From assembly GCA_021414025.1 (NCBI GenBank), contig JAIOPG010000004.1, positions 248,001-312,000 of the forward strand: 64,000 nucleotides of DNA. Direction: 5' to 3'. The notes beneath the pieces were generated by a model, which made no database searches, was not told the DNA's origin, and worked only from the letters and a program-made list of their open reading frames with translations. Of this stretch, positions 1 to 64,000 are shown in pieces; within the stretch, counting starts at the first letter, position 1, and every line of letters begins with the position of its first letter. The position numbers and the translations under genes were made by a program. The stretch comes from Planctomycetota bacterium (GTDB lineage: Bacteria > Planctomycetota > Phycisphaerae > Phycisphaerales > SM1A02).

Positions 1-332
1 CTTTGAAGGGGATCCACACGGACCACCTCGGCTCGATCCTGATCGCCTACGAGCCGATCTGGGCAATCGGCACCGGGCGTTCGGCAAGCCCCCAGGATGC
101 CTCCACAAGCCACGCGTCGCTGCGGAAAGACATCCGGGATCTGTATGATCCTTCGCTCGCTGCAGCGGCCCGAATCCTTTATGGAGGATCGGTGAATCCC
201 GCGAATGCGACCTCCCTTTTTTCGCAACCTGAAATCCAGGGAGCGCTGGTCGGGGGTGCCAGTTTGAAGGCGGCGGACTTTGCCTCGATTCTTCGAGGCG
301 CATCACAGGCGGCATCAAGCCGCCGCAGTTAG
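1..332 (+). CDS. tpiA: Triosephosphate isomerase, C-terminal part
   Basis: The gene is cut by the left edge, so only about the last 110 residues are visible. Triosephosphate isomerase interconverts dihydroxyacetone phosphate and glyceraldehyde 3-phosphate in glycolysis and gluconeogenesis. The fragment carries the family's catalytic-glutamate segment AYEPIWAIGTG, then the phosphate-gripping loop GGSVNPANA and the final GALVGGASL loop, in the usual order. The frame stays open to the edge. The gene is followed 13 bp later by secG; tpiA-secG is a common bacterial arrangement. Confidence 0.95.
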   Translation, partial: LKGIHTDHLGSILIAYEPIWAIGTGRSASPQDASTSHASLRKDIRDLYDPSLAAAARILYGGSVNPANATSLFSQPEIQGALVGGASLKAADFASILRGASQAASSRRS

Positions 333-345
333 GAGCTTGGACTTC

Positions 346-918
346 ATGAGCGTCTTCTTCACCGTCTTGACCTTTCTCTTCATCCTGATCAGCGTGGCGC
401 TGGTGCTGGTCATTCTTGTGCAGCGGCCCCAGGGCGGCGGACTCTCCAGCGCCTTCGGCGGCGGCGGCGGAACCGATACGGCCTTCGGCGGACGGACCGG
501 CGACGCACTGACGGTCGGCACGGTCTCGGTCTTCGCCGTCTATCTGCTGCTGGCGATGGCGCTGAACATCTTCAATCCGCAGACCACGATGTCTTCGCTC
601 GTGCCCGGCAGCGCATCGACCACGACCGAGCAGGCTCCGGCCAATTCAACCACTCCGGCAAGTCCGACCGATCCCGGCAGCACTCCCATTCCCGCGGCGA
701 CGCTTCCGATGCGACCGGTCACCATGCCACCGGGAGCGAATCCCGCAGGCAATCCTGCGACGCAACCGACGACCGCGCCTGCGACGCCACCCGCGACCGC
801 TCCGGCCACGGCGCCTGCGTCGACAACGCCTCCGCCGAGCACCGCGCCATCGGCTCCGCCCGCCGGCGCTCCGGCCTCCACGCCGCCCGCAAATCCCGAG
901 AAGCCTCGGCAATCATGA
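346..918 (+). CDS. secG: Preprotein translocase subunit SecG with a long Pro/Ala/Thr tail
   Basis: This is the small membrane subunit of the SecYEG channel. The ATG at 346 is chosen because AGGAG lies at 331-335 and the protein then begins directly with a membrane helix. Residues about 5-25 are the first membrane segment, then comes the family loop LVQRPQGGGLSSAFGG, and a second helix lies at about 60-80. SecG is usually 75-120 residues. Here it has 190, and the last 100 or so are low-complexity Pro, Ala, Thr and Ser with no visible fold. The gene shares an ATGA overlap with yicC, so the two are probably translationally coupled. Confidence 0.9.
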   Translation: MSVFFTVLTFLFILISVALVLVILVQRPQGGGLSSAFGGGGGTDTAFGGRTGDALTVGTVSVFAVYLLLAMALNIFNPQTTMSSLVPGSASTTTEQAPANSTTPASPTDPGSTPIPAATLPMRPVTMPPGANPAGNPATQPTTAPATPPATAPATAPASTTPPPSTAPSAPPAGAPASTPPANPEKPRQS

Positions 919-1799
919 TTCGCTCCATGACGGGCTTCGGATCGGCGTCAGGGACGCACGAAGGCCTGCATCTTTCGCTTGAGGTCCGCTCGGTCAACAA
1001 CCGCTATTTCAAGGGCGTGATTCGCCTGCCCACAGAGCTGGCCCCGCTCGAGGGCGAGCTCGAGGCCAAGCTGGCGGCGCGGGTTGCACGAGGCAGCGTG
1101 ACCCTGACCGTGCGGGCCACCGACTCGACGTCGCGCAGCGCCGGCCGCATCAACACCGAAGTTCTCAAGAGCTACCTCTCGCAGTTGGAGAGCGTGATGC
1201 CCGACGGCCGCAAGGGATCGCTCGACGCGAGCTCGCTCCTTTCGCTGCCCGGCGTGATCATCGACGATGGCTCGCAGCGGATGTGCGACACCGCCCGCGC
1301 CGGCATCGACGCGCTGCTTGACAAGAGCGTCGCCGAGATGAACGACATGCGCAATCGCGAGGGCGAGGCGCTGCGCGGCCAATTGGTGCAGTTCGGCGCG
1401 ACCTTGGACGAGCGGCTGAAGGAGATCGCGCTGCGCGTTCCCAACGTGGCCGATCTCTACCGCGAGCGGCTCCGCGCCCGCATGAAGACGCTGCTCGCCG
1501 AATCCGGCGCCGCGGTGCGCGAGGAGGACATGCTCCGCGAGGTGGCGGCCTTCGCCGAGCGCAGCGACATCGCCGAGGAGGTGCACCGGCTCGAGGGGCA
1601 TCTGGAGCAGTACCGGCAATTGCTCGATCCCAAGCGCCCCGACGCCGTGGGCCGCGCCCTGGACTTCCTGGCCCAGGAGATGCTGCGCGAGGCCAACACC
1701 ATCGCCAGCAAGGCTTCCGATTACGAGATCAGCAAGCGCGTGGTGGAGATGAAGACCGCCATCGATCGGATCAAGGAACAGGCGGCGAATGCCGAGTGA
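915..1799 (+). CDS. yicC: YicC/YloC family endoribonuclease
   Basis: The 294 residues match YicC-family length. The protein opens with the hallmark MIRSMTGFG, has the SVNNRYF segment near residue 28, and ends with the conserved DUF1732 tail (SDYEISKRVVEMKTAIDRIK). Members of this family were described as stress-linked proteins and later shown to be endoribonucleases that act in RNA turnover. The start overlaps the secG stop by four bases (ATGA). The downstream phosphotransferase start overlaps this gene's 3' end by 11 bp, which places it in the tpiA-secG transcription unit. Confidence 0.88.
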   Translation: MIRSMTGFGSASGTHEGLHLSLEVRSVNNRYFKGVIRLPTELAPLEGELEAKLAARVARGSVTLTVRATDSTSRSAGRINTEVLKSYLSQLESVMPDGRKGSLDASSLLSLPGVIIDDGSQRMCDTARAGIDALLDKSVAEMNDMRNREGEALRGQLVQFGATLDERLKEIALRVPNVADLYRERLRARMKTLLAESGAAVREEDMLREVAAFAERSDIAEEVHRLEGHLEQYRQLLDPKRPDAVGRALDFLAQEMLREANTIASKASDYEISKRVVEMKTAIDRIKEQAANAE

Positions 1800-2850
1800 A
1801 GCCCCCGCGGGGGGAGTGTCGCTCGAGGAAGTCAACGATGCGCTGGGGCAGTGGGAGATCGGATCGGTGCGCGAGATCGCGCCGCTGACCGGCGGCAGCC
1901 GCGCCAACCCGAAGATGCGAATCCACTCCGAGCGCGGCGCCTTCGTGCTCAAGCGCCGGCCGGTCCAGCAGACCGACCTCGAGCGCATCCGCTTCGCCCA
2001 CCACGCGCTGGGCACGGTCGCCGCCGCCGGACTTCCGGTCGCGCTGCCGCAGCCCGCCCGCGACCGCTCCACCTTCCAGGTCCGCCCGCACGGCATCTAC
2101 GAATTGTTCAACTTCCTCGGCGGCGAGCGCTGGAAGCGCAGCGAGCTGCAGGCCTACGAGGCGGGGCGGGCGCTCTCGCGCCTGCATCGCGCGGCGCTGG
2201 AGATGCAATGGCATGGCCACGTGAAGGCCTCCTGCTACCACGGCAACCTGGTGGTGGTGGAGGCGCTGCGCCGCGTGCCCGAGGCGATCCTGGCCGCGCA
2301 GCCGGAAACGCCGCAGCAGCCGTTGATCGATCAATGCCAGAAACTCTCCAGCCTCTACCAGGTGGCGTCGGAGAAGGTGGATGAGCTGGAGTACCAGGCG
2401 CTGGACAGCCAGGTCGTGCATGGCGACTGGCATCCGGGAAACATCCTCTTTGCGGGCGATGAGGTCACCGGCGTGCTCGACTTCGACTCGGCGCGGCTGG
2501 AGCCCGCGATCGCCGATGTCGCCAACGGCCTGCTGCAGCATTCGGTGCGGGCGGGGCCGCGAAGGGCCGTCGCCCAATGGCCCCATGAAATCGACGAAGC
2601 CCTCTTCTTTGGATTCGCCCGCGGGATCGCCAGCGCCGACTCCGGGTCGTTGCTCAAGTTCGTGAAGATGGTGCCGTGGCTTATGATCGAGGCGTGCATC
2701 GCGGAAGCCGCCATTCCAATCGCCAAGACCGGGATCTTCGCGACCATTCCCGGAGACCAGATGCTGTCGCTGATTCTGCGGCGGGCCTCGTGGATCCAGG
2801 GCCAGGCGGCCATGCTCTCCAAGCGGCTCGCCCTGGAGATCAAGGTTTGA
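1789..2850 (+). CDS. APH/homoserine-kinase-like phosphotransferase
   Basis: This 353-residue protein has the aminoglycoside-phosphotransferase (protein-kinase-like) fold. The catalytic loop reads HGDWHPGNILF, with the catalytic Asp and metal-binding Asn. The metal-binding segment GVLDFDSAR follows about 20 residues later, taking the place of DFG. An N-terminal lobe with FVLKRRP supplies a likely ATP-binding lysine. The family phosphorylates small molecules such as choline, homoserine or antibiotics, and the substrate cannot be read from sequence. The start overlaps yicC by 11 bp. An antibiotic-resistance role is not indicated by this housekeeping context. Confidence 0.75.
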   Translation: MPSEAPAGGVSLEEVNDALGQWEIGSVREIAPLTGGSRANPKMRIHSERGAFVLKRRPVQQTDLERIRFAHHALGTVAAAGLPVALPQPARDRSTFQVRPHGIYELFNFLGGERWKRSELQAYEAGRALSRLHRAALEMQWHGHVKASCYHGNLVVVEALRRVPEAILAAQPETPQQPLIDQCQKLSSLYQVASEKVDELEYQALDSQVVHGDWHPGNILFAGDEVTGVLDFDSARLEPAIADVANGLLQHSVRAGPRRAVAQWPHEIDEALFFGFARGIASADSGSLLKFVKMVPWLMIEACIAEAAIPIAKTGIFATIPGDQMLSLILRRASWIQGQAAMLSKRLALEIKV

Positions 2851-2867
2851 CATCGGGCTGGAGAGGG

Positions 2868-3848
2868 ATGGGATTTCATCTCGTGGTCGTGATCGCGGCG
2901 TTGCTCGCCTCGCCTGCCGCGTCGAAGGCGCAGGCGCCCGATCCGCCCGCCAACGAGCCTCCCGCGGCGGATGCGCCTCCCGCGAAGGCACCCGATCCTC
3001 CGGTGAAGCCCCAGAATCCGGCGGCCAATCCCAATGTCCGCATGCCGGTGCTCAAGCCCGCGAACTTGAATCCCAATCCCAACGCCATCATGCGAAACCA
3101 GGCGGGCGGCCGCGGATTCGGCGGTATGAACATGGTGCAGGACCGCGCCATCATCGAGTCGATGTCGCACGAAAGGCTGCTGACCGTCGAGCCGCCTGCC
3201 GCGGTCCTGAATCTCCTGCCGGCGCTGGACGATCCCTCCTTTGCAGTGCGCGAAGCGGCTTCGCAGAAGTTGCTCGACCGTTCCTTCCCCGACGAGGCGA
3301 TCTGGGCGGTGCTTGATCGCTTCAAGCTCAGCGAGGAGGCCCGCGGCCGGCTTCTCACCGTCGCCTATCGGCGCGTCAGCGAGCGGCCGCGCGGCGCGCT
3401 GGGCATCCGCATGGGCACGGCGGCGATCGGCCGGCCCGGCGTCATCATCCAGGCGACCCTGCCGGGAATGCCTGCGGAGAAATTCCTCAAGGCCGGGGAC
3501 GTCATCGAGGAGATCGACGGCCAACCCGTGCCGACCACCAACGCGCTCGTCGATGCGATCCAGAATTTCGCGCCGGGGCGTGAGATCAAGATCAAGTTGC
3601 GGCGGCCCGAGCGCGACCCGCAGGGGCGGTTCCTCCTCGGTCCGGACCAGAAGAACATCGAGCGGCCGATCGACCTCTCGATGCCTCTGGGCAACGCCGA
3701 GGATCTGGATCGCGCCGATCCCGGCGATCCCCGAGCCGGGCAGAACATGCAGTTGCAACAGCGAAAACTGGAGGCGGCGATCATTCTGCGCCGCTTCGCC
3801 GCGCCGTCGGCGCCCGCGAATGGGCTGCGCCCGGTCGATCTGCCCTGA
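2868..3848 (+). CDS. Secreted PDZ-domain protein
   Basis: The ATG at 2868 gives an N-terminal signal sequence (about residues 1-22, ending SKAQA), so export is expected. A Pro/Ala-rich linker follows, and then a short helical stretch around residues 105-165 (ALDDPSFAVREAASQKLL) that resembles one HEAT-type repeat. A PDZ domain at about 180-255 includes GVIIQATLPGMPAEK and LKAGDVIEEIDGQPV. PDZ domains bind C-terminal or unfolded peptide segments. There is no protease domain, so this may be an adaptor or a periplasmic scaffold. It starts 17 bp after the phosphotransferase gene and is the last gene of the run. Confidence 0.72.
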   Translation: MGFHLVVVIAALLASPAASKAQAPDPPANEPPAADAPPAKAPDPPVKPQNPAANPNVRMPVLKPANLNPNPNAIMRNQAGGRGFGGMNMVQDRAIIESMSHERLLTVEPPAAVLNLLPALDDPSFAVREAASQKLLDRSFPDEAIWAVLDRFKLSEEARGRLLTVAYRRVSERPRGALGIRMGTAAIGRPGVIIQATLPGMPAEKFLKAGDVIEEIDGQPVPTTNALVDAIQNFAPGREIKIKLRRPERDPQGRFLLGPDQKNIERPIDLSMPLGNAEDLDRADPGDPRAGQNMQLQQRKLEAAIILRRFAAPSAPANGLRPVDLP

Positions 3849-3869
3849 CCCCGACGTGGGCGACCCGGT

Positions 3870-4490
3870 TCAGGCGACCAGCGGATTGCGGAAGTGGTGG
3901 TCCTGGATCGGCGCCACCAGATCGAGCACCGACATGAGCACAATCGAGGGACTGCTGGTGGCATTCACCTCGTGGATGATGTTCTTGGGATAGAAGGAAA
4001 GCACCGGCTCCGTCTCCTTGCGGTAGACGTCGAAGCGGTGCTGGATCACCTTTTCGTCGGCGTCATCGAGGCGGTTCTCCTTCATCGCGCGGCGGCGCAT
4101 GCGGCGGACCATCTCCGCCTGGTCCGGGCAGACCAGGTGCAGCACGGCCAGCACATCCAGATAGTCCTTGAGCGCCTTCGCCTGGCTCACGGTGCGCGGG
4201 ATGCCGTCAAGCACCAGCAGGTCCGCCGCGGGCTTGAAGAAACTCAGCGCCACCTGGGCCTTCATGTTCTGCTGCCACATCTCCACCGTCAGCTCGTCGG
4301 GAACCAGCTCGCCCTTGCTCGAGTGGGCCAGGAACTTCTTTCCCAGCGGGCTGCTCAGGTCCAGCGAGCGGAAGACGTCGCCGCACGCGAGATGGAAGAA
4401 GCCCGGCACGTGCCCGAGGATTTTTCCCTGCGTGCCCTTGCCGGATCCGGGGGCGCCAAAAAGAAGAATGCATTTGTATCGATGGCTCAT
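3870..4490 (-). CDS. Adenylate-kinase-like nucleoside monophosphate kinase
   Basis: This is a 206-residue P-loop kinase that would transfer a phosphate from ATP to a nucleoside monophosphate. The P-loop GAPGSGKGTQ is at residues 12-21. The NMP-binding segment is FHLACGDVFRS, and DGIPRTVSQAKAL replaces the usual DGFPRT. The LID region is short, without zinc-binding cysteines. The basic RRMRRRAMKENRLDD segment carries the phosphate-binding arginines. It is probably adenylate kinase, but the Phe-to-Ile change and odd LID mean another NMP kinase is possible. A GAGGAAC Shine-Dalgarno sequence precedes the ATG. The gene diverges from recJ. Confidence 0.75.
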   Translation of the reverse strand: MSHRYKCILLFGAPGSGKGTQGKILGHVPGFFHLACGDVFRSLDLSSPLGKKFLAHSSKGELVPDELTVEMWQQNMKAQVALSFFKPAADLLVLDGIPRTVSQAKALKDYLDVLAVLHLVCPDQAEMVRRMRRRAMKENRLDDADEKVIQHRFDVYRKETEPVLSFYPKNIIHEVNATSSPSIVLMSVLDLVAPIQDHHFRNPLVA

Positions 4491-4554
4491 CGGGGTTCCT
4501 CAGCGGTTCGCCGGAGTATGCCATGAGAATCCATTCCGCGAAAGCGAATGGGGC

Positions 4555-4560
4555 TACTCT
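4555..4560 (+). promoter_or_regulatory. Putative -10 element for leaderless recJ
   Basis: TACTCT ends exactly 6 nt before the GTG at 4567, so transcription would begin at the start codon. No Shine-Dalgarno or clear -35 element is visible. The same hexamer and spacing precede pdxJ. Confidence 0.5.
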
Positions 4561-4566
4561 CCGTGC

Positions 4567-6303
4567 GTGGAATTTCCCAAGCACCAGTGGCACGTGGAGG
4601 CGACGGCGCAGGATCCCTCCCTTCCGCTGCGCGAGCGGGTGATCCGCCGGCGCGGGCTGCTGGGGGAGCGCAACCAGAAGCTCTTCGCCTCGGGCCAGCC
4701 GTCGCTGAGTCTTCTGCACGACCCGGGCTCCCTGCATGGCGCGATCGAGGTCGCCCAGACGCTCGACCGCTGGATCACCGAGAGCCGGCGCATCGCGGTC
4801 TATGGCGACTACGACGCGGACGGCATCTGCGCCTGCGCGATCCTGATCCGGCTGCTTCGCCTGCTGAACGTGGAGCCGCCCGCGATCGCCTACATCCCGC
4901 ATCGCGTGGTTGAGGGCTATGGCCTGCACGCCGAGGCGCTGCAGGAGCTGCACGCGCAGGGGATCGACGCCGTCATCACCGTGGACTGCGGGGGTTCCTC
5001 CATCGAGGAGGCGAAGCTGGCGAAATCGCTGGGCATGGAGCTGGCGATCACGGATCATCACCGGCTGCTGCGGGATGTCGATGGAAAAGTCATTCTGCCC
5101 GAATGCGTGGCGCTGGCCCATCCGGAGCTGGGCGACACACCCTTCCGACCGATTTGCGCCGCGATGGTGGCGCTGAAGATCGCCAAGCGGTTGATCCGAA
5201 TTCGCACCGGCGAAAAACCACCGTTGGTCATGACGCAGTGGATCGTGAACGAGGCGCTGCCGCTGGCGGCGGTGGGAACGGTGGCCGACGTCATGCCGCT
5301 GCTGGACGAGAACCGGATCGTGGTCGGCAACGGGCTGGCGGCGCTGCGCACCACCACCCTGGTCGGGCTGCGCTCGGTCATCCCCGGCTCCGCCTTCAAG
5401 TCGCCACAGATGGATTCAAGCGTGATCGGTTTTCAGATCGCGCCGCGACTGAACTCGGCCGGGCGGCTGGAGCACGCGACGCAGGCGCTGGATCTGCTGC
5501 TGAGCGATCAGCCCGATGCGTGCAAAAAAATGGCCGCGAAGCTGGACGAGTTGAACTTTCAGCGCAAGCAGGACACGGAAGTGGTGCACTTGCTCGCCCG
5601 CAGCAAGGTGCTTGAGGGCGGACTGAACGCCGCGGATTCCTGCTCGATCGTTCTGGCGGACCGAAGCTGGAATCCGGGCATTCTCGGCCCCGCAGCCTCG
5701 AGGCTCTCGGAGGAATTCGCCCGGCCGGTGTTGCTCTTCGGCGCCAGCGAGAGCGGATGGAAAGGCTCCGGCCGGGCGCCCAGCGGCTTCGACCTGCACG
5801 CCTGCCTGACGAGTTGCGCCAAATACTTCACCAGTTTCGGCGGCCATGCGGCGGCGGCGGGGGGATCGATGTCCTTCGATCAGCTCGAGCCCTTCGTGAA
5901 GGATTTCGAAGTCGCGGCGCGGACCCAGATGCGCGAGGGAGTGCGCAAGCCCGATTTGTTCATCGACGCGGAGCTTCCCTACAAAACGGCCAAAGACAAG
6001 CCGGCGCTGGCCGAGATCCAGTCGCTCGGGCCATTTGGCCAGGGATTCCCCGAGCCCAACATTCTCATCCGCGGCCTGCGGGTCCTGCGCACCGACATCC
6101 TCGCGGGCACCGGATTGAAGTTGCTGGTGGAGGACGATGCCAACGCCAAGGGCGAGCTCATTCTCTGGCGCTGCGGACATCTGCGCGGACTCTTCACGCC
6201 GGGCCGGCGCTTCGACGCGGTGGGCTGTCCCAAACCCAGCAGCAATCCGCGCTTTCCCCCGTCGATCCATGTCAAGGATGTCCGCTTTCACGACGGCGGC
6301 TAA
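4567..6303 (+). CDS. recJ: Single-stranded-DNA-specific exonuclease RecJ
   Basis: RecJ degrades single-stranded DNA 5' to 3' in recombination and mismatch repair. Starting from GTG 4567 the protein has 578 residues, a normal RecJ length. The DHH-phosphoesterase metal sites are intact: YGDYDADG at 79-86, DCGG, and D163-H164-H165. Further on come RLNSAGRL and the DHHA1 motif FGGHAAAAGG. An upstream in-frame extension to 4168 is open but covers the divergent kinase gene and is not family-like, so GTG 4567 is preferred; a TACTCT hexamer 6 nt upstream supports this. The stop overlaps the convergent pyrophosphorylase gene by 4 bp. Confidence 0.92.
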   Translation: MEFPKHQWHVEATAQDPSLPLRERVIRRRGLLGERNQKLFASGQPSLSLLHDPGSLHGAIEVAQTLDRWITESRRIAVYGDYDADGICACAILIRLLRLLNVEPPAIAYIPHRVVEGYGLHAEALQELHAQGIDAVITVDCGGSSIEEAKLAKSLGMELAITDHHRLLRDVDGKVILPECVALAHPELGDTPFRPICAAMVALKIAKRLIRIRTGEKPPLVMTQWIVNEALPLAAVGTVADVMPLLDENRIVVGNGLAALRTTTLVGLRSVIPGSAFKSPQMDSSVIGFQIAPRLNSAGRLEHATQALDLLLSDQPDACKKMAAKLDELNFQRKQDTEVVHLLARSKVLEGGLNAADSCSIVLADRSWNPGILGPAASRLSEEFARPVLLFGASESGWKGSGRAPSGFDLHACLTSCAKYFTSFGGHAAAAGGSMSFDQLEPFVKDFEVAARTQMREGVRKPDLFIDAELPYKTAKDKPALAEIQSLGPFGQGFPEPNILIRGLRVLRTDILAGTGLKLLVEDDANAKGELILWRCGHLRGLFTPGRRFDAVGCPKPSSNPRFPPSIHVKDVRFHDGG

Positions 6304-7715
6304 ATCACGAATTCTTCGCCGCGGCGGATGGTGCGCACGGTGATCCGGTTGCGCAGATCGGCGGCCTCGAGCGCGGCCAGCGGGCCAATCTCGATCTTCG
6401 CGTCCACGCTGCCGTCGGTGCGCTTGGGAATGGTCACGCCCACCGCCTCGAGCCAGGCGCCGTTGCGGTCGCTCTGGATGCGGTGGCTGCTGGCCGGACT
6501 GTCCTCGCCCTCGGCATTCTTGATCGGCGCGAACTCCTCCATGCGGCTGGTCTGCAGCGTGACGCTGTTGCGGGCCAGCGGCAGCGCGTCGAAGATGAAG
6601 CACTCGAACTTGAAGGCGTTGGGCTTGTCGGGAAGAATCCGCGCGCCGGTGGCGGCGTCGAAGCTGGGCACCTTCTTGTGGGCGCGGTGCCAGGGCAGCT
6701 TGATGTCGCTGCTGGCGGCCAGACGCTGGGCGAACTCGACGGAGATCACGTGCACCGCGATGTTGGCTGCGCCGAAGGCGAGCTCGCCCTTCTCGTCGCG
6801 CTGATGGGCCATCGCAGAGGGAAGGTCGGAGTATTCGATGACGGTCGTGCGGTTGCCGGCGGGTGTCGGTGTGAGGCAGAGCACGCCGACCTTCTCGGCG
6901 GCGTTGCGCTTGGGGATGCACTTGCTGCTCATCTCGCCGCTGGAGCCCGGGGCATGCACGTGGGCGCCCAGGAAGATCGGATCGACGACGCGCACCAGCG
7001 GATTGTCCACCTGGAAGTAGCTCAGCTGGGTGATGCCGCGGGCGGCCATCTCCTTCAGCGCGCCGGAATGATGCAGGGCGCGGATGGCGCCGCCATGGCC
7101 GTCGGGATTGGTCGCCACTTCGCCCGGCGCCGCCAGCAGCACGCGACCTTCTTCATCGGTGCAGGGGACGACACCCTGCGGAATGAAAACATGCTCCTGC
7201 TTGGGCCGCCCGAAGAAGTTGTTGTCGGCGAAGAAGGCCTGCGTGTCGTCGTCGTTGAGCGGGCTGGTCATGATGAACCAGGGGATGCGCACGCTGAAGC
7301 GGCGCTCGGTGGCCAGCAGCTGCTCGGCGAAGACGCGAAAGAGCGGCTTGCCGGTGACGACGGTGGCGGGGTAGGTGCCCTTGGGTCCGCGCCAGCCCAG
7401 CCGCGTGCCCTGGCCGCCGGCGACGGTGAAGGCCGCGACCTGTCCGCGCCGGATCATCTGCTCGCCAGCCTCGCGGAATTCGCGCGAGCCCGGGGCGTCA
7501 TGGTGGATCACATTGGGCGGCGCCAGCGTGGAGAGGTCGCGCGAATGGTGCGCGCTCGTCTCCGCCATCATGCCCGCCAGCTCCTCCAGCGGGAGCGACT
7601 GGATCTGGTCGAGGAGGGACTCACGCGCGGCGGCGCCCAGTTTTTCGGTGCCGTCGAGCAGGTGCGTCTGCGACACCCGGCTCAAGCGCTCCTTGGTTTC
7701 CTGCAGTCGGTCCAT
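6300..7715 (-). CDS. UDPGP-family UTP-sugar-1-phosphate uridylyltransferase
   Basis: This 471-residue enzyme belongs to the eukaryote-type UDP-N-acetylglucosamine/UDP-glucose pyrophosphorylase family. The nucleotide-binding signature GGQGTRLGWRGPKG lies at about residues 97-110. Later blocks include the uridine-site region PDGHGG and the sugar-binding stretch FQVDNPLVRVVDP. It would couple UTP and a hexose (or HexNAc) 1-phosphate to a UDP-sugar for envelope polymers. The exact sugar is uncertain. It starts 7 bp downstream of phoU on the same strand, with a GAGG site before the ATG, so the two are cotranscribed. Confidence 0.85.
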   Translation of the reverse strand: MDRLQETKERLSRVSQTHLLDGTEKLGAAARESLLDQIQSLPLEELAGMMAETSAHHSRDLSTLAPPNVIHHDAPGSREFREAGEQMIRRGQVAAFTVAGGQGTRLGWRGPKGTYPATVVTGKPLFRVFAEQLLATERRFSVRIPWFIMTSPLNDDDTQAFFADNNFFGRPKQEHVFIPQGVVPCTDEEGRVLLAAPGEVATNPDGHGGAIRALHHSGALKEMAARGITQLSYFQVDNPLVRVVDPIFLGAHVHAPGSSGEMSSKCIPKRNAAEKVGVLCLTPTPAGNRTTVIEYSDLPSAMAHQRDEKGELAFGAANIAVHVISVEFAQRLAASSDIKLPWHRAHKKVPSFDAATGARILPDKPNAFKFECFIFDALPLARNSVTLQTSRMEEFAPIKNAEGEDSPASSHRIQSDRNGAWLEAVGVTIPKRTDGSVDAKIEIGPLAALEAADLRNRITVRTIRRGEEFVI

Positions 7716-7722
7716 CGTCGCC

Positions 7723-8424
7723 TCAGCCCTTTGTCCCGTCGCCCTTGGACTCCGGCGACTCGGGATCGCTCCAACCCTCGGGTCGGTGCCGGACGATCAA
7801 TCCGCGGCGCAGGTAGATCACCTGCTCGCAGATGTTGGTGGAGTGGTCGGAGATGCGGTCGACGGCCTTGACCACGGCCAGCAGGCGGAAGGCGAAGCCG
7901 GCGCTGAAGACCCCCTTGGTGACCTGCTGCTCGGTGTCCATCAGGATTTCCTGCTTAAAGCGCTGCACCGTGTCGTCGAAGAGCAGCACCTGGCGGGCCA
8001 GCTCGGCGTCCTCGCGCTCCAGCGAGCGCGTTGCGTCGCGGAGCATGCCCAGCACGCTGTTGGCCATGACGCGAAAGGTGTTGGGCGGACGCTCGGTGAA
8101 GCTGCGGGAATCGAAGGCGCGCTCGGCGATGGTGACGCCGTCGTCGGCGATGCGCTCGAGCTCGTTGTTCACCTTCACGAGGGTCAGCACGGAGCGGATG
8201 GCATGCTCCTCGGTCTGACCCATCGCCAGCAGCGGAATGCATTTGCGCTCGATCTCGACATCGGCCTTGTCGATCTCCTCGTCGGCTCGGATCACCTCGC
8301 CGGCCTTCGCCTTGTCGGAGTCGAAGAAGCAGTCGACCGCCCGCGTGCAAAGGTCGAGGACGCGGCGGCCCTGCACCGTCATCTCTTTTTTCAGCGACGC
8401 AAGCTGCGTGTCGAAGGCGCTCAT
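7723..8424 (-). CDS. phoU: PhoU-family phosphate regulator
   Basis: The 233-residue protein consists of two PhoU helical-bundle repeats. Each has an acidic metal-binding segment: [20 protein letters not shown] in the first repeat and a matching [18 protein letters not shown] in the second. PhoU represses the phosphate regulon through PstB and PhoR in well-studied bacteria. No pst or phoR genes are in the window. The gene precedes the UDP-sugar pyrophosphorylase gene and diverges from pdxJ with only 32 bp between start codons. Confidence 0.88.
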
Positions 8425-8444
8425 CTCGGGCCGATCTTAGCGGC

Positions 8445-8450
8445 TACTCT
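8445..8450 (+). promoter_or_regulatory. Putative -10 element for leaderless pdxJ
   Basis: TACTCT is followed by 6 nt and then the GTG at 8457. The context GGCTACTCT is the same as that before recJ. No Shine-Dalgarno is present, so this position also favours GTG 8457 over TTG 8451 as the start. Confidence 0.5.
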
Positions 8451-8456
8451 TTGTTT

Positions 8457-9194
8457 GTGCCTCTACTGAGCGTCAATGTGGACCACGTTTGCACCGTTCG
8501 ACAGGCTCGAAAGGGAGCGGAACCCGATCCCGTACTCGCGGCGGAGCAGGCCGAGCTTGGCGGCGCCGACGGCATCACCGTGCATCTGCGCGAGGACCGC
8601 CGCCACATCCAGGACGAGGACGTGCGACGCCTGCGGCGGGCGGTCGCCACGCGGCTCCACCTTGAGATGGCCGCGACCCGTGAGATGATCCAGTTCGCCG
8701 CCGCCGTGAAGCCCGTGACCGCCATGCTGGTGCCCGAGCGCCGCCAGGAGCTGACCACCGAGGGCGGGCTGGACGCCGCGGCGCAGGTTCCCTGGCTGAC
8801 CGAAGCCATCAAGATGCTGGGTGATGCCGGGATTCCCGTCAGCCTTTTCATCGACGCCGAGGCGCGTCAGGTCGACGCGGCGAAGCAGGTCGGCGCCTCC
8901 ATCTGCGAACTGCACACGGGGCCCTGGGCCCACGCCGTGCAGGAGCAGCGGGGGGAGTTGGCCGGGAAACGCTCCGACGCGGAGCTGGAGAAATTGCGAA
9001 CCGCGGGCAGGCTCGTCCTCGCCGCGGGGCTGCAGCTCAACGCCGGTCACGCCCTGAACACGCACAATGTGGGGCCGGTGGCGAGGCTGCCCGGGCTGCA
9101 CGAGCTGCACATCGGTCATTCCATCGTGAGCCGCGCCCTCTTCGTCGGCCTGAAGGAGGCGGTGCGCGAAATGAAAGCGGCGATATTTTCATGA
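8457..9194 (+). CDS. pdxJ: Pyridoxine 5'-phosphate synthase
   Basis: PdxJ condenses 1-deoxyxylulose 5-phosphate with 3-amino-2-oxopropyl phosphate to form pyridoxine 5'-phosphate, the last ring-forming step of the DXP-dependent vitamin B6 route. The 245 residues show the family blocks: [15 protein letters not shown] at the N-terminus, [38 protein letters not shown], and the C-terminal [11 protein letters not shown] and [15 protein letters not shown] 8457 is preferred; TTG 8451 would add two residues. The gene shares an ATGA overlap with dapA. Confidence 0.93.
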
Positions 9195-10141
9195 GCACGA
9201 TGCCTCCCATGAAAGCGCTCAAACTCCCCGGCTGCTGGACGGCGTTGATCACGCCCTTCACCGCCGATGCATCGCAGGTGGACCTGCCGCGATTGAAGGA
9301 GCAGATCCGCGCCCAGTCCGAAGGCGGCGTGGCGGGGGTCGTTCCCTGCGGCACCACCGGCGAGGCGCCCACGCTGACGCCCGACGAGCACAGGCAAGTG
9401 GTCGAAGCCGCCGTGGCCGCGGCGAAGCCTCTCGGCCTGCAGGTGATGGCGGGGGCCGGCAGCAACAGCACCGCCAGCGCCGTGAAGTTGCAAAAACTGG
9501 TGGCGTCCCTTGGCGCCGACGCTTCGCTGCACGTCGCTCCCTACTACAACAAGCCGAACCAGGAGGGGATCTACCAGCACTTCATGATGGTCGCCGATGC
9601 GGCGGATCTGCCGGTCGTGCTCTACTCCATTCCCGGCCGCTGCGGCGTCGCCATTCTGCCCGAGACCGTCGAGCGCCTCTCGCGCCATCCGAACATCGCC
9701 GCCATCAAGGAAGCCACCGGCAGCGTCGAGTCCGCGCGGGAGATTCGCCGCCGCTGCTCCCTGCCCATCCTCTCGGGGGACGACATTCTCACGCTCGACT
9801 TCGCCCAGGCGGGCGCGATCGGCGTGGTGAGCGTGGTCAGCAACATTCTGCCGGCGGCGGTGCGCTCGCTGATCGACGCCTGCCTGGCCAAAGACTTCAT
9901 CCAGGCCCGCACGCTGCATGAAGCGATGCTGCCGCTCTCCAGGGGGCTGCTGGCGCTGGACACCAATCCGATTCCGGTCAAGGCCGCCATGCAGTTGCTG
10001 GGCCGCGACAGCGGTGCTTTGCGCCTGCCGCTGGTGAAGGCGGCGGCTCCTGCGCTCAAGTCCATCGCCGCGCTGCTCAAGGAGGCGGGGCTTCCATCGG
10101 GCCGGCGCGACGGCGCGACTCCCGCGGAGTTGATCCGTTGA
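9191..10141 (+). CDS. dapA: 4-hydroxy-tetrahydrodipicolinate synthase
   Basis: DapA condenses pyruvate with aspartate semialdehyde, the first step committed to lysine and diaminopimelate. The 316-residue TIM barrel has the [11 protein letters not shown] substrate motif, [14 protein letters not shown], the catalytic-tyrosine segment YSIPGRCG, and IKEATG with the Schiff-base lysine at about residue 173. Related aldolases such as N-acetylneuraminate lyase share the fold, but the double-Thr motif and length favour DapA. ATG 9191 overlaps the pdxJ stop; in-frame ATGs at 9200 and 9209 are alternatives. The stop overlaps the NUDIX gene start (TTGA). Confidence 0.9.
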
Positions 10142-10692
10142 GCGACATGCATTCGGCGGAATACCAGATCGAGAAGCTGCCCTACAAGGTCGCGGTGCTC
10201 TGCTATCTGTGGGATCCAAAGGGGCGCGTGCTGATGCTGCACCGCAAGAAGCAGCCCAATCTCGGCATGTGCAGTCCGATCGGCGGCAAGTTGGAGATCA
10301 GCCAGGGCGAGGGGCCGCACGAGTGCGCGATCCGCGAGATTTCCGAAGAGGCGGGCGTGACGCTGGCCAGCGACGATGTGCGCTGCCTGGGCGTGGTGAG
10401 CGAGAAGGGTTACCAGGGGCAGACGCACTGGCTGATCTTTCTCTTCGAGACCACACGGAAGATCGATCCCGCGCTGATTCCCGAGCAGGAGTTCGACGAG
10501 GGGCGCCTGGAATGGGTTCCATTGAGCGACGTCGAAAAGCTCAACATTCCCTGGACCGACCGGCACATCATGTGGCCCGCGGTGCGCCGTCACAAGGACG
10601 GCGGCTTCTTCATGGTGCACATCGATTGCTCGACCGAGCCGCCCACGCACGTCCTGTGCGAGAGCAAGCTTCCCGACGCGGTCAAAAAATAA
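10138..10692 (+). CDS. NUDIX hydrolase
   Basis: This 184-residue protein contains a Nudix box that ends REISEEAGV and is preceded by GGKLEISQGEGPHEC. Between the glycine and the first glutamate there are two more residues than in the classic GX5E spacing. Nudix enzymes hydrolyse nucleoside diphosphates linked to another group; the MLHRKKQPNLG and CSPIGGK segments resemble (8-oxo)dGTPase-type members, but the substrate is unknown. The TTG at 10138 overlaps the dapA stop as TTGA; ATG 10147 is an alternative start. The gene ends a three-gene coupled unit. Confidence 0.82.
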   Translation: MSDMHSAEYQIEKLPYKVAVLCYLWDPKGRVLMLHRKKQPNLGMCSPIGGKLEISQGEGPHECAIREISEEAGVTLASDDVRCLGVVSEKGYQGQTHWLIFLFETTRKIDPALIPEQEFDEGRLEWVPLSDVEKLNIPWTDRHIMWPAVRRHKDGGFFMVHIDCSTEPPTHVLCESKLPDAVKK

Positions 10693-10703
10693 TTGAGCGA
10701 CGA

Positions 10704-10718
10704 CCGGCCCTGCGCCGG
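10704..10718. terminator. Weak bidirectional GC hairpin between convergent genes
   Basis: CCGGC and GCCGG arms flank a 5-nt loop in the 36-bp gap between the NUDIX gene and the convergent phosphohexomutase gene. No U-tract follows on either strand, so intrinsic termination here is uncertain. Confidence 0.3.
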
Positions 10719-10728
10719 CGATCAAGAA

Positions 10729-12114
10729 TTACGAAGGCAAACCGGCGCTGGCGGCGACTTCGTCGGCCAGGTCGTTGGCCGCCTTCACGCTGCCCGCCTC
10801 GGCGATCAGCCGGATGATCGGCTCGGTGTTGCTGGCGCGCAGATGCACCCAGCCCTCGGGCAGGTCGATGCGCACGCCGTCGGTGGTGTCGAGCTTGGCT
10901 TTGGCGAAGGACTTGGTCACGCGCTCGAGAGCAGGCCGCACCGCAGCGATGCCGCCGATGCCGGCGAGCTCGAGCTTGCGCTTGATCATCGACACGGCGG
11001 GTATTTCCGAAACGATCGTCGACAGCGGTGTGCCGCGCTTCGCCAGCAGTTCAAGCGTCAGCGCGATGCCGCTGAGCGAATCGCGGATCCAGCAGACGCT
11101 CGGCCAGATCACGCCGCCATTGCCCTCGCCGCCGACCACGCAGTGCGCCGCCTTCATCGCCGAGACCACATTCGCCTCGCCGACCGCGCTGCGCAGCACC
11201 CGGCTGCCGGGGAACATCGCCGCCACCGAGTCGATCATCCGGCTGGTGCTGAGGTTGGTCGCCATGGCGCCGGGGCCGCCGCGCTCCAGCACGCGCAGCG
11301 CGCAGAGGGCGAGCGTGTATTCCTCGCCGATGAATCGTCCGCGCTCATCCACGATCGCCAGCCGGTCGGCATCGGGATCCTGGGCGAACCCGCAGGCGAA
11401 GCCACCCTTGGCCACCGCGCCGGCCAGTTGCCGCAGATTGGCCTCGATGGGTTCCGGCGTGTGGGCGAATTGGCCGGTCACCTCGCCGTTGAGATGCTCA
11501 AGGTGCACGCCCAATGCCTTCAGCAGCACTCGAACCGCGTGGCAGCCCGCGCCATTGACGCTGTCGACCACCACGCTCAGTTTCGCGGCGCGGATCGCAT
11601 CGCGGTCGATCAGCTTCAAGACGCGCTGCACGTGGATTTCATCCGCGTCGTGGCGCCGCGCGACCGGAGTCGCCGGCGCGGATACGGCGGGGGCCCTGCC
11701 CATGGCCTTGAAGCGCTCGATGATGGCGTTGGCTTGGGCAGCCGGCGGCGCCGCGCCCGAAGCGTCGAGGCACTTGAAGCCGTTCCACTCGATTGGGTTG
11801 TGGCTCGCCGTCGAGATCAGGGCGCCATCCGCCTTGTCGTGCAGCACCATCACGCCGACGGTCGGCGTCATGGCCACGCCGAGATCGGTGACGCGGCAGC
11901 CGGTGGAGGCGAGACCCGCAATCGCCGACTCCAGCAGCGCCGCACCGCTGTGGCGCCCGTCGCGCCCGGTGATGACCCGCGGCGTCCCCTCGACGTGGTC
12001 GCGCAGCCACGATCCGAATGCAAGGCCGAACGCGACGGCCACCTCCGGCGTCATGCTTTGCCCCACGATGCCGCGGGCACCGGAGACGCTGAGCATCAGG
12101 GGCGCTGAGTCCAT
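10729..12114 (-). CDS. Phosphoglucosamine mutase-like alpha-D-phosphohexomutase
   Basis: The 461-residue enzyme has all four phosphohexomutase signatures. These are the phosphoserine loop TASHNPIEWNG (catalytic Ser near residue 104), the metal loop DPDADRLAIVD, the sugar loop GEGNGGVIWP, and the phosphate-binding loop RASNTEPIIRL. It would move phosphate between C6 and C1 of a hexose or hexosamine, most likely GlcN-6-P to GlcN-1-P for cell-wall and LPS precursors. A GlmM or phosphomannomutase role cannot be separated from sequence alone. ATG 12114 is the family-like start, with TATCGT 6 nt upstream. Confidence 0.87.
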   Translation of the reverse strand: MDSAPLMLSVSGARGIVGQSMTPEVAVAFGLAFGSWLRDHVEGTPRVITGRDGRHSGAALLESAIAGLASTGCRVTDLGVAMTPTVGVMVLHDKADGALISTASHNPIEWNGFKCLDASGAAPPAAQANAIIERFKAMGRAPAVSAPATPVARRHDADEIHVQRVLKLIDRDAIRAAKLSVVVDSVNGAGCHAVRVLLKALGVHLEHLNGEVTGQFAHTPEPIEANLRQLAGAVAKGGFACGFAQDPDADRLAIVDERGRFIGEEYTLALCALRVLERGGPGAMATNLSTSRMIDSVAAMFPGSRVLRSAVGEANVVSAMKAAHCVVGGEGNGGVIWPSVCWIRDSLSGIALTLELLAKRGTPLSTIVSEIPAVSMIKRKLELAGIGGIAAVRPALERVTKSFAKAKLDTTDGVRIDLPEGWVHLRASNTEPIIRLIAEAGSVKAANDLADEVAASAGLPS

Positions 12115-12120
12115 GCCGGA

Positions 12121-12126
12121 ACGATA
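12121..12126 (-). promoter_or_regulatory. Putative -10 element for leaderless phosphohexomutase gene
   Basis: On the minus strand TATCGT is followed by 6 nt and the ATG at 12114. No Shine-Dalgarno is present. The beta-propeller gene has the same hexamer at the same distance. Confidence 0.4.
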
Positions 12127-12183
12127 ACGCTTTCCGCGGCGCGATGAAACATCGATTCCGGCCGCCGTTTCCCGCTCAGGCCA

Positions 12184-12189
12184 TATACT
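12184..12189 (+). promoter_or_regulatory. Putative -10 element for leaderless PTPS-family gene
   Basis: TATACT (5 of 6 consensus bases) ends 7 nt before the ATG at 12197. No ribosome-binding site lies between, so the transcript would begin at or next to the start codon. Confidence 0.5.
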
Positions 12190-12196
12190 CGATCGC

Positions 12197-12577
12197 ATGT
12201 TCGAGCTCCGCGTTCGCCGCATTTTTCCGGCCGCCCACGCCATCGTGATGGCGGGGGTGCGCGAGCCCATGCATGGGCACAACTGGGAAGTCACGGTGGC
12301 GGTGTGCGGCGGCCGGCTCGACGGCGACGGCCTGCTCTGCGACTTCCACGCGTTGGAGCGCTCCCTCGACGAGACGATCCGCCCCTTCATGAACCGCTCC
12401 CTCAATGAGACGGCGCCCTTCGACAAGATCAATCCCACCGCCGAGCATGTGGCCCGGCACATCGCGAAAAAGATGATGACCGGACTTCCCGGCGGCGTCC
12501 GCGTGAAGGAAGTCCGCGTGACCGAGGCCCCGCAGTGCGAGGCGTGCTACCAGCCCCTCGAGGAGGCGACGGCTTGA
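12197..12577 (+). CDS. 6-pyruvoyltetrahydropterin synthase / QueD family protein (ExxHGH type)
   Basis: The 126-residue protein has the T-fold zinc site typical of the family: FPAAHAI, then MHGHNW. QueD and classical PTPS carry a catalytic cysteine four or more residues before HGH. Here that region reads REPMHGH, giving Glu-x-x-His-Gly-His. This motif matches the PTPS-III subgroup, which was described as substituting for dihydroneopterin aldolase (FolB) in folate synthesis. No other pterin or queuosine gene is nearby, so the pathway (folate or queuosine) is open. The stop overlaps the TTG start of ppk1. Confidence 0.85.
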   Translation: MFELRVRRIFPAAHAIVMAGVREPMHGHNWEVTVAVCGGRLDGDGLLCDFHALERSLDETIRPFMNRSLNETAPFDKINPTAEHVARHIAKKMMTGLPGGVRVKEVRVTEAPQCEACYQPLEEATA

Positions 12578-14742
12578 AACGCGAGCGCATCCATCTCGAT
12601 CCCATCGCCACCGACGCCAGCACCGGCAGCGAGGCCGCGCCCGCTCCGCTGACGGATCCCGCCCGCTTTCTCAACCGCGACTTCGAGTGGCTCGAGTTCA
12701 ACCGGCGCGTCCTGGATGTCGCCGGCGACGCGGGCGTTCCGCTGCTGGAGCGGGTCCGCTTCCTCTCGATCTTCTCCAACAACCTCGACGAATTCTTCAT
12801 GAAGCGGGTGGGCTCGCTGCGCAACCAGATCGAGGAGGGCCGCGCCGGCCCGGTGGTGGAGGCGCTCACCCCCACGCAGCAGTTCGCCGGCATCCGCGAC
12901 CGCGTGCAGGCCATGGGCAAGGCGCAGGCGGGACTGCTCAAGAACGAGCTCTCGCGGGCGCTGCTGGAGAGCGGCATCGAACTGCTCAAGTGGGAGGGGC
13001 TGGACATCGACGAGCAGAACGAGGCCCGCAAATGGTTCCGCCACAATGTCTTCCCGATCCTGACGCCGCTGGCCGTCGATCCGGGACACCGCTTCCCCTT
13101 CATCTCCAACATGAGCGTGAGCCTGGGCGTGATGCTGCAGCGGCCGGGCGAAAGCGAGCAGCTCTTCGCGCGGGTCAAGGTGCCGGAGATTCCCTCGCGT
13201 CTCTACCGCGTCCCCGGCACGCGGCGATGGACCACGCTGCAGGACATCATCGAGCACAACCTGGACGAGCTCTTTCCCGGCATGGAGATTCTCAAGGTGC
13301 TGCCCTTCCGCGTCACCCGCAACGCGGAGATCGACAACGACAACGACGACGCCGATGATTTGCTCGAAGCGATCCAGCAGCAACTGCGCGAGCGCCGCTT
13401 CGCCCGCGTGGTGCGCATGGAGATTCCCTCCGACGCCAATCCGCGCATCCTCAAATTCCTGATGGACGAACTGGAGATCGACGAGGCGGACATCTACGAG
13501 TCCGATGGGCTGCTTGACTATGGCGCGCTCAACGAGATCGCCGACCTGGACGACGCCGATCTGCATTACACCCCCTGGACGCCGCTCAAGCCGGTGGACT
13601 ACGACCACGGCAACTACGACCTCTTCGCGCGGATCCGTCGCGGCGACGTGCTGCTGCACCATCCCTACGAGAGCTTCGAGGCGAGCGTGGAGCAGTTCAT
13701 CGAGCAGGCCGCCAAGGATCCCAAGGTGCTCTGCATCAAGCAGAGCCTCTACCGCACCAGCGGCGACAGTCCCTTCATCTCCAGCCTGATCCAGGCCGCG
13801 GAGAGCGGCAAGCAGGTCGCCGTGCTGGTGGAGCTGCGCGCCCGCTTCGACGAGGCCCGCAACATCCGCTGGGCCCGCAAGCTCGAAGACGCCGGCGTGC
13901 ACGTCGCCTACGGCGTGGTCGGACTCAAGACCCACACCAAGACGGCGCTGGTGGTGCGCCAGGAAGCCGACGGCATCCGCTGCTACGGGCACATCGGCAC
14001 CGGCAACTACAACTCCAAGACCGCCAAGCTTTACGAGGACATTGGTCTGCTGACCTGCCATCCCGAGATCACCGAGGACCTGACCGGCCTCTTCAACTAC
14101 ATGACGGGCCGCAGCCGCCAGCGCGACTACCAGCGCCTGCTGATCGCACCGGTGGCGATGAAGAAGCGATTCGTGCAGCTGATCGACCAGGAGATCGAGC
14201 TCACCAAGCCGGGCAGGCCGGGGCGGATCATCGCCAAGATGAACCAGCTCGAGGATCGCGGCATCATGGACGCGCTCTACAAGGCCAGCCAGGCGGGCGT
14301 GCAGATCGACCTGATCGTGCGCGGATTCTGCTGCCTGCGCCCGGGCGTGCCCGGCCTGAGCGAGAACATCCGCGTCCGCAGCATCGTCGGCCGTTTCCTC
14401 GAGCACAGCCGGATCTTCTGGTTCCAGGCGGGCAAGCAGGATCCGCTGGAGGGCGAGATGTACATCGGCAGCGCCGACTGGATGTACCGCAACCTGCAGA
14501 CGCGCGTCGAGGCGGCCACGCCGATCCTGCTGGCGGAGCATCGCGCCCGTCTCTGGGAAGTCATCCAGACCTGCCTCAACGATTGCCGCCAGGCCTGGCA
14601 GATGCGCGGCGACGGGACCTACGAGCGCGTCCGCTGGGATCACCTCGACGCCGCCGATCCCCGCGCCATCGGCGTGCATCAGTTCCTGATGAACAGCGAA
14701 ACCCAGCGGCACCGCCGGCTTTCTCACCCGAACACGTTGTGA
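12574..14742 (+). CDS. ppk1: Polyphosphate kinase 1
   Basis: PPK1 polymerises the gamma-phosphate of ATP into inorganic polyphosphate, reversibly. The 722 residues fit the family. The N-terminal domain opens with FLNRDFEWLEFNRRVL, and the catalytic domains include LKTHTKTAL with His near 454 and HIGTGNYNSKTAKLYEDIG with the likely phospho-accepting His near 473. The last conserved blocks are GSADWMYRNLQTRVE and LNDCRQ. TTG 12574 is chosen because GAGGAGG lies 8 nt upstream and TTGA overlaps the previous stop; ATG 12535 is an upstream alternative inside the previous gene. Polyphosphate metabolism may connect with phoU elsewhere in the window, but this is inference. Confidence 0.93.
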   Translation: MKRERIHLDPIATDASTGSEAAPAPLTDPARFLNRDFEWLEFNRRVLDVAGDAGVPLLERVRFLSIFSNNLDEFFMKRVGSLRNQIEEGRAGPVVEALTPTQQFAGIRDRVQAMGKAQAGLLKNELSRALLESGIELLKWEGLDIDEQNEARKWFRHNVFPILTPLAVDPGHRFPFISNMSVSLGVMLQRPGESEQLFARVKVPEIPSRLYRVPGTRRWTTLQDIIEHNLDELFPGMEILKVLPFRVTRNAEIDNDNDDADDLLEAIQQQLRERRFARVVRMEIPSDANPRILKFLMDELEIDEADIYESDGLLDYGALNEIADLDDADLHYTPWTPLKPVDYDHGNYDLFARIRRGDVLLHHPYESFEASVEQFIEQAAKDPKVLCIKQSLYRTSGDSPFISSLIQAAESGKQVAVLVELRARFDEARNIRWARKLEDAGVHVAYGVVGLKTHTKTALVVRQEADGIRCYGHIGTGNYNSKTAKLYEDIGLLTCHPEITEDLTGLFNYMTGRSRQRDYQRLLIAPVAMKKRFVQLIDQEIELTKPGRPGRIIAKMNQLEDRGIMDALYKASQAGVQIDLIVRGFCCLRPGVPGLSENIRVRSIVGRFLEHSRIFWFQAGKQDPLEGEMYIGSADWMYRNLQTRVEAATPILLAEHRARLWEVIQTCLNDCRQAWQMRGDGTYERVRWDHLDAADPRAIGVHQFLMNSETQRHRRLSHPNTL

Positions 14743-14823
14743 TTGATGCGCGGTGCTCTGCGGCGCTGTGGCTTTGCAATGACGGCGCTCAGCCCGCGCT
14801 GTCGTATTGCCGGCGGCTGGTGC

Positions 14824-15345
14824 TTAACCGGCGCTGGGGATGGAGCCGCCCGAGCCCATCCCGCTGCCGGAGGATGAGAACGACGTTGAGGGGCGGTTCA
14901 GGCCCAGGTCATAGAGCAGCTGGCTGAAGCGGCTGGTTTCAAGATATTGCACCGAGCCGCTGACGCTCCAGGGGGAATCCGGCCCCGGCCGGCTCTTGAC
15001 CGGCACGACCGCGGGGATGGCGGTGATCAGGCGGCTTTCCGGCGGGATTGTGACCGCGGCGACCCATTCACCCGAATAGACGCTCTCGTTGCGGACCCGG
15101 ATGGAGTAGCTCCAGGTGTCGATGCGGATCGGCACCTTGGTCGGATTGCTCATTTGCAGTCGGATCGCCACTTCGTTGGAGTTGGTGCCGACCTCGACCA
15201 CGTCAACCCCGGTCACCGAGATGCCTGGCGGGGTGGTGCAGGCCGTCAGCAGCGCAGCGGCGCACGCGATCGAGGCGGCCATCCAACGCTGGAAAAAGCG
15301 GGGAAAGGTTCGCGAATCGGCTTGGGGGCGGATGCACTCCGGCAT
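14824..15345 (-). CDS. LEA2/WHy-type lipoprotein
   Basis: From ATG 15345 the protein has 173 residues. A lipobox (LLTAC) ends a signal sequence near residue 36, so the mature protein would be lipid-anchored. The following domain (TGVDVVEV, IRLQMSNPTKVPIRIDTWSYSI) resembles the LEA14/WHy fold, in which a beta-sandwich binds hydrophobic surfaces during stress. The C-terminus is Ser/Gly-rich. ATG 15282 is an alternative start giving a shorter signal, but TACATT lies 6 nt before 15345, matching the leaderless pattern. The gene diverges from the beta-propeller gene with almost no gap. Confidence 0.7.
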   Translation of the reverse strand: MPECIRPQADSRTFPRFFQRWMAASIACAAALLTACTTPPGISVTGVDVVEVGTNSNEVAIRLQMSNPTKVPIRIDTWSYSIRVRNESVYSGEWVAAVTIPPESRLITAIPAVVPVKSRPGPDSPWSVSGSVQYLETSRFSQLLYDLGLNRPSTSFSSSGSGMGSGGSIPSAG

Positions 15346-15351
15346 GGTTGC

Positions 15352-15357
15352 AATGTA
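15352..15357 (-). promoter_or_regulatory. Putative -10 element for leaderless lipoprotein gene
   Basis: On the minus strand TACATT is followed by 6 nt and the ATG at 15345. It overlaps by two bases the plus-strand hexamer that serves the divergent gene. Confidence 0.4.
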
Positions 15358-15361
15358 TCGT
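15356..15361 (+). promoter_or_regulatory. Putative -10 element for leaderless beta-propeller gene
   Basis: TATCGT is followed by 6 nt and the GTG at 15368. If real, it sets the start at 15368 and not at the ATG at 15353, which lies upstream of this hexamer. Confidence 0.4.
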
Positions 15362-15367
15362 TCAGGC

Positions 15368-18300
15368 GTGAAACGCGTCGCGACCGGACCCCGACTCCTT
15401 CGCATGACCGCGCCGGCCCTGCTGGCGGCGGTTCTCCTGGCGCCGATCGCACGGGCACAGGAATCGGCGCCGGTCACGATCGACGCCAGTCCCACCGGGG
15501 CGGAATTGCTGCGCCGGGCCCGCGAATCCGCCGCTGCCAATCCGGTCGAGAGCGCCCGGGCGCTGCAGGAGGCGGTGGACCGCTTCTCGCGCAAGCTGGT
15601 GCCCTGGGACGATTCGACCGATCGCTACCAGAACACCGCCGACGCCGCGGAGCGCTTCCTGCTCTCCAATGCACAGGTGCGCGAGAGCTGGCTGCGCGAG
15701 GAATCCGCCGCGGCCCAGCGTCAGCTCGACCAGGGTGACGCGCAGCAGGTCGCCGAGTTGCGGGCACTGACGCCGGCGGGGCTGCAGGCCATGATGCTCC
15801 TGGCCCAACAGGCGCTGGACGAGGGTCGCGTCTCCTCGGCGCGGCGCTGGATCGACAAGTCGCTGCGCCATCCCTCGCTCGATCCGGCGAAGAAGAAACT
15901 TCTTGAAAACGCACGGCGCAGCATCGAGGCCCCGGCGCCGGCCGCCGCCGCGCCGCCGGCACGCGAAGCCTCGGCTGAAGCCACCACGGTCGCGCAGTGG
16001 CGGCCCCTCTGGAGTGCGTGGCTTCCCGAGGCCTGGCTCAATCGGCATGTCGCCGAGGCGGACCCGCAGGCGCTGGCGCTGGCCACGCGCGACGCCGCGG
16101 CCACCGGCACGGCCCTGCTGGCGACAGCCCGCTTCTCCGGCGACGGCGTGCTGATCGCCGACGGCGTCACGGTGCGCCTGCTCGACCGGCACTCGGGGCT
16201 GGAGCGTTGGCAACATTCGATCGGCTCCCCCGAAGACCAGGCCAAGCTGGTGCCCAGCGACCTGGCCGTCGCGGTGCCGGCGGGGGATCTGGTAATCACG
16301 CTGCCGGGCCACGCGCTGCTGGAGCAGCGCTCCGGTCTGCCCCGCGTGACGGCCCTCTCGCTGCTCAACGGCGCGCGGCAGTGGGACGTGCACTTCGACC
16401 GGTTGGGCCGCACGGAATTCGACGAGCTCTTTCCCCACGGCGAGCCGCTGGTCTTTGACGACGTGGTCGTGGTGCAGGCGCGCAAGAGCAACTCGCGCCT
16501 TGAAAGCGCCGCATGGTTGATCGCCCTGGACCGCGCCACCGGCGCGCTGCGATGGGCCAACTCGCTTGGCGCCGCCGGCGGAGTCCGCCTGGCCGTCTCG
16601 CGGCCGCTCAGTTCCCCCTCGCAGTTCGAAGGGGACGTGATCGCCGCCACCAGCCTGGGCGTGGTGGCGCGGATCGACGCCTCCAACGGCCATGTCCTCT
16701 GGCTGCGGCGCTGGAGCGCCCCGCTGCGCGAGCCGCGCACTTCAAACCCCGCCTGGCAACTGCCCTCGCCGGTGGTCGCCAACGACCGCGTCTACTGGAT
16801 CCAGCCCGACCAGAACACGCTGGTCTGCCTCTCCGCGGCGGATGGCTCGGAGATCTGGTCGGCGATGCTGGGCGTGAACGAGCAGCTTCCGGCGGCGCGC
16901 TCGCTGCTGGCGGACGCGCAGCGCCTCTATCTGCTGAGCGAGGACGTGGTCGCGGTGGACATCGCCGATCCGCGCCGCGCGATCTGGAAATTGTCGGAGC
17001 AATTGAAGGAGCCGGTCACGGTGCGCGGGGAGAGCTCGCTCGGCGCCGATCGCAACGGACGGCCGCTGCTGGCGGTTCCATTGGCGGGTCGCGCCGTGCT
17101 GCTGGATCCCGAGACCGGACGCTTGGTGGGCGAGCTGCCCCTGGAAGCAGGAGGCAATCTCTCCCTGCGCGAGGGCCAGCTCGCCACGGTCGACGCGCAG
17201 CGGGTCACGCTTTCAATGGAGGCCGCGGAGGGCGAGCGCCTGCTGCGGGCGCGGCTGGCCCTGAATCCCGGCGATCCGCGCAGCGGTCTGGCGCTCTTCG
17301 AGCTGGGTCGCACCTGGGGACGATCGGCGCTGATGCTCGACGGCGCCACCGCCATGTCCGCGGCGATCAACAAGGATGAAAGCCCGTCCGGCGCCCTGCG
17401 CGACGAGCTGCTGCGCAGGCTGCTGGAGGTGCTGGGCATGAAGGAGATCGACCTGGACACGCAGTCGAAGCTCCTGGCCATCGCCCGGAGCACGGCGCGC
17501 ACATCGACACAGCGGGCGGCGCTGGCCCTGCGCATGGGAGACTTGGCGGCCGAGCAGGGGAAGTTGGAAGAGGCGCTGGATCAGTGGATTTCCCTGCTGG
17601 AATCGAAAGAGATGCGCGACGAGCTGGTGGGCGACGATCCGCGGCGGACCTCGGCGCGGGTGGCGGCGCTGGAGCGCGTGGTGGCGCGCCCGCTGACCGC
17701 CGTCATGGCGCCGCGTCGGCGCGCCGCCGAGAAGGCCCGCGCCGAGATGCGCGAGTGCGGCGATCTGGCCCTGGTTCACGCCGCGCATGTCGCCGCACTG
17801 CTGGCGGGCGCCCCCGGCGAAGCGGGTGCGGTGCTCCAGGAGGCGGAGCAGCTGGCCCGCAGCCGCGGCCTTGTGAATGCCGCTCAAATCTGCAAGGCGA
17901 TGCGCACCAACGATCCGCCGGGGACGCGCTGGCCCGGCGAGGCGGGCGCGGGCCCGCTGCCGAAGCTGGGCTCCGCCGAGCCCCGCGCGACCACGCTGGT
18001 CGGCCGCCTGCTTTCCATGTCCGCGGAGGCCCAGGACGAGCGGCCGCGCACCTCCATGCTCTTCGCCGAGCCCGCCTCGCTGCTGCTGCGCGGCGGCGAC
18101 GACCTGGGCATCATCTGGCGGAGCAACTTCGGCGACCGCGATCCCTCGGTGATGGCCATGTCGCCCGGCATCGTGCTCTGGTGCCCGCAATCCCGCGACG
18201 ATGGCGCGCTGCTGGCGCTGAACCCCAAGGATGGTGCCACGGTGTGGAGATTGGATTCGGTTCAGACGCTGTTCCAGCCGGAGCGGATCGCGTCGATGGG

Positions 18301-19249
18301 ACTGGCCACCGCCAACGACCGGGCGGACGCCGCGGCGCTCGCCTGCCTGCGCGCCGGACCGGTCTGCGCCCTGATCCGCAACGACGGCGAAGTGGTCGGC
18401 GTCTCCAATGCCACGGGCGCGGTCCAGTGGTCCTTCGCCTCCGCGATCCACGCGATCGACTGGCAGGAATCCTCGCCGAGCCTGGTGGTGATCGCCGGGC
18501 GCGAGACGGCCACCAGCGAGGAACTCACCAGCAATCCGAACCTGATCCAGGCGATCGACGCCGCCAAGGGCGCTGTTTCGGCCCAGCGCGTCCTGCCCAA
18601 GGAATGGGGACGGGTGCGCTGGTTGCAGATCCTTCCGGACTGCCTGCTGGTGGCGACCGATGAAATGGTGGCGGCGCTCGAGCTCGAGAGCGGCCTGCCC
18701 ACGCGCTGGACGCAGCTGGACCGGCGCTACAAGGACTCGCCGCCGGCGCAGGTTGCGGGCTCCTGGTGCCTGCTGCGCGAGCGATCCGGAAATGTCGTCG
18801 CCCTGAGCATGGCCACCGGGCGCGCCAGCGCGATGCCCTTCGTGGTTCCCTCGGGCGGCGAGGGAGAGTCGGGCCGCATCTCGGTGCAGCCTTATCGAAA
18901 CCAGTGGCTCGTGCAGCGCATGCAGCGGATGAGCCTGCACGCCGACGATGGATCCCTGCAGGGAGCCGACGCGGTCGCGGTGGACCGTCGCTACGAGAAC
19001 GCGGTGATCGGCGACAACGCGGTGTTCGTCATCGACGGCACCCGTCCCGATCTCTTCGCCGAGCCCGGCGGCGGTCCGGAGTTTCTGCTGCGCGAGTTCC
19101 GCCCCTCCGACGGACTTCGCTCCATCGGCGCGCCGGTCGCCGTGCGGACCACGGTCGGTCGGATCGCCCGTGCCGAGGCCATCGACGGATGGATCTTCCT
19201 CGGCGGGGATGACCGAACCATCGCGATTCCGGCACCTTTGCCCCATTGA
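15368..19249 (+). CDS. Large exported PQQ-like beta-propeller protein
   Basis: From GTG 15368 the product has about 1293 residues. A signal sequence ends near residue 31 (PIARA then QESAP). A helical, TPR-like region spans about 50-190. Many PQQ/WD40-type blades follow, each with a turn such as LIALDRATGALRWAN, VARIDASNGHVLWLRRW and LVCLSAADGSEIWSAML. A helical insert around 620-850 separates a second set of blades. Such proteins act as periplasmic or outer-membrane scaffolds; there are no clear PQQ-cofactor or dehydrogenase residues. ATG 15353 is an alternative start. The gene diverges from the LEA2 lipoprotein gene. Confidence 0.75.
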   Translation: MKRVATGPRLLRMTAPALLAAVLLAPIARAQESAPVTIDASPTGAELLRRARESAAANPVESARALQEAVDRFSRKLVPWDDSTDRYQNTADAAERFLLSNAQVRESWLREESAAAQRQLDQGDAQQVAELRALTPAGLQAMMLLAQQALDEGRVSSARRWIDKSLRHPSLDPAKKKLLENARRSIEAPAPAAAAPPAREASAEATTVAQWRPLWSAWLPEAWLNRHVAEADPQALALATRDAAATGTALLATARFSGDGVLIADGVTVRLLDRHSGLERWQHSIGSPEDQAKLVPSDLAVAVPAGDLVITLPGHALLEQRSGLPRVTALSLLNGARQWDVHFDRLGRTEFDELFPHGEPLVFDDVVVVQARKSNSRLESAAWLIALDRATGALRWANSLGAAGGVRLAVSRPLSSPSQFEGDVIAATSLGVVARIDASNGHVLWLRRWSAPLREPRTSNPAWQLPSPVVANDRVYWIQPDQNTLVCLSAADGSEIWSAMLGVNEQLPAARSLLADAQRLYLLSEDVVAVDIADPRRAIWKLSEQLKEPVTVRGESSLGADRNGRPLLAVPLAGRAVLLDPETGRLVGELPLEAGGNLSLREGQLATVDAQRVTLSMEAAEGERLLRARLALNPGDPRSGLALFELGRTWGRSALMLDGATAMSAAINKDESPSGALRDELLRRLLEVLGMKEIDLDTQSKLLAIARSTARTSTQRAALALRMGDLAAEQGKLEEALDQWISLLESKEMRDELVGDDPRRTSARVAALERVVARPLTAVMAPRRRAAEKARAEMRECGDLALVHAAHVAALLAGAPGEAGAVLQEAEQLARSRGLVNAAQICKAMRTNDPPGTRWPGEAGAGPLPKLGSAEPRATTLVGRLLSMSAEAQDERPRTSMLFAEPASLLLRGGDDLGIIWRSNFGDRDPSVMAMSPGIVLWCPQSRDDGALLALNPKDGATVWRLDSVQTLFQPERIASMGLATANDRADAAALACLRAGPVCALIRNDGEVVGVSNATGAVQWSFASAIHAIDWQESSPSLVVIAGRETATSEELTSNPNLIQAIDAAKGAVSAQRVLPKEWGRVRWLQILPDCLLVATDEMVAALELESGLPTRWTQLDRRYKDSPPAQVAGSWCLLRERSGNVVALSMATGRASAMPFVVPSGGEGESGRISVQPYRNQWLVQRMQRMSLHADDGSLQGADAVAVDRRYENAVIGDNAVFVIDGTRPDLFAEPGGGPEFLLREFRPSDGLRSIGAPVAVRTTVGRIARAEAIDGWIFLGGDDRTIAIPAPLPH

Positions 19250-19274
19250 CAAACCGCCCGTTCTCATGGATAAA
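19246..19274 (+). promoter_or_regulatory. Sigma-70-type promoter before the hyperacidic gene
   Basis: A perfect TTGACA (19246-19251) overlaps the stop of the beta-propeller gene. It is followed by a 17-bp spacer and GATAAA (19269-19274). The predicted RNA start near 19281 leaves a leader of about 35 nt with AAGGG before ATG 19316. Confidence 0.55.
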
Positions 19275-19315
19275 CCCTGTTGACTTTCAACCACCAAGGG
19301 ACCCGCGCCGCGACC

Positions 19316-19717
19316 ATGAACACGCTCGACCATGATCTTCTGAAATTGCTGCTCGCACGCGCAACGGCGGCGCCGGCCATGGTCGGTCCCGACGACGACG
19401 AGGACATCGACCCCTTCGAGGATGACGACGACGACTTCGCCGAGGAGGATGATTTCGGCAACGAGGACGTTGAAGTCGAGGAGAAGGAGGAGGTCGAGGA
19501 GGACGACGATCTCGACGACGACGAGGACGAGGAGGACGAGATTGTCGTCGAGGAAGAGAAGGACGACGCCGAGGAGGAGGAGGACGACCTCGAAGACGAT
19601 GACGACCTCGAAGACGAGGAAGAGGACGACGACGAGGATGAGGACGACGATGACGACGAGGACCTCGACGACGATGACGACGAGGATGAGGAAGAGGACG
19701 AAGACGAGGAAGTCTGA
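19316..19717 (+). CDS. Hyperacidic Asp/Glu-rich protein
   Basis: The predicted 133 residues split into two parts. Residues 1-25 (MNTLDHDLLKLLLARATAA) can form a short amphipathic helix. From about residue 28 to the end the chain is almost all Asp and Glu, with rare Phe, Val and Leu spaced along it. The DNA is a run of GAC, GAT, GAG and GAA codons. It is not recognised as a family member. Acidic tails of this kind occur in the RNA polymerase delta subunit, DNA mimics and calcium-binding proteins, but no such domain is visible. The long opposite-strand reading is a Pro/Arg-rich shadow. A good promoter at 19246-19274 and ATG 19316 support a real gene; TTG 19280 would be an alternative start. Confidence 0.65.
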   Translation: MNTLDHDLLKLLLARATAAPAMVGPDDDEDIDPFEDDDDDFAEEDDFGNEDVEVEEKEEVEEDDDLDDDEDEEDEIVVEEEKDDAEEEEDDLEDDDDLEDEEEDDDEDEDDDDDEDLDDDDDEDEEEDEDEEV

Positions 19718-19723
19718 CCCGGC

Positions 19724-20902
19724 TCAGTCCAGGCGCAGGGCCGCGATTCGGCAGGTTCCCGCCCCGGGCAGCAGCAGAATCACTCGTCCGGGGTTGCTTC
19801 CCGGGCCGCTGGGCGACCGGGCGAGCCAGGGCTCCTGAATCACCGTCACCGGGCCGCGAACCGGATCCACCGGCAGTGAAAGCGTGGCCAGGCGGTCCTT
19901 GAACGAAACCAGAAGCTGCTTGTCGCCGTTGGAGGTCGCCGAAAGGGTTCCCAGCGGAAGGGGCGTGAGCGTGTCCGTCCGTGGCTGCCAGATCGCCATG
20001 CGCCCCAGGTCGGGATGGAAGAACATCAGCGATCCATCCGCCCGCACCGCGCGGTCCGGCGGGATCGAGCTGAAGCACTGGTAGGCCAGTCGCTCCGAGC
20101 CGCGCATGGAGAGGCTCCGGCGGATGATCGCCGGCCGCGACTCTTCCGTCTTCATCGTCTGGCCCGGTCGCAGCGGCAGGTAGGCCAGTTCCAGCGTGCC
20201 GTCGCGCAGTCGCATCGCGAAAATGCCGTCCGGCGCCACGATCGGAAGCATCCAGCTTTCCTCCGGTTTGCGCGGCCATTCAAACCTTCCCTCGGGGCGC
20301 TCCACGATCACGGTGAACTCGCGCTCGCCAATGGCGCGGCGCGACCAGGCCAACTCGCCGCGCGGCCCGAGCGACGCGAAGGCGTTCACCGCGGAATCCT
20401 GCACCAGCCAGCGCGGGTCGCCGCCATCCCAGGGCAGCAGGCCGATCCATCGCGAGCCATCCTCCTGCGGGCTTTCCACCAGCACGCCCCGCGCGTCGCA
20501 GCCGCGGCCCAGCATGTAGGGGCCTTCCCAGGTGTGGGCGGCCTCGGACTCCTCGATGCCGCGCACCGAGACAATGCCATGAACCGCCGGGGGCGCCTCG
20601 GGGGCCGCCGTGAGCATCGGCCAGTTGAAGTTGGATTGCCGCTGCCAGGCCAGTTGCATGCCATCCGCGCTGGGCAGGGGCAGCTGGAATCCGTCGGTCG
20701 CCAGCGAGGGCAGGGGCTCGATGCGAAATCGCAGCGAGGTGTCCCGCGTCACCGCGCCGGAATCGTTGCGGACCACCTGGTCGCTGCCGCCCTCGTTCAC
20801 CACCAGGCGGCTGGGGCCCAGCGGCGTCACCTGCTTCACGCATGCCGCCAGGCTCAAGGCCAGTGCCAGGCGCGCAATGGGATGGGCGGGGTTTCGTCTC
20901 AT
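19724..20902 (-). CDS. Lipoprotein of unknown function at the end of the secretion cluster
   Basis: The 392-residue product starts at ATG 20902 with AGGA upstream. It has a lipobox (ALSLAAC) with the lipidated Cys near residue 21. The mature part has repeated beta-rich segments such as GSRWIGLLPWDGGDPRW and GPRGELAWSRR that suggest a TolB/WD40-like propeller, but no family is recognised. It lies 100 bp downstream of the secretin gene on the same strand, so it may be part of the secretion operon. A TACACT hexamer upstream (minus strand) could also provide its own promoter. Confidence 0.65.
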   Translation of the reverse strand: MRRNPAHPIARLALALSLAACVKQVTPLGPSRLVVNEGGSDQVVRNDSGAVTRDTSLRFRIEPLPSLATDGFQLPLPSADGMQLAWQRQSNFNWPMLTAAPEAPPAVHGIVSVRGIEESEAAHTWEGPYMLGRGCDARGVLVESPQEDGSRWIGLLPWDGGDPRWLVQDSAVNAFASLGPRGELAWSRRAIGEREFTVIVERPEGRFEWPRKPEESWMLPIVAPDGIFAMRLRDGTLELAYLPLRPGQTMKTEESRPAIIRRSLSMRGSERLAYQCFSSIPPDRAVRADGSLMFFHPDLGRMAIWQPRTDTLTPLPLGTLSATSNGDKQLLVSFKDRLATLSLPVDPVRGPVTVIQEPWLARSPSGPGSNPGRVILLLPGAGTCRIAALRLD

Positions 20903-21002
20903 GCGTCAATTCCTGGGACGGGCAAAAGTGTACGACACCGGCAGGGCGGATTCGCAGGCGAAATCTTGAATGTGGAAAGCGAGTCCGCGCGTCGGGCGCC
21001 GG

Positions 21003-24000
21003 TCACTCGGGCTTGGGCGGAAGCGGCTCCTGCGTCTTCTGCGGGATCATCTCGTGCATCTTCGGAGCGGGCGGCAGCGGCGTGTTGACTTGCTCAAGCG
21101 GCTCGTTGGTTGGATTCGGCTTCTGCGGATCCTTCGAGCCTTTCTTCTCATCGAGCCGCTTCACCATTTCCTCCAGCTTGCTGTCCAGCGGCTTCTCCAG
21201 CGCCCGCAGTCGCTCGATTTCCATGACATTGAAGTTGGTGTCGTTCTCGTCCGGATTGTCGACGACCAGCGGCGTGACGAAAAGCACGAGCTCGGTCGCC
21301 GCGTCCACCTTCTCGGTCGAGGAGAAGACCCAGTCCAGCACCGGAATGTCGCCAAGGATCGGCACCTTGGTCTTCACCTTGTTCTCGGTTTCCTTGCGGA
21401 TGCCGCTGATGACGATGGTCTGCCCGTTCTTGATCACGACTGAGGTGTTGGTCTGACGACGCTTGATGGTCGGATTGGAACCCGGGGCCGTCACTGTCGT
21501 GGGGGTGGTGTCCACATTGCTCAGCAGGATCTCGATCTGCATCGCGACATTCAGGTCCTTGGTGATGCGCGGCCGCACATTCAGTCCGATGCCGACGGCG
21601 ATCTGGTCGAAGCTCGCGGTGGTGCCGCCGCCCGTGGTGCCACCCGTCGTCTGGCCGGTCTGGAAGGGCACATCCTGCCCGTCGAAGAACTTCGCCTCCT
21701 GGTTGTCGCTGGTGAAAACGCGCGGCTGCTGCAGGATGCGGACCTGGGTCTGCTCCTCGAGGGCCTGCAGGATCACAGTCGCGTCCACGCCGAAGGCCAG
21801 CACGCTTGAAGTCAGGTCGCCGATGAAGTCACCGGTGCGCGAGCCTTCGTAGATCGGGGTCGTGCCCTGCCCGTTGACCACGATGGCGTTGGCGCCGGTC
21901 AGCGGCTGAATGGTGCCGCGCTGCCCGAACTTCAAGCCGAAGGCGAACTGGTCTCCGAGCTGGACCTCGGCGAGGACGCAGCTGATCATGACCTGACGCC
22001 CGGGTTTGTCGAGCTTCTCGATGATGTCCATCATCGCCTGCTGGATTTCCGGCGCCGCCAGCACCAACACGCTGTTCTGCCCGGCGTTGGGCACGACGCG
22101 GGTCTTGCCCACCAGGGCGCTGACCTCGGTGGCCGTGTCGCCGGCTCCCCGAGCGGATTGCCAGGGGAACTTGATTTCGTTCGAGGTGCCGCTGGTCGAG
22201 CCGTTGCTGGTGACACCGGTGGGCTGGCTCGTCGAGGAGGATCCGGTCGTGGTGCCGCCCGCGGCGCCGCTGAAGTCGATGCCGGTCAGGCCTTCGTTGG
22301 GCGCCTTGATGCCGGTGCCGCTGCCGGCCTCGGCCAGCAGGGCGTTGAGGATCTCGGCCACCTGCACGGCGTTGGCGTGCTTCAATTCCACGCTGATGGG
22401 CAGGCCCGCCTGCAGCGGCTGGTCAATGTCCTGAATCAGTTTGTCCAGCCAGACGAAATTGTCCGGAGTCTTGGTGACGACCAGCAGGCGGCCCGAGTCC
22501 GGATAGGCCTCGATGCGGAAGACGTTGGAGACCGCGACGTCGGCGCCGGTGGAGTCGCCGCCGCCCGCGCCTTGCCGCGCGCCGCCGGCGTTGTTCCGGT
22601 TGGCTCCGCCCGCCGCGCCCGCCGCGCCGGAGAAGGGGCGCCGCGTCGTGCTGCTGCCGCCGCCGCCGGATTCCAGCAGCGCCTGCAGCATGTCCTTCAC
22701 CTTGATCGGATCGGTGTACTTCAGGTCATACAACCGGAAGGGTTGGCCGTCCTTCGTAATCGGCACGTCCCACGCGGTGGTGATCAGGCGGCGGATTTCC
22801 TGCAGGATCTCCGGCTCGGCGCGGATCGTGAGCGAGTTCATGGTGGGGAGCACGGTGACGACCAGTTGCTCGCTGGTGCCGGGAATCAGGCCTTCGCCGC
22901 CGCTGCCGCTGGAGGAGCGGCGGGCCCCCGCGGGCTGCCCTGGTCGCTGCGGCTGGCCCTGCTGGCCGGGCTGCTGCGGCTGGGTATTGCCGCCGCCCAC
23001 GGTCTTGGCCGCGAAGAGCTCCTGGATCAGCGTGGAGATCTGCGTCGCGTCGGCGTACTTCAGCTTGAAGGTCTCGGTGCGGACCTCGAGGTAGGCGGGC
23101 ACGTCCAGCAGCGAAATCATCCGCTGCACGCGCTTGGCGAAGCCGATGTCGCTTTCCAAAATGAGCTGGTTGGAATTGTTGTCCACGCTGAACTGGACGT
23201 AGTCGGGCAGATTGCTCTGCAGCTGGTCGTAGACGTTCTGCGCCTTGGTGTTCTCGATCTTGAAGATCTTGAGGCAGATCGTGCCATCCTCGGCGAGCGC
23301 TGAAACGTCGATCTCCGGTCCGAGCACCGTGATCGGCTGCAGCTTGTTCATGTCGGTCAGCATGTCGATCATGACGACCTTGTCGGTCTCCACCACGCCG
23401 ACCGCGTTCAGGCGGAAGGCCTGGAAGAGCAGGTCCAGCGCGTCCTGTCGGCTGACTTCCTTGTCCATGACCAGCGTGATCTTGCTGGCGGCGACCTGCT
23501 GCAGGCGGATCATCACCGCCTTGCCGGTGGTCTCGACGATGAAGGGGATCGTGTCCTCGATCTTCGTTTCCTTGAACGTCAGCTTGACCTTGTCGGTCGG
23601 ACCCTGACGGCGTGCGCCGCGGATTTCCTTGGCGCCTTGCGAGAGGAGCGAGCCCTCGAGCTGGATCGTTCCGGCAGGCACCTCGTTGGGAACCGGCGCG
23701 ATCTCGGTCGATTGAGCGCCGGTGGTCGAAGTTTCCTCGTGCGCCGCGGCGGGATCCGTTGGCGGCGCCGGAGTCGCGGTCGATGGTGTCGGTGCGGAAG
23801 TCTTGGAACCGGCGGCGGGCTGCGGCGTGGCGGCGGGGCGACGACCCGCATCCTGCGGAAGGATCACCGCCGAGTGAAACGCGACGGGCTTCTCAGCGAT
23901 CGTCGCGGTCGGCTGCGGCGCCGGTTGCGGTCGCGCCGGTCGGTCATACGAGGACATCGCCAGCGCCGGCGCCACCACCGCCGCTGCAAGGAGCAGCACG

Positions 24001-24059
24001 GAGCGAATGGCGCGGAGTTGGATCGTGGATGGTCGCAAGGCTTTGGAAATCCGAGTCAA
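21003..24059 (-). CDS. gspD: Type II secretion system secretin
   Basis: The 1018-residue protein forms the outer-membrane ring of a type II secretion or type IV pilus system. After a signal sequence (about residues 1-34) and a Pro/Thr-rich linker there is an N0/STN-like domain (KLTFKETKIEDTIPFIVETT). Several N-domain repeats follow, such as TETFKLKYADATQISTLIQE and LYDLKYTDPIKVKDMLQALL. The secretin core carries VMISCVLAEVQ and the C-terminal signature VVIKNGQTIVISGIRKE with VPILGDIPVLDWVF. Gly/Asn/Ser-rich inserts lengthen it beyond the usual 650-750 residues. The start is TTG 24059; no ATG is available near it. Confidence 0.9.
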   Translation of the reverse strand: MTRISKALRPSTIQLRAIRSVLLLAAAVVAPALAMSSYDRPARPQPAPQPTATIAEKPVAFHSAVILPQDAGRRPAATPQPAAGSKTSAPTPSTATPAPPTDPAAAHEETSTTGAQSTEIAPVPNEVPAGTIQLEGSLLSQGAKEIRGARRQGPTDKVKLTFKETKIEDTIPFIVETTGKAVMIRLQQVAASKITLVMDKEVSRQDALDLLFQAFRLNAVGVVETDKVVMIDMLTDMNKLQPITVLGPEIDVSALAEDGTICLKIFKIENTKAQNVYDQLQSNLPDYVQFSVDNNSNQLILESDIGFAKRVQRMISLLDVPAYLEVRTETFKLKYADATQISTLIQELFAAKTVGGGNTQPQQPGQQGQPQRPGQPAGARRSSSGSGGEGLIPGTSEQLVVTVLPTMNSLTIRAEPEILQEIRRLITTAWDVPITKDGQPFRLYDLKYTDPIKVKDMLQALLESGGGGSSTTRRPFSGAAGAAGGANRNNAGGARQGAGGGDSTGADVAVSNVFRIEAYPDSGRLLVVTKTPDNFVWLDKLIQDIDQPLQAGLPISVELKHANAVQVAEILNALLAEAGSGTGIKAPNEGLTGIDFSGAAGGTTTGSSSTSQPTGVTSNGSTSGTSNEIKFPWQSARGAGDTATEVSALVGKTRVVPNAGQNSVLVLAAPEIQQAMMDIIEKLDKPGRQVMISCVLAEVQLGDQFAFGLKFGQRGTIQPLTGANAIVVNGQGTTPIYEGSRTGDFIGDLTSSVLAFGVDATVILQALEEQTQVRILQQPRVFTSDNQEAKFFDGQDVPFQTGQTTGGTTGGGTTASFDQIAVGIGLNVRPRITKDLNVAMQIEILLSNVDTTPTTVTAPGSNPTIKRRQTNTSVVIKNGQTIVISGIRKETENKVKTKVPILGDIPVLDWVFSSTEKVDAATELVLFVTPLVVDNPDENDTNFNVMEIERLRALEKPLDSKLEEMVKRLDEKKGSKDPQKPNPTNEPLEQVNTPLPPAPKMHEMIPQKTQEPLPPKPE

Positions 24060-24169
24060 ACAACTCTTTCGATATCGACCAAATGGTCACTTTTTGAGTG
24101 AAAAAACAGGGCTTGGTAGCGCCGAGGTCCGGCGTGGGAAAGGTACCAACCGAGACGCCGGTCAACGGT

Positions 24170-24343
24170 TCAGGGAGGTGGAGATTGCCCCTTTTTTAAT
24201 TCATTTATGCGTTGCGCGAGTTGGGCGAGCTCGTTGTCCAGGCGCTCCTTCGTCGGGCCATCGAGGTCGGGATTGGTTTTGGCCTTCTCAATCGTCGCTT
24301 GGGGCGTGATGGCTGCGTTCAACGCCATGCCGTTGATCTGCAT
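24170..24343 (-). CDS. Possible small protein in the secretion cluster
   Basis: A 57-codon reading from ATG 24343 sits between the GspC-position gene and the secretin gene on the same strand. Its product has a charged helical stretch (TKERLDNELAQLAQRINELK) and ends in Pro residues. No Shine-Dalgarno is visible, and no family is recognised. The coiled-coil-like pattern and the tight fit in the operon favour a gene, but it could be chance. It may also be a remnant of a larger component. Confidence 0.4.
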   Translation of the reverse strand: MQINGMALNAAITPQATIEKAKTNPDLDGPTKERLDNELAQLAQRINELKKGQSPPP

Positions 24344-24392
24344 CAGTGGTGAATGGCGCCGGTGCGGCCATCTGCTTCGAGTCCCAACCCTT

Positions 24393-25313
24393 TTATTGAG
24401 CGGTACTTGGAGAGTTGGAAGCCGCCGAATCAGCGACGCTTGGCTGGGCCGGGACGGGGGGGTGCACCGGTGGAATCGGTTCGGGAACGGCCGGGGTATC
24501 GGCCGGTGGCGTGGCTGGTCCGACGCCGGGATCGGGTTGCGGTTGGTTGGCCGGCGCCGCACCGGGAACGGCGCTGGGAGGCGAGTCCGACGTTGATCCC
24601 GGAGGTGTGCCCGGGGGAGGCGCGGCGGCTCCATTGGCCCCATTTCGATTGGTGTTTCCCGGGTTTTTCGAGCCTGGTGCATTGCCCTTGCCCGTGGAGT
24701 CAAGGCCAGGATTCTTTTGCTTGGAGCCCGTCACAGGCGCCGTGGATTCGATGCCGGCGGTCCGCGCCGTCGACCACTTGCCGTTGAAGAACTCCTCCTT
24801 TTTCGTCGGCCAGATCGCCACGTCATACTCGCCGCCCTCGTGGCCGAGCTTCACGCTCCACGGTGCATTGGTGGCGATCACCTTGATGCCGTTGCTCTCC
24901 TCGCCGGTCTTGATCTGGAAACTGTCGAAGTAGACGATCGGTCCGAGCACCGCGATCGGTCTCTTGCCCGTGTATTCGGCGGGGATCGACGGGGGTGGCG
25001 GCTCGACGGGTTTCTCGATTTTCGGCGGCGGCGGCTTGGGCAGGGCTCGGACCGGCGGAGTCGGCATGAAGAAGGCGCTGCGTCCGTCGAAGCGGTCGCG
25101 GTCGAGCTTGGCCAGCTGCTCGTGCTTCTGCAGCGAGCCCTGCAGCGCCGAGGCGGGATCGATGTCCCCGCCGAAGACCAGCAGGGCGGAGAGCACGTTC
25201 AACACGCCGGCGAAGGCGATCCCTCCGGCGATGGCGACCAAGGCCAGCGCGGCCAAGAGACGAGGCGTCCAGTGGACGCCTTTGGGAGGATGAATCCAGG
25301 TCGGAAGGGGCAT
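24393..25313 (-). CDS. Single-pass membrane protein in the GspC/PilP position
   Basis: The 306-residue protein has one membrane helix at about residues 17-48 (LLAALALVAIAGGIAF). A periplasmic region with a Pro-rich linker (PKPPPPKIEKPVEPPPP) follows, then a compact domain around 110-185 (GPIVYFDSFQIKTGEESNGIKVI). A long Pro/Asn/Gly tail completes it. GspC and PilP link the inner-membrane platform to the secretin, and this gene occupies that place, but no HR or PDZ domain is clear. Its start shares one base with the gspM-like stop, so it is translationally coupled. Confidence 0.55.
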   Translation of the reverse strand: MPLPTWIHPPKGVHWTPRLLAALALVAIAGGIAFAGVLNVLSALLVFGGDIDPASALQGSLQKHEQLAKLDRDRFDGRSAFFMPTPPVRALPKPPPPKIEKPVEPPPPSIPAEYTGKRPIAVLGPIVYFDSFQIKTGEESNGIKVIATNAPWSVKLGHEGGEYDVAIWPTKKEEFFNGKWSTARTAGIESTAPVTGSKQKNPGLDSTGKGNAPGSKNPGNTNRNGANGAAAPPPGTPPGSTSDSPPSAVPGAAPANQPQPDPGVGPATPPADTPAVPEPIPPVHPPVPAQPSVADSAASNSPSTAQ

Positions 25314-25930
25314 CAGCCGATCCCTCCACCGCTGGCGGACTTGCTCGGAACCACCCAGGCGTCCACCGTCATGTGCACGACCACCTTGCGCTCGGCCTCC
25401 TTGCGCTGCAGCCGGATGGAGGAGATCGATTCAATCGCCGGGTGCGACTCAATGTCAGCGACGATCTTGGAGAAAACCTCCGGCGAGCACTCGAACTGGA
25501 GCTCGCCGCTCACCTTCGACAGTTTGTCGCCGCCGGCGGACATGCCCGAGAGCCGGGTGCTTGCCCGCTGGGCGTCATAGCCGAAATTCGTGGTGGAATA
25601 TTTCTTCACGATGCCCACGATCGCCTTGGCCATCGACTCGGCGCCCTCGGACTCGCTGCCGATGGGCTCGGCGGGGCCGAAGGTCTCCGGCCCGACGTTC
25701 GAGGCGGAGTCGTTGTTGGCGATCGTCTCCGCAGTGTCGCTCAGGATCTTCTGGATTCGGTCAGCCTGCTCGTTCCAGGATCGTGCCCAGCTCCAGCTCA
25801 GGGCGTCGACGGCGAAATAGGCGACCACGAGGGCCAGCAGGAGCACGCCCCAGCGGCCGGCGGGGGGCAGCGAGCGGATCTGCGCCAGCGTCGGATTGCG
25901 ATCGAGGTTGAAGTCGAGCTTGAGATTCAT
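25313..25930 (-). CDS. GspM/PilO-like inner-membrane component
   Basis: The 205-residue protein has one N-terminal membrane helix (about residues 27-45) followed by a helical stretch and then an alpha-beta domain. That domain has ELQFECSPEVFSKIVADIE and SSIRLQRKEAERKVVVHMTVD, like the ferredoxin fold of GspM and PilO. It lies just after the GspL-like gene and overlaps it by 4 bp, the usual L-then-M order of type II secretion operons. These proteins form the inner-membrane platform with GspL. Confidence 0.65.
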   Translation of the reverse strand: MNLKLDFNLDRNPTLAQIRSLPPAGRWGVLLLALVVAYFAVDALSWSWARSWNEQADRIQKILSDTAETIANNDSASNVGPETFGPAEPIGSESEGAESMAKAIVGIVKKYSTTNFGYDAQRASTRLSGMSAGGDKLSKVSGELQFECSPEVFSKIVADIESHPAIESISSIRLQRKEAERKVVVHMTVDAWVVPSKSASGGGIG

Positions 25931-27873
25931 TTCTTGCCCCTCAGGTGCTTGGTGAGTTTGTCAAACTCCTCCTTGAGCCGCTTCTTCGTCTCGTCGTCCA
26001 CCTCGGCGCTTTGCCGCGCGATGGCCACGCGGCTGATCGCGGCCTGAGCCTCTTCCTTGCTCATGGCGTTGATCTCGGTGTCGCTCAGTGCCGGCGGGAT
26101 GGGCGCCGCGACATTGGCGCTGTCGGGCGTGCGCTCGGAGCGCTTCGGAAGATCCGTGGGCCTTGCCGTCGAGGAGCGCGCGCCGCGGCTGCCCCGTCGC
26201 GTGCCCGAATCCGGTGCGGTCGCACTCTTGGCTTCGCCTTCGGGGGCGGCCTCCGCGCCGCCGCTCTCCGTCGCCGCGGTTCCCGATGGAAGGGCGGCGG
26301 GCTCCTCCTTCATCGGATCGGTCGAGGGGGCGTCGGCGGACGCAGCGCCATGGGTCGGCGCGGCGAGTTCCGTGGAAGCCGCGGGTTTCTCTTCGGATTT
26401 GGCGCTCGCATCCTCCGCGTCGTGGGCGGGCTTGGCGCCGGCGGGCGCCGGTCCATAGCGGCGCTCCGACAAAGTCTTGCGGGCGAAATCCTGCGTCTCC
26501 TTGTAATTGGGTCGCAGGGTCGGCTTGGTCACAGTCGCCGCCAGCGTGAATTTCGCCATTCCCTTGCCGTCGGGCGGCTCCAGCCGCTTGGTCATCTTGT
26601 CGAAAATTTTGCAGTCGCGCATCTGCCGCTCGAAGAGCAGCACCACTTCCATGCCCGACTGGCCATCGTGGCTCTTCGCCTGTCCGTGGATGGAGACGTT
26701 GCGATCCTGCGAGATGGTCAGGTCGTCCCACTCCACGCCCTCGGGCGTCACGTTGGCGATGTCGCCCAGCAGCTTGCCCATGGGCCAGGCGCGGCGCTCG
26801 AGATCCGAGTAGAGATCCAGCTGCTTTTGATAGGCCCGCAGCGAGCGCTCCTTGACATCCAGGTCGCCGACTTTCCAGTGCAGGAGCAGCAGCCGACCTC
26901 CCGCGAAGAGCGGCGGGGCCAGCACCAGCACCAGAAGGCAGAGCAGCACGGCCCGCACGAGCGACTGGGGCTCGGCGAGGCGGTTGAGCCATTCGCCCAG
27001 GCGCTTGGGCCGCTCGCCCATCGGCTGGGCGCGCAGCGACACCAGCGGCTTCTTCGGGCTGAACCAGATCAGGGCCGCCAGCGCCTTCAGGCCATGCTCG
27101 CGCCAGGCCGCGGCGTCGTTGAGTCCGTTCACGCGCTCCTCCAGCGCGGTGCGGTCGCCGAGGGTGCAGCCGAATCCGCCCTCGCCCGCCGCGGCGATCG
27201 CCTCGTCGAGCTGGGCGACCAGCGTCTCCGCCTGCGCCGCGTTCATGCCGCCGCGCAGCGCGCTCTCCACGACCGCCACGGTCGCGGCCTCGGGCCACTG
27301 CTCCGGGTCGATGCGCGTGCTGCGCACCGTCAGTCCCTGCGGCGTCCGCAATGCGAAGGAGAAAGCCGTGCGGTCCGGCGTGACGGTCACCAGCGGGCCG
27401 TCCGCGTATCCATCCATCGTCGCGGCCAGGATGGCCGAGTCGCCGGCGAAGAGCGGCTCTCCGTCCGGGGGCAGATCCCGCGCCAGCGAGGGGCCGGGAT
27501 CGCTCGAGGGCCAGTCCACCACCACGCCGGTGCGTCCGCCATCGTCGGAGCGGAACGCCAGCACCAGGCTCGCCGTGCGCCAGGCGGGCACCGATCCCAG
27601 CTGCTGCGTCTCCGCCTGCAGCTGCAGGGCCGCCTGCAATTTGTCCTCGTCGGTGTCCGGCAGCTCGCAGGTGCGGCAGACCATCCGCGCCGGCTGCAGC
27701 ACCGCGATCGTGGCGGCGGGGGATTTGAAGTTATTCGCCGCCTGGCTCGCGTCCCAGTCGCCCTCCATCACCACGCCGGCGGCGCTGCGGCGGAAGCGGA
27801 TCGCCCGCTCGTCGCTCGCCGAAAGCGCGACCACGCAGTCCGGATCGATCTGGGCTCGGGTTCGACGCTTCAT
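25927..27873 (-). CDS. GspL/PilM-PilN-like inner-membrane platform protein
   Basis: Starting from ATG 27873 the protein has 648 residues. The first 320 or so are a cytoplasmic alpha-beta region that may be a degenerate actin-like GspL/PilM domain. A membrane helix follows at about 330-350 (LLCLLVLVLAPPLFAGG). Next is a PilN-like region with a coiled stretch (RSLRAYQKQLDLYSDLERRA) and a small beta domain. The last 170 residues are low-complexity Ala, Pro, Glu and Ser. An upstream frame extension to 29070 is open but overlaps gspK and is a shadow. The start overlaps the gspK stop as ATGA. Confidence 0.65.
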   Translation of the reverse strand: MKRRTRAQIDPDCVVALSASDERAIRFRRSAAGVVMEGDWDASQAANNFKSPAATIAVLQPARMVCRTCELPDTDEDKLQAALQLQAETQQLGSVPAWRTASLVLAFRSDDGGRTGVVVDWPSSDPGPSLARDLPPDGEPLFAGDSAILAATMDGYADGPLVTVTPDRTAFSFALRTPQGLTVRSTRIDPEQWPEAATVAVVESALRGGMNAAQAETLVAQLDEAIAAAGEGGFGCTLGDRTALEERVNGLNDAAAWREHGLKALAALIWFSPKKPLVSLRAQPMGERPKRLGEWLNRLAEPQSLVRAVLLCLLVLVLAPPLFAGGRLLLLHWKVGDLDVKERSLRAYQKQLDLYSDLERRAWPMGKLLGDIANVTPEGVEWDDLTISQDRNVSIHGQAKSHDGQSGMEVVLLFERQMRDCKIFDKMTKRLEPPDGKGMAKFTLAATVTKPTLRPNYKETQDFARKTLSERRYGPAPAGAKPAHDAEDASAKSEEKPAASTELAAPTHGAASADAPSTDPMKEEPAALPSGTAATESGGAEAAPEGEAKSATAPDSGTRRGSRGARSSTARPTDLPKRSERTPDSANVAAPIPPALSDTEINAMSKEEAQAAISRVAIARQSAEVDDETKKRLKEEFDKLTKHLRGKK

Positions 27874-29282
27874 GGCTCGCGATACTCCAGGATCTTCACG
27901 GGGGATTCGGAACGATCGACTTGCACCACGATCTCGGCCTCGGCGCCCGAGCCTTCGGCCCGGCCTCGGCTGGAGATCAGGTAGACGGTGCTGGTCACAT
28001 CGGCGACTTGTCCCAAAATCATGAGTTGCTCCTGCGTGGCACCGGACAAATCTACGATATCGGCAAGACTCACGAGCCCCTCCGCCTTGGAAATCCGCCG
28101 GCTCAGGATGGAGTCGGCAAAGCGGGTGTCCAGCTGCAGGATGTCGCGCAGCAGGCCGCGGCTGGCGGTGTTGAGGTTGACCTTGCCGGCGTTGGCCTGC
28201 GAGGTCCGCGAGTCCTCGAGGGAGCATTCGTTGAGCACCAGGCGCAGCTGCTTGTTGTCCAGATTCTTGATGGTGCTCGCGGTGGTCGCGGCGGCGCCGC
28301 TGCCGGCGGCGCGGCCGGCGCTGGAGCGCCCGGTCCGGTTGGCCGCGGTCCCGCCGGTGGCGCCCGCGTTGCGGGAGGCCGAAAGCTGCGAGAGCGGCGT
28401 GGCCAGGATGTTCGCCATCCGGGCGTTGTTGGTCTTCGCATAGGCCAGGATCGCCGCGGCCTGCGTCGCGTCGATGTTGGTGCGGGCCGACAGCTCTGCG
28501 GCCGTCGCCTTGCGCAGGTCCAGGCGGGGCTGCCCGCTCGCGGAGGTCGTCACCGGTCGCGTGGCCGCGGTGAGGTATTGCGACCATCCGGCGTCCAGCT
28601 TCCCATCCCCATTGTCGTCCGGCGCGCTGCGCTTGTTGTCGTCCTCGTTGGGGTCGAGCCGTCCGTTCAGATTCCAGTCTTCGCCGCGGACGTATTGCGG
28701 CCAGGCGCCGGCGACCAGCTCCAGCTCCGCGATGGAATGGAAATTTCCGTTGCGCGGCTCGTAGCCCAGCCCGCGGTTGCGGTAGTACTCCGCCTCGGCG
28801 CCGAGCTGCTGGGGATCGTTGTCGGCGTCGCGCCAGTCGTAGATGGAATCCACCACGTCCTGGGTGATGCTGGGCAGGGCGAGCAGCTGCGTGCGCGTCG
28901 CCACGTTGATGTTCAGCTTTGAGTTTTCGTCCAGCGGACCGGCCCACTCCTGTCCGTCGATGAAGTGGCGGATGTCCCAGGTCCCGGTCTCCACCGAGCC
29001 GAAGGCGTTGCTCTCCAGGTCGCGGGTAAGAGCCAGTGCGTCGTCGGGATCGGGATTCTTGTTGTGCCACTCCATGATCGCGATCATGGTCTCGACGCCG
29101 GCGCGGGCGGCCCAGCGGGCCTGCACCCGCGAGATCGACTCCCGTCCGATCGTGGCCTCGCGGAAGGCGATGACCTGCGTGGCGGCGACCACGATGGCGG
29201 CGATGGCAATCGCCCAGATCACCGTGATGGTCACCACGCCTCGGCGCCCGCCGGCGAACGGAATGATCCGGGCCGCGCTCAT
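27870..29282 (-). CDS. gspK: Type II secretion minor pseudopilin GspK
   Basis: This 470-residue protein has an N-terminal pseudopilin helix (VVTITVIWAIAIAAIVVAATQ). An ordered domain follows with two helix-hairpin-helix-like segments, LNINVATRTQLLALPSITQD and LDLRKATAAELSARTNIDAT, characteristic of GspK. GspK is the tip pseudopilin that caps the pseudopilus with GspI and GspJ. A Gly/Ala/Asn-rich insert and an acidic Asp-rich patch around residue 215 (LDPNEDDNKRSAPDDNGDG) look like a flexible or metal-binding loop. It overlaps gspJ and the gspL-like gene by 4 bp each. Confidence 0.82.
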   Translation of the reverse strand: MSAARIIPFAGGRRGVVTITVIWAIAIAAIVVAATQVIAFREATIGRESISRVQARWAARAGVETMIAIMEWHNKNPDPDDALALTRDLESNAFGSVETGTWDIRHFIDGQEWAGPLDENSKLNINVATRTQLLALPSITQDVVDSIYDWRDADNDPQQLGAEAEYYRNRGLGYEPRNGNFHSIAELELVAGAWPQYVRGEDWNLNGRLDPNEDDNKRSAPDDNGDGKLDAGWSQYLTAATRPVTTSASGQPRLDLRKATAAELSARTNIDATQAAAILAYAKTNNARMANILATPLSQLSASRNAGATGGTAANRTGRSSAGRAAGSGAAATTASTIKNLDNKQLRLVLNECSLEDSRTSQANAGKVNLNTASRGLLRDILQLDTRFADSILSRRISKAEGLVSLADIVDLSGATQEQLMILGQVADVTSTVYLISSRGRAEGSGAEAEIVVQVDRSESPVKILEYREP

Positions 29283-30247
29283 GAGGGACCTCCGGGGCGG
29301 TTGCCGCCGCCGCTTGGGGGAGGGCCGCCGCGACCGCCGGTGGAGGGACCGCCGGGAGGCATTTTGCCGCGATTTCCGCCGGTTCCCTGGCCGCCGCCGC
29401 CGGTGGGAATGCGTCCGCCTCCCGATGGATTCATGCCGCTGTTGATCATTCCGGCGCCGGATCCGCCGCTGGAAGTTCCGCCCGTGCTCGCGCCTCCGCC
29501 GACGGCGTCAGTGCCGCCGGCGCCTCCGCCCTGCGCCGCGGCCTCGGCGGCGGCATTGGCCGCGAGTGTCGCCTCGTCCAACTTGGGCGCCGCGACGCGA
29601 TCGATGGGTATCTCGGTCCGCATGACGGTGATGGCGCGCGGATCCTCGTAGGCGTCCTCGCCGGGTCGCACGCCGCTGGCCGTGACGGTGGCCCGGATGG
29701 AGATCGGCAGGCCGTCGATGTCGCTGTCCCACTCCTGAACCCAGCTCGATCCGTCGTAGGCCTCGAAGCGCACGGCGATCACGCCATCGCCGACGGGCTC
29801 GGCGATGCCGCCCGCGTCCTCGTACTCGTCGGGCACCGCGTCGCGCCGGCGCCACAGTGCGGATCCGTCGCGGTCATCCTCGATGCGGTATTGCGTCTCG
29901 TACTCCTCGCCCTCGCCCGAGTAGTCGATGGAGCGGATGGGCCGAAGCCGCGTGGCGAACATGAGCAGCTGGTCGCGGTCCAGTTCGCCCATCGGCGTCC
30001 GGGTGACTTCGGGGGCCAGCCGCAGGCGTGTGTCGAAGAGATCGTCGCTGCGGAGCACGCTCTGCACGTCGCGGCGGATGTTCTCCAGCGCGTCGGTGGC
30101 GCGGCGCGAGGCGGTCATGCGGATGCGCGAGGCGTCGCGGGCCCGGCCCAGCTGGCTCAGCGAGCTCGCCACGGCGCCGGAAATGATCGCGGCGATGATG
30201 ATCGCGACGACCAGCTCGATGATGGTGAATCCGCGCCTAGCCGCCAT
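29279..30247 (-). CDS. gspJ: Type II secretion minor pseudopilin GspJ
   Basis: The 322-residue protein has the prepilin cleavage and methylation site RRGFTIIELVVAIIIAA at the N-terminus, with cleavage expected after the first Gly. The globular domain is GspJ-sized (to about residue 220), with YRIEDDRDGSALWRRRDAVP and AVRFEAYDGSSWVQEW. The last 100 residues are a Gly/Ser-rich, low-complexity tail that ordinary GspJ proteins lack. It overlaps the gspI stop by 11 bp and the gspK start by 4 bp. Confidence 0.8.
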   Translation of the reverse strand: MAARRGFTIIELVVAIIIAAIISGAVASSLSQLGRARDASRIRMTASRRATDALENIRRDVQSVLRSDDLFDTRLRLAPEVTRTPMGELDRDQLLMFATRLRPIRSIDYSGEGEEYETQYRIEDDRDGSALWRRRDAVPDEYEDAGGIAEPVGDGVIAVRFEAYDGSSWVQEWDSDIDGLPISIRATVTASGVRPGEDAYEDPRAITVMRTEIPIDRVAAPKLDEATLAANAAAEAAAQGGGAGGTDAVGGGASTGGTSSGGSGAGMINSGMNPSGGGRIPTGGGGQGTGGNRGKMPPGGPSTGGRGGPPPSGGGNRPGGPS

Positions 30248-30707
30248 TGGCCGCCTCGTGTTTCTTCTCGAACCGTTCCTTGCGGTCGATCGGCTGCTCC
30301 GGCTTGCGGGTCGGCGGTGTCTGCACGTCGCGCGGCGCGACCTTGGTGGCGCAGCGGTGCTTGACGCCGTGGGTGTCGGTCACGGTCGCCATCACGTCCC
30401 ACGCGTCCCCCTCGCCCGTGGAGGTGATGTCGATGGAGAAGCTCCATTCGTTCCAGGGGGCTTCGCAGCGGCCCTCGATGGGACGGCGGCGGGCGAACTG
30501 GACCGGCCCCTCGGCGAGCACCTGCCCAAGCAATTCATCCAGCAGCGCCGAAGCCTGGGCCTCATGCTCGCCGCGCTGCAGCATGACCAGGCTGCGTTGC
30601 GAAAGCGTGATCACCGCCGCCAGCCCCAGGGCCAGCAGCACGCCGCCGAGAATGGCGTCCAGCAGGGCGAAACCGCGGCGGACGGGATGGGAAGCGCGGC
30701 TCACCAT
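30237..30707 (-). CDS. gspI: GspI-like minor pseudopilin
   Basis: The 156-residue product (ATG 30707) begins VSRASHPVRRGFALLDAILGG. Here a pseudopilin-type hydrophobic helix has Asp at mature position 5, where most prepilins carry Glu. The small globular part fits GspI by size and gene position between the H- and J-like genes. GspI nucleates the pseudopilus tip. It overlaps gspH by 7 bp. Confidence 0.65.
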   Translation of the reverse strand: MVSRASHPVRRGFALLDAILGGVLLALGLAAVITLSQRSLVMLQRGEHEAQASALLDELLGQVLAEGPVQFARRRPIEGRCEAPWNEWSFSIDITSTGEGDAWDVMATVTDTHGVKHRCATKVAPRDVQTPPTRKPEQPIDRKERFEKKHEAANGG

Positions 30708-31258
30708 GGCTCGCGGCTCATTCCCCGCGCGTCGAGATCGCGCATGGTGCGCTGGTCCTCCACGATGCGTCCATTGTCCACTCGGATCGGCATCGCGGCG
30801 CCGGGCTCCAGCACCAGCGAGGTGTCGAGGCCGTCGGCGATGACGCGCATCTCGATGCGCGGACGGTTGCCCGAAGGGGAACCGACGATGCGCCATTCGG
30901 ATCCGCCGATGCGCATGCCATCGGCCAGCACGTCGGCCAGCTCGACGCTCTCCGGCATGCGGACCGGCTGCACGTAGCGGTCGGGCACCCACTCGGCGGG
31001 ATCCGCCGGCCGGGCCGGGTTGGGCTCGAGCGTCCAGAGCTCGATCGCGTTGGAGTCGGGGTTCATGTAGATCGCGCATTGCTGCGAGCCGGCGTTGTCG
31101 CGCCACGCGAAGAGGCTGAGCAATTCCGAAAGGCGCTCGATGGCCACGTCGGCCTGTCCCTTGGAGAGGCCCCGGAGCCTGGGGATCACCGCCGCGGAGA
31201 CCACCGCCAGGATCGCGATCACCACAATGAGCTCGATCAACGTGAAGGCGCGGCGCAT
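30701..31258 (-). CDS. gspH: GspH-like minor pseudopilin
   Basis: The product of about 185 residues starts MRRAFTLIELIVVIAILAVV, a standard prepilin leader and helix with the conserved Glu5. ATG 31258 is chosen because AAGG sits 8 nt upstream; a GTG two codons earlier (31264) is also open. The rest is beta-rich, as in GspH. It lies 13 bp after gspG, the usual order. Confidence 0.72.
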   Translation of the reverse strand: MRRAFTLIELIVVIAILAVVSAAVIPRLRGLSKGQADVAIERLSELLSLFAWRDNAGSQQCAIYMNPDSNAIELWTLEPNPARPADPAEWVPDRYVQPVRMPESVELADVLADGMRIGGSEWRIVGSPSGNRPRIEMRVIADGLDTSLVLEPGAAMPIRVDNGRIVEDQRTMRDLDARGMSREPW

Positions 31259-31271
31259 GGGCACCGCCTTT

Positions 31272-31703
31272 TTACGGCGCTCCGTTGATGATGTCTTTGG
31301 CCTGTCCCTCGCCGCCGGGCTGCCCGTCGGAGCCGTAGCACACGACGTCGAAATCTTTGTTGTAGGTCGGCGGGAAGACCAGGACGTACTGGTGCTTCCA
31401 GGGATCGATCAGCTGGTTGGCGTTGCTCAGCAGGGCGTCGTCGCCCTCGCAGAGCTTGGTGAGCTCGAAGTCGTCGGTGACGTGGCTCATGCCGTTCTGA
31501 ACCATGTACAGGCGCACGTTCTGGGCCAGCGTGTTCACGTCGGCCTTTGCCTTGTTGACCTTGGCGTTGCCCAGCAAGCTCATCACGTTGGGGACGATCA
31601 GCATGGAGAGGAGCGCCACGATGGTGACGGCGATGATCACTTCAAGCAGGGTGAAACCGCGGCGTGCTTGACGGAGAGGGCGATGGAGGGCTTGGGGTTT
31701 CAT
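31272..31703 (-). CDS. gspG: Major pseudopilin GspG
   Basis: The 143-residue protein has a 20-residue leader ending RRGFTLLEVIIAVTIVALLS, with cleavage after Gly and Glu at mature position 5. The GspG domain includes NKAKADVNTLAQNVRLYMVQ and the C-terminal pattern DPWKHQYVLVFPPT and YGSDGQPGGEG, a known GspG signature for calcium binding. It builds the pseudopilus shaft. ATG 31703 follows a GAGA site; the longer in-frame extension to 31841 is not family-like. Confidence 0.88.
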   Translation of the reverse strand: MKPQALHRPLRQARRGFTLLEVIIAVTIVALLSMLIVPNVMSLLGNAKVNKAKADVNTLAQNVRLYMVQNGMSHVTDDFELTKLCEGDDALLSNANQLIDPWKHQYVLVFPPTYNKDFDVVCYGSDGQPGGEGQAKDIINGAP

Positions 31704-31845
31704 GAGGGTCTCTTCGGTGTGTTCCAGATAAGGAAGGGGCTCTTCCCAACGTTGGCCGGGCGAATTTACTGCCCATTGGAGTGAAAGTTCTTCCCGCTTC
31801 GACGGGAACAGTGGTCCCATAGCGTAGCCGCGGAGCGGCAAGAAT

Positions 31846-33135
31846 TCAGCCTCCGAGGGCGGATTGCAACTGCAGCAGGGGCATCAAGATGCCCGCCAGC
31901 ACGAAGCCGGCGATGATCGCCATGAAGACCAGCAGGATCGGAGGCAGGGCCTTGGTGAAGATCTTGATGCTGGTGTTCACCTGCCGGTCGAAGGCCGTGG
32001 CGGCGTGCAGCAGCATGCCTTCCAGCCGGCCCGACCGCTCGCCGATGTTGACGATCTGCACCAGCAGCGGGGGGAAGAATCCGCATCGCTCCAGCGGTTC
32101 CGCCAGCGACTGTCCGGTGGTGACCTTCTCCTCCACTTCGTCGATCGCCCTCATCAGGACGGCGTTGCCCAGCGTGTCCTTGGTGATCCGCAGCGACTGC
32201 AGGATGGGCAGGCCGGCGCTCACCAGCGTTCCCAGCGTCCGGGTGAAGCGGGCCACGGCGACATCCCTCAGCAGCTTGCCCAGCAGCGGCGTCCGCAGCA
32301 GTGCGTAGTCCTTCAGGCGCCGATGCTCATCGTCCTGAAGCCAGCGGCGGGCGCCGATGATGGCCCCAAAGACCAGCAGGATCACCAGCCACCACCAATG
32401 CTGCATGAACGAAGCGAAACCCAGCAGAATCCGCGTCGGCAGCGGCAGCACCATGCCGGGCTGCCCGACGATCGGGATCATCAGCTGCGGCAGGATCACG
32501 GTGACCAGCAGCGTGACGCTGGCCAGGATCAGCGCCGCCACGATCATCGGGTAGACGGTGGCGCCGATCAATTCGCGGCGCAATTCCACCGAGCGGTCGA
32601 GCAGGTCGGCCAGCTGGTGCAGCACCTCCGGCATGCGGCCGCTCGCGTCGGCGGCCCGCGCCATGCCGACGGTCATGTCGTCGAAGGGAATGCCGTAGGA
32701 CTTCATGGCCTCGTAGAGCGGCTGGCCCGCCTCGACTTTTTCAATCAGCGTGTCCAGGATGACCGGCTGCGATTTGCCAGGAGCCTGCTTGCGCACGATC
32801 TTCAGCGCCTGCATCAGCGGTAGTCCCGCCTCGATCGCAGTGGCCAGCTCGCGGATCAGATTGGAGAGCTCGGAGCGGGTGAGGGTCGGCCGGCGCGGAC
32901 CCAGCGTCATCCAGCGGGGCAGAGCGCTTTCGCCGGGCCTTGGCGTGGTTGAGGTTGATGTTCGCTGCGTTGAAATTCGCGAGGTGGAGACGACGATTTC
33001 ATTCGATTCGACTTTGAGCGGGGTCAGGCCGCGGCTGCGCACCAGCCGGAGCGCGGCGGCGCGGTCCGTAGCCACCACCACGCCGCTGGATTCCAGTCCG
33101 CTTCGGTCAAGCCCGTCGTAGCGCCAGGAGGCCAT
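31846..33135 (-). CDS. gspF: Type II secretion inner-membrane protein GspF
   Basis: The 429 residues have two copies of the GspF/PilC helical domain, each followed by membrane helices; the segment VILPQLMIPIVGQPGMVLPL is in the first. An N-terminal segment, ATDRAAALRLVRSRGLTPLK, is typical of the family. The repeated pattern (LPLMQALKIVRKQ and LPILQSLRITKDT) supports the call. GspF is the platform protein that contacts the GspE ATPase. It starts 3 bp after the gspE stop. Confidence 0.9.
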   Translation of the reverse strand: MASWRYDGLDRSGLESSGVVVATDRAAALRLVRSRGLTPLKVESNEIVVSTSRISTQRTSTSTTPRPGESALPRWMTLGPRRPTLTRSELSNLIRELATAIEAGLPLMQALKIVRKQAPGKSQPVILDTLIEKVEAGQPLYEAMKSYGIPFDDMTVGMARAADASGRMPEVLHQLADLLDRSVELRRELIGATVYPMIVAALILASVTLLVTVILPQLMIPIVGQPGMVLPLPTRILLGFASFMQHWWWLVILLVFGAIIGARRWLQDDEHRRLKDYALLRTPLLGKLLRDVAVARFTRTLGTLVSAGLPILQSLRITKDTLGNAVLMRAIDEVEEKVTTGQSLAEPLERCGFFPPLLVQIVNIGERSGRLEGMLLHAATAFDRQVNTSIKIFTKALPPILLVFMAIIAGFVLAGILMPLLQLQSALGG

Positions 33136-33138
33136 CGA

Positions 33139-34764
33139 TTAGGCCTCGTCCACGTCCTGGGTGGCGCGCATGACTTCCGCGATGGTGGTCTCGCCGCCGA
33201 TCGCCTTCGCCATGCCGTCCTCGCGCATCGAAACGAATCCCGAGTCGACCAGTTGCCGAAGCTCCATGACGGATTGGTTCTCCGCGATCGCCGCCCGCAA
33301 GGAAGGATTCATCCGGACCAGCTCGAAGAAGCCGAGCCGGCCGCGGAATCCGCTGCCCGAGCAGGCCTCGCATCCGGCGCCGATCGTGACCATGCCGGCG
33401 AATTGCTCGAACTCCGCGGGCGAGATGCGCACGCGGTCGTCCTCGGACATCGCCACCTTCTGGGCGCAGGCCCGGCAGACCCGGCGGCCCAGCCGCTGCG
33501 CCAGCACGCCTTCGAGCACGCTGGCAATCAGGTAGGGCTCGGCGCCCATGTCGACGATGCGGCCCACGCTGGAGAGGGCGTCGTTGGTGTGCAGCGTGCT
33601 CAGGATCAAGTGTCCGGTCAGCGCGCTGCGGATGGCGATGTCGACGGTCTCGGCGTCGCGGATTTCACCCACCAGGATCACGTCGGGATCCTGGCGCAAA
33701 ATGCTGCGCAGACCGCTGGCAAAGGTCAGGCCGCGTTTCGGGTTCACCGGAATCTGGTTGATGCCGGCGAGCTCGTATTCCACCGGGTCCTCGATGGTCA
33801 GGATTTTCTTGCGCGGGTCGTAAAGCTTGCTCAGCGCCGCGTAGAGCGTGGTGGTTTTTCCGCTGCCGGTTGGTCCCGTCACCAGCACGAGTCCGTGCGG
33901 CTTGGAGATCAGCTTGTCCATCATCTCCACCTGGTGCTGGTGCATGCCCAGGCTCTTCAGGTCCAGGGGCAGCGACGACTTGTCCAGGATGCGCATGACC
34001 ACGCTCTCGCCGTAGATCGTGGGCACGGTGGAGACGCGGATGTCCACCTTGCGGCCTTCGAAGCGCAGCGTGATGTGGCCATCCTGCGGAACGTAGCGCT
34101 CCGCGATGTTCATCATGGACATGATCTTGATGCGTCCGATGATCGCGGGCTGCAGATGCTTGGGCGGACTCTGCTGCTCCACCAGCACGCCGTCGATGCG
34201 GTACTTGACCTTCAATTCGCCCTCGAAGGGCTCGATGTGAATGTCGCTGGTGCGCTTCTGGATGGCCTCGAGAATCAGCAGGTTGACCAGGTTGACCAGC
34301 GTGGGCTGCTCGGCCATGCGATGCACGTCGTCGGCCTGGATCGCGTCGAGATTCTGCTCGACTTCGCCGCTGCTTTCGCTGTTGCCTGCCAGGCTCTCCG
34401 CCATCCGCGCCGCGGTGACGCCGTAGGACTGCCGCATAAGCTCGCCGAAAGCCTCGGGCGCCACGCCGACCCGCTCGATCGGCATGTTGGCGATGGTGGC
34501 CGCCTCGTCCACCGCGTGCAGATCAAAGGGATCCGCCATCGCGGCGCGGAGCTTGCCTCCGGCGATCGACAACGGAACCACCCGCAGCCGCACGGCGATT
34601 TCGGAGGGAATCAGGCGGACCGCGTCGGCGTCGGAGGCGACGGGCTTCGCGAGCCAGGTGAATCCCGCGGCGGCGCAGCGCTCCTGGGGCGAGTTCGCGG
34701 CCGCGGCTCGCAGCATCGCGGCGACTCGTCCATTGGCATCACGACTGGGGACAACTTCGGGCAC
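33139..34764 (-). CDS. gspE: Type II secretion ATPase GspE
   Basis: The 541-residue ATPase powers pseudopilus assembly. An N-terminal MshEN/N1E-like domain covers about residues 50-130. The ATPase core includes Walker A (GPTGSGKTTT) near residue 297, an Asp box (ILTIEDPVEYEL), the Walker B region DPDVILVGEIRDAET and the His box GHLILSTLHTNDA. A four-cysteine zinc motif, CRAC and CEAC, lies near 410-450, as in GspE proteins. The start codon is GTG 34764. It begins the E-F-G-H-I-J-K order. Confidence 0.93.
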   Translation of the reverse strand: MPEVVPSRDANGRVAAMLRAAAANSPQERCAAAGFTWLAKPVASDADAVRLIPSEIAVRLRVVPLSIAGGKLRAAMADPFDLHAVDEAATIANMPIERVGVAPEAFGELMRQSYGVTAARMAESLAGNSESSGEVEQNLDAIQADDVHRMAEQPTLVNLVNLLILEAIQKRTSDIHIEPFEGELKVKYRIDGVLVEQQSPPKHLQPAIIGRIKIMSMMNIAERYVPQDGHITLRFEGRKVDIRVSTVPTIYGESVVMRILDKSSLPLDLKSLGMHQHQVEMMDKLISKPHGLVLVTGPTGSGKTTTLYAALSKLYDPRKKILTIEDPVEYELAGINQIPVNPKRGLTFASGLRSILRQDPDVILVGEIRDAETVDIAIRSALTGHLILSTLHTNDALSSVGRIVDMGAEPYLIASVLEGVLAQRLGRRVCRACAQKVAMSEDDRVRISPAEFEQFAGMVTIGAGCEACSGSGFRGRLGFFELVRMNPSLRAAIAENQSVMELRQLVDSGFVSMREDGMAKAIGGETTIAEVMRATQDVDEA

Positions 34765-34777
34765 GGGTCGCGAGGGA

Positions 34778-36109
34778 TTACTCCACGGTCTCCTGGTTCT
34801 TGGGTGCGGGATCGTCGCCCGCGGCAGGCGGAGCGGGGTCGGCGTTGCCTGGAGCGGCGGGTGCGGCCGGCGGATCTCCGGGTCCCTTGGGCTTGGGATG
34901 ATGGTTGGCGCCCTCGTACATGCCCGGCGTGCTGGTTGGCGGCGGGGGACGCAAGCCGGGCACGCCGGCGGCGAGCCGTTCGGTCTGGTCCGGTGTCAGC
35001 AATTTCAGCACGCCTTCCCGAGTCTCCTGCACAATCCGGTTCTTCTCGTTGCGCAGGGGAACCATCGGATCCTGCGGAACGGCCGGCGCCTCGGTTCCAT
35101 CCTTTGCGGCCTTCTTCGCGGCCACGGCGAGCGTCTTGCGCCGCGCCTTCTTCGGCTCCTCGGCCCGCGTGGTCTCGAGCATGCGCGATTGCAGCGAGGC
35201 CAGGGCGCCGCTCCATGCCGTCTGGGCGGCGTCGACTCCCTGTCGCTGCTCGGCGGTGAGATCGTTCAGGTTCAGCACCGCGGCGAAGAAGCTGGCCAGG
35301 GCGTCGGGCTGGAAAATTTCGCGGTAGCCCTGGGAGAGGGCGCGGGTCCGGAAGTCCTCGGCGTGCGGCGCCGGAAGGGACGCGGCGATTTTCTCGATCG
35401 ACTCATCCTGGACCTGCCGCACCGCGACACGCACGGCCATGATCTGCTCCTGCAGGTCGGAGCCCGCGTTGGAGTTCATGGAGTCCATGGCGTCGGTGAA
35501 CTTGGGCAGCAGCGCCGTGATCTTGGTGTCGCGGGCCTTGAGCGCGGCGTCCAGGGCCAGCTCATACTGGTCCAGGGCCGGCGCGGCGGTGGCGAGGACA
35601 TCCGGCTGCAACTGCATCTGGCGGACGATCAGGACCAGGTCAACGCCCTCGCCCATCAAATCGGAATCTTCAAGAGAGCGGGTGCGCAGCACGGCGCGTT
35701 CGAACTTGGGCCAGCGCTCCTGCTGGGCATCCGAGAGCTGGCTCTTGATGCTGGCCATCAGATCGTCGAACATCCGCTCCTTCTCCGGCGCCCATGCCTC
35801 GATGGGTCCCAGCAGCGAGCGCATGTCCTTGGCGCCGCCCTTCTGCTTCTTGGCGGCATTGATCATTTTCTCGCGGATGGCGTCGGTGCCGGTCTTGAAC
35901 GAGATCTGATAGTCCTCGAGCAGGCTCTGCACGATGGGGCGCTGCCAATCCTCAAGCTTGAGCGTCTCGACGATCATGGTCATGTCGCGGGGGAGCAGGT
36001 CGGGCTTGAAGGCCTCGGTGAATCCGGCCTTGCCGCCAAACTGTGCGGAGGCGGCGGGCGCGAGGGCGAGCAGCGAGAGGACAAGGAGGGCGGAACGCAG
36101 ACGATTCAT
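34778..36109 (-). CDS. Exported helical protein at the head of the secretion operon
   Basis: From ATG 36109 (GGAG upstream) the product has 443 residues. A signal peptide runs to about residue 21 (LLALAPAASAQ). The mature protein is mainly helical with repeated segments such as LSDAQQERWPKFERA, LTAEQRQGVDAAQTAW and LLTPDQTERLAAGVP, which recall CpxP/Spy-type periplasmic chaperone motifs. A Pro-rich tail ends it. No enzyme domain is seen. Its stop lies 13 bp before gspE, so it may be cotranscribed and might work with or be a cargo of the secretion system; this is inference. Confidence 0.65.
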   Translation of the reverse strand: MNRLRSALLVLSLLALAPAASAQFGGKAGFTEAFKPDLLPRDMTMIVETLKLEDWQRPIVQSLLEDYQISFKTGTDAIREKMINAAKKQKGGAKDMRSLLGPIEAWAPEKERMFDDLMASIKSQLSDAQQERWPKFERAVLRTRSLEDSDLMGEGVDLVLIVRQMQLQPDVLATAAPALDQYELALDAALKARDTKITALLPKFTDAMDSMNSNAGSDLQEQIMAVRVAVRQVQDESIEKIAASLPAPHAEDFRTRALSQGYREIFQPDALASFFAAVLNLNDLTAEQRQGVDAAQTAWSGALASLQSRMLETTRAEEPKKARRKTLAVAAKKAAKDGTEAPAVPQDPMVPLRNEKNRIVQETREGVLKLLTPDQTERLAAGVPGLRPPPPTSTPGMYEGANHHPKPKGPGDPPAAPAAPGNADPAPPAAGDDPAPKNQETVE

Positions 36110-36247
36110 GGGGATCTCCATCGGAGGGGGTGGGTTCATCAACGAAAGAACAGGCATTCCCATTCGGGCAAAAGGCAATTTCTTGAACAATAAGTTCGTT
36201 CGTGCATCGCGACTTCGCCCATAATGTACGCCGAAAACGGGGTTCGC

Positions 36248-36943
36248 TCAGCCGGGGCTCACGGTTCGCTGCTCGATCCGCTTTTCGGATTTGGTGACCA
36301 CGATCCGGTCGACGTAGATCCCGGGGGTGTGGATGCTTTCGGGGTCGAGTTCACCCGTTTCCACGAGAATCTCGACTTCGGCGACCGTCACCCGGCCGCA
36401 CGACGCCACCATCGGGTTGAAATTACGGGCGGTTTTTCGATAGATCAGATTGCCGCTTCGATCCGCCTTCCAGGCCTTCACCAGGGAGAGGTCGGCGCGG
36501 ATGCCGCGCTCCAGGACATGCAGTTCGCCGTCGAAGAGCTCGGTGGGCTTGCCTTCGGCGACGATGGTTCCCACGCCCGTCCGCGTGTAGAAGGCGGGGA
36601 TGCCCGCGCCTCCGGCGCGCATGCGCTCCGCCAGCGTTCCCTGCGGACAGAACTCAAGCTCGAGCTCGCCGCTCATGAATTGCCGCTCGAACTCGGCATT
36701 TTCCCCCACATAGCTCGAGACCATCCGGCGGACCTGGCGCGTCTTCAGGAGCACGCCCAGCCCCCAGTCGTCGATGCCCGCGTTGTTGCTGACGCAGGTC
36801 AACTGCCGAGCCCCGGTGTCGCGCAGCGCAAGAATGAGCTGCTCTGGGATGCCGCACAGGCCGAAGCCGCCGACCGCGATTTTCATGCCGTCCTTCACCA
36901 GGCCCGCCAGGGCCAGCGCGGGAGTCTCGAAGACCTTGTTCAT
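36248..36943 (-). CDS. scoA: 3-oxoacid CoA-transferase subunit A
   Basis: The 231-residue protein has the CoA-transferase family I subunit A signature GMKIAVGGFGLCGIPEQLI near residues 19-37, then SNNAGIDDWGLG, and the later blocks FCPQGTLAERMRAGGAGIPA and RTGVGT. Subunit A pairs with a B subunit carrying the catalytic glutamate to move CoA between succinyl-CoA and acetoacetate. No B subunit is found in this window; the next gene is a secreted helical protein on the other side of a 138-bp gap. ATG 36943 has TACACT 6 nt upstream and no Shine-Dalgarno. Confidence 0.88.
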   Translation of the reverse strand: MNKVFETPALALAGLVKDGMKIAVGGFGLCGIPEQLILALRDTGARQLTCVSNNAGIDDWGLGVLLKTRQVRRMVSSYVGENAEFERQFMSGELELEFCPQGTLAERMRAGGAGIPAFYTRTGVGTIVAEGKPTELFDGELHVLERGIRADLSLVKAWKADRSGNLIYRKTARNFNPMVASCGRVTVAEVEILVETGELDPESIHTPGIYVDRIVVTKSEKRIEQRTVSPG

Positions 36944-36949
36944 GGCGGG

Positions 36950-36955
36950 AGTGTA
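36950..36955 (-). promoter_or_regulatory. Putative -10 element for leaderless scoA
   Basis: On the minus strand TACACT is followed by 6 nt and the ATG at 36943. It lies in the 55-bp divergent gap with the MFS gene. Confidence 0.5.
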
Positions 36956-36998
36956 GTGAACCGCGAAGGGTTGCTAGGCTTGGCCGCTTCCACCCATC

Positions 36999-38192
36999 GT
37001 GCGCATCGTCGTCCTTCTCATCTTCCTTTCGGCCCTGCCCGACGCGCTGGTTGTTCCCGTCCTGAAGGATCTATTCGCCGATCGCTATGGCGTCTCGGCA
37101 TCCCAGGCCCAATTGTTCCTGGCCGTGAACTTGTTCGGGGCGGTGCTGGCGGTGCCGCTGGTGCGGCTCATGCGCCGGCGCATGCCGGGCTGGGCCGTGG
37201 TGAGCTCGACCGCCCTGGTGGATGGCATGCTCATGGCGATCATGTGGTTGCCGATCGGATTCGCGGGAACCCTGGCGCTGCGAACCGTCGAGGGCGCCGC
37301 GGACGTGGCCACATTCGCCGCGCTCTTTCAGATGCTCGGTCGCAGCGATCCCGGCCACCGCGCCTGGAAGCTCGGCCTGGGAGCGACGGTCCTGGTCGCG
37401 GGTCTGGGCATCGGCGTGGTCGTCGGGGGCATGCTGACAAAACTCTCAGGCAACCCGGCCATCACGCTCATCGTCGGATCGGCTTCCTGCCTGGCGACCG
37501 GCGTGCTTGCGTTCCTCTTCCGCGCTTCGCTGACGGTCATGGCCGGCCGTGAGATCGATGCTGATGCCGATGTCACACCCGCGACTCAGGATCATGGCGG
37601 ACCGCCGGGAAAATTGTGGCCGATCCTCTTGATGGCCGCCACGGACCGCGCGACCGGCGCCATTCTGACGGCTGTGTTTGCCAGTTTTTTCCTGGGGGGA
37701 TTGGGCTACACCGCCGCCGAGCGCGGCATGCTGGTGGGTTTGCCTCTGTTGCTCATGGCCATAGGCGCCGCTCCCGCGGGATGGGTTGCGGATCGAATGG
37801 GCACGCTGGAAACCCGCACTCTGGCCGCCGTGGTCTACGCATTGTCCCTTGCCATCGTGCCCTTTCTGGGGGGAACGGTCTTCGTTCTTGCGTGCGCACT
37901 GCTGATTCTGGGAGTGGCGGCGGCCCCCTTGCTTCCGGCGTCGCTGGCCCTGGTCCTGACCGCGCGGCGCGGCATGTCCGGACTTGCGGCCTTTCGCGCC
38001 GCGGGGGACATCGGGTACTTCACGGGCATCGTCGTCGCCATCGCCACGGGCGTGCTGATGGACGGGGGCCGGGCCAACGTGCAGGCGGGACTTGTCTGCG
38101 GTTTCGCGCTGCTGCACGCGGCGGTCACCGTGGTGGCCTGGACGGTGCTCAGGAACCAGCAGCGAACGCCACAAGCCCTCTCCGCGGCCTGA
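36999..38192 (+). CDS. MFS-type transporter
   Basis: This is a 397-residue membrane protein with about 12 hydrophobic helices. The first half includes RLMRRRMPGW, like the MFS loop 2-3 basic motif, and the second half repeats the pattern (GWVADRMGTLETRTLAA). It is probably an exporter or a small-molecule carrier; no substrate motif is visible. The predicted start is GTG 36999. A TAGGCT hexamer lies further upstream at 36975-36980, so a short leader is possible. The gene is convergent with the sigma factor gene 21 bp away. Confidence 0.8.
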   Translation: MRIVVLLIFLSALPDALVVPVLKDLFADRYGVSASQAQLFLAVNLFGAVLAVPLVRLMRRRMPGWAVVSSTALVDGMLMAIMWLPIGFAGTLALRTVEGAADVATFAALFQMLGRSDPGHRAWKLGLGATVLVAGLGIGVVVGGMLTKLSGNPAITLIVGSASCLATGVLAFLFRASLTVMAGREIDADADVTPATQDHGGPPGKLWPILLMAATDRATGAILTAVFASFFLGGLGYTAAERGMLVGLPLLLMAIGAAPAGWVADRMGTLETRTLAAVVYALSLAIVPFLGGTVFVLACALLILGVAAAPLLPASLALVLTARRGMSGLAAFRAAGDIGYFTGIVVAIATGVLMDGGRANVQAGLVCGFALLHAAVTVVAWTVLRNQQRTPQALSAA

Positions 38193-38213
38193 TCGAACGG
38201 GAGGAAATAAGCC

Positions 38214-39248
38214 TCAGTTGTGCGTGAGCGGGGGACGCTCACCGCGCAGGGTGATCAGCGCATCCTTGAGCTTTTCAAGGGCGCGGTTCTGGATCTGCCG
38301 CACGCGCTCCTTGGTGACGCCGATCATCTGCCCGACCTGCTCCAGGGTGAGCTGGACCTGCGGGGCCGCGGCGTCCAGCCCGAAGCGATGGAAGATGACC
38401 TTCTGCTCGACGTCGCTCAGCTCGGCGCTGTTGCGGGTGATCATGTAGCGCACCTCGGCGGCGGAATCTTTTTCGTGGGCGGATCGAAGCAGCTCGAGAT
38501 GATTCGAGCGCTCGAACTGCGGATCGAATTCGCCGGGGAAGCGCTGGCGGTACTTCTGCAGCTTGATGCCGAAGCGGCTGAACGCCTTGAGGATGGCCCG
38601 GCATCCGTAGGTGCTGAACTTGAAGCCGCGGCCGCAGTCGAACTTGTCGACCGAGCGCATCAGGGCCATGTTGCCCTCGCCGATCAGGTCGGCGTAATCG
38701 CTTTCGCCCAGCGGCACGCGCTTGGCCATGGCCAGCACCAGGGCCAGATTGATCTCCGCAATCTGGGCGCGGTAGCCCCGCGCGGTCCGGTGCCAGCGCA
38801 GGATCTCTCGGGCCTGCTCCGTGGTGGGGGTCCGGCCGGCAAGTTCGTCCTGCAGCAAGCGCACCCGGTAGCGGGCATAGTTGAACTGCAGGAAAATGAC
38901 CCGCTCCTGGGCGGCGGTCAGAAGGACCGAGCCTTCCTTCTTGTGCTTGCGCTCGCCCGGCTTACCGCCGGTCGCCTGATCGATCAGGGGGCGATACCAC
39001 GTCACATCGGCGAAGCGGATGGCGGCCGGCTTCTCGTAGATTTTCTTTTCGGCCCCGGGCACGCGGAACTCGGGCGAGTCCATGTAGTCCATGGGCTCGG
39101 CCATGATTTCGCGCATCAGCGCCTCTTCCTCGGCGGTCAGGGAGGCCGAGTTCTTTTCGGCGGCGCGGGAATTCCGGCGCACGGATGGGCGGTTGCGCTG
39201 CCTCATGCGGTCCAGGGGAGAATTCTTTCCAATCATCGAATCGATCAC
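38214..39248 (-). CDS. Sigma-70 family RNA polymerase sigma factor, atypical region 2.4
   Basis: The 344-residue protein has sigma region 2 (NLALVLAMAKRV, DLIGEGNMALMRSVDKF, RGFKFSTYGCRAILKAFSRF) and region 4 with a helix-turn-helix (LEQVGQMIGVTKERVRQI). In primary and most group 2-3 sigma factors, region 2.3-2.4 reads FSTYATWWIRQAI, with the aromatics that melt and read the -10 element. Here it reads FSTYGCRAILKAF, so -10 recognition should differ. Start GTG 39248 is preceded by GAGG; ATG 39236 is internal. A possible promoter lies at 39345-39374. Confidence 0.82.
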   Translation of the reverse strand: MIDSMIGKNSPLDRMRQRNRPSVRRNSRAAEKNSASLTAEEEALMREIMAEPMDYMDSPEFRVPGAEKKIYEKPAAIRFADVTWYRPLIDQATGGKPGERKHKKEGSVLLTAAQERVIFLQFNYARYRVRLLQDELAGRTPTTEQAREILRWHRTARGYRAQIAEINLALVLAMAKRVPLGESDYADLIGEGNMALMRSVDKFDCGRGFKFSTYGCRAILKAFSRFGIKLQKYRQRFPGEFDPQFERSNHLELLRSAHEKDSAAEVRYMITRNSAELSDVEQKVIFHRFGLDAAAPQVQLTLEQVGQMIGVTKERVRQIQNRALEKLKDALITLRGERPPLTHN

Positions 39249-39344
39249 GCGTCACCTCGATTGGGCGGTAGGGGTCTCGGAGCCGACTTGGACGCTAATG
39301 AACTCTTCGCAGGAGGGTTCAGCAGGAGATCCAAATTGGTTGAA

Positions 39345-39374
39345 TTAATAAATGCACCGGCGTTCCCAGCCCAA
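39345..39374 (-). promoter_or_regulatory. Possible promoter of the sigma factor gene
   Basis: On the minus strand TTGGGC (39374-39369), an 18-bp spacer and TATTAA (39350-39345) lie about 100 bp upstream of GTG 39248. Matches to the -35 and -10 consensus are partial. Confidence 0.35.
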
Positions 39375-39428
39375 AAAACAACTTTGAACTCGGAGTTCGA
39401 ACCGCGCCTGCTCTTTTGGCAGCCCGGC

Positions 39429-39899
39429 TTACTCGGGCTTGCTGCCGGTCGAGTCGTAGACGTAGCTGTCGCCGACCCTTGTGTAATCCAGGAGTTCCTC
39501 GGCTTTGAAGAAAATGCCGAGCTCGCGGGCGGCGGCCTCCGGGCTGTCGGAACCGTGGATGAGGTTGTAGCTGTTGGACACGCCGAAGTCGCCGCGAATC
39601 GTGCCGGCGGCGGCCTTGCTGCCGAAGGTCGCGCCCATCATCCCCCGGCTGACCGCGATGGCGCCGATGCCGCGCACCGCCAACACCAGAACCGGATTGC
39701 CGGTCATGAATCGAACCAGCCCGGCGTAGAAGGGCTTCGACACGTGGTCCTTGTAGTGTTCGGCGGCAAGTTTCTGCGAAATGCGCATCAATTTGCATCC
39801 GACGATCTGCAGTCCCTTGTCTTCGAAGCGGGCAAGAATCCGCCCCATCAGGTTGCGTTGAACGGCGTCGGGTTTCAGGATGATGAGCGTGGTTTCCAT
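39429..39899 (-). CDS. ndk: Nucleoside diphosphate kinase
   Basis: Ndk equalises nucleoside triphosphate pools by a phosphohistidine ping-pong reaction. The 156-residue protein opens with the family start ETTLIILKPDAVQRNLMG. The active-site block NLIHGSDSPEAAARELGIFF contains the histidine that is phosphorylated, and VSRGMMGATFGSKAAAGTIRG is conserved. It has a C-terminal extension (LLDYTRVGDSYVYDSTGS) beyond the usual end. A GGAGAT Shine-Dalgarno precedes ATG 39899. The gene diverges from the topoisomerase VI operon. Confidence 0.93.
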   Translation of the reverse strand: METTLIILKPDAVQRNLMGRILARFEDKGLQIVGCKLMRISQKLAAEHYKDHVSKPFYAGLVRFMTGNPVLVLAVRGIGAIAVSRGMMGATFGSKAAAGTIRGDFGVSNSYNLIHGSDSPEAAARELGIFFKAEELLDYTRVGDSYVYDSTGSKPE

Positions 39900-40045
39900 G
39901 GGATCTCCGGGTTGGGTCGCGAATGGTAGCGGAAGTTTCGGCCATCAAGGGCGGCGGAGCAGGGGAAAAATGCGTTGGGAAAGGCCCGGGAGTGCCGAAG
40001 ACACGGTAGTTTCACCGACTCGCATCGACACTGAACCCAGGAGTC

Positions 40046-42169
40046 ATGATGATGGGCAAGGACGCCGCGTTGATGAGCAAGCCACGATCAAAGCCAGGAA
40101 AATCCCGCGGAGTCTCCGGCGCCGAAGGCGCGGCCGAAGTCGGATCGTCGAAGAAGGGCAAAAGCCGCGGCGCCACCGCCGAGGAGATGGGTTCGCGCCA
40201 GCGCGACATCTCCGTCAGTGAATTCTTTGCCAAGAACCGCCACCTGCTGGGCTTCGACAATCCGCGCAAGGCCCTGCTGACCACGGTCAAGGAAGCCGTG
40301 GACAACAGCCTCGACGCCTGCGAGGAGGGCGGAATTCTTCCCGAACTCGCGGTGGTCATCGAAGATCTGCAGCCCGACCGGCCGGCCACCGCCAAGAGCT
40401 CGCGCTACCGCATCACCGTCATCGACAATGGCCCCGGCATTGTCCGCAAGCAGGTCGAGAACATCTTCGGCCGGCTTCTCTATGGGTCCAAGTTCCATCG
40501 ATTGAAGATGAGCCGCGGCCAGCAGGGCATTGGCATCAGCGCCGCGGGCATGTACGGCCTGATCACCACGGGCCGCCCGATGCAGATCGTCACCAAAGTC
40601 AAGACGGGCGAGCCGGCGCATCGCATCGAGCTGGCGATGAACACCAAGACCAACCGCGCCGAGGTGACCGACGACGCGGAGACCAAGGATTTTCCCCCGG
40701 CGAAGCTTCGCGATCTGACCTCGGGCTCCCGCTCGCTCGCCGCGACCGGCGACTTCCTGAGCGCGATTTCGTTCCCCACGGGAACCTGCGTCTCCATCGA
40801 GCTCGAGGGGCGCTATCAGAAGGGGCGCGGATCCGTCGATGAATTCCTTGAGCTCACGGGCATCGCCAATCCGCATGCGCGAATCAGCTATGTGCCGCCC
40901 TCGCGCGAGAGCGGCGCGGACGACGACGAACTGCTTCCGGTCGACGCGGCGGCGGGAATGGTGGAGACCGGCGGCGACAAGGTCGAGGTGACTTCGGAGC
41001 ACCACGGCGTCATTATTTTCCCGCGCGCGGTGGAGGAGCTTCCACCGGAAACCCGTGAAATCCAGCCCCATCCCAAGGGTGTGGAACTGGGCACGCTGCT
41101 GCAGATGCTCAAGGAATACGAGGCGGCGGAAAAAGGATCGCTCTACAAATTCCTGCAGGAACAATTCTGCCGGGTCTCTGCGGCCACGGCGGGAACGCTT
41201 TGCGAGGCCGCCGGCGCCACCAGCCGGACTCGCGCGGGAGACATCGAGCCGCCGCAGGCGGAGAAGTTGTACAAGGCCTTCCAGGAGATCCGGCTCGGCC
41301 CGCCGCCGGTCGATTGCCTGGCGCCGATCGGAGTCCGGCAATTGCTGGCGGGCATGCTCAAGGGCGTCCGCGCCGAGTTCTACGCCGCGAGCAGCCGCGA
41401 GCCGGAGATCTACCGGGGCCGTCCCTTCCAGATCGAGGCGGCGATCGCCTTCGGCGGCGAGTTGCCCGCCGAGGAGACCAGCCGCGTGATCCGCTTCGCC
41501 AACCGCGTGCCGCTGCTCTTCCAGCAAAGCGCCTGCTCCAGCTTCAAGGCCGTGGCGGAAACCGGCTGGAAAAACTATGGTTTGACGCAGCCCCGGGGCA
41601 GCACCCCCACGGGGCCGCTGGTGATCCTGATCCACATGGCCAGCGTGTGGGTGCCCTTCACCAGCGAGTCCAAGGAGGCGATCGCCGACTACGACGAGAT
41701 CCGCAAGGAGATGAAGCTGGCCCTCATGGAATGTGGCCGCAAGCTCGGCAGCTACCTGCGCAAGCGCCAGACCATGCGCCGCGAGGGGGAGCGCCGCGAC
41801 GTCTTCGAGCGCTACATCGGCGAGGTCTCCAAGGCGCTGCACCACATCCACGGCGCCGACGCCCGCAAGGTCTACGACGCGCTGCTGGCGCAGGCCAAGC
41901 ATCGCACCCGCAAGGCCGACCAGGTGCTCAACGAGGATGGCAAGGTCGTGAAGGAGGAGGACCCCGGCGACCAGGAGGGCGTGATCGTGGTGGAGGAAGC
42001 CATCCCCATGATCGACGTGGGCGCGAGCGCGGCGCCGGCCGCGGAGAAAACCAAGGTTGAACGAGCGGCGAAACCGGCAGGTTCCAAGCGCAGCGCGGCG
42101 CCCGCGGCCGCCAAGCGGAAGCGGACCGGCCGCACCGATGATTCCCCCACGCTGTTCGAAGCCGACTGA
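40046..42169 (+). CDS. top6B: DNA topoisomerase VI subunit B
   Basis: Subunit B is the ATPase that drives the A2B2 type IIB topoisomerase, which passes one duplex through another. The 707-residue protein has the GHKL ATP site: EAVDNSLDACEEGG, DNGPGIVRKQVENIFGRLL, and GQQGIGISAAGMYG. A helical H2TH-like region and the transducer domain follow, with TSRVIRFANRVPLLFQQSAC. Residues 1-50 and the last 80 or so are basic, low-complexity extensions. Three ATGs start the frame at 40046, 40049 and 40052; AGGAG at 40039-40043 suits the second or third best. Topo VI is mainly archaeal and plant, with scattered bacterial members. Confidence 0.93.
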   Translation: MMMGKDAALMSKPRSKPGKSRGVSGAEGAAEVGSSKKGKSRGATAEEMGSRQRDISVSEFFAKNRHLLGFDNPRKALLTTVKEAVDNSLDACEEGGILPELAVVIEDLQPDRPATAKSSRYRITVIDNGPGIVRKQVENIFGRLLYGSKFHRLKMSRGQQGIGISAAGMYGLITTGRPMQIVTKVKTGEPAHRIELAMNTKTNRAEVTDDAETKDFPPAKLRDLTSGSRSLAATGDFLSAISFPTGTCVSIELEGRYQKGRGSVDEFLELTGIANPHARISYVPPSRESGADDDELLPVDAAAGMVETGGDKVEVTSEHHGVIIFPRAVEELPPETREIQPHPKGVELGTLLQMLKEYEAAEKGSLYKFLQEQFCRVSAATAGTLCEAAGATSRTRAGDIEPPQAEKLYKAFQEIRLGPPPVDCLAPIGVRQLLAGMLKGVRAEFYAASSREPEIYRGRPFQIEAAIAFGGELPAEETSRVIRFANRVPLLFQQSACSSFKAVAETGWKNYGLTQPRGSTPTGPLVILIHMASVWVPFTSESKEAIADYDEIRKEMKLALMECGRKLGSYLRKRQTMRREGERRDVFERYIGEVSKALHHIHGADARKVYDALLAQAKHRTRKADQVLNEDGKVVKEEDPGDQEGVIVVEEAIPMIDVGASAAPAAEKTKVERAAKPAGSKRSAAPAAAKRKRTGRTDDSPTLFEAD

Positions 42170-42180
42170 ATCGAGAACCC

Positions 42181-43308
42181 ATGGCCAAGAAAATTTCCAG
42201 GCAAGTCAACACCAAGGCCCGCGACGTCGCGACGCAGAAGAAGATCCTCACCCTCGCCGAGGGCGTGACCAAGGCTGCACTGGGCGGCAAGGAGCCCATC
42301 GTGAGCGTGCCGACGCGCTCACGCTCCAACACGATTTGGAACAAGAAGCGCGGCATCCTGGAAATGGGCAAGGCGACGCAGGAACGCCAGCTCTTCAACC
42401 TGAACCAGGCCAAGATCTTCATGCAGACGCTGCTGCATTCCGGATCGATCAAGGACCTGATCGAGGCGGACAAGACGCTGAGCTTGCGCGGAATGTTCTA
42501 CAAGGGCCTGCACACCGTGGCGGGCACCAAGGAGAAGACCTTCGTCGACCAGGACGAGTCCGACGGCATCCTCGAGGACCTGGAAGTCTCGCTCACCGCG
42601 CTGCGCGAGGAGCTGCACATCTTCGCGAAGAAGGCCGGCACCATCGTCGGCAACATCACCCTGGTCGACTCGGGCGACGAGATCGACTGCCGGCGGATGG
42701 GCTCGGGGGGCTACGCCATTCCCAGCATCGTCGAGCCCGACGTGATCCAGTTCAAGAAGTGCGAGGCGAAGTTCATCCTGCACGTCGAGAAGAACACCGT
42801 GTGGAGCCGCTTCAACGAGGACCGCTTCTGGGAGAAGCACAATTGCATTCTCACCGAAGGCGGCGGCCAGCCCCCGCGCGGCGTGCGCCGTTTGCTGCGC
42901 CGGCTGCACGAGGAATTGAAACTGCCCGTCTACTGCCTGCTCGATTGCGATCCCTGGGGGCACTACATCTACAGCGTGCTCAAGCAGGGTTCGATCTCAC
43001 TGGCCTTCGAGAGCGAGCGGCTCGCCATCCCGGAGGCGAAATTCCTGGGGATCCGCTCCAAGGACTACAAGGCCTGCGGCCTGAGCGACGATGTGCAGAT
43101 CGCTCTCAACGACAACGACATCAAGCGCGCCAAGGAGATCATGGCCTACCCGTGGTTCCAGGGACACAAAACCTGGCAGAAGGAAATCGAGGGGCTCCTC
43201 ACCAACGGCTTCAAGATGGAGGTGGAGTCCCTGATCACCAAGGACATCTCCTACGTGACCGAGGAGTACGTGCCGTCGCGCTTGAAGGCCAAGGACTGGC
43301 TCGAGTGA
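42181..43308 (+). CDS. top6A: DNA topoisomerase VI subunit A (Spo11-like)
   Basis: Subunit A cuts both DNA strands through a tyrosine ester. The 375-residue protein has the winged-helix segment SLRGMFYKGLHTV with the likely catalytic Tyr at residue 107. The Toprim domain has HVEKNTVW (Glu203) and YCLLDCDPWGHYIYSVL (Asp255, Asp257), giving the metal-binding Glu and DxD. The gene starts 11 bp after subunit B, so both are in one operon. Its 3' end overlaps the convergent histidine kinase gene by 58 bp. Confidence 0.93.
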   Translation: MAKKISRQVNTKARDVATQKKILTLAEGVTKAALGGKEPIVSVPTRSRSNTIWNKKRGILEMGKATQERQLFNLNQAKIFMQTLLHSGSIKDLIEADKTLSLRGMFYKGLHTVAGTKEKTFVDQDESDGILEDLEVSLTALREELHIFAKKAGTIVGNITLVDSGDEIDCRRMGSGGYAIPSIVEPDVIQFKKCEAKFILHVEKNTVWSRFNEDRFWEKHNCILTEGGGQPPRGVRRLLRRLHEELKLPVYCLLDCDPWGHYIYSVLKQGSISLAFESERLAIPEAKFLGIRSKDYKACGLSDDVQIALNDNDIKRAKEIMAYPWFQGHKTWQKEIEGLLTNGFKMEVESLITKDISYVTEEYVPSRLKAKDWLE

Positions 43309-44156
43309 TTTTGGGGTAGAAAAAGCGAAAAACACGTGCCTTTGGAGGGATCGCTGAAGACCTCCACCCGGCCTCCGTGCTCCTCCACGATACGCCGCGT
43401 GGTCGCCAGTCCGAGGCCGCTGCCTCCCGGCTTGGTGCTGGCGTAGGGACGGAAGATCGTCGGCAGGCGCGAGGGCTCAATGCCGGGGCCCGTGTCGATG
43501 ACGTCGAGCCGGTAGCCACCCTCGCCCGTGCGGCCCGCGGGCATGGCCTCGACGCGCAGCAGCAACTCGCCGCGGCGCTCGCCCGCCGCCGCCTGCCCCT
43601 CCGGGCACATCGCCTGGACCGCGTTGATGATCAAGTTCAGGATCGCCTGTTTCAGGAGCCCGGCATCGATCGCCAGGATGGCGGGCGCCGAGGGCGTGTC
43701 GACCCGCAGCAGCACGCCGGCGCGCTCCGCCTGCGGATGGAAAAAGTCCGCGAGCTCCTGCACCAGTTCGCGCAGGTCGCGCGGCTGCGGATCCAGCTTG
43801 ATGCGCCCCGCGAAGCGAAGGAAGTCGCTCAGGATGTCCTTCAGCCGGCTCGACTCGCGGGCCAGCGCGTCGGCGCGCTTGATCGCGGTGGCGCGCACCG
43901 GCTCGGGCAGCTCGGAGTCCAGGACCTCCTCGCGCAGCAGCTGGGCGTTGAGCGTGAGCGTGGAGAGGGGATTCTTGATTTCGTGGGCGAGCCCGCTGGT
44001 CATGCTGCCCAGCTCCGCCAGGCGCTCGGCTGACTGCGCGCGGCGCTCTGCGGCCAGAGCGCGGTCGGCGCGGCGGCGCAGGGATCCCGCAGCGGCGATG
44101 CTCGCCAGCACCGCGCCGATCAGGGCGCCAACCAGAATGGCGGGGATGGAATCCAT
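43251..44156 (-). CDS. Membrane sensor histidine kinase
   Basis: From ATG 44156 the product has 301 residues. One membrane helix is at about 5-25, with no extracytoplasmic sensor domain. The dimerisation and phosphoacceptor domain contains GLAHEIKNPLSTLTLNAQLL with the phosphorylated His. The ATPase domain has the N box (NLIINAVQAM), G1 (DTGPGIEPS) and G2 (GGSGLGLATTRRIVEEHGG). The family usually ends near FSLFLP; here about 20 residues (NHSSQSLAFKRDGTYSSVT) run on through the 3' end of top6A. No response regulator lies next to it. Confidence 0.87.
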   Translation of the reverse strand: MDSIPAILVGALIGAVLASIAAAGSLRRRADRALAAERRAQSAERLAELGSMTSGLAHEIKNPLSTLTLNAQLLREEVLDSELPEPVRATAIKRADALARESSRLKDILSDFLRFAGRIKLDPQPRDLRELVQELADFFHPQAERAGVLLRVDTPSAPAILAIDAGLLKQAILNLIINAVQAMCPEGQAAAGERRGELLLRVEAMPAGRTGEGGYRLDVIDTGPGIEPSRLPTIFRPYASTKPGGSGLGLATTRRIVEEHGGRVEVFSDPSKGTCFSLFLPQNHSSQSLAFKRDGTYSSVT

Positions 44157-44262
44157 GTTCAGACCGGCCGGACCGCATAGACCGCGACATGCGGAGGGAC
44201 CCGGCGGCAACGACGTGTTCTTGCGGATGAAAAAATCAGGTTCCCGCCCTCACGCGCGAGGC

Positions 44263-44523
44263 TCAGGAGGTGGGAGTCTCGGACTTGGTGGGCACGCGGT
44301 TTGATTGAACCTTGGTCGCGGACCAGCCCTTGGGGCCCTTGGTCGCGGAGTAGATGACCGCCTCGCCGTCGCGCAAAGTTCGAAAGCCGGCTTCCTGTTC
44401 GATGGTGGAGAAATGGACAAAAATATCCTCGCCCTGGGGCCCAATAACGAATCCAAAACCTTTTCGCGGATCGAACCACTTCACTGTGCCGTGGACATTG
44501 ACGAATTCATTCTCATTGCTCAT
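44263..44523 (-). CDS. Cold-shock-domain protein
   Basis: The 86-residue product binds single-stranded nucleic acid with an OB fold. RNP1 is GFGFVIG and RNP2 is DIFVHFS, as in CspA, and the start VNVHGTVKWFDPRK is typical. A C-terminal Lys/Ser/Thr extension follows. ATG 44523 has GGAGG 8 nt upstream. A promoter-like pair lies about 50 bp further upstream. Confidence 0.9.
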   Translation of the reverse strand: MSNENEFVNVHGTVKWFDPRKGFGFVIGPQGEDIFVHFSTIEQEAGFRTLRDGEAVIYSATKGPKGWSATKVQSNRVPTKSETPTS

Positions 44524-44569
44524 TGCAGTAGCCTCCAGAAGTTTTGTCGAACACACCCCATCCAAGGGT

Positions 44570-44598
44570 ATTGTGCGCCCAAATTTGAACTTGTGCAA
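44570..44598 (-). promoter_or_regulatory. Possible promoter of the cold-shock gene
   Basis: On the minus strand TTGCAC (44598-44593) is followed by a 17-bp spacer and CACAAT (44575-44570), which would give a leader of about 40 nt. The -10 matches 4 of 6 bases and the -35 matches 3. Confidence 0.35.
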
Positions 44599-44777
44599 GG
44601 AAAATATTTGGAACAATGCCAAGTTCCGCGGGAGACGCGAAATTGGCGCAGGCTTTGCTCCTTCCGGCGGCTTGAACTCATAATTCCAAGGTTTCACGGG
44701 GGAATGGGCGGGGTTTCCTCGCGGCCGCCCACCCCTCGGCGGGGCCGGCTTGCCCCTGCCCGCGGGGGCGGGGCGAA
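44599..44777. other. Intergenic stretch between the cold-shock gene and the pnp terminator
   Basis: No convincing reading frame is seen here. The part near 44720-44775 is very GC-rich with short C and G tracts (GGGGCGGGGC type). It separates the cold-shock promoter region from the terminator of pnp. Confidence 0.5.
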
Positions 44778-44810
44778 GAAAAAACCCGCTCATTTTGGTG
44801 AGCGGGTTTC
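44778..44810 (-). terminator. Rho-independent terminator after pnp
   Basis: On the minus strand an 11-bp stem, AAACCCGCTCA with TGAGCGGGTTT, encloses a 6-nt loop and is followed by more U. It starts about 30 nt after the pnp stop, so it terminates the rpsO-pnp transcript. Confidence 0.9.
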
Positions 44811-44840
44811 GTCAACTTCTGGAAAGGTGTGGAATCCGGA

Positions 44841-47000
44841 TCAGTTCGCCTGCGCGGTCTCGGGAGTCAGCAGCGCCTTGCGGCTCAGCTTGATGCGACC
44901 GTTCTCGTCGACGTTGATCACCTTTACCTTGATCGACTCGCCGATCTTGACGTGCTCAAGCACGTTCTTGACGAAGCCGTGCGCCAGCTCGGAGATGTGG
45001 CACATGCCGTCGGTTCCCGGCACGAGCTCGACGAAGGCGCCGAACTCCTTGACCGCGACCACCTTGCCCTCGAAGACCGAGCCCACCTTGATCTCGGCGC
45101 CCAGCGCCTCGACCTCGAGCTTGGCCTGCGCGGCCTTGGCGGCGTCGGAGCAGGCGATGAACACGGTGCCATCCTCCTCCACGTCGATCTGGGCGCCGGT
45201 GCGCTCCTGCAGCGAGCGAATGGTCTTGCCGCCCGGTCCGATGAGCTTGCCGATCTTCTCCGGGTCGATCTTGACCTTGGTGATGCGCGGGGCGAACTTC
45301 GACATCTCGTCGCGGGGCTTGGCGATCACCGCCTCGATCTTGTCAATGAGTTGCAGGCGGCCTTCGCGGGCCTGCGCGAAGATAGTGGCGATCTCCTCGA
45401 AGCCGAGGCCGCGGGCCTTCAGATCCAGCTGGATGCCGGTGATGCCCTCGCGGGTGCCGCTGACCTTGAAGTCCATCTCGCCGAAGAAGTCCTCTTCGCC
45501 GATGATGTCGGTGACATGGGTCACTTTGCCGTCTTTGGAGGTGAAGCGCCCGACGCTGATGCCCGCGCAGGTGGCCTTGATGGGCACGCCCGCGTCCATC
45601 ATCGCCAGGCAGCCGCCGCACACGCTGGCCATCGAGCTCGAGCCATTGCTCTCGGTGATCTCGCTGACGATGCGGATGGTGTAGGGGAAGTCCTCCGGAT
45701 TTGGAAGGATGGCGAGCAGACTGCGCTCGGCAAGGGCCCCGTGTCCGATCTCGCGGCGGCCCGGTCCGGTGATGCGGCCGGCCTCGCCCGTGCAGAAGGG
45801 AGGGAAGTAGTAGTGCAGATAGAACTTCTTCGCGTACTCCGGCATCAGGCCGTCGATGATCTGCTCGTCCTTGATGGTGCCGAGGACGCAGGTCACGATC
45901 GACTGGGTCTCGCCGCGCTGGAACATGGCGGAGCCGTGCGTGCGCGGAAGAAGGCCGACGGCCATCTCCAGCGGACGAATCTCGCGCAGGCCGCGGCCGT
46001 CGGGGCGAATGCCCTGATTTCCCGCGAGATCCTGGGTCATTTTCTTCTCGAGGATCCGGAAGGCCTCCTTGGCGTCGCGGTTCGCCTTGTCGGCGGCGCA
46101 ATGCTCGGTGTAGGTCAGGCCGGGAGCCACCGCGAAGTGGGTGTCGAGCATCCACTTGCGCAGACGATCGATCTCGGCGTTGCGGTCGCTCTTGCCGTGG
46201 ATCTGGCGGGCCTTCTTCATCTCCTCGCCCACCACGGACTTGACCTTGGTCATGATCTCCGCGGAGGGCAGCGTCAATGTGCCCATCACCGGCGCCGGAG
46301 CGTTCGACTTGACGCGAAGCTCATCGATCAGCTTCAGGATGGGCTGGATGCCCTGCTCGTAGCCGTAGCGGATCGCGGCGAGCATGTCGGCCTCGCTGAT
46401 TTCGGCAGCGCCGACTTCGATCATGTTCACGCCGTCCTTGTGTCCGGAGAGGACCAGGTCCAGGTCGCTGAATTCAAGCTGGGCGACGGTCGGATTGATG
46501 ACGAACTGAAGTCCCGTTTCCGTTTGCAGTCGGCCCACGCGCACGGTGGCGATCGGACCCTGGAATGGAGCGTCGGTGATCGAGAGCGCGGCGCTGGCGG
46601 CGGTGCAGGCGATCACATCTGAATCGCTCTGGCCGTCGTGGCTCAGCACCAGGCACTGCAGCTGGATTTCATCGACAAATCCGTCCGGAAAGAGTGGACG
46701 AATCGGCCGGTCCATCATTCTCATGGTGAGCACTTCCTTTTCGGAGGGCGCGCCTTCCTTCTTGCGGAAGCCACCCGGGAAGCGGCCCACGGCGGTGTAT
46801 TTCTCGCGGTAGTCGCAGGTCAGCGGGAAGAAATCGATGCCCAGGCGCGGCGCGGCGCGGACGGCGGTGGCCAGGACCACGGTGTCTCCGTAGGTCGCCA
46901 CCACGGCGCCCGAGGCGAGCTTGGCGATCTTGCCGGTCTCCAATTTGAACGTGCGGCCACCAACTTGGCACTCGACTGAGGTTGGAACGTGCTTTGACAT
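44841..47000 (-). CDS. pnp: Polyribonucleotide nucleotidyltransferase (PNPase)
   Basis: PNPase degrades RNA 3' to 5' with phosphate. The 719-residue protein has two RNase PH domains (LATAVRAAPRLGIDFFPLTC and, in the second, RTHGSAMFQRGETQSIVTC). A KH domain with the loop LIGPGGKTIRSLQE and an S1 domain (GKVVAVKEFGAFVELVPGTD) end it, the standard order. ATG 47000 has AGGAGA upstream. The gene follows rpsO by 118 bp, as in many bacteria, and ends at a strong terminator. Confidence 0.96.
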   Translation of the reverse strand: MSKHVPTSVECQVGGRTFKLETGKIAKLASGAVVATYGDTVVLATAVRAAPRLGIDFFPLTCDYREKYTAVGRFPGGFRKKEGAPSEKEVLTMRMMDRPIRPLFPDGFVDEIQLQCLVLSHDGQSDSDVIACTAASAALSITDAPFQGPIATVRVGRLQTETGLQFVINPTVAQLEFSDLDLVLSGHKDGVNMIEVGAAEISEADMLAAIRYGYEQGIQPILKLIDELRVKSNAPAPVMGTLTLPSAEIMTKVKSVVGEEMKKARQIHGKSDRNAEIDRLRKWMLDTHFAVAPGLTYTEHCAADKANRDAKEAFRILEKKMTQDLAGNQGIRPDGRGLREIRPLEMAVGLLPRTHGSAMFQRGETQSIVTCVLGTIKDEQIIDGLMPEYAKKFYLHYYFPPFCTGEAGRITGPGRREIGHGALAERSLLAILPNPEDFPYTIRIVSEITESNGSSSMASVCGGCLAMMDAGVPIKATCAGISVGRFTSKDGKVTHVTDIIGEEDFFGEMDFKVSGTREGITGIQLDLKARGLGFEEIATIFAQAREGRLQLIDKIEAVIAKPRDEMSKFAPRITKVKIDPEKIGKLIGPGGKTIRSLQERTGAQIDVEEDGTVFIACSDAAKAAQAKLEVEALGAEIKVGSVFEGKVVAVKEFGAFVELVPGTDGMCHISELAHGFVKNVLEHVKIGESIKVKVINVDENGRIKLSRKALLTPETAQAN

Positions 47001-47118
47001 GAACTGTCTCCTAAAGGGGATGAAACCCGCTCAGTCTTTTGGGAGGCAGAAGGCAAGCCGCGGTCTTCACCGCAAATTGCCCACTGCCACCGACCGATGT
47101 GAACGGGCCAGCCTGCAA

Positions 47119-47385
47119 TTACTTTCGCAGACCTAACTTGTGAATCAACGCGTTGTATCGCTCGCGGTCGATGCCGGCGAGATATTTGAGCAGGCGGTTG
47201 CGCTGCCCGACCATGAGAACCAGGCCCCGTCGGGAGCTGTGATCCTTCTTGTTGGCTCGGAAATGGTCCTGGAGGGACACGATCCGCTCGGTCAGCATCG
47301 CCACCTGGACCTCGGGGCTTCCGGAGTCCTTGGCGTGGCGGCGGTTGTCGGTGACGACTTTCTTTCGGGCTGCAATCGAGATCAT
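47119..47385 (-). CDS. rpsO: 30S ribosomal protein S15
   Basis: The 88-residue protein matches S15 in length and sequence: TGSPEVQ-type segment [18 protein letters not shown], then [23 protein letters not shown]15 is an early 16S rRNA-binding protein and binds the three-way junction. ATG 47385 has AGGAAAAAG upstream. A promoter at 47454-47483 and a leader hairpin at 47410-47424 lie upstream, in keeping with autogenous control of S15 in other bacteria. Confidence 0.96.
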
Positions 47386-47409
47386 TCTTTTTCCTGATGT
47401 GTGTTTGAG

Positions 47410-47424
47410 GAGGCCTTGCGCCTC
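47410..47424 (-). promoter_or_regulatory. Leader hairpin in the rpsO 5' region
   Basis: GAGGC and GCCTC arms with a 5-nt loop lie between the predicted rpsO promoter and the ATG. S15 represses its own mRNA through leader structures in several bacteria, but this simple hairpin is only a candidate. Confidence 0.35.
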
Positions 47425-47453
47425 GAAATGTGTTCACGAATTTGGAGCCGGGC

Positions 47454-47483
47454 ATCCTAAGGGAAAGGGGATTGCCTCGGCAA
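47454..47483 (-). promoter_or_regulatory. Probable promoter of rpsO-pnp
   Basis: On the minus strand TTGCCG (47483-47478), an 18-bp spacer and TAGGAT (47459-47454) lie about 70 bp upstream of the rpsO start. This gives a leader of about 60 nt. Confidence 0.45.
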
Positions 47484-47566
47484 GAGGTGGCTCCCCCAAA
47501 TGACCCGATTTTGTGATTTCACGACCGGTCCGGAGCATGGGAAGGCGAAAAAAGCCCATCTTCGTC

Positions 47567-47572
47567 TATTCT
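47567..47572 (+). promoter_or_regulatory. Putative -10 element for leaderless carboxyltransferase gene
   Basis: TATTCT is followed by 6 nt and the ATG at 47579. No Shine-Dalgarno lies between. Confidence 0.5.
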
Positions 47573-47578
47573 TCGGCC

Positions 47579-49231
47579 ATGTCCGGCACCGCCAACAAAG
47601 TGGACGACGCATCCCTGAAGGAAACCGTCGGCGTCTACCTGGCGGACGCGGCCCGGGCCGAGCAGGGCGGCGGGCCGTCGGGGGTCGAGCGGCAGCACAA
47701 ACACAAGCGACTGACGGCGCGGGAGCGGCTGGGCCTGCTCTTCGACGAAGGGACGCCGCTCATGGAGCTGGGGCTGCTTTCGGCGTGGGGCATGTATCAG
47801 GAATACGGCGGCGCTCCGGCCGCGGGCGTGGTCACGGTGATGGGCGTGGTGGAGGGGCGTCCCTGCATGGCGATCGCCAACGACGCCACGGTGAAGGCCG
47901 GCGCATTCTTCCCGATGACCTGCAAGAAGATCATTCGGGCGCAGATGGTGGCGGAGCGCGCGGGCCTGCCGCTGCTCTACCTGGTCGACAGCGCCGGAGT
48001 CTTCCTTCCGCTGCAGGAGGATGTCTTCCCCGACACCGACGACTTCGGCCGGATCTTCCGCAACAACGCGGTGTTCAGCGGCAAGGGCATTCCGCAGATC
48101 AGCGCCATCATGGGCAATTGCGTGGCCGGCGGCGGCTACCTGCCCGTGCTCTGCGACGTGCTGCTGATGACCGAAGGCAGCGGACTCTATCTCGCAGGTC
48201 CGGCGCTGGTGAAGGCGGCGATCGGCCAGGAGGTGAGCAGCGAGGAACTGGGCGGCGCGAAAATGCACTCGGAGATCTCCGGCACGATCGACTTCCGCGA
48301 GCCGGACGACCAGGCCTGCCTGAAGCGGATGCGCAGCCTGATGGCCAAGCACCAGGTCGCGCGGCGGCTGGCCGAGCCGCCGAGCCCGCGGGTGGCGCCG
48401 AGCCGCGAGGGCTCGGAGGTCTACGGCATCTTCAAGAGCGACCTGGCGAAAAGCTACGACATGAAGGAGCTGCTGGAGTGCTTCGTGGATGGCGATTCGT
48501 TCGACGAATACCGCGCGGAGTTCGGCAAGAGTCTCGTCTGCGGCTACGCCAACATCGGCGGCTTTCCCTGCGGCATCGTGGCCAACCAGCGCAAGATGAC
48601 CGACCGGATCCTGCCCGGCGGGCGGACGGGTCCGACCAAGTCCATCAACATGCCTGCGGTGATCTACGATGACAGCGCCGACAAGGCGGCGCGCTTCATT
48701 CTGGAGTGCAACCAGCGGCGGGTGCCGATCATCTTCGTGCACGACACCACCGGCTTCATGGTCGGCCGCGACAGCGAACAGAGCGGCATCATCCGTTCCG
48801 GCGCCAAGATGGTGAACGCCATGGCCAACAGCATCGTCCCCAAGATCTCCCTGATGGTCGGCGGCTCCTTCGGCGCCGGCAACTACGCCATGTGCGGCCG
48901 CGCCTTCGACCCCTTCCTCTCGCTGGCCTGGCCCAGCTCGCGCTGCAGCGTGATGGGGGCGGCCCAGGCGGCAAGCACGCTTCTGCAGATCGACCTTTCG
49001 GCGCGGGAGCGCAAGGGGGAGAAGATCGACGCCACGATGCGCGAGCAATTGCTCAAGGCGATCACCGACAGCTACGCGCAGCAACAGGACATTCGCTACG
49101 CGGCGAGCCGCGGCTGGATCGACCGCATCATCCGGCCGCAGGACACGCGGCAGGAGCTCGCCTTCGCGCTGGCTTTGGCGGCCAACACGCCCGTGACCGG
49201 GGAACTGCGCACCGGCGTGCTGCAAACGTGA
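47579..49231 (+). CDS. Acyl-CoA carboxylase carboxyltransferase (beta) subunit
   Basis: From ATG 47579 the protein has 550 residues. The crotonase-like carboxyltransferase domains have GNCVAGGGYLPVLCD, which forms the CoA oxyanion hole in the first half, and GGSFGAGNYAMCGRAFDPF in the second half. This last block resembles methylcrotonyl-CoA or geranyl-CoA carboxylase. The enzyme moves a carboxyl from biotin to an acyl-CoA. No biotin carboxylase or biotin carrier is in the window. Upstream in-frame ATGs at 47513 and 47537 are less likely. The stop overlaps the GTG of rdgB (GTGA). Confidence 0.85.
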   Translation: MSGTANKVDDASLKETVGVYLADAARAEQGGGPSGVERQHKHKRLTARERLGLLFDEGTPLMELGLLSAWGMYQEYGGAPAAGVVTVMGVVEGRPCMAIANDATVKAGAFFPMTCKKIIRAQMVAERAGLPLLYLVDSAGVFLPLQEDVFPDTDDFGRIFRNNAVFSGKGIPQISAIMGNCVAGGGYLPVLCDVLLMTEGSGLYLAGPALVKAAIGQEVSSEELGGAKMHSEISGTIDFREPDDQACLKRMRSLMAKHQVARRLAEPPSPRVAPSREGSEVYGIFKSDLAKSYDMKELLECFVDGDSFDEYRAEFGKSLVCGYANIGGFPCGIVANQRKMTDRILPGGRTGPTKSINMPAVIYDDSADKAARFILECNQRRVPIIFVHDTTGFMVGRDSEQSGIIRSGAKMVNAMANSIVPKISLMVGGSFGAGNYAMCGRAFDPFLSLAWPSSRCSVMGAAQAASTLLQIDLSARERKGEKIDATMREQLLKAITDSYAQQQDIRYAASRGWIDRIIRPQDTRQELAFALALAANTPVTGELRTGVLQT

Positions 49232-49878
49232 GCGGGTCGGCGCTTGAAATCGTGGTCGCCAGCGGGAATCCCCACAAGGTGGGAGAGATCCGCGCCGTGC
49301 TGGAGCTCGAGGGACTGGGCGACTCCGTGGTTCTGCGATCGCTGGACGAGGTCGGCGGTCCCTTTCCCGAGCCTGCGGAAACCGGGCGTACCTTCGAGGC
49401 CAACGCCCGGATCAAGGCCCTCGCCTACGCGGCGATGGCGCGGCGCATGGTGCTGGCGGACGATTCCGGACTCGAGGTCGATGCGCTGGGCGGTGAGCCG
49501 GGAGTCGACAGCGCGTACTGGGCGGGCACGGAGGGAAGCCGCGCCGATCGCGATCGGCGCAACAATGAAAAATTGGTGAAGGCGATGCGCAGCGTCAAGC
49601 CGGAGGATCGCGCGGCGAGGTTTGTCTGCTTCATGTGCGTCGCGTCACCCCAGGGAGGCATCCTCGCGGAGGCGCGCGGCGAATGCGCCGGCTCGATCGC
49701 GCTGCAGCCCAGGGGAAGCGCGGGCTTTGGCTACGACCCGCACTTTCAAGTCGGCGACGGAAGCCGCACCAGCGCAGAACTGACTCCCGAGGAAAAGAAC
49801 CGGATCAGCCACCGCGGCCAAGCGACCCGGCTGATCTGTGCCGCGCTGCGGGCGATGATCGCGGCGGGGGCATCGTGA
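49228..49878 (+). CDS. rdgB: RdgB/HAM1 non-canonical purine NTP pyrophosphatase
   Basis: RdgB hydrolyses ITP, dITP and XTP to monophosphates and so keeps deaminated purines out of nucleic acids. From GTG 49228 the 216-residue protein has the family start VVASGNPHKVGEIRAVL, LADDSGLEVDALGGEPGVDSA, and the late block GFGYDPHF with SHRGQA. The GTG overlaps the stop of the carboxyltransferase gene, and its own stop overlaps the next gene's GTG. An open frame upstream is the other gene's shadow. Confidence 0.92.
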   Translation: MSGSALEIVVASGNPHKVGEIRAVLELEGLGDSVVLRSLDEVGGPFPEPAETGRTFEANARIKALAYAAMARRMVLADDSGLEVDALGGEPGVDSAYWAGTEGSRADRDRRNNEKLVKAMRSVKPEDRAARFVCFMCVASPQGGILAEARGECAGSIALQPRGSAGFGYDPHFQVGDGSRTSAELTPEEKNRISHRGQATRLICAALRAMIAAGAS

Positions 49879-51128
49879 GGCTTCCCATTCTCATGCCGGA
49901 TTGGCCGGGACAGAAATACTCCTGCCACGGTTGCGGCACGTGCTGCCGCGACTTCACGGTGGAGCTCAGGGCGGCGGATATGGACAAACTGGAGCAACAG
50001 GGATGGCGCGAGCGGCTCGGCGGCGAATTCGCCGTGGAGTTCGGCGGAAAGAAGTGGTTGAAGCAGAAGCCCGACGGTGCCTGCGTCTTCCTTGGCGAGA
50101 ACGGATTGTGCCGGGTGCACGCCGAGTTCGGGCTGGAGGCGAAGCCGCTGGCATGCCAGTTCTTTCCCTTCATGCTCTCGCCGGATGGCCGCAACACGGT
50201 GGTCGGCTTGAGCTTCGCCTGCGGCAGCGTCGCGGCCTCCAAGGGGGCGTCGCTCGATTCGCATCGCGCCGAAGTGAAGCGAATGGCCGAGCTGCTGCCG
50301 GCCTCCGCGCCGATTCCGGTCCTGCTCACGGGCGGGATCATCGCGACCGAAGCGGAGGTCGGGGCGGTGCAGGCCGCACTGGACGAGTGGCTCGCGAAAA
50401 AAACAACCACACCGGCGCTGCGCTGGGAGGGCTTCGCCTGGCTCGTCACCAGCGTGATGCGGGCCAACCTCAGTCGGATGCGTGGAGAGAAATTGCGCGA
50501 ACTCATGCACACGCTTGTCGGCGCCGCAGAAGAGGAACTGCCGCTGCTGGATTGGCCGGCGCCGCAGCCTCGGGCGTGGAAGCTGCTCCGCCAGGCGGTG
50601 TTCTTCCGCGTGGAGGATCCCAAGATCGGCGAGCTGCTGAAGCGCGGCCGCATGATGACGGCGCTGGGGCAGTGGTCGCGAAGCCGCGCGTGGGCCGGCG
50701 GCAAGGGCGTCTGCCCGGAGTTCGCGAGCGATGCGCCAGTCGAATTCAAGGCCTTTGACGCCACCCATGGATTGTTTCAAGGCAGCGACGCCGCGGCCAT
50801 GGACGATCTTTTGCAGCGCTGGATTCGCGCCAGCCTTCTGGGCGGAAGGGCCTGGGGATCCGGGCTCTACCGCCTGCCCATCGATCAAGGCCTTGGTTTA
50901 ATCCTGGTGAACCTGCTTTGCGCGATGTGGCTGGCGCGATTCCGCGCCGCGGGCCGCGGCGAGCGCACCGCTGCGCTGGCCGATCTTGTCTTCGCCATCG
51001 GACGCGTCGATCGCGCCAGCGGCCGCGCTCCCTGGCTGGCCACCGCGGGGGAGCGTTTGCGGGCGAGCTGGCTCGCCCATTCGGATTCTCTCAGGCTGCT
51101 GTCCCGGGCCCTGGCTTCGAACGGTTGA
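49875..51128 (+). CDS. YkgJ-type cysteine-cluster protein
   Basis: From GTG 49875 the product has 417 residues. The N-terminal YkgJ/UPF0153 domain has CHGCGTCCRDF near residues 16-26, then CVFLGENGLCRVH and LACQFFPF. This gives a Cys-rich metal-binding cluster (iron-sulfur or zinc) of unknown chemistry. The rest is helical, with RWIRASLLGGRAWGSG, and is not recognised. The GTG overlaps the rdgB stop (GTGA). The 3' end overlaps the convergent glycosyltransferase gene by 38 bp. Confidence 0.78.
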   Translation: MRLPILMPDWPGQKYSCHGCGTCCRDFTVELRAADMDKLEQQGWRERLGGEFAVEFGGKKWLKQKPDGACVFLGENGLCRVHAEFGLEAKPLACQFFPFMLSPDGRNTVVGLSFACGSVAASKGASLDSHRAEVKRMAELLPASAPIPVLLTGGIIATEAEVGAVQAALDEWLAKKTTTPALRWEGFAWLVTSVMRANLSRMRGEKLRELMHTLVGAAEEELPLLDWPAPQPRAWKLLRQAVFFRVEDPKIGELLKRGRMMTALGQWSRSRAWAGGKGVCPEFASDAPVEFKAFDATHGLFQGSDAAAMDDLLQRWIRASLLGGRAWGSGLYRLPIDQGLGLILVNLLCAMWLARFRAAGRGERTAALADLVFAIGRVDRASGRAPWLATAGERLRASWLAHSDSLRLLSRALASNG

Positions 51129-52764
51129 AGCGCCGCCAGATCGGATACATCGCGAGCATGCCGATGGGAATCGCCACCAGCGCCTCGCCGGCGCTTTCGA
51201 TGACCGCCAGGGTCTGAAACTTGGTCTCCATGCCCGAGATCTGTCCCATGGAAAGCGCGGCGGCGGTGAAGGCGACGGCGGCCTCGCGGAAGCCGAGCCG
51301 GCCCAGCGGATTCAGCGAAGCGGCGAACGAGGCCATCGACACCAGAAAAGTCTGCGCCAGAGTCAGCGGCAGCCCGAGCATCTGGATCGCCAGCAGCACG
51401 CGGCCGGTGGCGAAGAACAGATCAACAATGTGCAGGATGATGGAGCCCCAGAGCGCGATCGGATCGGTGATGAGCCGCTCCAGTCCCTTCGCCCGCTTTT
51501 GGATGAAGGCGCGAGTGGCGCACCAGCGGGTGAGGCCGCCGCCCAGCACGCCAACGGCGATCAGCACCGGCAGGAAGGTCCACGCGCCGAACTGGATCCA
51601 GGCGAAGGTGGCGGCGGTGATCGCGACCAGGGCTACGACGAAGGTGAAGGCCAGCGAGGCGAACCACGCGACCAGCTCCACGGCCCGGAACTGGTCGACC
51701 TGCATGGCGTAGGCGGCGCGGGTGAACATGCCGATCCGCACCGGCGCGTAGTTGAGCATGCTCGCCAGGGCGTTGATCCATTGCTGATCCCGGACGCGCA
51801 GCACGCGCACCGGCCGGGCCGCGATCCAGAAGGTGAGGCCGCTGACCACGATGCTGCCGAGCGAGCAGAGCAGGAGCCCGGCCACCGAGGTCCACGGCGC
51901 GTCGCGCAGCCGCTGCCAGCCCGACGTGTCCCGCGTTGCTCCGCTGATGCACCAGGCGATGAGCACCAGGCCCAGCGCGAAGCCCGCGATCTGCAGCATG
52001 AGCTTCTGCCAGGGCCGGGCGGCGGACTCTCGCTGCACGCGCTCGCGGGCGATGACCCACAGCGCGCGAAAGCCGTCGAGGGGACCGATCTTCTTGCCGC
52101 TGGTCCGGTCGCGCGGGCTGTAGGAGATCGGCACTTCGGCGATTTGCGCCCGCGCCCGCGCCAGCGCCGCCGTCATCTGCGGCTCGATGCCGAAGCGGTC
52201 CTCGGTGAGCAGGGGCAGGATTTCGCGCAGCAGGGGAATCCGGAAGAGCTTGTATCCCGTCTCCATGTCGTTGATGCGCAGGCCCGTGATCTGGTTGCTC
52301 AGGAAAGTGAGCAGCCGGTTCACCCCGGCGTGGAAGGTGCGCCCCGCGCCGACTGGTGCGGACTGCGCCCAGCGGTTCCCGAACACCGCCGACATCGGCT
52401 CGTCGGAAAGGGCGCCGACCAGCGCCGGATAGTCGCCCGGGTCATACTCCAGGTCGCCATCCTGCGTGATGACTGCGTCGGCTTCGCCGGCCAGTTCGAG
52501 CACTCGCGCAAATCCGGTCCGCAGCGCGGCGCCCTTGCCGCGGTTGGTCGCATGGGTGAAGAGCTCGAACTGCGAGCCAACCTGCCGGTGCAGGTGCGAA
52601 AGTCTTTGGGCGACATCCGCGGTGGCGGAGCCGCTCGCATCGTCCACCACGATCACCTTGAGCGACCAGCCGTTGGGCAGCCGCACGGCCATGACGCGCT
52701 CCACGCAGGGCTCGAGCGTGTGCGGTTCGTCGTAGACCGGGATGACCGCGAAGAGAACCGGCAT
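51091..52764 (-). CDS. Family 2 glycosyltransferase fused to a flippase-like membrane domain
   Basis: The 557-residue protein has an N-terminal GT2 domain (about 1-230): PVLFAVIPVYDEPHTLEPC, VIVVDDASGS, then the DXD block TQDGDLEYDPGDYP. It resembles dolichyl- or polyprenyl-phosphate sugar transferases. About 300 residues follow with some eight membrane helices similar to the lysylphosphatidylglycerol synthase/AglD flippase-like domain. It would load a lipid carrier with sugar and perhaps move it, for surface glycans. It starts 13 bp after floA. Confidence 0.8.
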   Translation of the reverse strand: MPVLFAVIPVYDEPHTLEPCVERVMAVRLPNGWSLKVIVVDDASGSATADVAQRLSHLHRQVGSQFELFTHATNRGKGAALRTGFARVLELAGEADAVITQDGDLEYDPGDYPALVGALSDEPMSAVFGNRWAQSAPVGAGRTFHAGVNRLLTFLSNQITGLRINDMETGYKLFRIPLLREILPLLTEDRFGIEPQMTAALARARAQIAEVPISYSPRDRTSGKKIGPLDGFRALWVIARERVQRESAARPWQKLMLQIAGFALGLVLIAWCISGATRDTSGWQRLRDAPWTSVAGLLLCSLGSIVVSGLTFWIAARPVRVLRVRDQQWINALASMLNYAPVRIGMFTRAAYAMQVDQFRAVELVAWFASLAFTFVVALVAITAATFAWIQFGAWTFLPVLIAVGVLGGGLTRWCATRAFIQKRAKGLERLITDPIALWGSIILHIVDLFFATGRVLLAIQMLGLPLTLAQTFLVSMASFAASLNPLGRLGFREAAVAFTAAALSMGQISGMETKFQTLAVIESAGEALVAIPIGMLAMYPIWRRFNRSKPGPGTAA

Positions 52765-52777
52765 CAGATCAAGTCGT

Positions 52778-53800
52778 TCAGCCGCCGGACTTGCCGATGG
52801 AGGAGCGCATGTCGGTGTCGGCCTGCACGTTCTTCATCTTGTAGAGATCCATCACGCCCAGATTGCCCGAGCGCAGCGCTTCGGAGATGGCCTTGGGAAT
52901 CTCCGCCTCGGCTAGCACGACCAGGGCGCGGTTCTTCTGCGCCTCGGCGAGATGCTCGGCTTCCTGCGCCACCGCCAGCGCGCGGCGCTGCTCCGCCTCG
53001 GCCTGGAAGCGCTTGCTGTCGGCCTCGGCCTGCGCGGTCTGCAGATTGGCGCCGATGTTGGCGCCGACGTCGATCTCGGCGATGTCGATGGAGAGAATCT
53101 CGAAGGCCGTTCCCGAGTCCAGCCCCTTGGCCAGCACGGTCTTGGAGATGCGGTCGGGCTGCTCGAGCACGGTCTTGTGGCTCTGCGAGGCGCCGATGGT
53201 GGCGATGATGCCTTCGCCGACGCGGGCGACAATCGTTTCCTCAGTGGCGCCGCCGACCAGGCGAACGAGATTGGTGCGCACCGTCACGCGCGCCTTGCAG
53301 CGCAACTGGATTCCATCCTGGGCCACCGCGTCCACCGTCAATTTTCCGCTGACCTGGCTCGGGCAGTCGATGACCTTCGGATCGACGCTGGTCTTGACCG
53401 CTTCCAGAATGTCGCGGCCGGCCAGGTCGATCGCCGTCGCGCGATCCCAGCCCAAATCAATCTTCGCCTTGTCGGAGGCAATCATGGCGCGGATGACCCG
53501 GTCCACGCGTCCGCCCGCCATGTAGTGGGCTTCGAGCATGTTGGTGGGCACCTCGATGCCGGCCTTCTTGGCCATGATCCGGTTCAGCACGATCACGCTT
53601 GGCGGAACCTTGCGCAGCCGCATCATGATCAGGTCGAGCAGGCTGACCCGGGCGCCGGAAAGAAACGCCTGCAGCCAGAGCTGCAGATACTGGCTGATGA
53701 TCACCAGAATGATCAGCCCGAACAGGGCGAGAATGCCGAAGCCGATCATCATGAGGTAGTACAGCGTGTCCGAGGCTGCAAGAATCAACGTGGTGTGCAT
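52778..53800 (-). CDS. floA: Flotillin-like protein FloA
   Basis: The 340-residue protein has an N-terminal membrane hairpin (about 10-36) and then the UPF0365/FloA region [34 protein letters not shown]-like domain follows, and then a helical Glu/Ala region ([20 protein letters not shown]) typical of flotillin oligomers. FloA organises membrane microdomains and is often encoded with NfeD. Here the two nfeD genes lie directly upstream on the same strand. ATG 53800 has TAGAAT 6 nt upstream and no Shine-Dalgarno. Confidence 0.92.
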
Positions 53801-53806
53801 GCGGCG

Positions 53807-53812
53807 ATTCTA
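53807..53812 (-). promoter_or_regulatory. Putative -10 element for leaderless floA
   Basis: On the minus strand TAGAAT (5 of 6 consensus bases) is followed by 6 nt and the ATG at 53800. It lies in the 45-bp gap after the short nfeD gene. Confidence 0.55.
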
Positions 53813-53845
53813 ACAAGGGATCGCGCATGCAGGCGCGGCGCTCGG

Positions 53846-54397
53846 TCACTTGGAATCGTCGGCCCGGACGCGCAGCGTGCCATCTTCCACGCCGGTCACT
53901 CGAACGTGCCGGCCCACCTCGATGAATCCTTCTTCGGCCAGCGCTTCGCGCCGATCCGACCCGATGCGGATCCAACCCACCGGCCGCAACGTGGTCTCCG
54001 CGCGGCCCACGGTTCCGATCGCAATAGTGCCCGACACGCTCACACCGGCTTCGCCCGGTTGCGTCCGCGAAGGATCCTGGATGGATTGCGAAAGCACGAC
54101 GCGGTGCGCCAGCGGCGAATTGCTCCAGAGCTTCAATCCATATCCGATCATGACCGGCGCTCCGGCGAGCGAGGCCGCCAGCGAGGCGAGACCCCAGGTG
54201 GCCGAATGCATGAAGAAGCAGAAGACCCCCGAGGCCGCCGCGAGCACGCAGAGCGTGGCGATCAATCCGCCGCTGGGAAGGACAAACTCCAGCGCGAACA
54301 GGATCAACGCGGCGCCGAAAAGCGCGAAACCCCAGATCAGCCAGGCGTCGTCCGGCGCGGCGGCGGCCTGCTGGGCCAGCATCAGAATGGAATTCAT
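53846..54397 (-). CDS. Short NfeD-family protein
   Basis: The 183-residue protein has two or three membrane helices and a C-terminal OB-fold NfeD domain (GRAETTLRPVGWIRIGSDRR). It lacks the protease domain of the long form. It overlaps the stop of the long nfeD gene as ATGA and precedes floA by 45 bp. Known NfeD-flotillin pairs suggest it helps FloA at the membrane. Confidence 0.82.
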   Translation of the reverse strand: MNSILMLAQQAAAAPDDAWLIWGFALFGAALILFALEFVLPSGGLIATLCVLAAASGVFCFFMHSATWGLASLAASLAGAPVMIGYGLKLWSNSPLAHRVVLSQSIQDPSRTQPGEAGVSVSGTIAIGTVGRAETTLRPVGWIRIGSDRREALAEEGFIEVGRHVRVTGVEDGTLRVRADDSK

Positions 54398-56097
54398 GTC
54401 ACGTGCTCCACGATCATTTCATTGCCTTCGGCCCGGAGGATACGGACACGGGCGCCAGCGGGAATCCACGATCCTTCGCTGCGGGCGTCGAAGCGGACTC
54501 CATCAAGCTCAATCCGGCCCACCGGGCGCAGGTCGGTCGCGGCCAGCGCCGTCGTTCCGGCCGCTGGTGCCGCAAGCCTTGAAGTCGCAGCGGTCGCAAC
54601 ACCCAGCGCGGCGGTGTTCACCGCGGACTTCCACGGCCCAAACATCTGCAGCCTGGGTCCCAGCAGCCAGGTGACCAGCACCGCGCCTCCGACCGAAGTC
54701 ACCAGCGACGCCACGCCAAGAAAAGCCTGCCGTGCGGTGGACTCCGGCGTGGGGTCGGAGACCAGGAACAATCCGATCACGCCCGCGGTGAAAGCCGCGA
54801 CTCCAAGAATTCCGCTGACCAGCGAGCCGGGAAACAGCAGCATCTCGAGGGCGATCAACACCAGCCCGACCAGGATCGCCAGCGCCGGCCACCACTCGGA
54901 AAGCCCGGCGAGAAAGGAGCCGCCCGCCAGCAGCATCACGCAGATGGCCCCGGCCAGGCCGAACATGCCCAGCCCCGGCGAGGACATCTCGCCGAAGAAG
55001 CAGATGACCAGGATGGTGACCAGCAGCGTGCGTGCCCACCAGCTTGTGAGCAGCCTCGCCAGCTGCTCGCTCCAAGGAGCGGAGATCACGAAGATCTGGC
55101 TTGCGCCAAGGAACGATTTCATCTGCGCCTCGTCGGCGATCGTGGCCGAAGCCACTCCCAGGGCGATGGCTTCGTCGGCCTGCAGGGTCAGCAACTCGTT
55201 CGCCGCGTCGATTTGTGAAACCAGCCGCAGACGCGGGCGGTCCGCTGCGGTCAGCGGGGCGCGGCTGGGCAGGATTGCCTGGTTTCGATTCGATTCCGAG
55301 GCGGCCTCCACGGATTCGGCTTGGCGCAGCGCATCCGTCCGAAAGGGAATCAGCGTCGGCGCTTCCGCAGCCACGTCACCGGTTTCACCTGACTCCGATC
55401 CCGTTGGCGATTGCGTTGCTTCCGGATCCGCCGACGATGTCACTGGCGCAATCGCCGCGGACGGACTTCCACGCGTGCGAACGGGTGCTTCGCCGAAAAC
55501 CGCCTGGTACTCGTTGGCGTCCACCACATAGCGCTCCCCGCGGGCGCCGTCCTCGACCAGCCAGAGCTCTTCGCCCACGGCCACAAAGGCACGGGCCAGC
55601 CGCTCGTCGTGGCCGGCGCGGCGGGAGCTGTCCGTGACCTCCGACAACAGCGGGGCCTCCAACTTGGCCCGCTCCGGGGCGGGCAGCGCCACCAACCCGG
55701 CCAGCGGCATGGCGGCGATCGGCGCGGCGTCGCCCAGCACTGCGTGCGGCGCCACCACAATTTCCCGGCACGCCAGCGCGGTGATGACACCGGCGCTGTA
55801 GGCCCGCGGCCGGATCCACGCGATGGTGTTCGGCGGGTAGTCCGCCTTGATCTGGCGGCAGAGCTCCAGCGTCGCCAGCAGGTCGCCCCCCGGCGTGTCC
55901 AGCTGCAGCACGATCGCGTCGGCGCCGCCGGCGCGGGCCTGCGCCAGGCGCCGGGACAGACCGGACACGGTCAGCGCATCCATCTCGCCCTCGATCGGAA
56001 GGATGCAGACCACCGACGCCTTGCGTGCGGAGGGGATTCCCGTTGGCGGGGCGGCAAGCTGGAAAAGGAGAAGCGGCAGGAGCCAGAGGGAAGTCAC
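54394..56097 (-). CDS. NfeD-type membrane-bound serine protease
   Basis: The 567-residue protein starts with a signal helix, then a ClpP/SppA-like protease domain at about 30-170. Its segments are ADAIVLQLDTPGGDLLATLE and IRPRAYSAGVITALACREIVV, where the Ser of YSAG is the likely nucleophile. Four or five membrane helices and a C-terminal NfeD OB domain (TDLRPVGRIELDGVRFDARSE) follow. The start is GTG 56097 with TAGAAT 6 nt upstream. With the short nfeD and floA it forms a typical NfeD-flotillin operon. Confidence 0.85.
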   Translation of the reverse strand: MTSLWLLPLLLFQLAAPPTGIPSARKASVVCILPIEGEMDALTVSGLSRRLAQARAGGADAIVLQLDTPGGDLLATLELCRQIKADYPPNTIAWIRPRAYSAGVITALACREIVVAPHAVLGDAAPIAAMPLAGLVALPAPERAKLEAPLLSEVTDSSRRAGHDERLARAFVAVGEELWLVEDGARGERYVVDANEYQAVFGEAPVRTRGSPSAAIAPVTSSADPEATQSPTGSESGETGDVAAEAPTLIPFRTDALRQAESVEAASESNRNQAILPSRAPLTAADRPRLRLVSQIDAANELLTLQADEAIALGVASATIADEAQMKSFLGASQIFVISAPWSEQLARLLTSWWARTLLVTILVICFFGEMSSPGLGMFGLAGAICVMLLAGGSFLAGLSEWWPALAILVGLVLIALEMLLFPGSLVSGILGVAAFTAGVIGLFLVSDPTPESTARQAFLGVASLVTSVGGAVLVTWLLGPRLQMFGPWKSAVNTAALGVATAATSRLAAPAAGTTALAATDLRPVGRIELDGVRFDARSEGSWIPAGARVRILRAEGNEMIVEHVT

Positions 56098-56103
56098 GCC
56101 GGG

Positions 56104-56109
56104 ATTCTA
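56104..56109 (-). promoter_or_regulatory. Putative -10 element for leaderless nfeD
   Basis: On the minus strand TAGAAT is followed by 6 nt and the GTG at 56097. The layout is the same as at floA, which has the same hexamer. Confidence 0.55.
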
Positions 56110-56210
56110 GTTGCTGGGAGCGATGCGTCGAATGAATCGCGGTTGCGACAAATGGAAGGCGCATGATGGCAATTCATTCAGCGAATCGAGGTCGCGATGA
56201 GAGCCGGGAG

Positions 56211-56242
56211 CAAAAGAAAAGGGCCGGTCTTTCGACCGGCCC
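56211..56242 (-). terminator. Rho-independent terminator after the pilin gene
   Basis: On the minus strand a perfect 9-bp stem GGGCCGGTC with GACCGGCCC encloses a 4-nt loop and is followed by TTTTCTTTTG. It starts about 30 nt after the stop of the pilin-like gene. Confidence 0.92.
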
Positions 56243-56271
56243 TTGAAAGTGCAAGTGAATCGCGAAGGGAC

Positions 56272-57258
56272 TCAATCCCAGTTCTTGTCTTCGTCCTTGA
56301 TGACCGTCTTGGTGAAGGTCGCGCCGGTGAGGGTCGCGGTGACTTCCTTGACGACGCAGAGGTAGGCGTCCGTGGTTCCCACGGTGTCATCGCCCTTGAA
56401 GATGTTGTCGAAACCAAGAGCCGCCGTACCGGAGGTCGCGGCCGAGCCGCAGGAGGTGTCGCCCGAGGGGGGAGTCTTGCCGCCGGGGACGCAGACCATG
56501 CCTTCCGGATAGAAGGTTCGAGCGAAGGAGAGATGGTCATCGTTGTAGCAGAGGTTGCCTTCCCATTCGTTCTTCGCTCCGTGAATCTCGAGCGTCTTGG
56601 AATTGGTGTAGTCGTCGGCGTCGGTGACTCCAAACTTCACGCCGCGGTTGCCCACGATCGGGAAGCGGCTGCCGCTGGTGGCACCCACGCGCCACTGCAT
56701 GTCGCGGCGGCAGGAGACCTTGGCGGTCGAGTCCTTCATGAGCAGGGGCATCGCCGCGTAGCTGGTGCCGCTGATCGTGGTGAGGTCGGTCTGGAAATTG
56801 CCCTTGACGCCCGGGTTGGACGAGCTCGGGTTGGTCAGGTCGCCGTCCCAGTACACGTCGGCGGCCGGCTTGTACTGGTTGTAGTCGTAGTTCGAGCAGA
56901 CCGCCACGTTGCCCGATGCCTCGGAGGGGCTGACCAGAATCTGCGGAGAGATGAACTGCTGCGCGATGCAGGCCGAGTAGAGGTTGGCATGACTGTTCTT
57001 GCCTTCATCCTCGGTGCCGCGGCCGGGCAGCGTGCCGATCCGGTTGATCTCGCCAGGAAGCGGGAAGGTGCCGCGCGGGCTGTCCGTTCCCTTGGTGACC
57101 CAGGCCTTGTGGACCTGCTGGATCTGGGTTCCATCCTTGACCTGGCGGGCCGTGGCTCGGGCCTTGGCCAGCGCGGGCAGGAGGAGTCCCAGCAGGAGGG
57201 CGATGATCGCCATGACGACGAGCAATTCAATCAGCGTAAATCCATTGTGCTTTTTCAT
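56272..57258 (-). CDS. Prepilin-like protein, second of a tandem pair
   Basis: The 328-residue protein begins KKHNGFTLIELLVVMAIIALL, a prepilin leader and methylated helix with Glu at position 5. A large domain follows with NEWEGNLCYNDDHLSFARTF near residue 235, the place of the planctomycete H-X9-DG motif. Such proteins are numerous in planctomycetes and may form surface pseudopili or be secretion substrates. It resembles the next upstream gene throughout, for example the HAKAW-type region after the helix and the YKPAADVYWDGDLT segment. A strong terminator follows it. Confidence 0.82.
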   Translation of the reverse strand: MKKHNGFTLIELLVVMAIIALLLGLLLPALAKARATARQVKDGTQIQQVHKAWVTKGTDSPRGTFPLPGEINRIGTLPGRGTEDEGKNSHANLYSACIAQQFISPQILVSPSEASGNVAVCSNYDYNQYKPAADVYWDGDLTNPSSSNPGVKGNFQTDLTTISGTSYAAMPLLMKDSTAKVSCRRDMQWRVGATSGSRFPIVGNRGVKFGVTDADDYTNSKTLEIHGAKNEWEGNLCYNDDHLSFARTFYPEGMVCVPGGKTPPSGDTSCGSAATSGTAALGFDNIFKGDDTVGTTDAYLCVVKEVTATLTGATFTKTVIKDEDKNWD

Positions 57259-57316
57259 AGTTGTGTTCTCGTTAAGAAAGGTGTGGAAAGTTTGAGACGA
57301 ATCAGATCATGAAACG

Positions 57317-57340
57317 CAGCCCGCGTCAGCCGGCGGGCTG
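57317..57340 (-). terminator. Hairpin between the two pilin genes
   Basis: Perfect 8-bp arms CAGCCCGC and GCGGGCTG flank an 8-nt loop that includes the stop codon of the upstream pilin gene. On the minus strand only a short U run follows. It may act as a partial terminator or protect the 3' end of the upstream message. Confidence 0.4.
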
Positions 57341-58357
57341 GGTGCTGCCGTCGTCGTTCGGATCGAACAGCGGGTCTCCGATGTTGACCTGCGAAATGGT
57401 GCTGGAGAAGATGCCCAGCCAGGTGTCGCCGGCCGAGCGAGGAAGCAGGGTCGTGCCGTTGGGACCGCCGGTCTTGTTGCACTTGGTGGCGGTCTTGGAG
57501 GTGGCGGAGGTCGGGAAGTCAGCGTCGAAGATGTCGTCGCGCTTCGAATCGGCGCCGCCGCACTCGTAGACCACGCCCTCAGGCTTGAAGGAGGTGGTCA
57601 GATCGATGTGGTTGTCGGCGAAGCAGACATTGCCGTTCCATTCCTGCTTCGGCCCGATGATGCCCACCGCGTAGCAGTGGATGGACGTGTTGGGATCGGT
57701 GCGGAAGGAAGGCTTCAAACCGCGGGTGCTCATGAGCGGCTTGGTCGAATCGGCGGTGTTCTTCCACTGCGTGTCGCGGCGAATGCCCCAAAGAGCGTTG
57801 TGGGCATACGAAGTGTTGCACCATCCTGGAAGCGGTGACGCACTACCTGTGATGGGGTCTTTGGTGAAAGTTTGAGTTGACGCGTTGGCAGGCATGGAGG
57901 TCGCGGAGACCTTGTCGCCGAATCCATAGTCCCAGTACACATCGAGGGCGGGCTTGTACTTGGTGAAATCGTAGGGACGGGTTCCGCCCTTGCCCATTTC
58001 CACCACGAGCGGGTTGCGCTCGGTCGGGCCATAGACCAGGTCGGGGTTGAAGTATTCCTTTGCGATCATGCAGGAATAAAGGTTGCGAGTGGTGTTCGCG
58101 CCATACGCTTCCTCGCCGACGCCCTGCTCCGAACCCTGGCGATCGATCATGCCGGGAACCGGAAGGGAGCCCTTCTTGTCGCTGTTGGCGGCAATGAGCA
58201 TGCCGGCGTGGATCTGCTTGATCTGGGCGCGATCCTTGGTTTCGCGGGCGTTCTGCTGGGCCTTGGACAGGGCGGGCAGCAGAAGACCGATGAGCAGCGC
58301 GATGATTGAAATGACGACCAGAAGTTCGATGAGAGTGAAGCCGCGATTCTTACGCAT
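57326..58357 (-). CDS. Prepilin-like protein, first of a tandem pair
   Basis: From ATG 58357 (GGAG upstream) the 343-residue product starts RKNRGFTLIELLVVISIIALL, a prepilin leader. The following domain includes YKPALDVYWDYGFGDK and KQEWNGNVCFADNHIDLTTS, the counterpart of the family's H-X9-DG region. It resembles the downstream pilin gene over its whole length, so the pair arose by duplication. No pilus ATPase or peptidase is beside it, but the type II secretion operon in this window could process or assemble it. Confidence 0.82.
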   Translation of the reverse strand: MRKNRGFTLIELLVVISIIALLIGLLLPALSKAQQNARETKDRAQIKQIHAGMLIAANSDKKGSLPVPGMIDRQGSEQGVGEEAYGANTTRNLYSCMIAKEYFNPDLVYGPTERNPLVVEMGKGGTRPYDFTKYKPALDVYWDYGFGDKVSATSMPANASTQTFTKDPITGSASPLPGWCNTSYAHNALWGIRRDTQWKNTADSTKPLMSTRGLKPSFRTDPNTSIHCYAVGIIGPKQEWNGNVCFADNHIDLTTSFKPEGVVYECGGADSKRDDIFDADFPTSATSKTATKCNKTGGPNGTTLLPRSAGDTWLGIFSSTISQVNIGDPLFDPNDDGSTQPAG

Positions 58358-58423
58358 TGGAAATCTCCATTGGGGTGACTCAGTCAAAGCAACGCACGGC
58401 GGGCAAGGCCGCTCCATCAAAGC

Positions 58424-58445
58424 GGGGTGCCTACGCAGGCACCCC
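58424..58445 (-). promoter_or_regulatory. Perfect hairpin in the pilin leader
   Basis: Nine-base arms GGGGTGCCT and AGGCACCCC flank a 4-nt loop. It lies about 65 nt upstream of the pilin ATG on the minus strand. It may stabilise the mRNA or form an attenuator; no long U run follows it. Confidence 0.45.
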
Positions 58446-58824
58446 GATCCTGCGAAGCCTGGTCGCAGGAGGGATCGGTCAAATGGATCCATGTCGTGTA
58501 TCGGACACATTTGACTGCAAATTCAGTTCGGAACAGGCAATACGCGTTCAGGGCCTTTTGGCGTGGATTTTCACCCAAACCTGGGGTCTGATGTTCTTTC
58601 CATTGGTGAGAAACTGCCGTCGCCAAGAAAGATCTTGAATTGCCTTACCACTCAGGATGTCGGCTGCCGCGGGCCGATGAAGGGTTGGTTTCCCAACCAA
58701 ATGAGTGCATTTTGCTTTCGGAAATCTCCGATCGCGGATATGTGCACGCAGCAGTCAGTGAGCAAGATACCAATCAATTGAGCAAGGTCAAGAAGAAATA
58801 AAGATCTTGACAGGATTCGTTTCG

Positions 58825-58854
58825 TTGACGAAGTCCCCCCGGTTCCGTCAATAT
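58825..58854 (+). promoter_or_regulatory. Possible promoter of ridA
   Basis: TTGACG (58825-58830), an 18-bp spacer and CAATAT (58849-58854) precede ATG 58861 by 6 nt, so the RNA would be leaderless. The -10 matches only 3 of 6 bases. A TTGACA at 58807 lies further upstream. Confidence 0.35.
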
Positions 58855-58860
58855 GCCAAA

Positions 58861-59328
58861 ATGAATGAAACCCCATCCCAACGTCTGAATGTTCTTGGAC
58901 TTGCCCTGCCCCCCGCCCCCAAGCCGGTAGCCGCCTATATCCCCTTTGTGCGGACGGGCAACCTGGTCTATATCAGTGGCCAGCTGCCTTTCCAGGATGG
59001 GAAGTTGGTGGCAACAGGGTCAGTTCCCTCCACGACCTCAATCGAGGCCGCGGCCGCGGCGGCAAGGCAGGCGGTCTTGAATGGACTGGCGGTTCTGGCA
59101 GATGCCGCAGGGGGGCTGGACCGGGTTCGAAAAATTGTCCGGGTGGGGGTTTTTGTCTGCAGCGATCCGGGGTTCACCGAGCAACCCAAGGTGGCCAATG
59201 GAGCGAGCGAATTGCTGCAGCAGATCTTCGGCGAGGCGGGCCGCCATGCCCGGGCCGCGGTGGGCAACATCGCCCTGCCTTTGGGGGCCAGCGTGGAAGT
59301 GGAATTGCTGGCCGAAGTCAGCCCCTGA
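58861..59328 (+). CDS. ridA: RidA-family enamine/imine deaminase
   Basis: RidA proteins hydrolyse reactive enamines and imines made by PLP enzymes. From ATG 58861 the 155-residue protein has the family blocks YIPFVRTGNLVYISGQLPFQ, LAVLADAAGGLDRVRKIVRV, and the C-terminal GNIALPLGASVEVELLAEV. The ending resembles the TdcF/YjgH-like subgroup in which the arginine of the active site varies. A frame extension to 58807 is open but lacks a family start. The gene is convergent with the kinase gene 11 bp away. Confidence 0.85.
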   Translation: MNETPSQRLNVLGLALPPAPKPVAAYIPFVRTGNLVYISGQLPFQDGKLVATGSVPSTTSIEAAAAAARQAVLNGLAVLADAAGGLDRVRKIVRVGVFVCSDPGFTEQPKVANGASELLQQIFGEAGRHARAAVGNIALPLGASVEVELLAEVSP

Positions 59329-59339
59329 GTCGAGTGCGC

Positions 59340-60632
59340 TTATTTTCGAAGCAGCAGAAGCGCCAGGTTGATCATGAGGCTCGCCACGAGAAGTCCGCCC
59401 AGAAGCAGGATTTTCCAGGAGAGGCCGCTTGATGGGCCGGAAAGTTGGCGCACTTCAGTGGGCGGTGCTTCGCCTTCCGCTGTGTTGGTGGCCAGCGAGG
59501 AGACCAGTGAATGCGTGGGCCTTGCGTGGATCGGGTCGTGGCCGTTGCGGGCCGACTCAAGATCCTCAAGCAGCTGCGCCGCGCTCTGGTAGCGATCACG
59601 CGGATCCTTGGCCATCATCATCTCGATGATCAACGCGACGCCGGTCGTGAGCTCCGGCACTACGTGGTCGGGGGGCACCAGCGGATCGCGGATCTGCCGC
59701 TGCATGACCTCGGTGGGGTTCTTGCCTTCGAAGGGGACTTTGCCCGTCACCATGTGATAGAAGGTGGCACCAAGTCCATAGATGTCCGCGGCCGGGCCGA
59801 TGGTGACGACGCCGCGGGCCTGTTCGGGGCTGATGTAGTAGGGGGTGCCGAAGGCCTTGCCGGCCTCCGATTCGGCGGCCTCGCGGTCGCTGATCGCGCG
59901 GGCGAGTCCAAGATCGGCCAGCTTCACCACCTCGGCCTTGTTGATCATCATGTTCTTGGGCTTGATGTCGCGGTGAATGAACCCCTGCAAGTGGGCGTGC
60001 TTGAGGGCCTTGGCGACCTGGATGATGATCTCGATCGCCTCCTTTTCCTCAATGCGGCGCTTGCGCAGGATGCGGTCGTGCACGGTCTCGCCGTCGACGT
60101 ACTCCATGACGAAGTAGTGGTTGTCGCCGGCTTGGCCGACGTCCAGCGCGCCGACGATGTGCTGGTCATTGAGTTTGGCGGCGGCGCGGCCCTCTTTATA
60201 GAAGCGCTCGATGAACTTCGGGTCGCTGGAATACTTCCGGGGGAGGATCTTGATCGCGACCAGGCGGTCCAGCGAAAGCTGCTTGGCCAGGAAGACCGTG
60301 GCCATGGCGCCGGCGCCGAGCTTCTTCATCATCTGGTAGCCGGGGATGGCCTGCTGCGGCCGCTCGCTCTCCAGTTCGCGCTGCACCCGGGCGAACTGGC
60401 GGCGGGTGATGACTTCCTTCTGGATCAGGATGTCGCTCAGGCGGCTGCCCGGCGGCAGGCGCTTCAGAAGCTCGCGGCATTTGTCGACTTCATCGCTGGT
60501 GGCCAGGCCGCGCTCGACCACGTACCGGCCGACAATGGTGTCCCCGCCCGAGCGGCCGGCGGCGCTGTCGCCCGGTGAGCGGGATTGCCCGGCGGGGTCC
60601 GGACTGCTGGGTATGGGAGTGGGTTCGGTCAC
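59340..60632 (-). CDS. Ser/Thr protein kinase with an N-terminal GspE-N/MshEN-like region
   Basis: From GTG 60632 the product has 430 residues. A low-complexity start (1-30) is followed by a two-repeat helical region at 31-90, VVERGLATSDEVDKCRELL and LSDILIQKEVITRRQFAR, which resembles the N-terminal MshEN/T2SSE_N module of secretion ATPases. A Hanks-type kinase domain covers about 98-370: LGAGAMATVFLAK, VAIKILPRK, HRDIKPKNMMIN and LADLGLARA. A single membrane helix at the C-terminus anchors it. The longer frame upstream is a shadow. A fusion of this kind could link phosphorylation to the type II secretion machinery; this is inference. Confidence 0.83.
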   Translation of the reverse strand: MTEPTPIPSSPDPAGQSRSPGDSAAGRSGGDTIVGRYVVERGLATSDEVDKCRELLKRLPPGSRLSDILIQKEVITRRQFARVQRELESERPQQAIPGYQMMKKLGAGAMATVFLAKQLSLDRLVAIKILPRKYSSDPKFIERFYKEGRAAAKLNDQHIVGALDVGQAGDNHYFVMEYVDGETVHDRILRKRRIEEKEAIEIIIQVAKALKHAHLQGFIHRDIKPKNMMINKAEVVKLADLGLARAISDREAAESEAGKAFGTPYYISPEQARGVVTIGPAADIYGLGATFYHMVTGKVPFEGKNPTEVMQRQIRDPLVPPDHVVPELTTGVALIIEMMMAKDPRDRYQSAAQLLEDLESARNGHDPIHARPTHSLVSSLATNTAEGEAPPTEVRQLSGPSSGLSWKILLLGGLLVASLMINLALLLLRK

Positions 60633-60709
60633 GGTTCGGTCGGCTGCGAAGGGGCAACTATATACAGTGCCTCCGGCAAATGTACCCAAGGGTGATCGCC
60701 GGCGCGTCC

Positions 60710-60796
60710 ATGAACGAGAAATATTCCCAGTCGAAGAAGCCGGCGCCATCGCCTTTGAAGGGCGCGTGGGGCGCAGGGTCGGGGGTCGACTCATGA
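60710..60796 (+). CDS. Possible 28-codon upstream ORF of maf
   Basis: ATG 60710 opens a reading of 28 codons that ends in a TGA overlapping the ATG of maf (ATGA). Its product is rich in Lys, Ser and Pro and has no known family. No Shine-Dalgarno precedes it. The coupling is suggestive, but a chance ORF is equally possible. Confidence 0.25.
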   Translation: MNEKYSQSKKPAPSPLKGAWGAGSGVDS

Positions 60797-61380
60797 TGCC
60801 GATCGTGCTCGCCAGCCGCTCCCCAAGGCGGATCGAGATTCTCAAACGGGAGGGCGTTGACTTCACGGCGATCGAAGCCCCGCTGGACGACGCCGCCGAG
60901 GCGCCGCCCGGCGACGTGGCGGAGAACGCGATGCGGATCGCCCGGCTGAAGGCGGAATCGGTCCGTCGGGCCAATCCCGGACGCTGCGGTGGGAAATGGA
61001 TCCTGGCCGCAGACACGATTTGCGAAATGGGCGGGCGCGCGGTCGGCAAGCCGCGCAGCCGCAACGAAGCGCTGTCGATGCTCGAGCTGGCCTTTGGCGC
61101 TCCGCATCGCGTGGTCACCGGCGTCTGCCTGCTGCATGATCCAGGGGAAAAAACTTTTTTCGACGAGGCGAGCGTGACGATCGGCAGGGCGCCCGAGAAC
61201 GAAGTGCGAAAATATGTGGAGAGCGATGCATGGCAGGGACGCGCGGGGGGATACGACTTCGCCGAGCGCCGCGCCGCGGGTTGGCGGATGCATTGCGAAG
61301 GCGATCCTGATACCGTCGCGGGATTGCCGTGGCGACGCGTGAAGGAATTCCTCGACGCTCTTGAAAGGGAATGGCCATGA
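60793..61380 (+). CDS. maf: Maf-family nucleoside triphosphate pyrophosphatase
   Basis: Maf proteins hydrolyse non-canonical or canonical NTPs (for example dTTP and UTP). From ATG 60793 the 195-residue protein has the N-terminal IVLASRSPRRIEILKREG, the acidic site WILAADTICEMGGRAVGKP and the late DAWQGRAGGYDFAERRA, which stands where many Maf proteins have KAGAYGIQG. A second ATG (60796) is possible; GGGGG lies 8 nt upstream. The end overlaps lpxK as ATGA. Confidence 0.87.
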   Translation: MMPIVLASRSPRRIEILKREGVDFTAIEAPLDDAAEAPPGDVAENAMRIARLKAESVRRANPGRCGGKWILAADTICEMGGRAVGKPRSRNEALSMLELAFGAPHRVVTGVCLLHDPGEKTFFDEASVTIGRAPENEVRKYVESDAWQGRAGGYDFAERRAAGWRMHCEGDPDTVAGLPWRRVKEFLDALEREWP

Positions 61381-62393
61381 AAGGACCGCTGCCCTCCTGG
61401 TTGAATCCCGCCGCCGGCGCCGCCAGCGCCGGATACCGCGCGGCGGTGCAACTGCGGAACCATCGAATCGAGGAGCGGCTTCCGGCGGATTGCGGCCTGC
61501 CCGTGATCAGCGTCGGCAACATCACCGCGGGAGGGACGGGCAAGACGCCGCTGACGCAGTGGATCGTGCGAACGCTCACCGCCGCGGGACGCCATCCCAT
61601 GATCGCGCTGCGCGGCCATCGGGGCGGCGAAAGCGCCGACGAGGTGCTCGAGCATCGCGCGGCCCTGCCGGGCATCGCGCTGGCCGTCGGAGCCGACCGC
61701 GCCCAGCGCATCGCGGACCTGCGCAGATCGCATCCGGAATGCGATGTCGTGGTGCTGGATGACGGGTTTCAGCATCGGCAGCTCCGGCGCGATGGCGACC
61801 TGGTTCTGATCGACGCGACCCGCCCCTCGCTGGAGGACGGAATGCTGCCGCGGGGCTGGCTGCGCGAGCCGGCCGCGTCGCTGCGCCGCGCCACCGGAGT
61901 GATCGTGACGCGGGCCGCGGCCATCGACCCGGAACTTGCGAAGGAGATCGAGGCGATGCATGGTCAGGCGCCGCTGGCCTGGTGCCGCCACGCCTGGACG
62001 GGGCTCGAAGGCATCGAGGAGGGCGCGGTGCACGAAGTCTCCTGGCTGCGCCGCAAGCGCGTCGCGGTCTGGGCGGGCACCGGCAATCCGCGTTCCATCA
62101 TCCGTCAGGCGGAGTCGGCGGCGGCCTCGGTGGTGGACGCTCCGAAACTTGCCGATCACGTGTCGTGGGACGCGGCCATGGTGGCGCGACTGACGCACCG
62201 GGCCGAGCGGGCGCGGGCCGATGCGATCGTGGTGACACCCAAGGATTGGGTGAAGATCGCGCCGCTCGCCGCGGCGTGGCGTCTGCCGCTGGTGCGGCCG
62301 CGCCTGGCGATCGAGTTCCTGCAGGGGCAGGAGGCGCTCCAAGAGCATCTCGCGAGCTCCATTCGAGCGGGGGAATGCCGCGGGCGCGGCTAG
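61377..62393 (+). CDS. lpxK: Tetraacyldisaccharide 4'-kinase
   Basis: LpxK phosphorylates the 4'-position of the lipid A precursor. ATG 61377 is chosen because AAGGGA sits 6 nt upstream and ATGA overlaps the maf stop; ATG 61371 adds two residues. The 338-residue protein has the Walker A region VGNITAGGTGKTPLTQWIV, VVLDDGFQHRQLRRD, and DATRPSLEDGMLPRGWLRE. It implies that this organism makes lipid A, so an outer membrane with LPS is expected. hldE follows after 10 bp. Confidence 0.92.
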   Translation: MKGPLPSWLNPAAGAASAGYRAAVQLRNHRIEERLPADCGLPVISVGNITAGGTGKTPLTQWIVRTLTAAGRHPMIALRGHRGGESADEVLEHRAALPGIALAVGADRAQRIADLRRSHPECDVVVLDDGFQHRQLRRDGDLVLIDATRPSLEDGMLPRGWLREPAASLRRATGVIVTRAAAIDPELAKEIEAMHGQAPLAWCRHAWTGLEGIEEGAVHEVSWLRRKRVAVWAGTGNPRSIIRQAESAAASVVDAPKLADHVSWDAAMVARLTHRAERARADAIVVTPKDWVKIAPLAAAWRLPLVRPRLAIEFLQGQEALQEHLASSIRAGECRGRG

Positions 62394-62396
62394 ACT
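62391..62396 (+). promoter_or_regulatory. Possible -10 element before hldE
   Basis: TAGACT overlaps the lpxK stop and ends 7 nt before ATG 62404; no Shine-Dalgarno is seen. hldE may also be expressed from the maf-lpxK transcript. Confidence 0.35.
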
Positions 62397-62403
62397 GCAC
62401 GCC

Positions 62404-63927
62404 ATGAGTTTCTCCACCGAAGCGCTGGTCTCGAAGATGGCGACCTGGAAACCCTTCCGCCTGCTGGTGGTGGGGGATTTCATGCTCGACCAGGCCCTTT
62501 CCGGCGCCGCCGAGCGGCTGAGCCCCGACGCCCCGGTGCCGGTGCTGCTGAGCCGCGGCCGCGAGGATCTGGAAGAGACCGCCGGCGGCGCGAGCAATGT
62601 CGCGCTCTGCGCGGCGGCTTTGGGCGCGACCGTGCAATGTGTTGGCGTGACCGGCTGCGACACCGAGGCGAAATCGCTGCGGGAACTTCTGAAGGCCGGC
62701 GGTTGCGATTCGAAGCACCTGATCGAGGACTCCACGCGCCCGACCACCGTGAAGCGAAGCCTGATCGGCCTGGCCCAGCACCGCCATCCGCAGAAGATGT
62801 TCCGGCTCGACATGGAAAGCCGCGAGCCCATCGCCCCGGCGATCGAGGCCAAACTGATCGCGGCGATCGAAGCCGCCCTGCCCTCGTGCGACATCGTCTG
62901 CCTTGAGGACTACGCCAAGGGTGTGTGCACGCCGGCGCTCTGCGCGGAGCTGATCAAGCGCTGCCGCGCGGCGAAGAAGAAGCTGCTGGTCGACCCCGCG
63001 GCGATCAGCGACTACGCCAAGTACAAGGGCTCGACCGTCATCACGCCCAACCGCACCGAAGCCGAGCAGGTGACGGGCCGCCGCGCCGCCGACGGTTTCG
63101 ACGCGCCGACGCTGCACGCAATTTCCGGGCAGCTGCTCCGGCAGCTCGAGCTCGAAGCCGTCGTGCTGACGCTCGACCGGCACGGCGCGCTCCTGCAGTT
63201 GCCCGCGAGCGATCCGGTGCATGTGCCGACGCTGGCTCGCAAGGTCTACGACGTCACCGGCGCCGGGGACATGGTGCTGGCGGCGCTGGCCGGCGCACTC
63301 ATGAATGGATTCTCATGGCTCGAGGCGGTGCAATTCGCCAACGTGGCGGCCGGACTCGAGGTCGAGGTCTTCGGTGCCCGTCCGATCCCGCTGGCGCAGG
63401 TCCGCAAGCAGATCATGGTGCAGGCGGGGCACTTGGCGGGGAAGATCCGCGACCGCGCCGGCCTCGCCCTTGAGATGGAGGCGCGTCGTTCGGCGGGGCA
63501 GAAGATCGTCTTCACCAACGGATGCTTCGACGTGCTGCACGCCGGCCATGTGGCGAGCCTGCGCGAGGCGCGATCCCTGGGCGACTGCCTGGTGGTGGCG
63601 CTCAACAGCGACAAGAGCGTGCGCGCCTTGAAGGGGGACGGCCGTCCGGTCTTCCCGCTTGAGCAGCGGCTGGAGGTGCTCGAGGCGCTGGAGTGCGTCG
63701 ATGTGGTGACCTGGTTCGACGAGCCGACCGCGGATGCCGCGATCCTGGCCGCGCGGCCCCACGTCTACGCCAAGGGCGGCGACTACCAGCCCGAGCAGAT
63801 TCCCGAATTGGGAGTTGTCAAGTCCATCGGCGCGACTTTTTGCATTTTAGGTTTGCGCGAGGGATTGAGCACCACCAACGCCATCCGCCGCATTCGTGGA
63901 CAACACGCGGGGACAACTCGCACATGA
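62404..63927 (+). CDS. hldE: Bifunctional heptose 7-phosphate kinase / heptose 1-phosphate adenylyltransferase
   Basis: HldE carries out two steps to ADP-heptose for the LPS core. The 507-residue protein has the N-terminal PfkB kinase domain (LLVVGDFMLDQALSGAAERL, ETAGGASNVA, and the catalytic TGAGDMVLAALAGALMNG). The C-terminal nucleotidyltransferase domain starts near residue 355: IVFTNGCFDVLHAGHVASLR and later GLSTTNAIRRIRG. Both domains are full length. With lpxK just upstream it forms an LPS operon. Confidence 0.95.
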   Translation: MSFSTEALVSKMATWKPFRLLVVGDFMLDQALSGAAERLSPDAPVPVLLSRGREDLEETAGGASNVALCAAALGATVQCVGVTGCDTEAKSLRELLKAGGCDSKHLIEDSTRPTTVKRSLIGLAQHRHPQKMFRLDMESREPIAPAIEAKLIAAIEAALPSCDIVCLEDYAKGVCTPALCAELIKRCRAAKKKLLVDPAAISDYAKYKGSTVITPNRTEAEQVTGRRAADGFDAPTLHAISGQLLRQLELEAVVLTLDRHGALLQLPASDPVHVPTLARKVYDVTGAGDMVLAALAGALMNGFSWLEAVQFANVAAGLEVEVFGARPIPLAQVRKQIMVQAGHLAGKIRDRAGLALEMEARRSAGQKIVFTNGCFDVLHAGHVASLREARSLGDCLVVALNSDKSVRALKGDGRPVFPLEQRLEVLEALECVDVVTWFDEPTADAAILAARPHVYAKGGDYQPEQIPELGVVKSIGATFCILGLREGLSTTNAIRRIRGQHAGTTRT

Positions 63928-63947
63928 TTCGTGGATGAGAATCGCTC

Positions 63948-63977
63948 TTGACGCGGCCCCATGTCCTTGACCATACT
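63948..63977 (+). promoter_or_regulatory. Possible promoter at the right edge
   Basis: TTGACG (63948-63953), an 18-bp spacer and CATACT (63972-63977) point to the right, toward a gene outside the window. Confidence 0.4.
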
Positions 63978-64000
63978 GCGCACGTTCGGGAACGCAGTCC

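Follow-up and report, generated by a model that had tools for sequence, protein, structure and literature searches.

The window analysed here, 64,000 nucleotides from a Phycisphaerae genome (Planctomycetota), contains a gene in which an N-terminal helical module is placed before a Hanks-type Ser/Thr kinase domain and a C-terminal membrane anchor. The gene starts with GTG and its frame is open further upstream, leaving the exact start unsure; same-genus relatives mostly align from residue 1 or 2. The gene and its main parts are as follows.

59340-60632, minus strand: MshEN_N, Hanks-type Ser/Thr kinase and tail anchor gene, 430 aa
60363-60542, minus strand: degenerate MshEN_N four-helix module, residues 31-90 (NF053729, PDB profile matches, AlphaFold and Foldseek)
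59568-60338, minus strand: kinase domain, residues 99-355 (PF00069, E 4.7e-52)
Within the kinase domain: catalytic residues VAIK Lys128, HRD Asp222, DLG Asp240 and SPE Glu270 (residue conservation)
59346-59417, minus strand: C-terminal transmembrane helix, residues ~406-429 (structure model and hydrophobic TM window)

A sequence-only reading of this gene had described the kinase as complete and of Hanks type, with a membrane anchor at its C-terminus, and both parts of that description hold across the family. All four hallmarks of such kinases (VAIK Lys, HRD Asp, DFG-type Asp and APE-type Glu) occur in the window protein, and Lys128, Arg221 and Asp222 of HRD, Asp240 and Glu270 are invariant in 91/91 aligned family rows, of which the window's own gene is one and from which the partial copies L018, L103 and L107 and exact duplicates were left out. 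The DFG position reads DLG in 49 of these rows and DMG in 42. The closest solved relatives of the domain are PknB, PknA and StkP, and residue conservation suggests that the window kinase is probably active. A hydrophobic transmembrane segment was found at the C-terminus in 92/92 rows (the query plus 91 aligned), corresponding to a modelled helix at 384-407 of the trimmed chain. Since this segment stands at the very C-terminus, with a median of 4 residues beyond it, we infer that the kinase is cytoplasmic and tail-anchored and has no extracytoplasmic sensor. PknB-type Hanks kinases share the kinase domain, whereas the window kinase differs from them in its tail anchor, its N-terminal module and its lack of a PASTA-like sensor.

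Residues 31-90 had been read as two helical repeats of the GspE-N/MshEN type, and the profile evidence bears this out. NF053729 (an NCBIfam model, c-di-GMP_motif, related to MshE) matched the full window protein at residues 35-83 with 16.1 bits (E 0.0072), the window N-domain alone (76 aa) with 20 bits (E 4.3e-4) and the same domain in the genome search with 19.2 bits, every one of these scores lying below the curated cut-off of 38 bits. The same model was matched by 48/49 family N-domains (the window's included) with a best E of 6.4e-8, while the next family was matched by 4/49. Searched against the PDB, the family N-domain profile found Thermus thermophilus PilF (E 1.9e-6), the PilF GSPII-A domain (6.7e-4) and PilB (0.002), with MshE only at 0.23 and unrelated proteins appearing from 0.003 (nitrile hydratase) and 0.054 (elongation factor). 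The family alignments A1 and A2 were built without 6/54 non-redundant members that have longer spacers (L078, L081, L085, L099, L102 and L105).

Structural modelling, which the earlier reading had named as a check, pointed to the same fold. An AlphaFold model of the N-domain alone, made from the family alignment, has four helices (mean pLDDT 83, core block means of 90-96), and its top three Foldseek chains were two chains of MshE (TM 0.62 and 0.66; for 5htl_B, the latter, rmsd 1.2 A over 55 columns) and 9g1w, PilF GSPII-A (TM 0.65). The Foldseek E-values of these chains are weak (0.78-1.6, none passing 0.001), which we attribute to the query having 76 residues. VIA gave Z scores of 9.0 for MshE and 5.3 for GSPII-A, to be read with the caveat that helical bundles with Z under about 13 may reflect just a common arrangement; because the best unrelated row, human fumarase, scores 5.8, the GSPII-A row alone is unconvincing, and because of the warning on helical bundles, sequence evidence weighs most for module identity. 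The model, in line with the sequence profiles, has two tandem helix-turn-helix repeats arranged as a four-helix bundle. Taken together, the profiles and the model show that residues ~31-90 are, beyond chance, a genuine member of the MshEN_N fold.

The architecture recurs in other genomes, as a search for it confirmed. With the N-terminal 101 aa as query, 57/61 genomes (the window's own and 60 relatives) gave matches at E <= 2.5e-6, the four without a match being G012, G025 and G029 (72-77% complete) and G060 (91% complete). A profile of the module matched 193 of 294 sampled phylum genomes, including 22 of the window's own class, and that class was absent among the 20 listed of the 101 non-matching phylum genomes (apparently ordered by kinship). 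These matches show a near-universal occurrence of the predicted module-kinase in Phycisphaerae. Module and kinase lie in one ORF at all 30 loci retrieved from the phylum search and at 41/48 loci outside the class, where the other 7 include some cut at the end of the stretch; the 48 combine 8 of the 30 with 40 picked from among the highest-ranked rows, some of which were skipped, so that selection favours high-scoring loci and the proportions are not phylum-wide rates.

The surroundings of the kinase gene bear on what the module might do. Three features of the window are relevant here.

57326-58357, minus strand: prepilin-like neighbour 1 (N_methyl, PF07963)
56272-57258, minus strand: prepilin-like neighbour 2, a paralogue of neighbour 1 (N_methyl, PF07963)
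21003-34764, minus strand: T2SS operon with secretin, GspE, GspF, GspG, J- and K-type pseudopilins and a prepilin at the GspH position

Downstream of the kinase gene come an opposite-strand gene of the RidA type, the two prepilin-like genes (in both of which the N-terminal methylation motif, N_methyl, alone was recognised), two NfeD genes and FloA. On the upstream side, in divergent orientation, are Maf, LpxK and HldE-like genes, the last two named from their sequences. The FloA flotillin-like gene and the short and long NfeD genes (52778-56097, minus strand) are part of a conserved block. Because the opposite-strand RidA gene stands between them, the kinase and the pilins are not one operon in the window.

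Prepilin-like genes were found near the kinase in 48/75 loci (the distant loci L111, L113 and L114 being left out of 78), 33 of them with the prepilins downstream on the same strand and 15 with the prepilins upstream and divergent; the remainder comprise 2 loci with another placement and 25 without a prepilin, some contigs being too short to tell. Downstream prepilins score >= 91 bits against the window's pair in 32/33 loci (just 42 in L058) and are therefore probably orthologous to it. The upstream divergent ones, the nearest of which is at most 400 bases away from the kinase frame in 12/15 loci, look like another kind, since they reach only 32-56 bits. Where at least 5 kb of flanking sequence was available, a prepilin was present downstream in 28/56 loci and upstream in 12/48. 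In control regions searched with the same pattern, a simple N-terminal motif rather than a curated model, we counted 3 prepilins in 400 kb of the window's own genome (5.7% of 6-kb bins) and, in an equal length drawn from four relatives, 5 (8.1%), 3 of these 5 falling in 100 kb of G056. The second pilin has 16 matches across the 2.8 Mb of the window's own genome, and prepilin-like genes are denser in some relatives, with over 100 first-look candidates in certain genomes.

These arrangements cluster by descent, changing 14 times in total on the tree versus 29 in shuffles (on a tree without 13/75 loci, of which 11 were aligned under other ids and L103 and L107 are partial), and the kinase loci are thus not independent cases. 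The synteny may also be passive, because the pilins sit in a wider block (RidA, NfeD and FloA on one side, Maf and LpxK on the other), and among module-kinases of other orders or classes no prepilin-like gene was found in 14/15 regions of 13-18 kb. Linkage of kinase and prepilin is partly plain inherited gene order; the pilin link is a real feature of the lineage with modest functional weight.

The genome carries T2SS and T4P-type machinery, and the T2SS operon lies ~25 kb from the kinase gene, which stands outside it. The gene at 25927-27873 of the window, without a Pfam match at E <= 0.01, is a GspL candidate on account of its position, and the genome also encodes a PilM-like protein (C2:299202-300194). 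For GspE of the window (33139-34764, minus strand) the Pfam MshEN match begins at model position 11, and neither NF053729 (in the genome search) nor the family profile found an MshEN_N helical subdomain in it; two assembly-type ATPases elsewhere in the genome carry NF053729 above its cut-off. One might speculate that the kinase module substitutes for the missing part of GspE.

The alternative that fares best takes the module as an intramolecular regulatory or dimerisation element without any link to pili, secretion or c-di-GMP, with the pilin neighbours as passive synteny. It would suit the short linker that sets the module directly before the kinase, both in the window protein and among the members inspected, the tandem modules of kinases from other classes (mostly without pilin neighbours) and the retention of the neighbourhood as one block. 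The two prepilin configurations with different prepilin kinds, 33 downstream and 15 divergent upstream, argue against it, since a single passive block does not explain them, and we regard this alternative as possible if somewhat unlikely.

A further claim of the sequence-only reading was that the fusion might tie the kinase to c-di-GMP. In MshE the ligand is held by two 24-residue motifs with the contacts R9, L10, G11, L25, L29 and Q32 in the first and R38, L39, G40, L54, L58 and Q61 in the second (PMC5013675, in part). The window protein has a recognisable copy of each.

60465-60536, minus strand: motif I copy, residues 33-56; the R9 position is I and the Q32 position L, with G11 and G18 kept
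60372-60443, minus strand: motif II copy, residues 64-87; R38 and L39 are kept, with G40 changed to S, G47 to E, L58 to Q and Q61 to L

Key contacts have been lost from all or nearly all of the family: R9, L58 and Q61 are each present in 0/91 rows, G40 in 6/91, Q32 in 9/91 and R38 in 12/91. Counted in the best register for each sequence (which inflates the count equally for the family, the comparison set and shuffles), the query keeps 6/12 contacts and the family 4-8 (6 in 42 rows, 7 in 29); shuffled family sequences likewise gave 4-8 of 12 with a mode of 5, so the family's agreement with the contact pattern is barely above that of shuffled sequence. The 12-contact count was adopted because one non-hydrophobic core residue is enough to fail the published 24-residue pattern (e.g., L150). 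In its relaxed form that pattern matched 0/91 family rows and, among modules from outside the class, both motifs in 1/64 and one motif in 16/64; a strict version of our own matched both motifs in 0/64 and one in 11/64 of the outside modules. Given these losses, binding of c-di-GMP in the MshE manner by the window family appears unlikely, and the proposed tie finds no support in this family despite 5 GGDEF matches in the genome. Module residues outside the contact set are strongly conserved (Gln79 in 91/91, Thr76 in 90/91 and Arg82 in 80/91 rows), which argues that the module retains a job other than c-di-GMP.

The module might instead be a sensor of c-di-GMP or another cyclic dinucleotide that switches the kinase through an altered binding mode. 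G11 and L39 are kept in 77/91 and 74/91 rows, an aliphatic residue stands at the L10 position in 90/91 and at the L25 position in 91/91, and among other planctomycete kinases some modules keep 11-12 of 12 contacts (9/64) or exceed the NF053729 cut-off (3/6 scanned). Changes of R9 or Q32 in MshE seemingly altered affinity by not over fivefold, as reported in part of PMC5013675, and this mild effect, with GGDEF proteins in the genome, leaves room for an altered ligand mode. Against such a sensor stand the complete loss of R9, L58 and Q61, the loss of G40 in 85/91 rows and the near-shuffled contact agreement. The MshE variants G11L and G40I are described as binding c-di-GMP poorly if at all (PMC5013675, in part), and PilF GSPII-A, which deviates at key positions, shows no binding in the portion of PMC12002112 that we cite. 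We judge the sensor improbable. An argument that the host has no c-di-GMP signalling was dropped, GGDEF proteins being present in 61/61 genomes (the window's own and 60 relatives).

The chance that the N-terminus is an ordinary linker resembling MshEN by accident is close to nil, for although 16.1 bits against a cut-off of 38, the lack of a Pfam MshEN match and the weak Foldseek E-values would fit it, we hold it refuted by the NF053729 matches in 48/49 members, the PDB profile matches to PilF and PilB, the fold match to MshE and PilF GSPII-A and the four confident helices; neither of the outcomes that had been named in advance as refuting the module, absence of a structural match or a plain linker, was observed.

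We favour a different reading, which we put at about an even call: that the protein is a tail-anchored Hanks-type kinase, predicted to be active, whose decayed MshEN_N bundle docks a partner, most likely a pilus or T2SS platform, and does not bind c-di-GMP. The module would no longer read c-di-GMP in the MshE way. No match to an MshEN_C subdomain was found in the window kinase, and the protein matched neither PF00437 (T2SSE ATPase) nor PF05157 (MshEN) in Pfam at E <= 1. An MshEN_N bundle without MshEN_C could act as an arm, docking or allosteric, by which the membrane-anchored kinase reaches a partner at the inner membrane; the likeliest is a component of a pilus or T2SS-type assembly platform (PilM- or GspL-like) or an assembly ATPase. 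There the kinase might phosphorylate parts of the machine, responding to the state of the machine rather than to a messenger. Partner docking is our best guess for the module's job, and a tie of the kinase to pseudopili is possible.

The suggestion that the fusion ties the kinase to secretion or pseudopili therefore stands in part. Its support is circumstantial: the prepilin-like genes near the kinase and the N-termini of XpsE and EpsE, reported to bind XpsL and EpsL, which are GspL-type proteins (PMC6325625, in part); the distance to the T2SS operon and the regions of other orders and classes without a prepilin weigh against it. SpkA of Synechocystis resembles the window kinase as a Ser/Thr kinase tied to pilin regulation, being listed among pilin-regulation genes in the part of PMC7076178 cited here. 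By analogy, SpkA may be a precedent for kinase control of pili. To our knowledge it carries no MshEN module.

Comparison with solved modules places the window protein among relatives with other partners. The Vibrio cholerae MshE MshEN domain (PDB 5HTL; PMC5013675, in part), the best structural match, likewise has two 24-residue repeats in a four-helix bundle; unlike in MshE, the window module is joined to a kinase rather than an ATPase, lacks an MshEN_C match, has lost its c-di-GMP contacts and has a repeat spacer of 7 instead of 5. Thermus thermophilus PilF GSPII-A (PDB 9G1W) ranks high among the solved matches in both sequence and structure, but it belongs to a traffic ATPase whose two other GSPII domains do bind, according to sections of PMC12002112. 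The N-domain of XpsE/GspE is an MshEN homologue in which, like the window module, c-di-GMP binding has been lost (in XpsE through several contact changes; PMC5013675, in part), but it belongs to a T2SS ATPase. The kinase has no such ATPase domain. We take the XpsE/GspE N-terminal domain to include the C-subdomain.

Elsewhere in the phylum the ligand site is in better condition. Several proteins from outside the class carry two or three modules, and some genomes have at least 19 matches (19 candidates were scored per genome). Nine of the 64 outside modules retain 11-12 of 12 c-di-GMP contacts; the module-kinases concerned (L150, L156, L158, L148, L165, L174, L176, L161 and L190) are, on their motifs, candidate c-di-GMP-gated Ser/Thr kinases. 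Among six outside proteins scanned, three exceeded the NF053729 cut-off (44.6, 43.5 and 62.1 bits), and the 12-of-12 module of L150 scored 37.2. In a kinase-domain tree, made by a quick method with SH-aLRT support only, 40 rows from the window's class and from further records grouped in one branch (support 95), and every one of them has a low contact count; L026, a row of the same family, fell outside it. Because the deeper branches are weak and the rows long, we claim no single origin of the fusion in the phylum. The simplest reading is that the lineage inherited an MshEN-kinase whose ligand site then decayed, with the deep tree too weak to demonstrate it. A bolder combination, that the intact-motif kinases of Planctomycetota are c-di-GMP-gated and the Phycisphaerae member is a pseudopilus or secretion-platform kinase with a docking surface that its own GspE lacks, we think unlikely and offer tentatively. 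The grading from intact to decayed motifs across the phylum makes c-di-GMP gating of Ser/Thr phosphorylation testable with paired proteins.

Planctomycete kinases are numerous, and their inputs are mostly unknown. A class-wide kinase with a recognisable input module would give a concrete handle on them. The combination of MshEN and Ser/Thr kinase is not new in kind, having been named already by Wang et al. 2016, who mention, in a single main-text sentence, proteins that join these two domains (PMC5013675, in part); the portion of that main text drawn on here describes no such family, anchor, degeneration or neighbourhood. Odelgard et al. 2024 surveyed kinases of the same phylum with Pfam, reporting membrane-spanning proteins with accessory domains, and the main text of PMC11032199 nowhere uses the words MshEN, T2SSE, GspE, secretion or di-GMP. 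Searches of the open-access literature, a scope that leaves subscription papers mostly outside, returned nothing on MshEN with Planctomycetes and kinase or on c-di-GMP with Planctomycetota and protein kinase, and none among the top matches listed in broader searches treats this MshEN_N-kinase family.

When the 49 family N-domains were searched against Pfam, MshEN (PF05157) was absent among the 25 listed of 39 families, which suggests that surveys using Pfam alone would miss the architecture; by contrast, the Pfam MshEN model matched the window GspE, where no helical N-subdomain was found. If so, a large class of MshEN_N-Ser/Thr kinases in Planctomycetota may have been overlooked by Pfam-based kinase surveys. 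The commonest Pfam matches of these N-domains, FumaraseC_C (29 members) and the nitrile hydratase beta N-terminus (9), were weak and were set aside as look-alike helical hairpins.

Some proteins of the phylum depart from the single-module, single-kinase plan. In L168 one reverse-strand ORF (577-3024) combines three MshEN-like modules with two tandem kinase domains, and at L155, L169, L177, L166, L186 and L188 the ORF holds at least two modules, while the stretch retrieved gave no match to a kinase, some of these ORFs being cut off.
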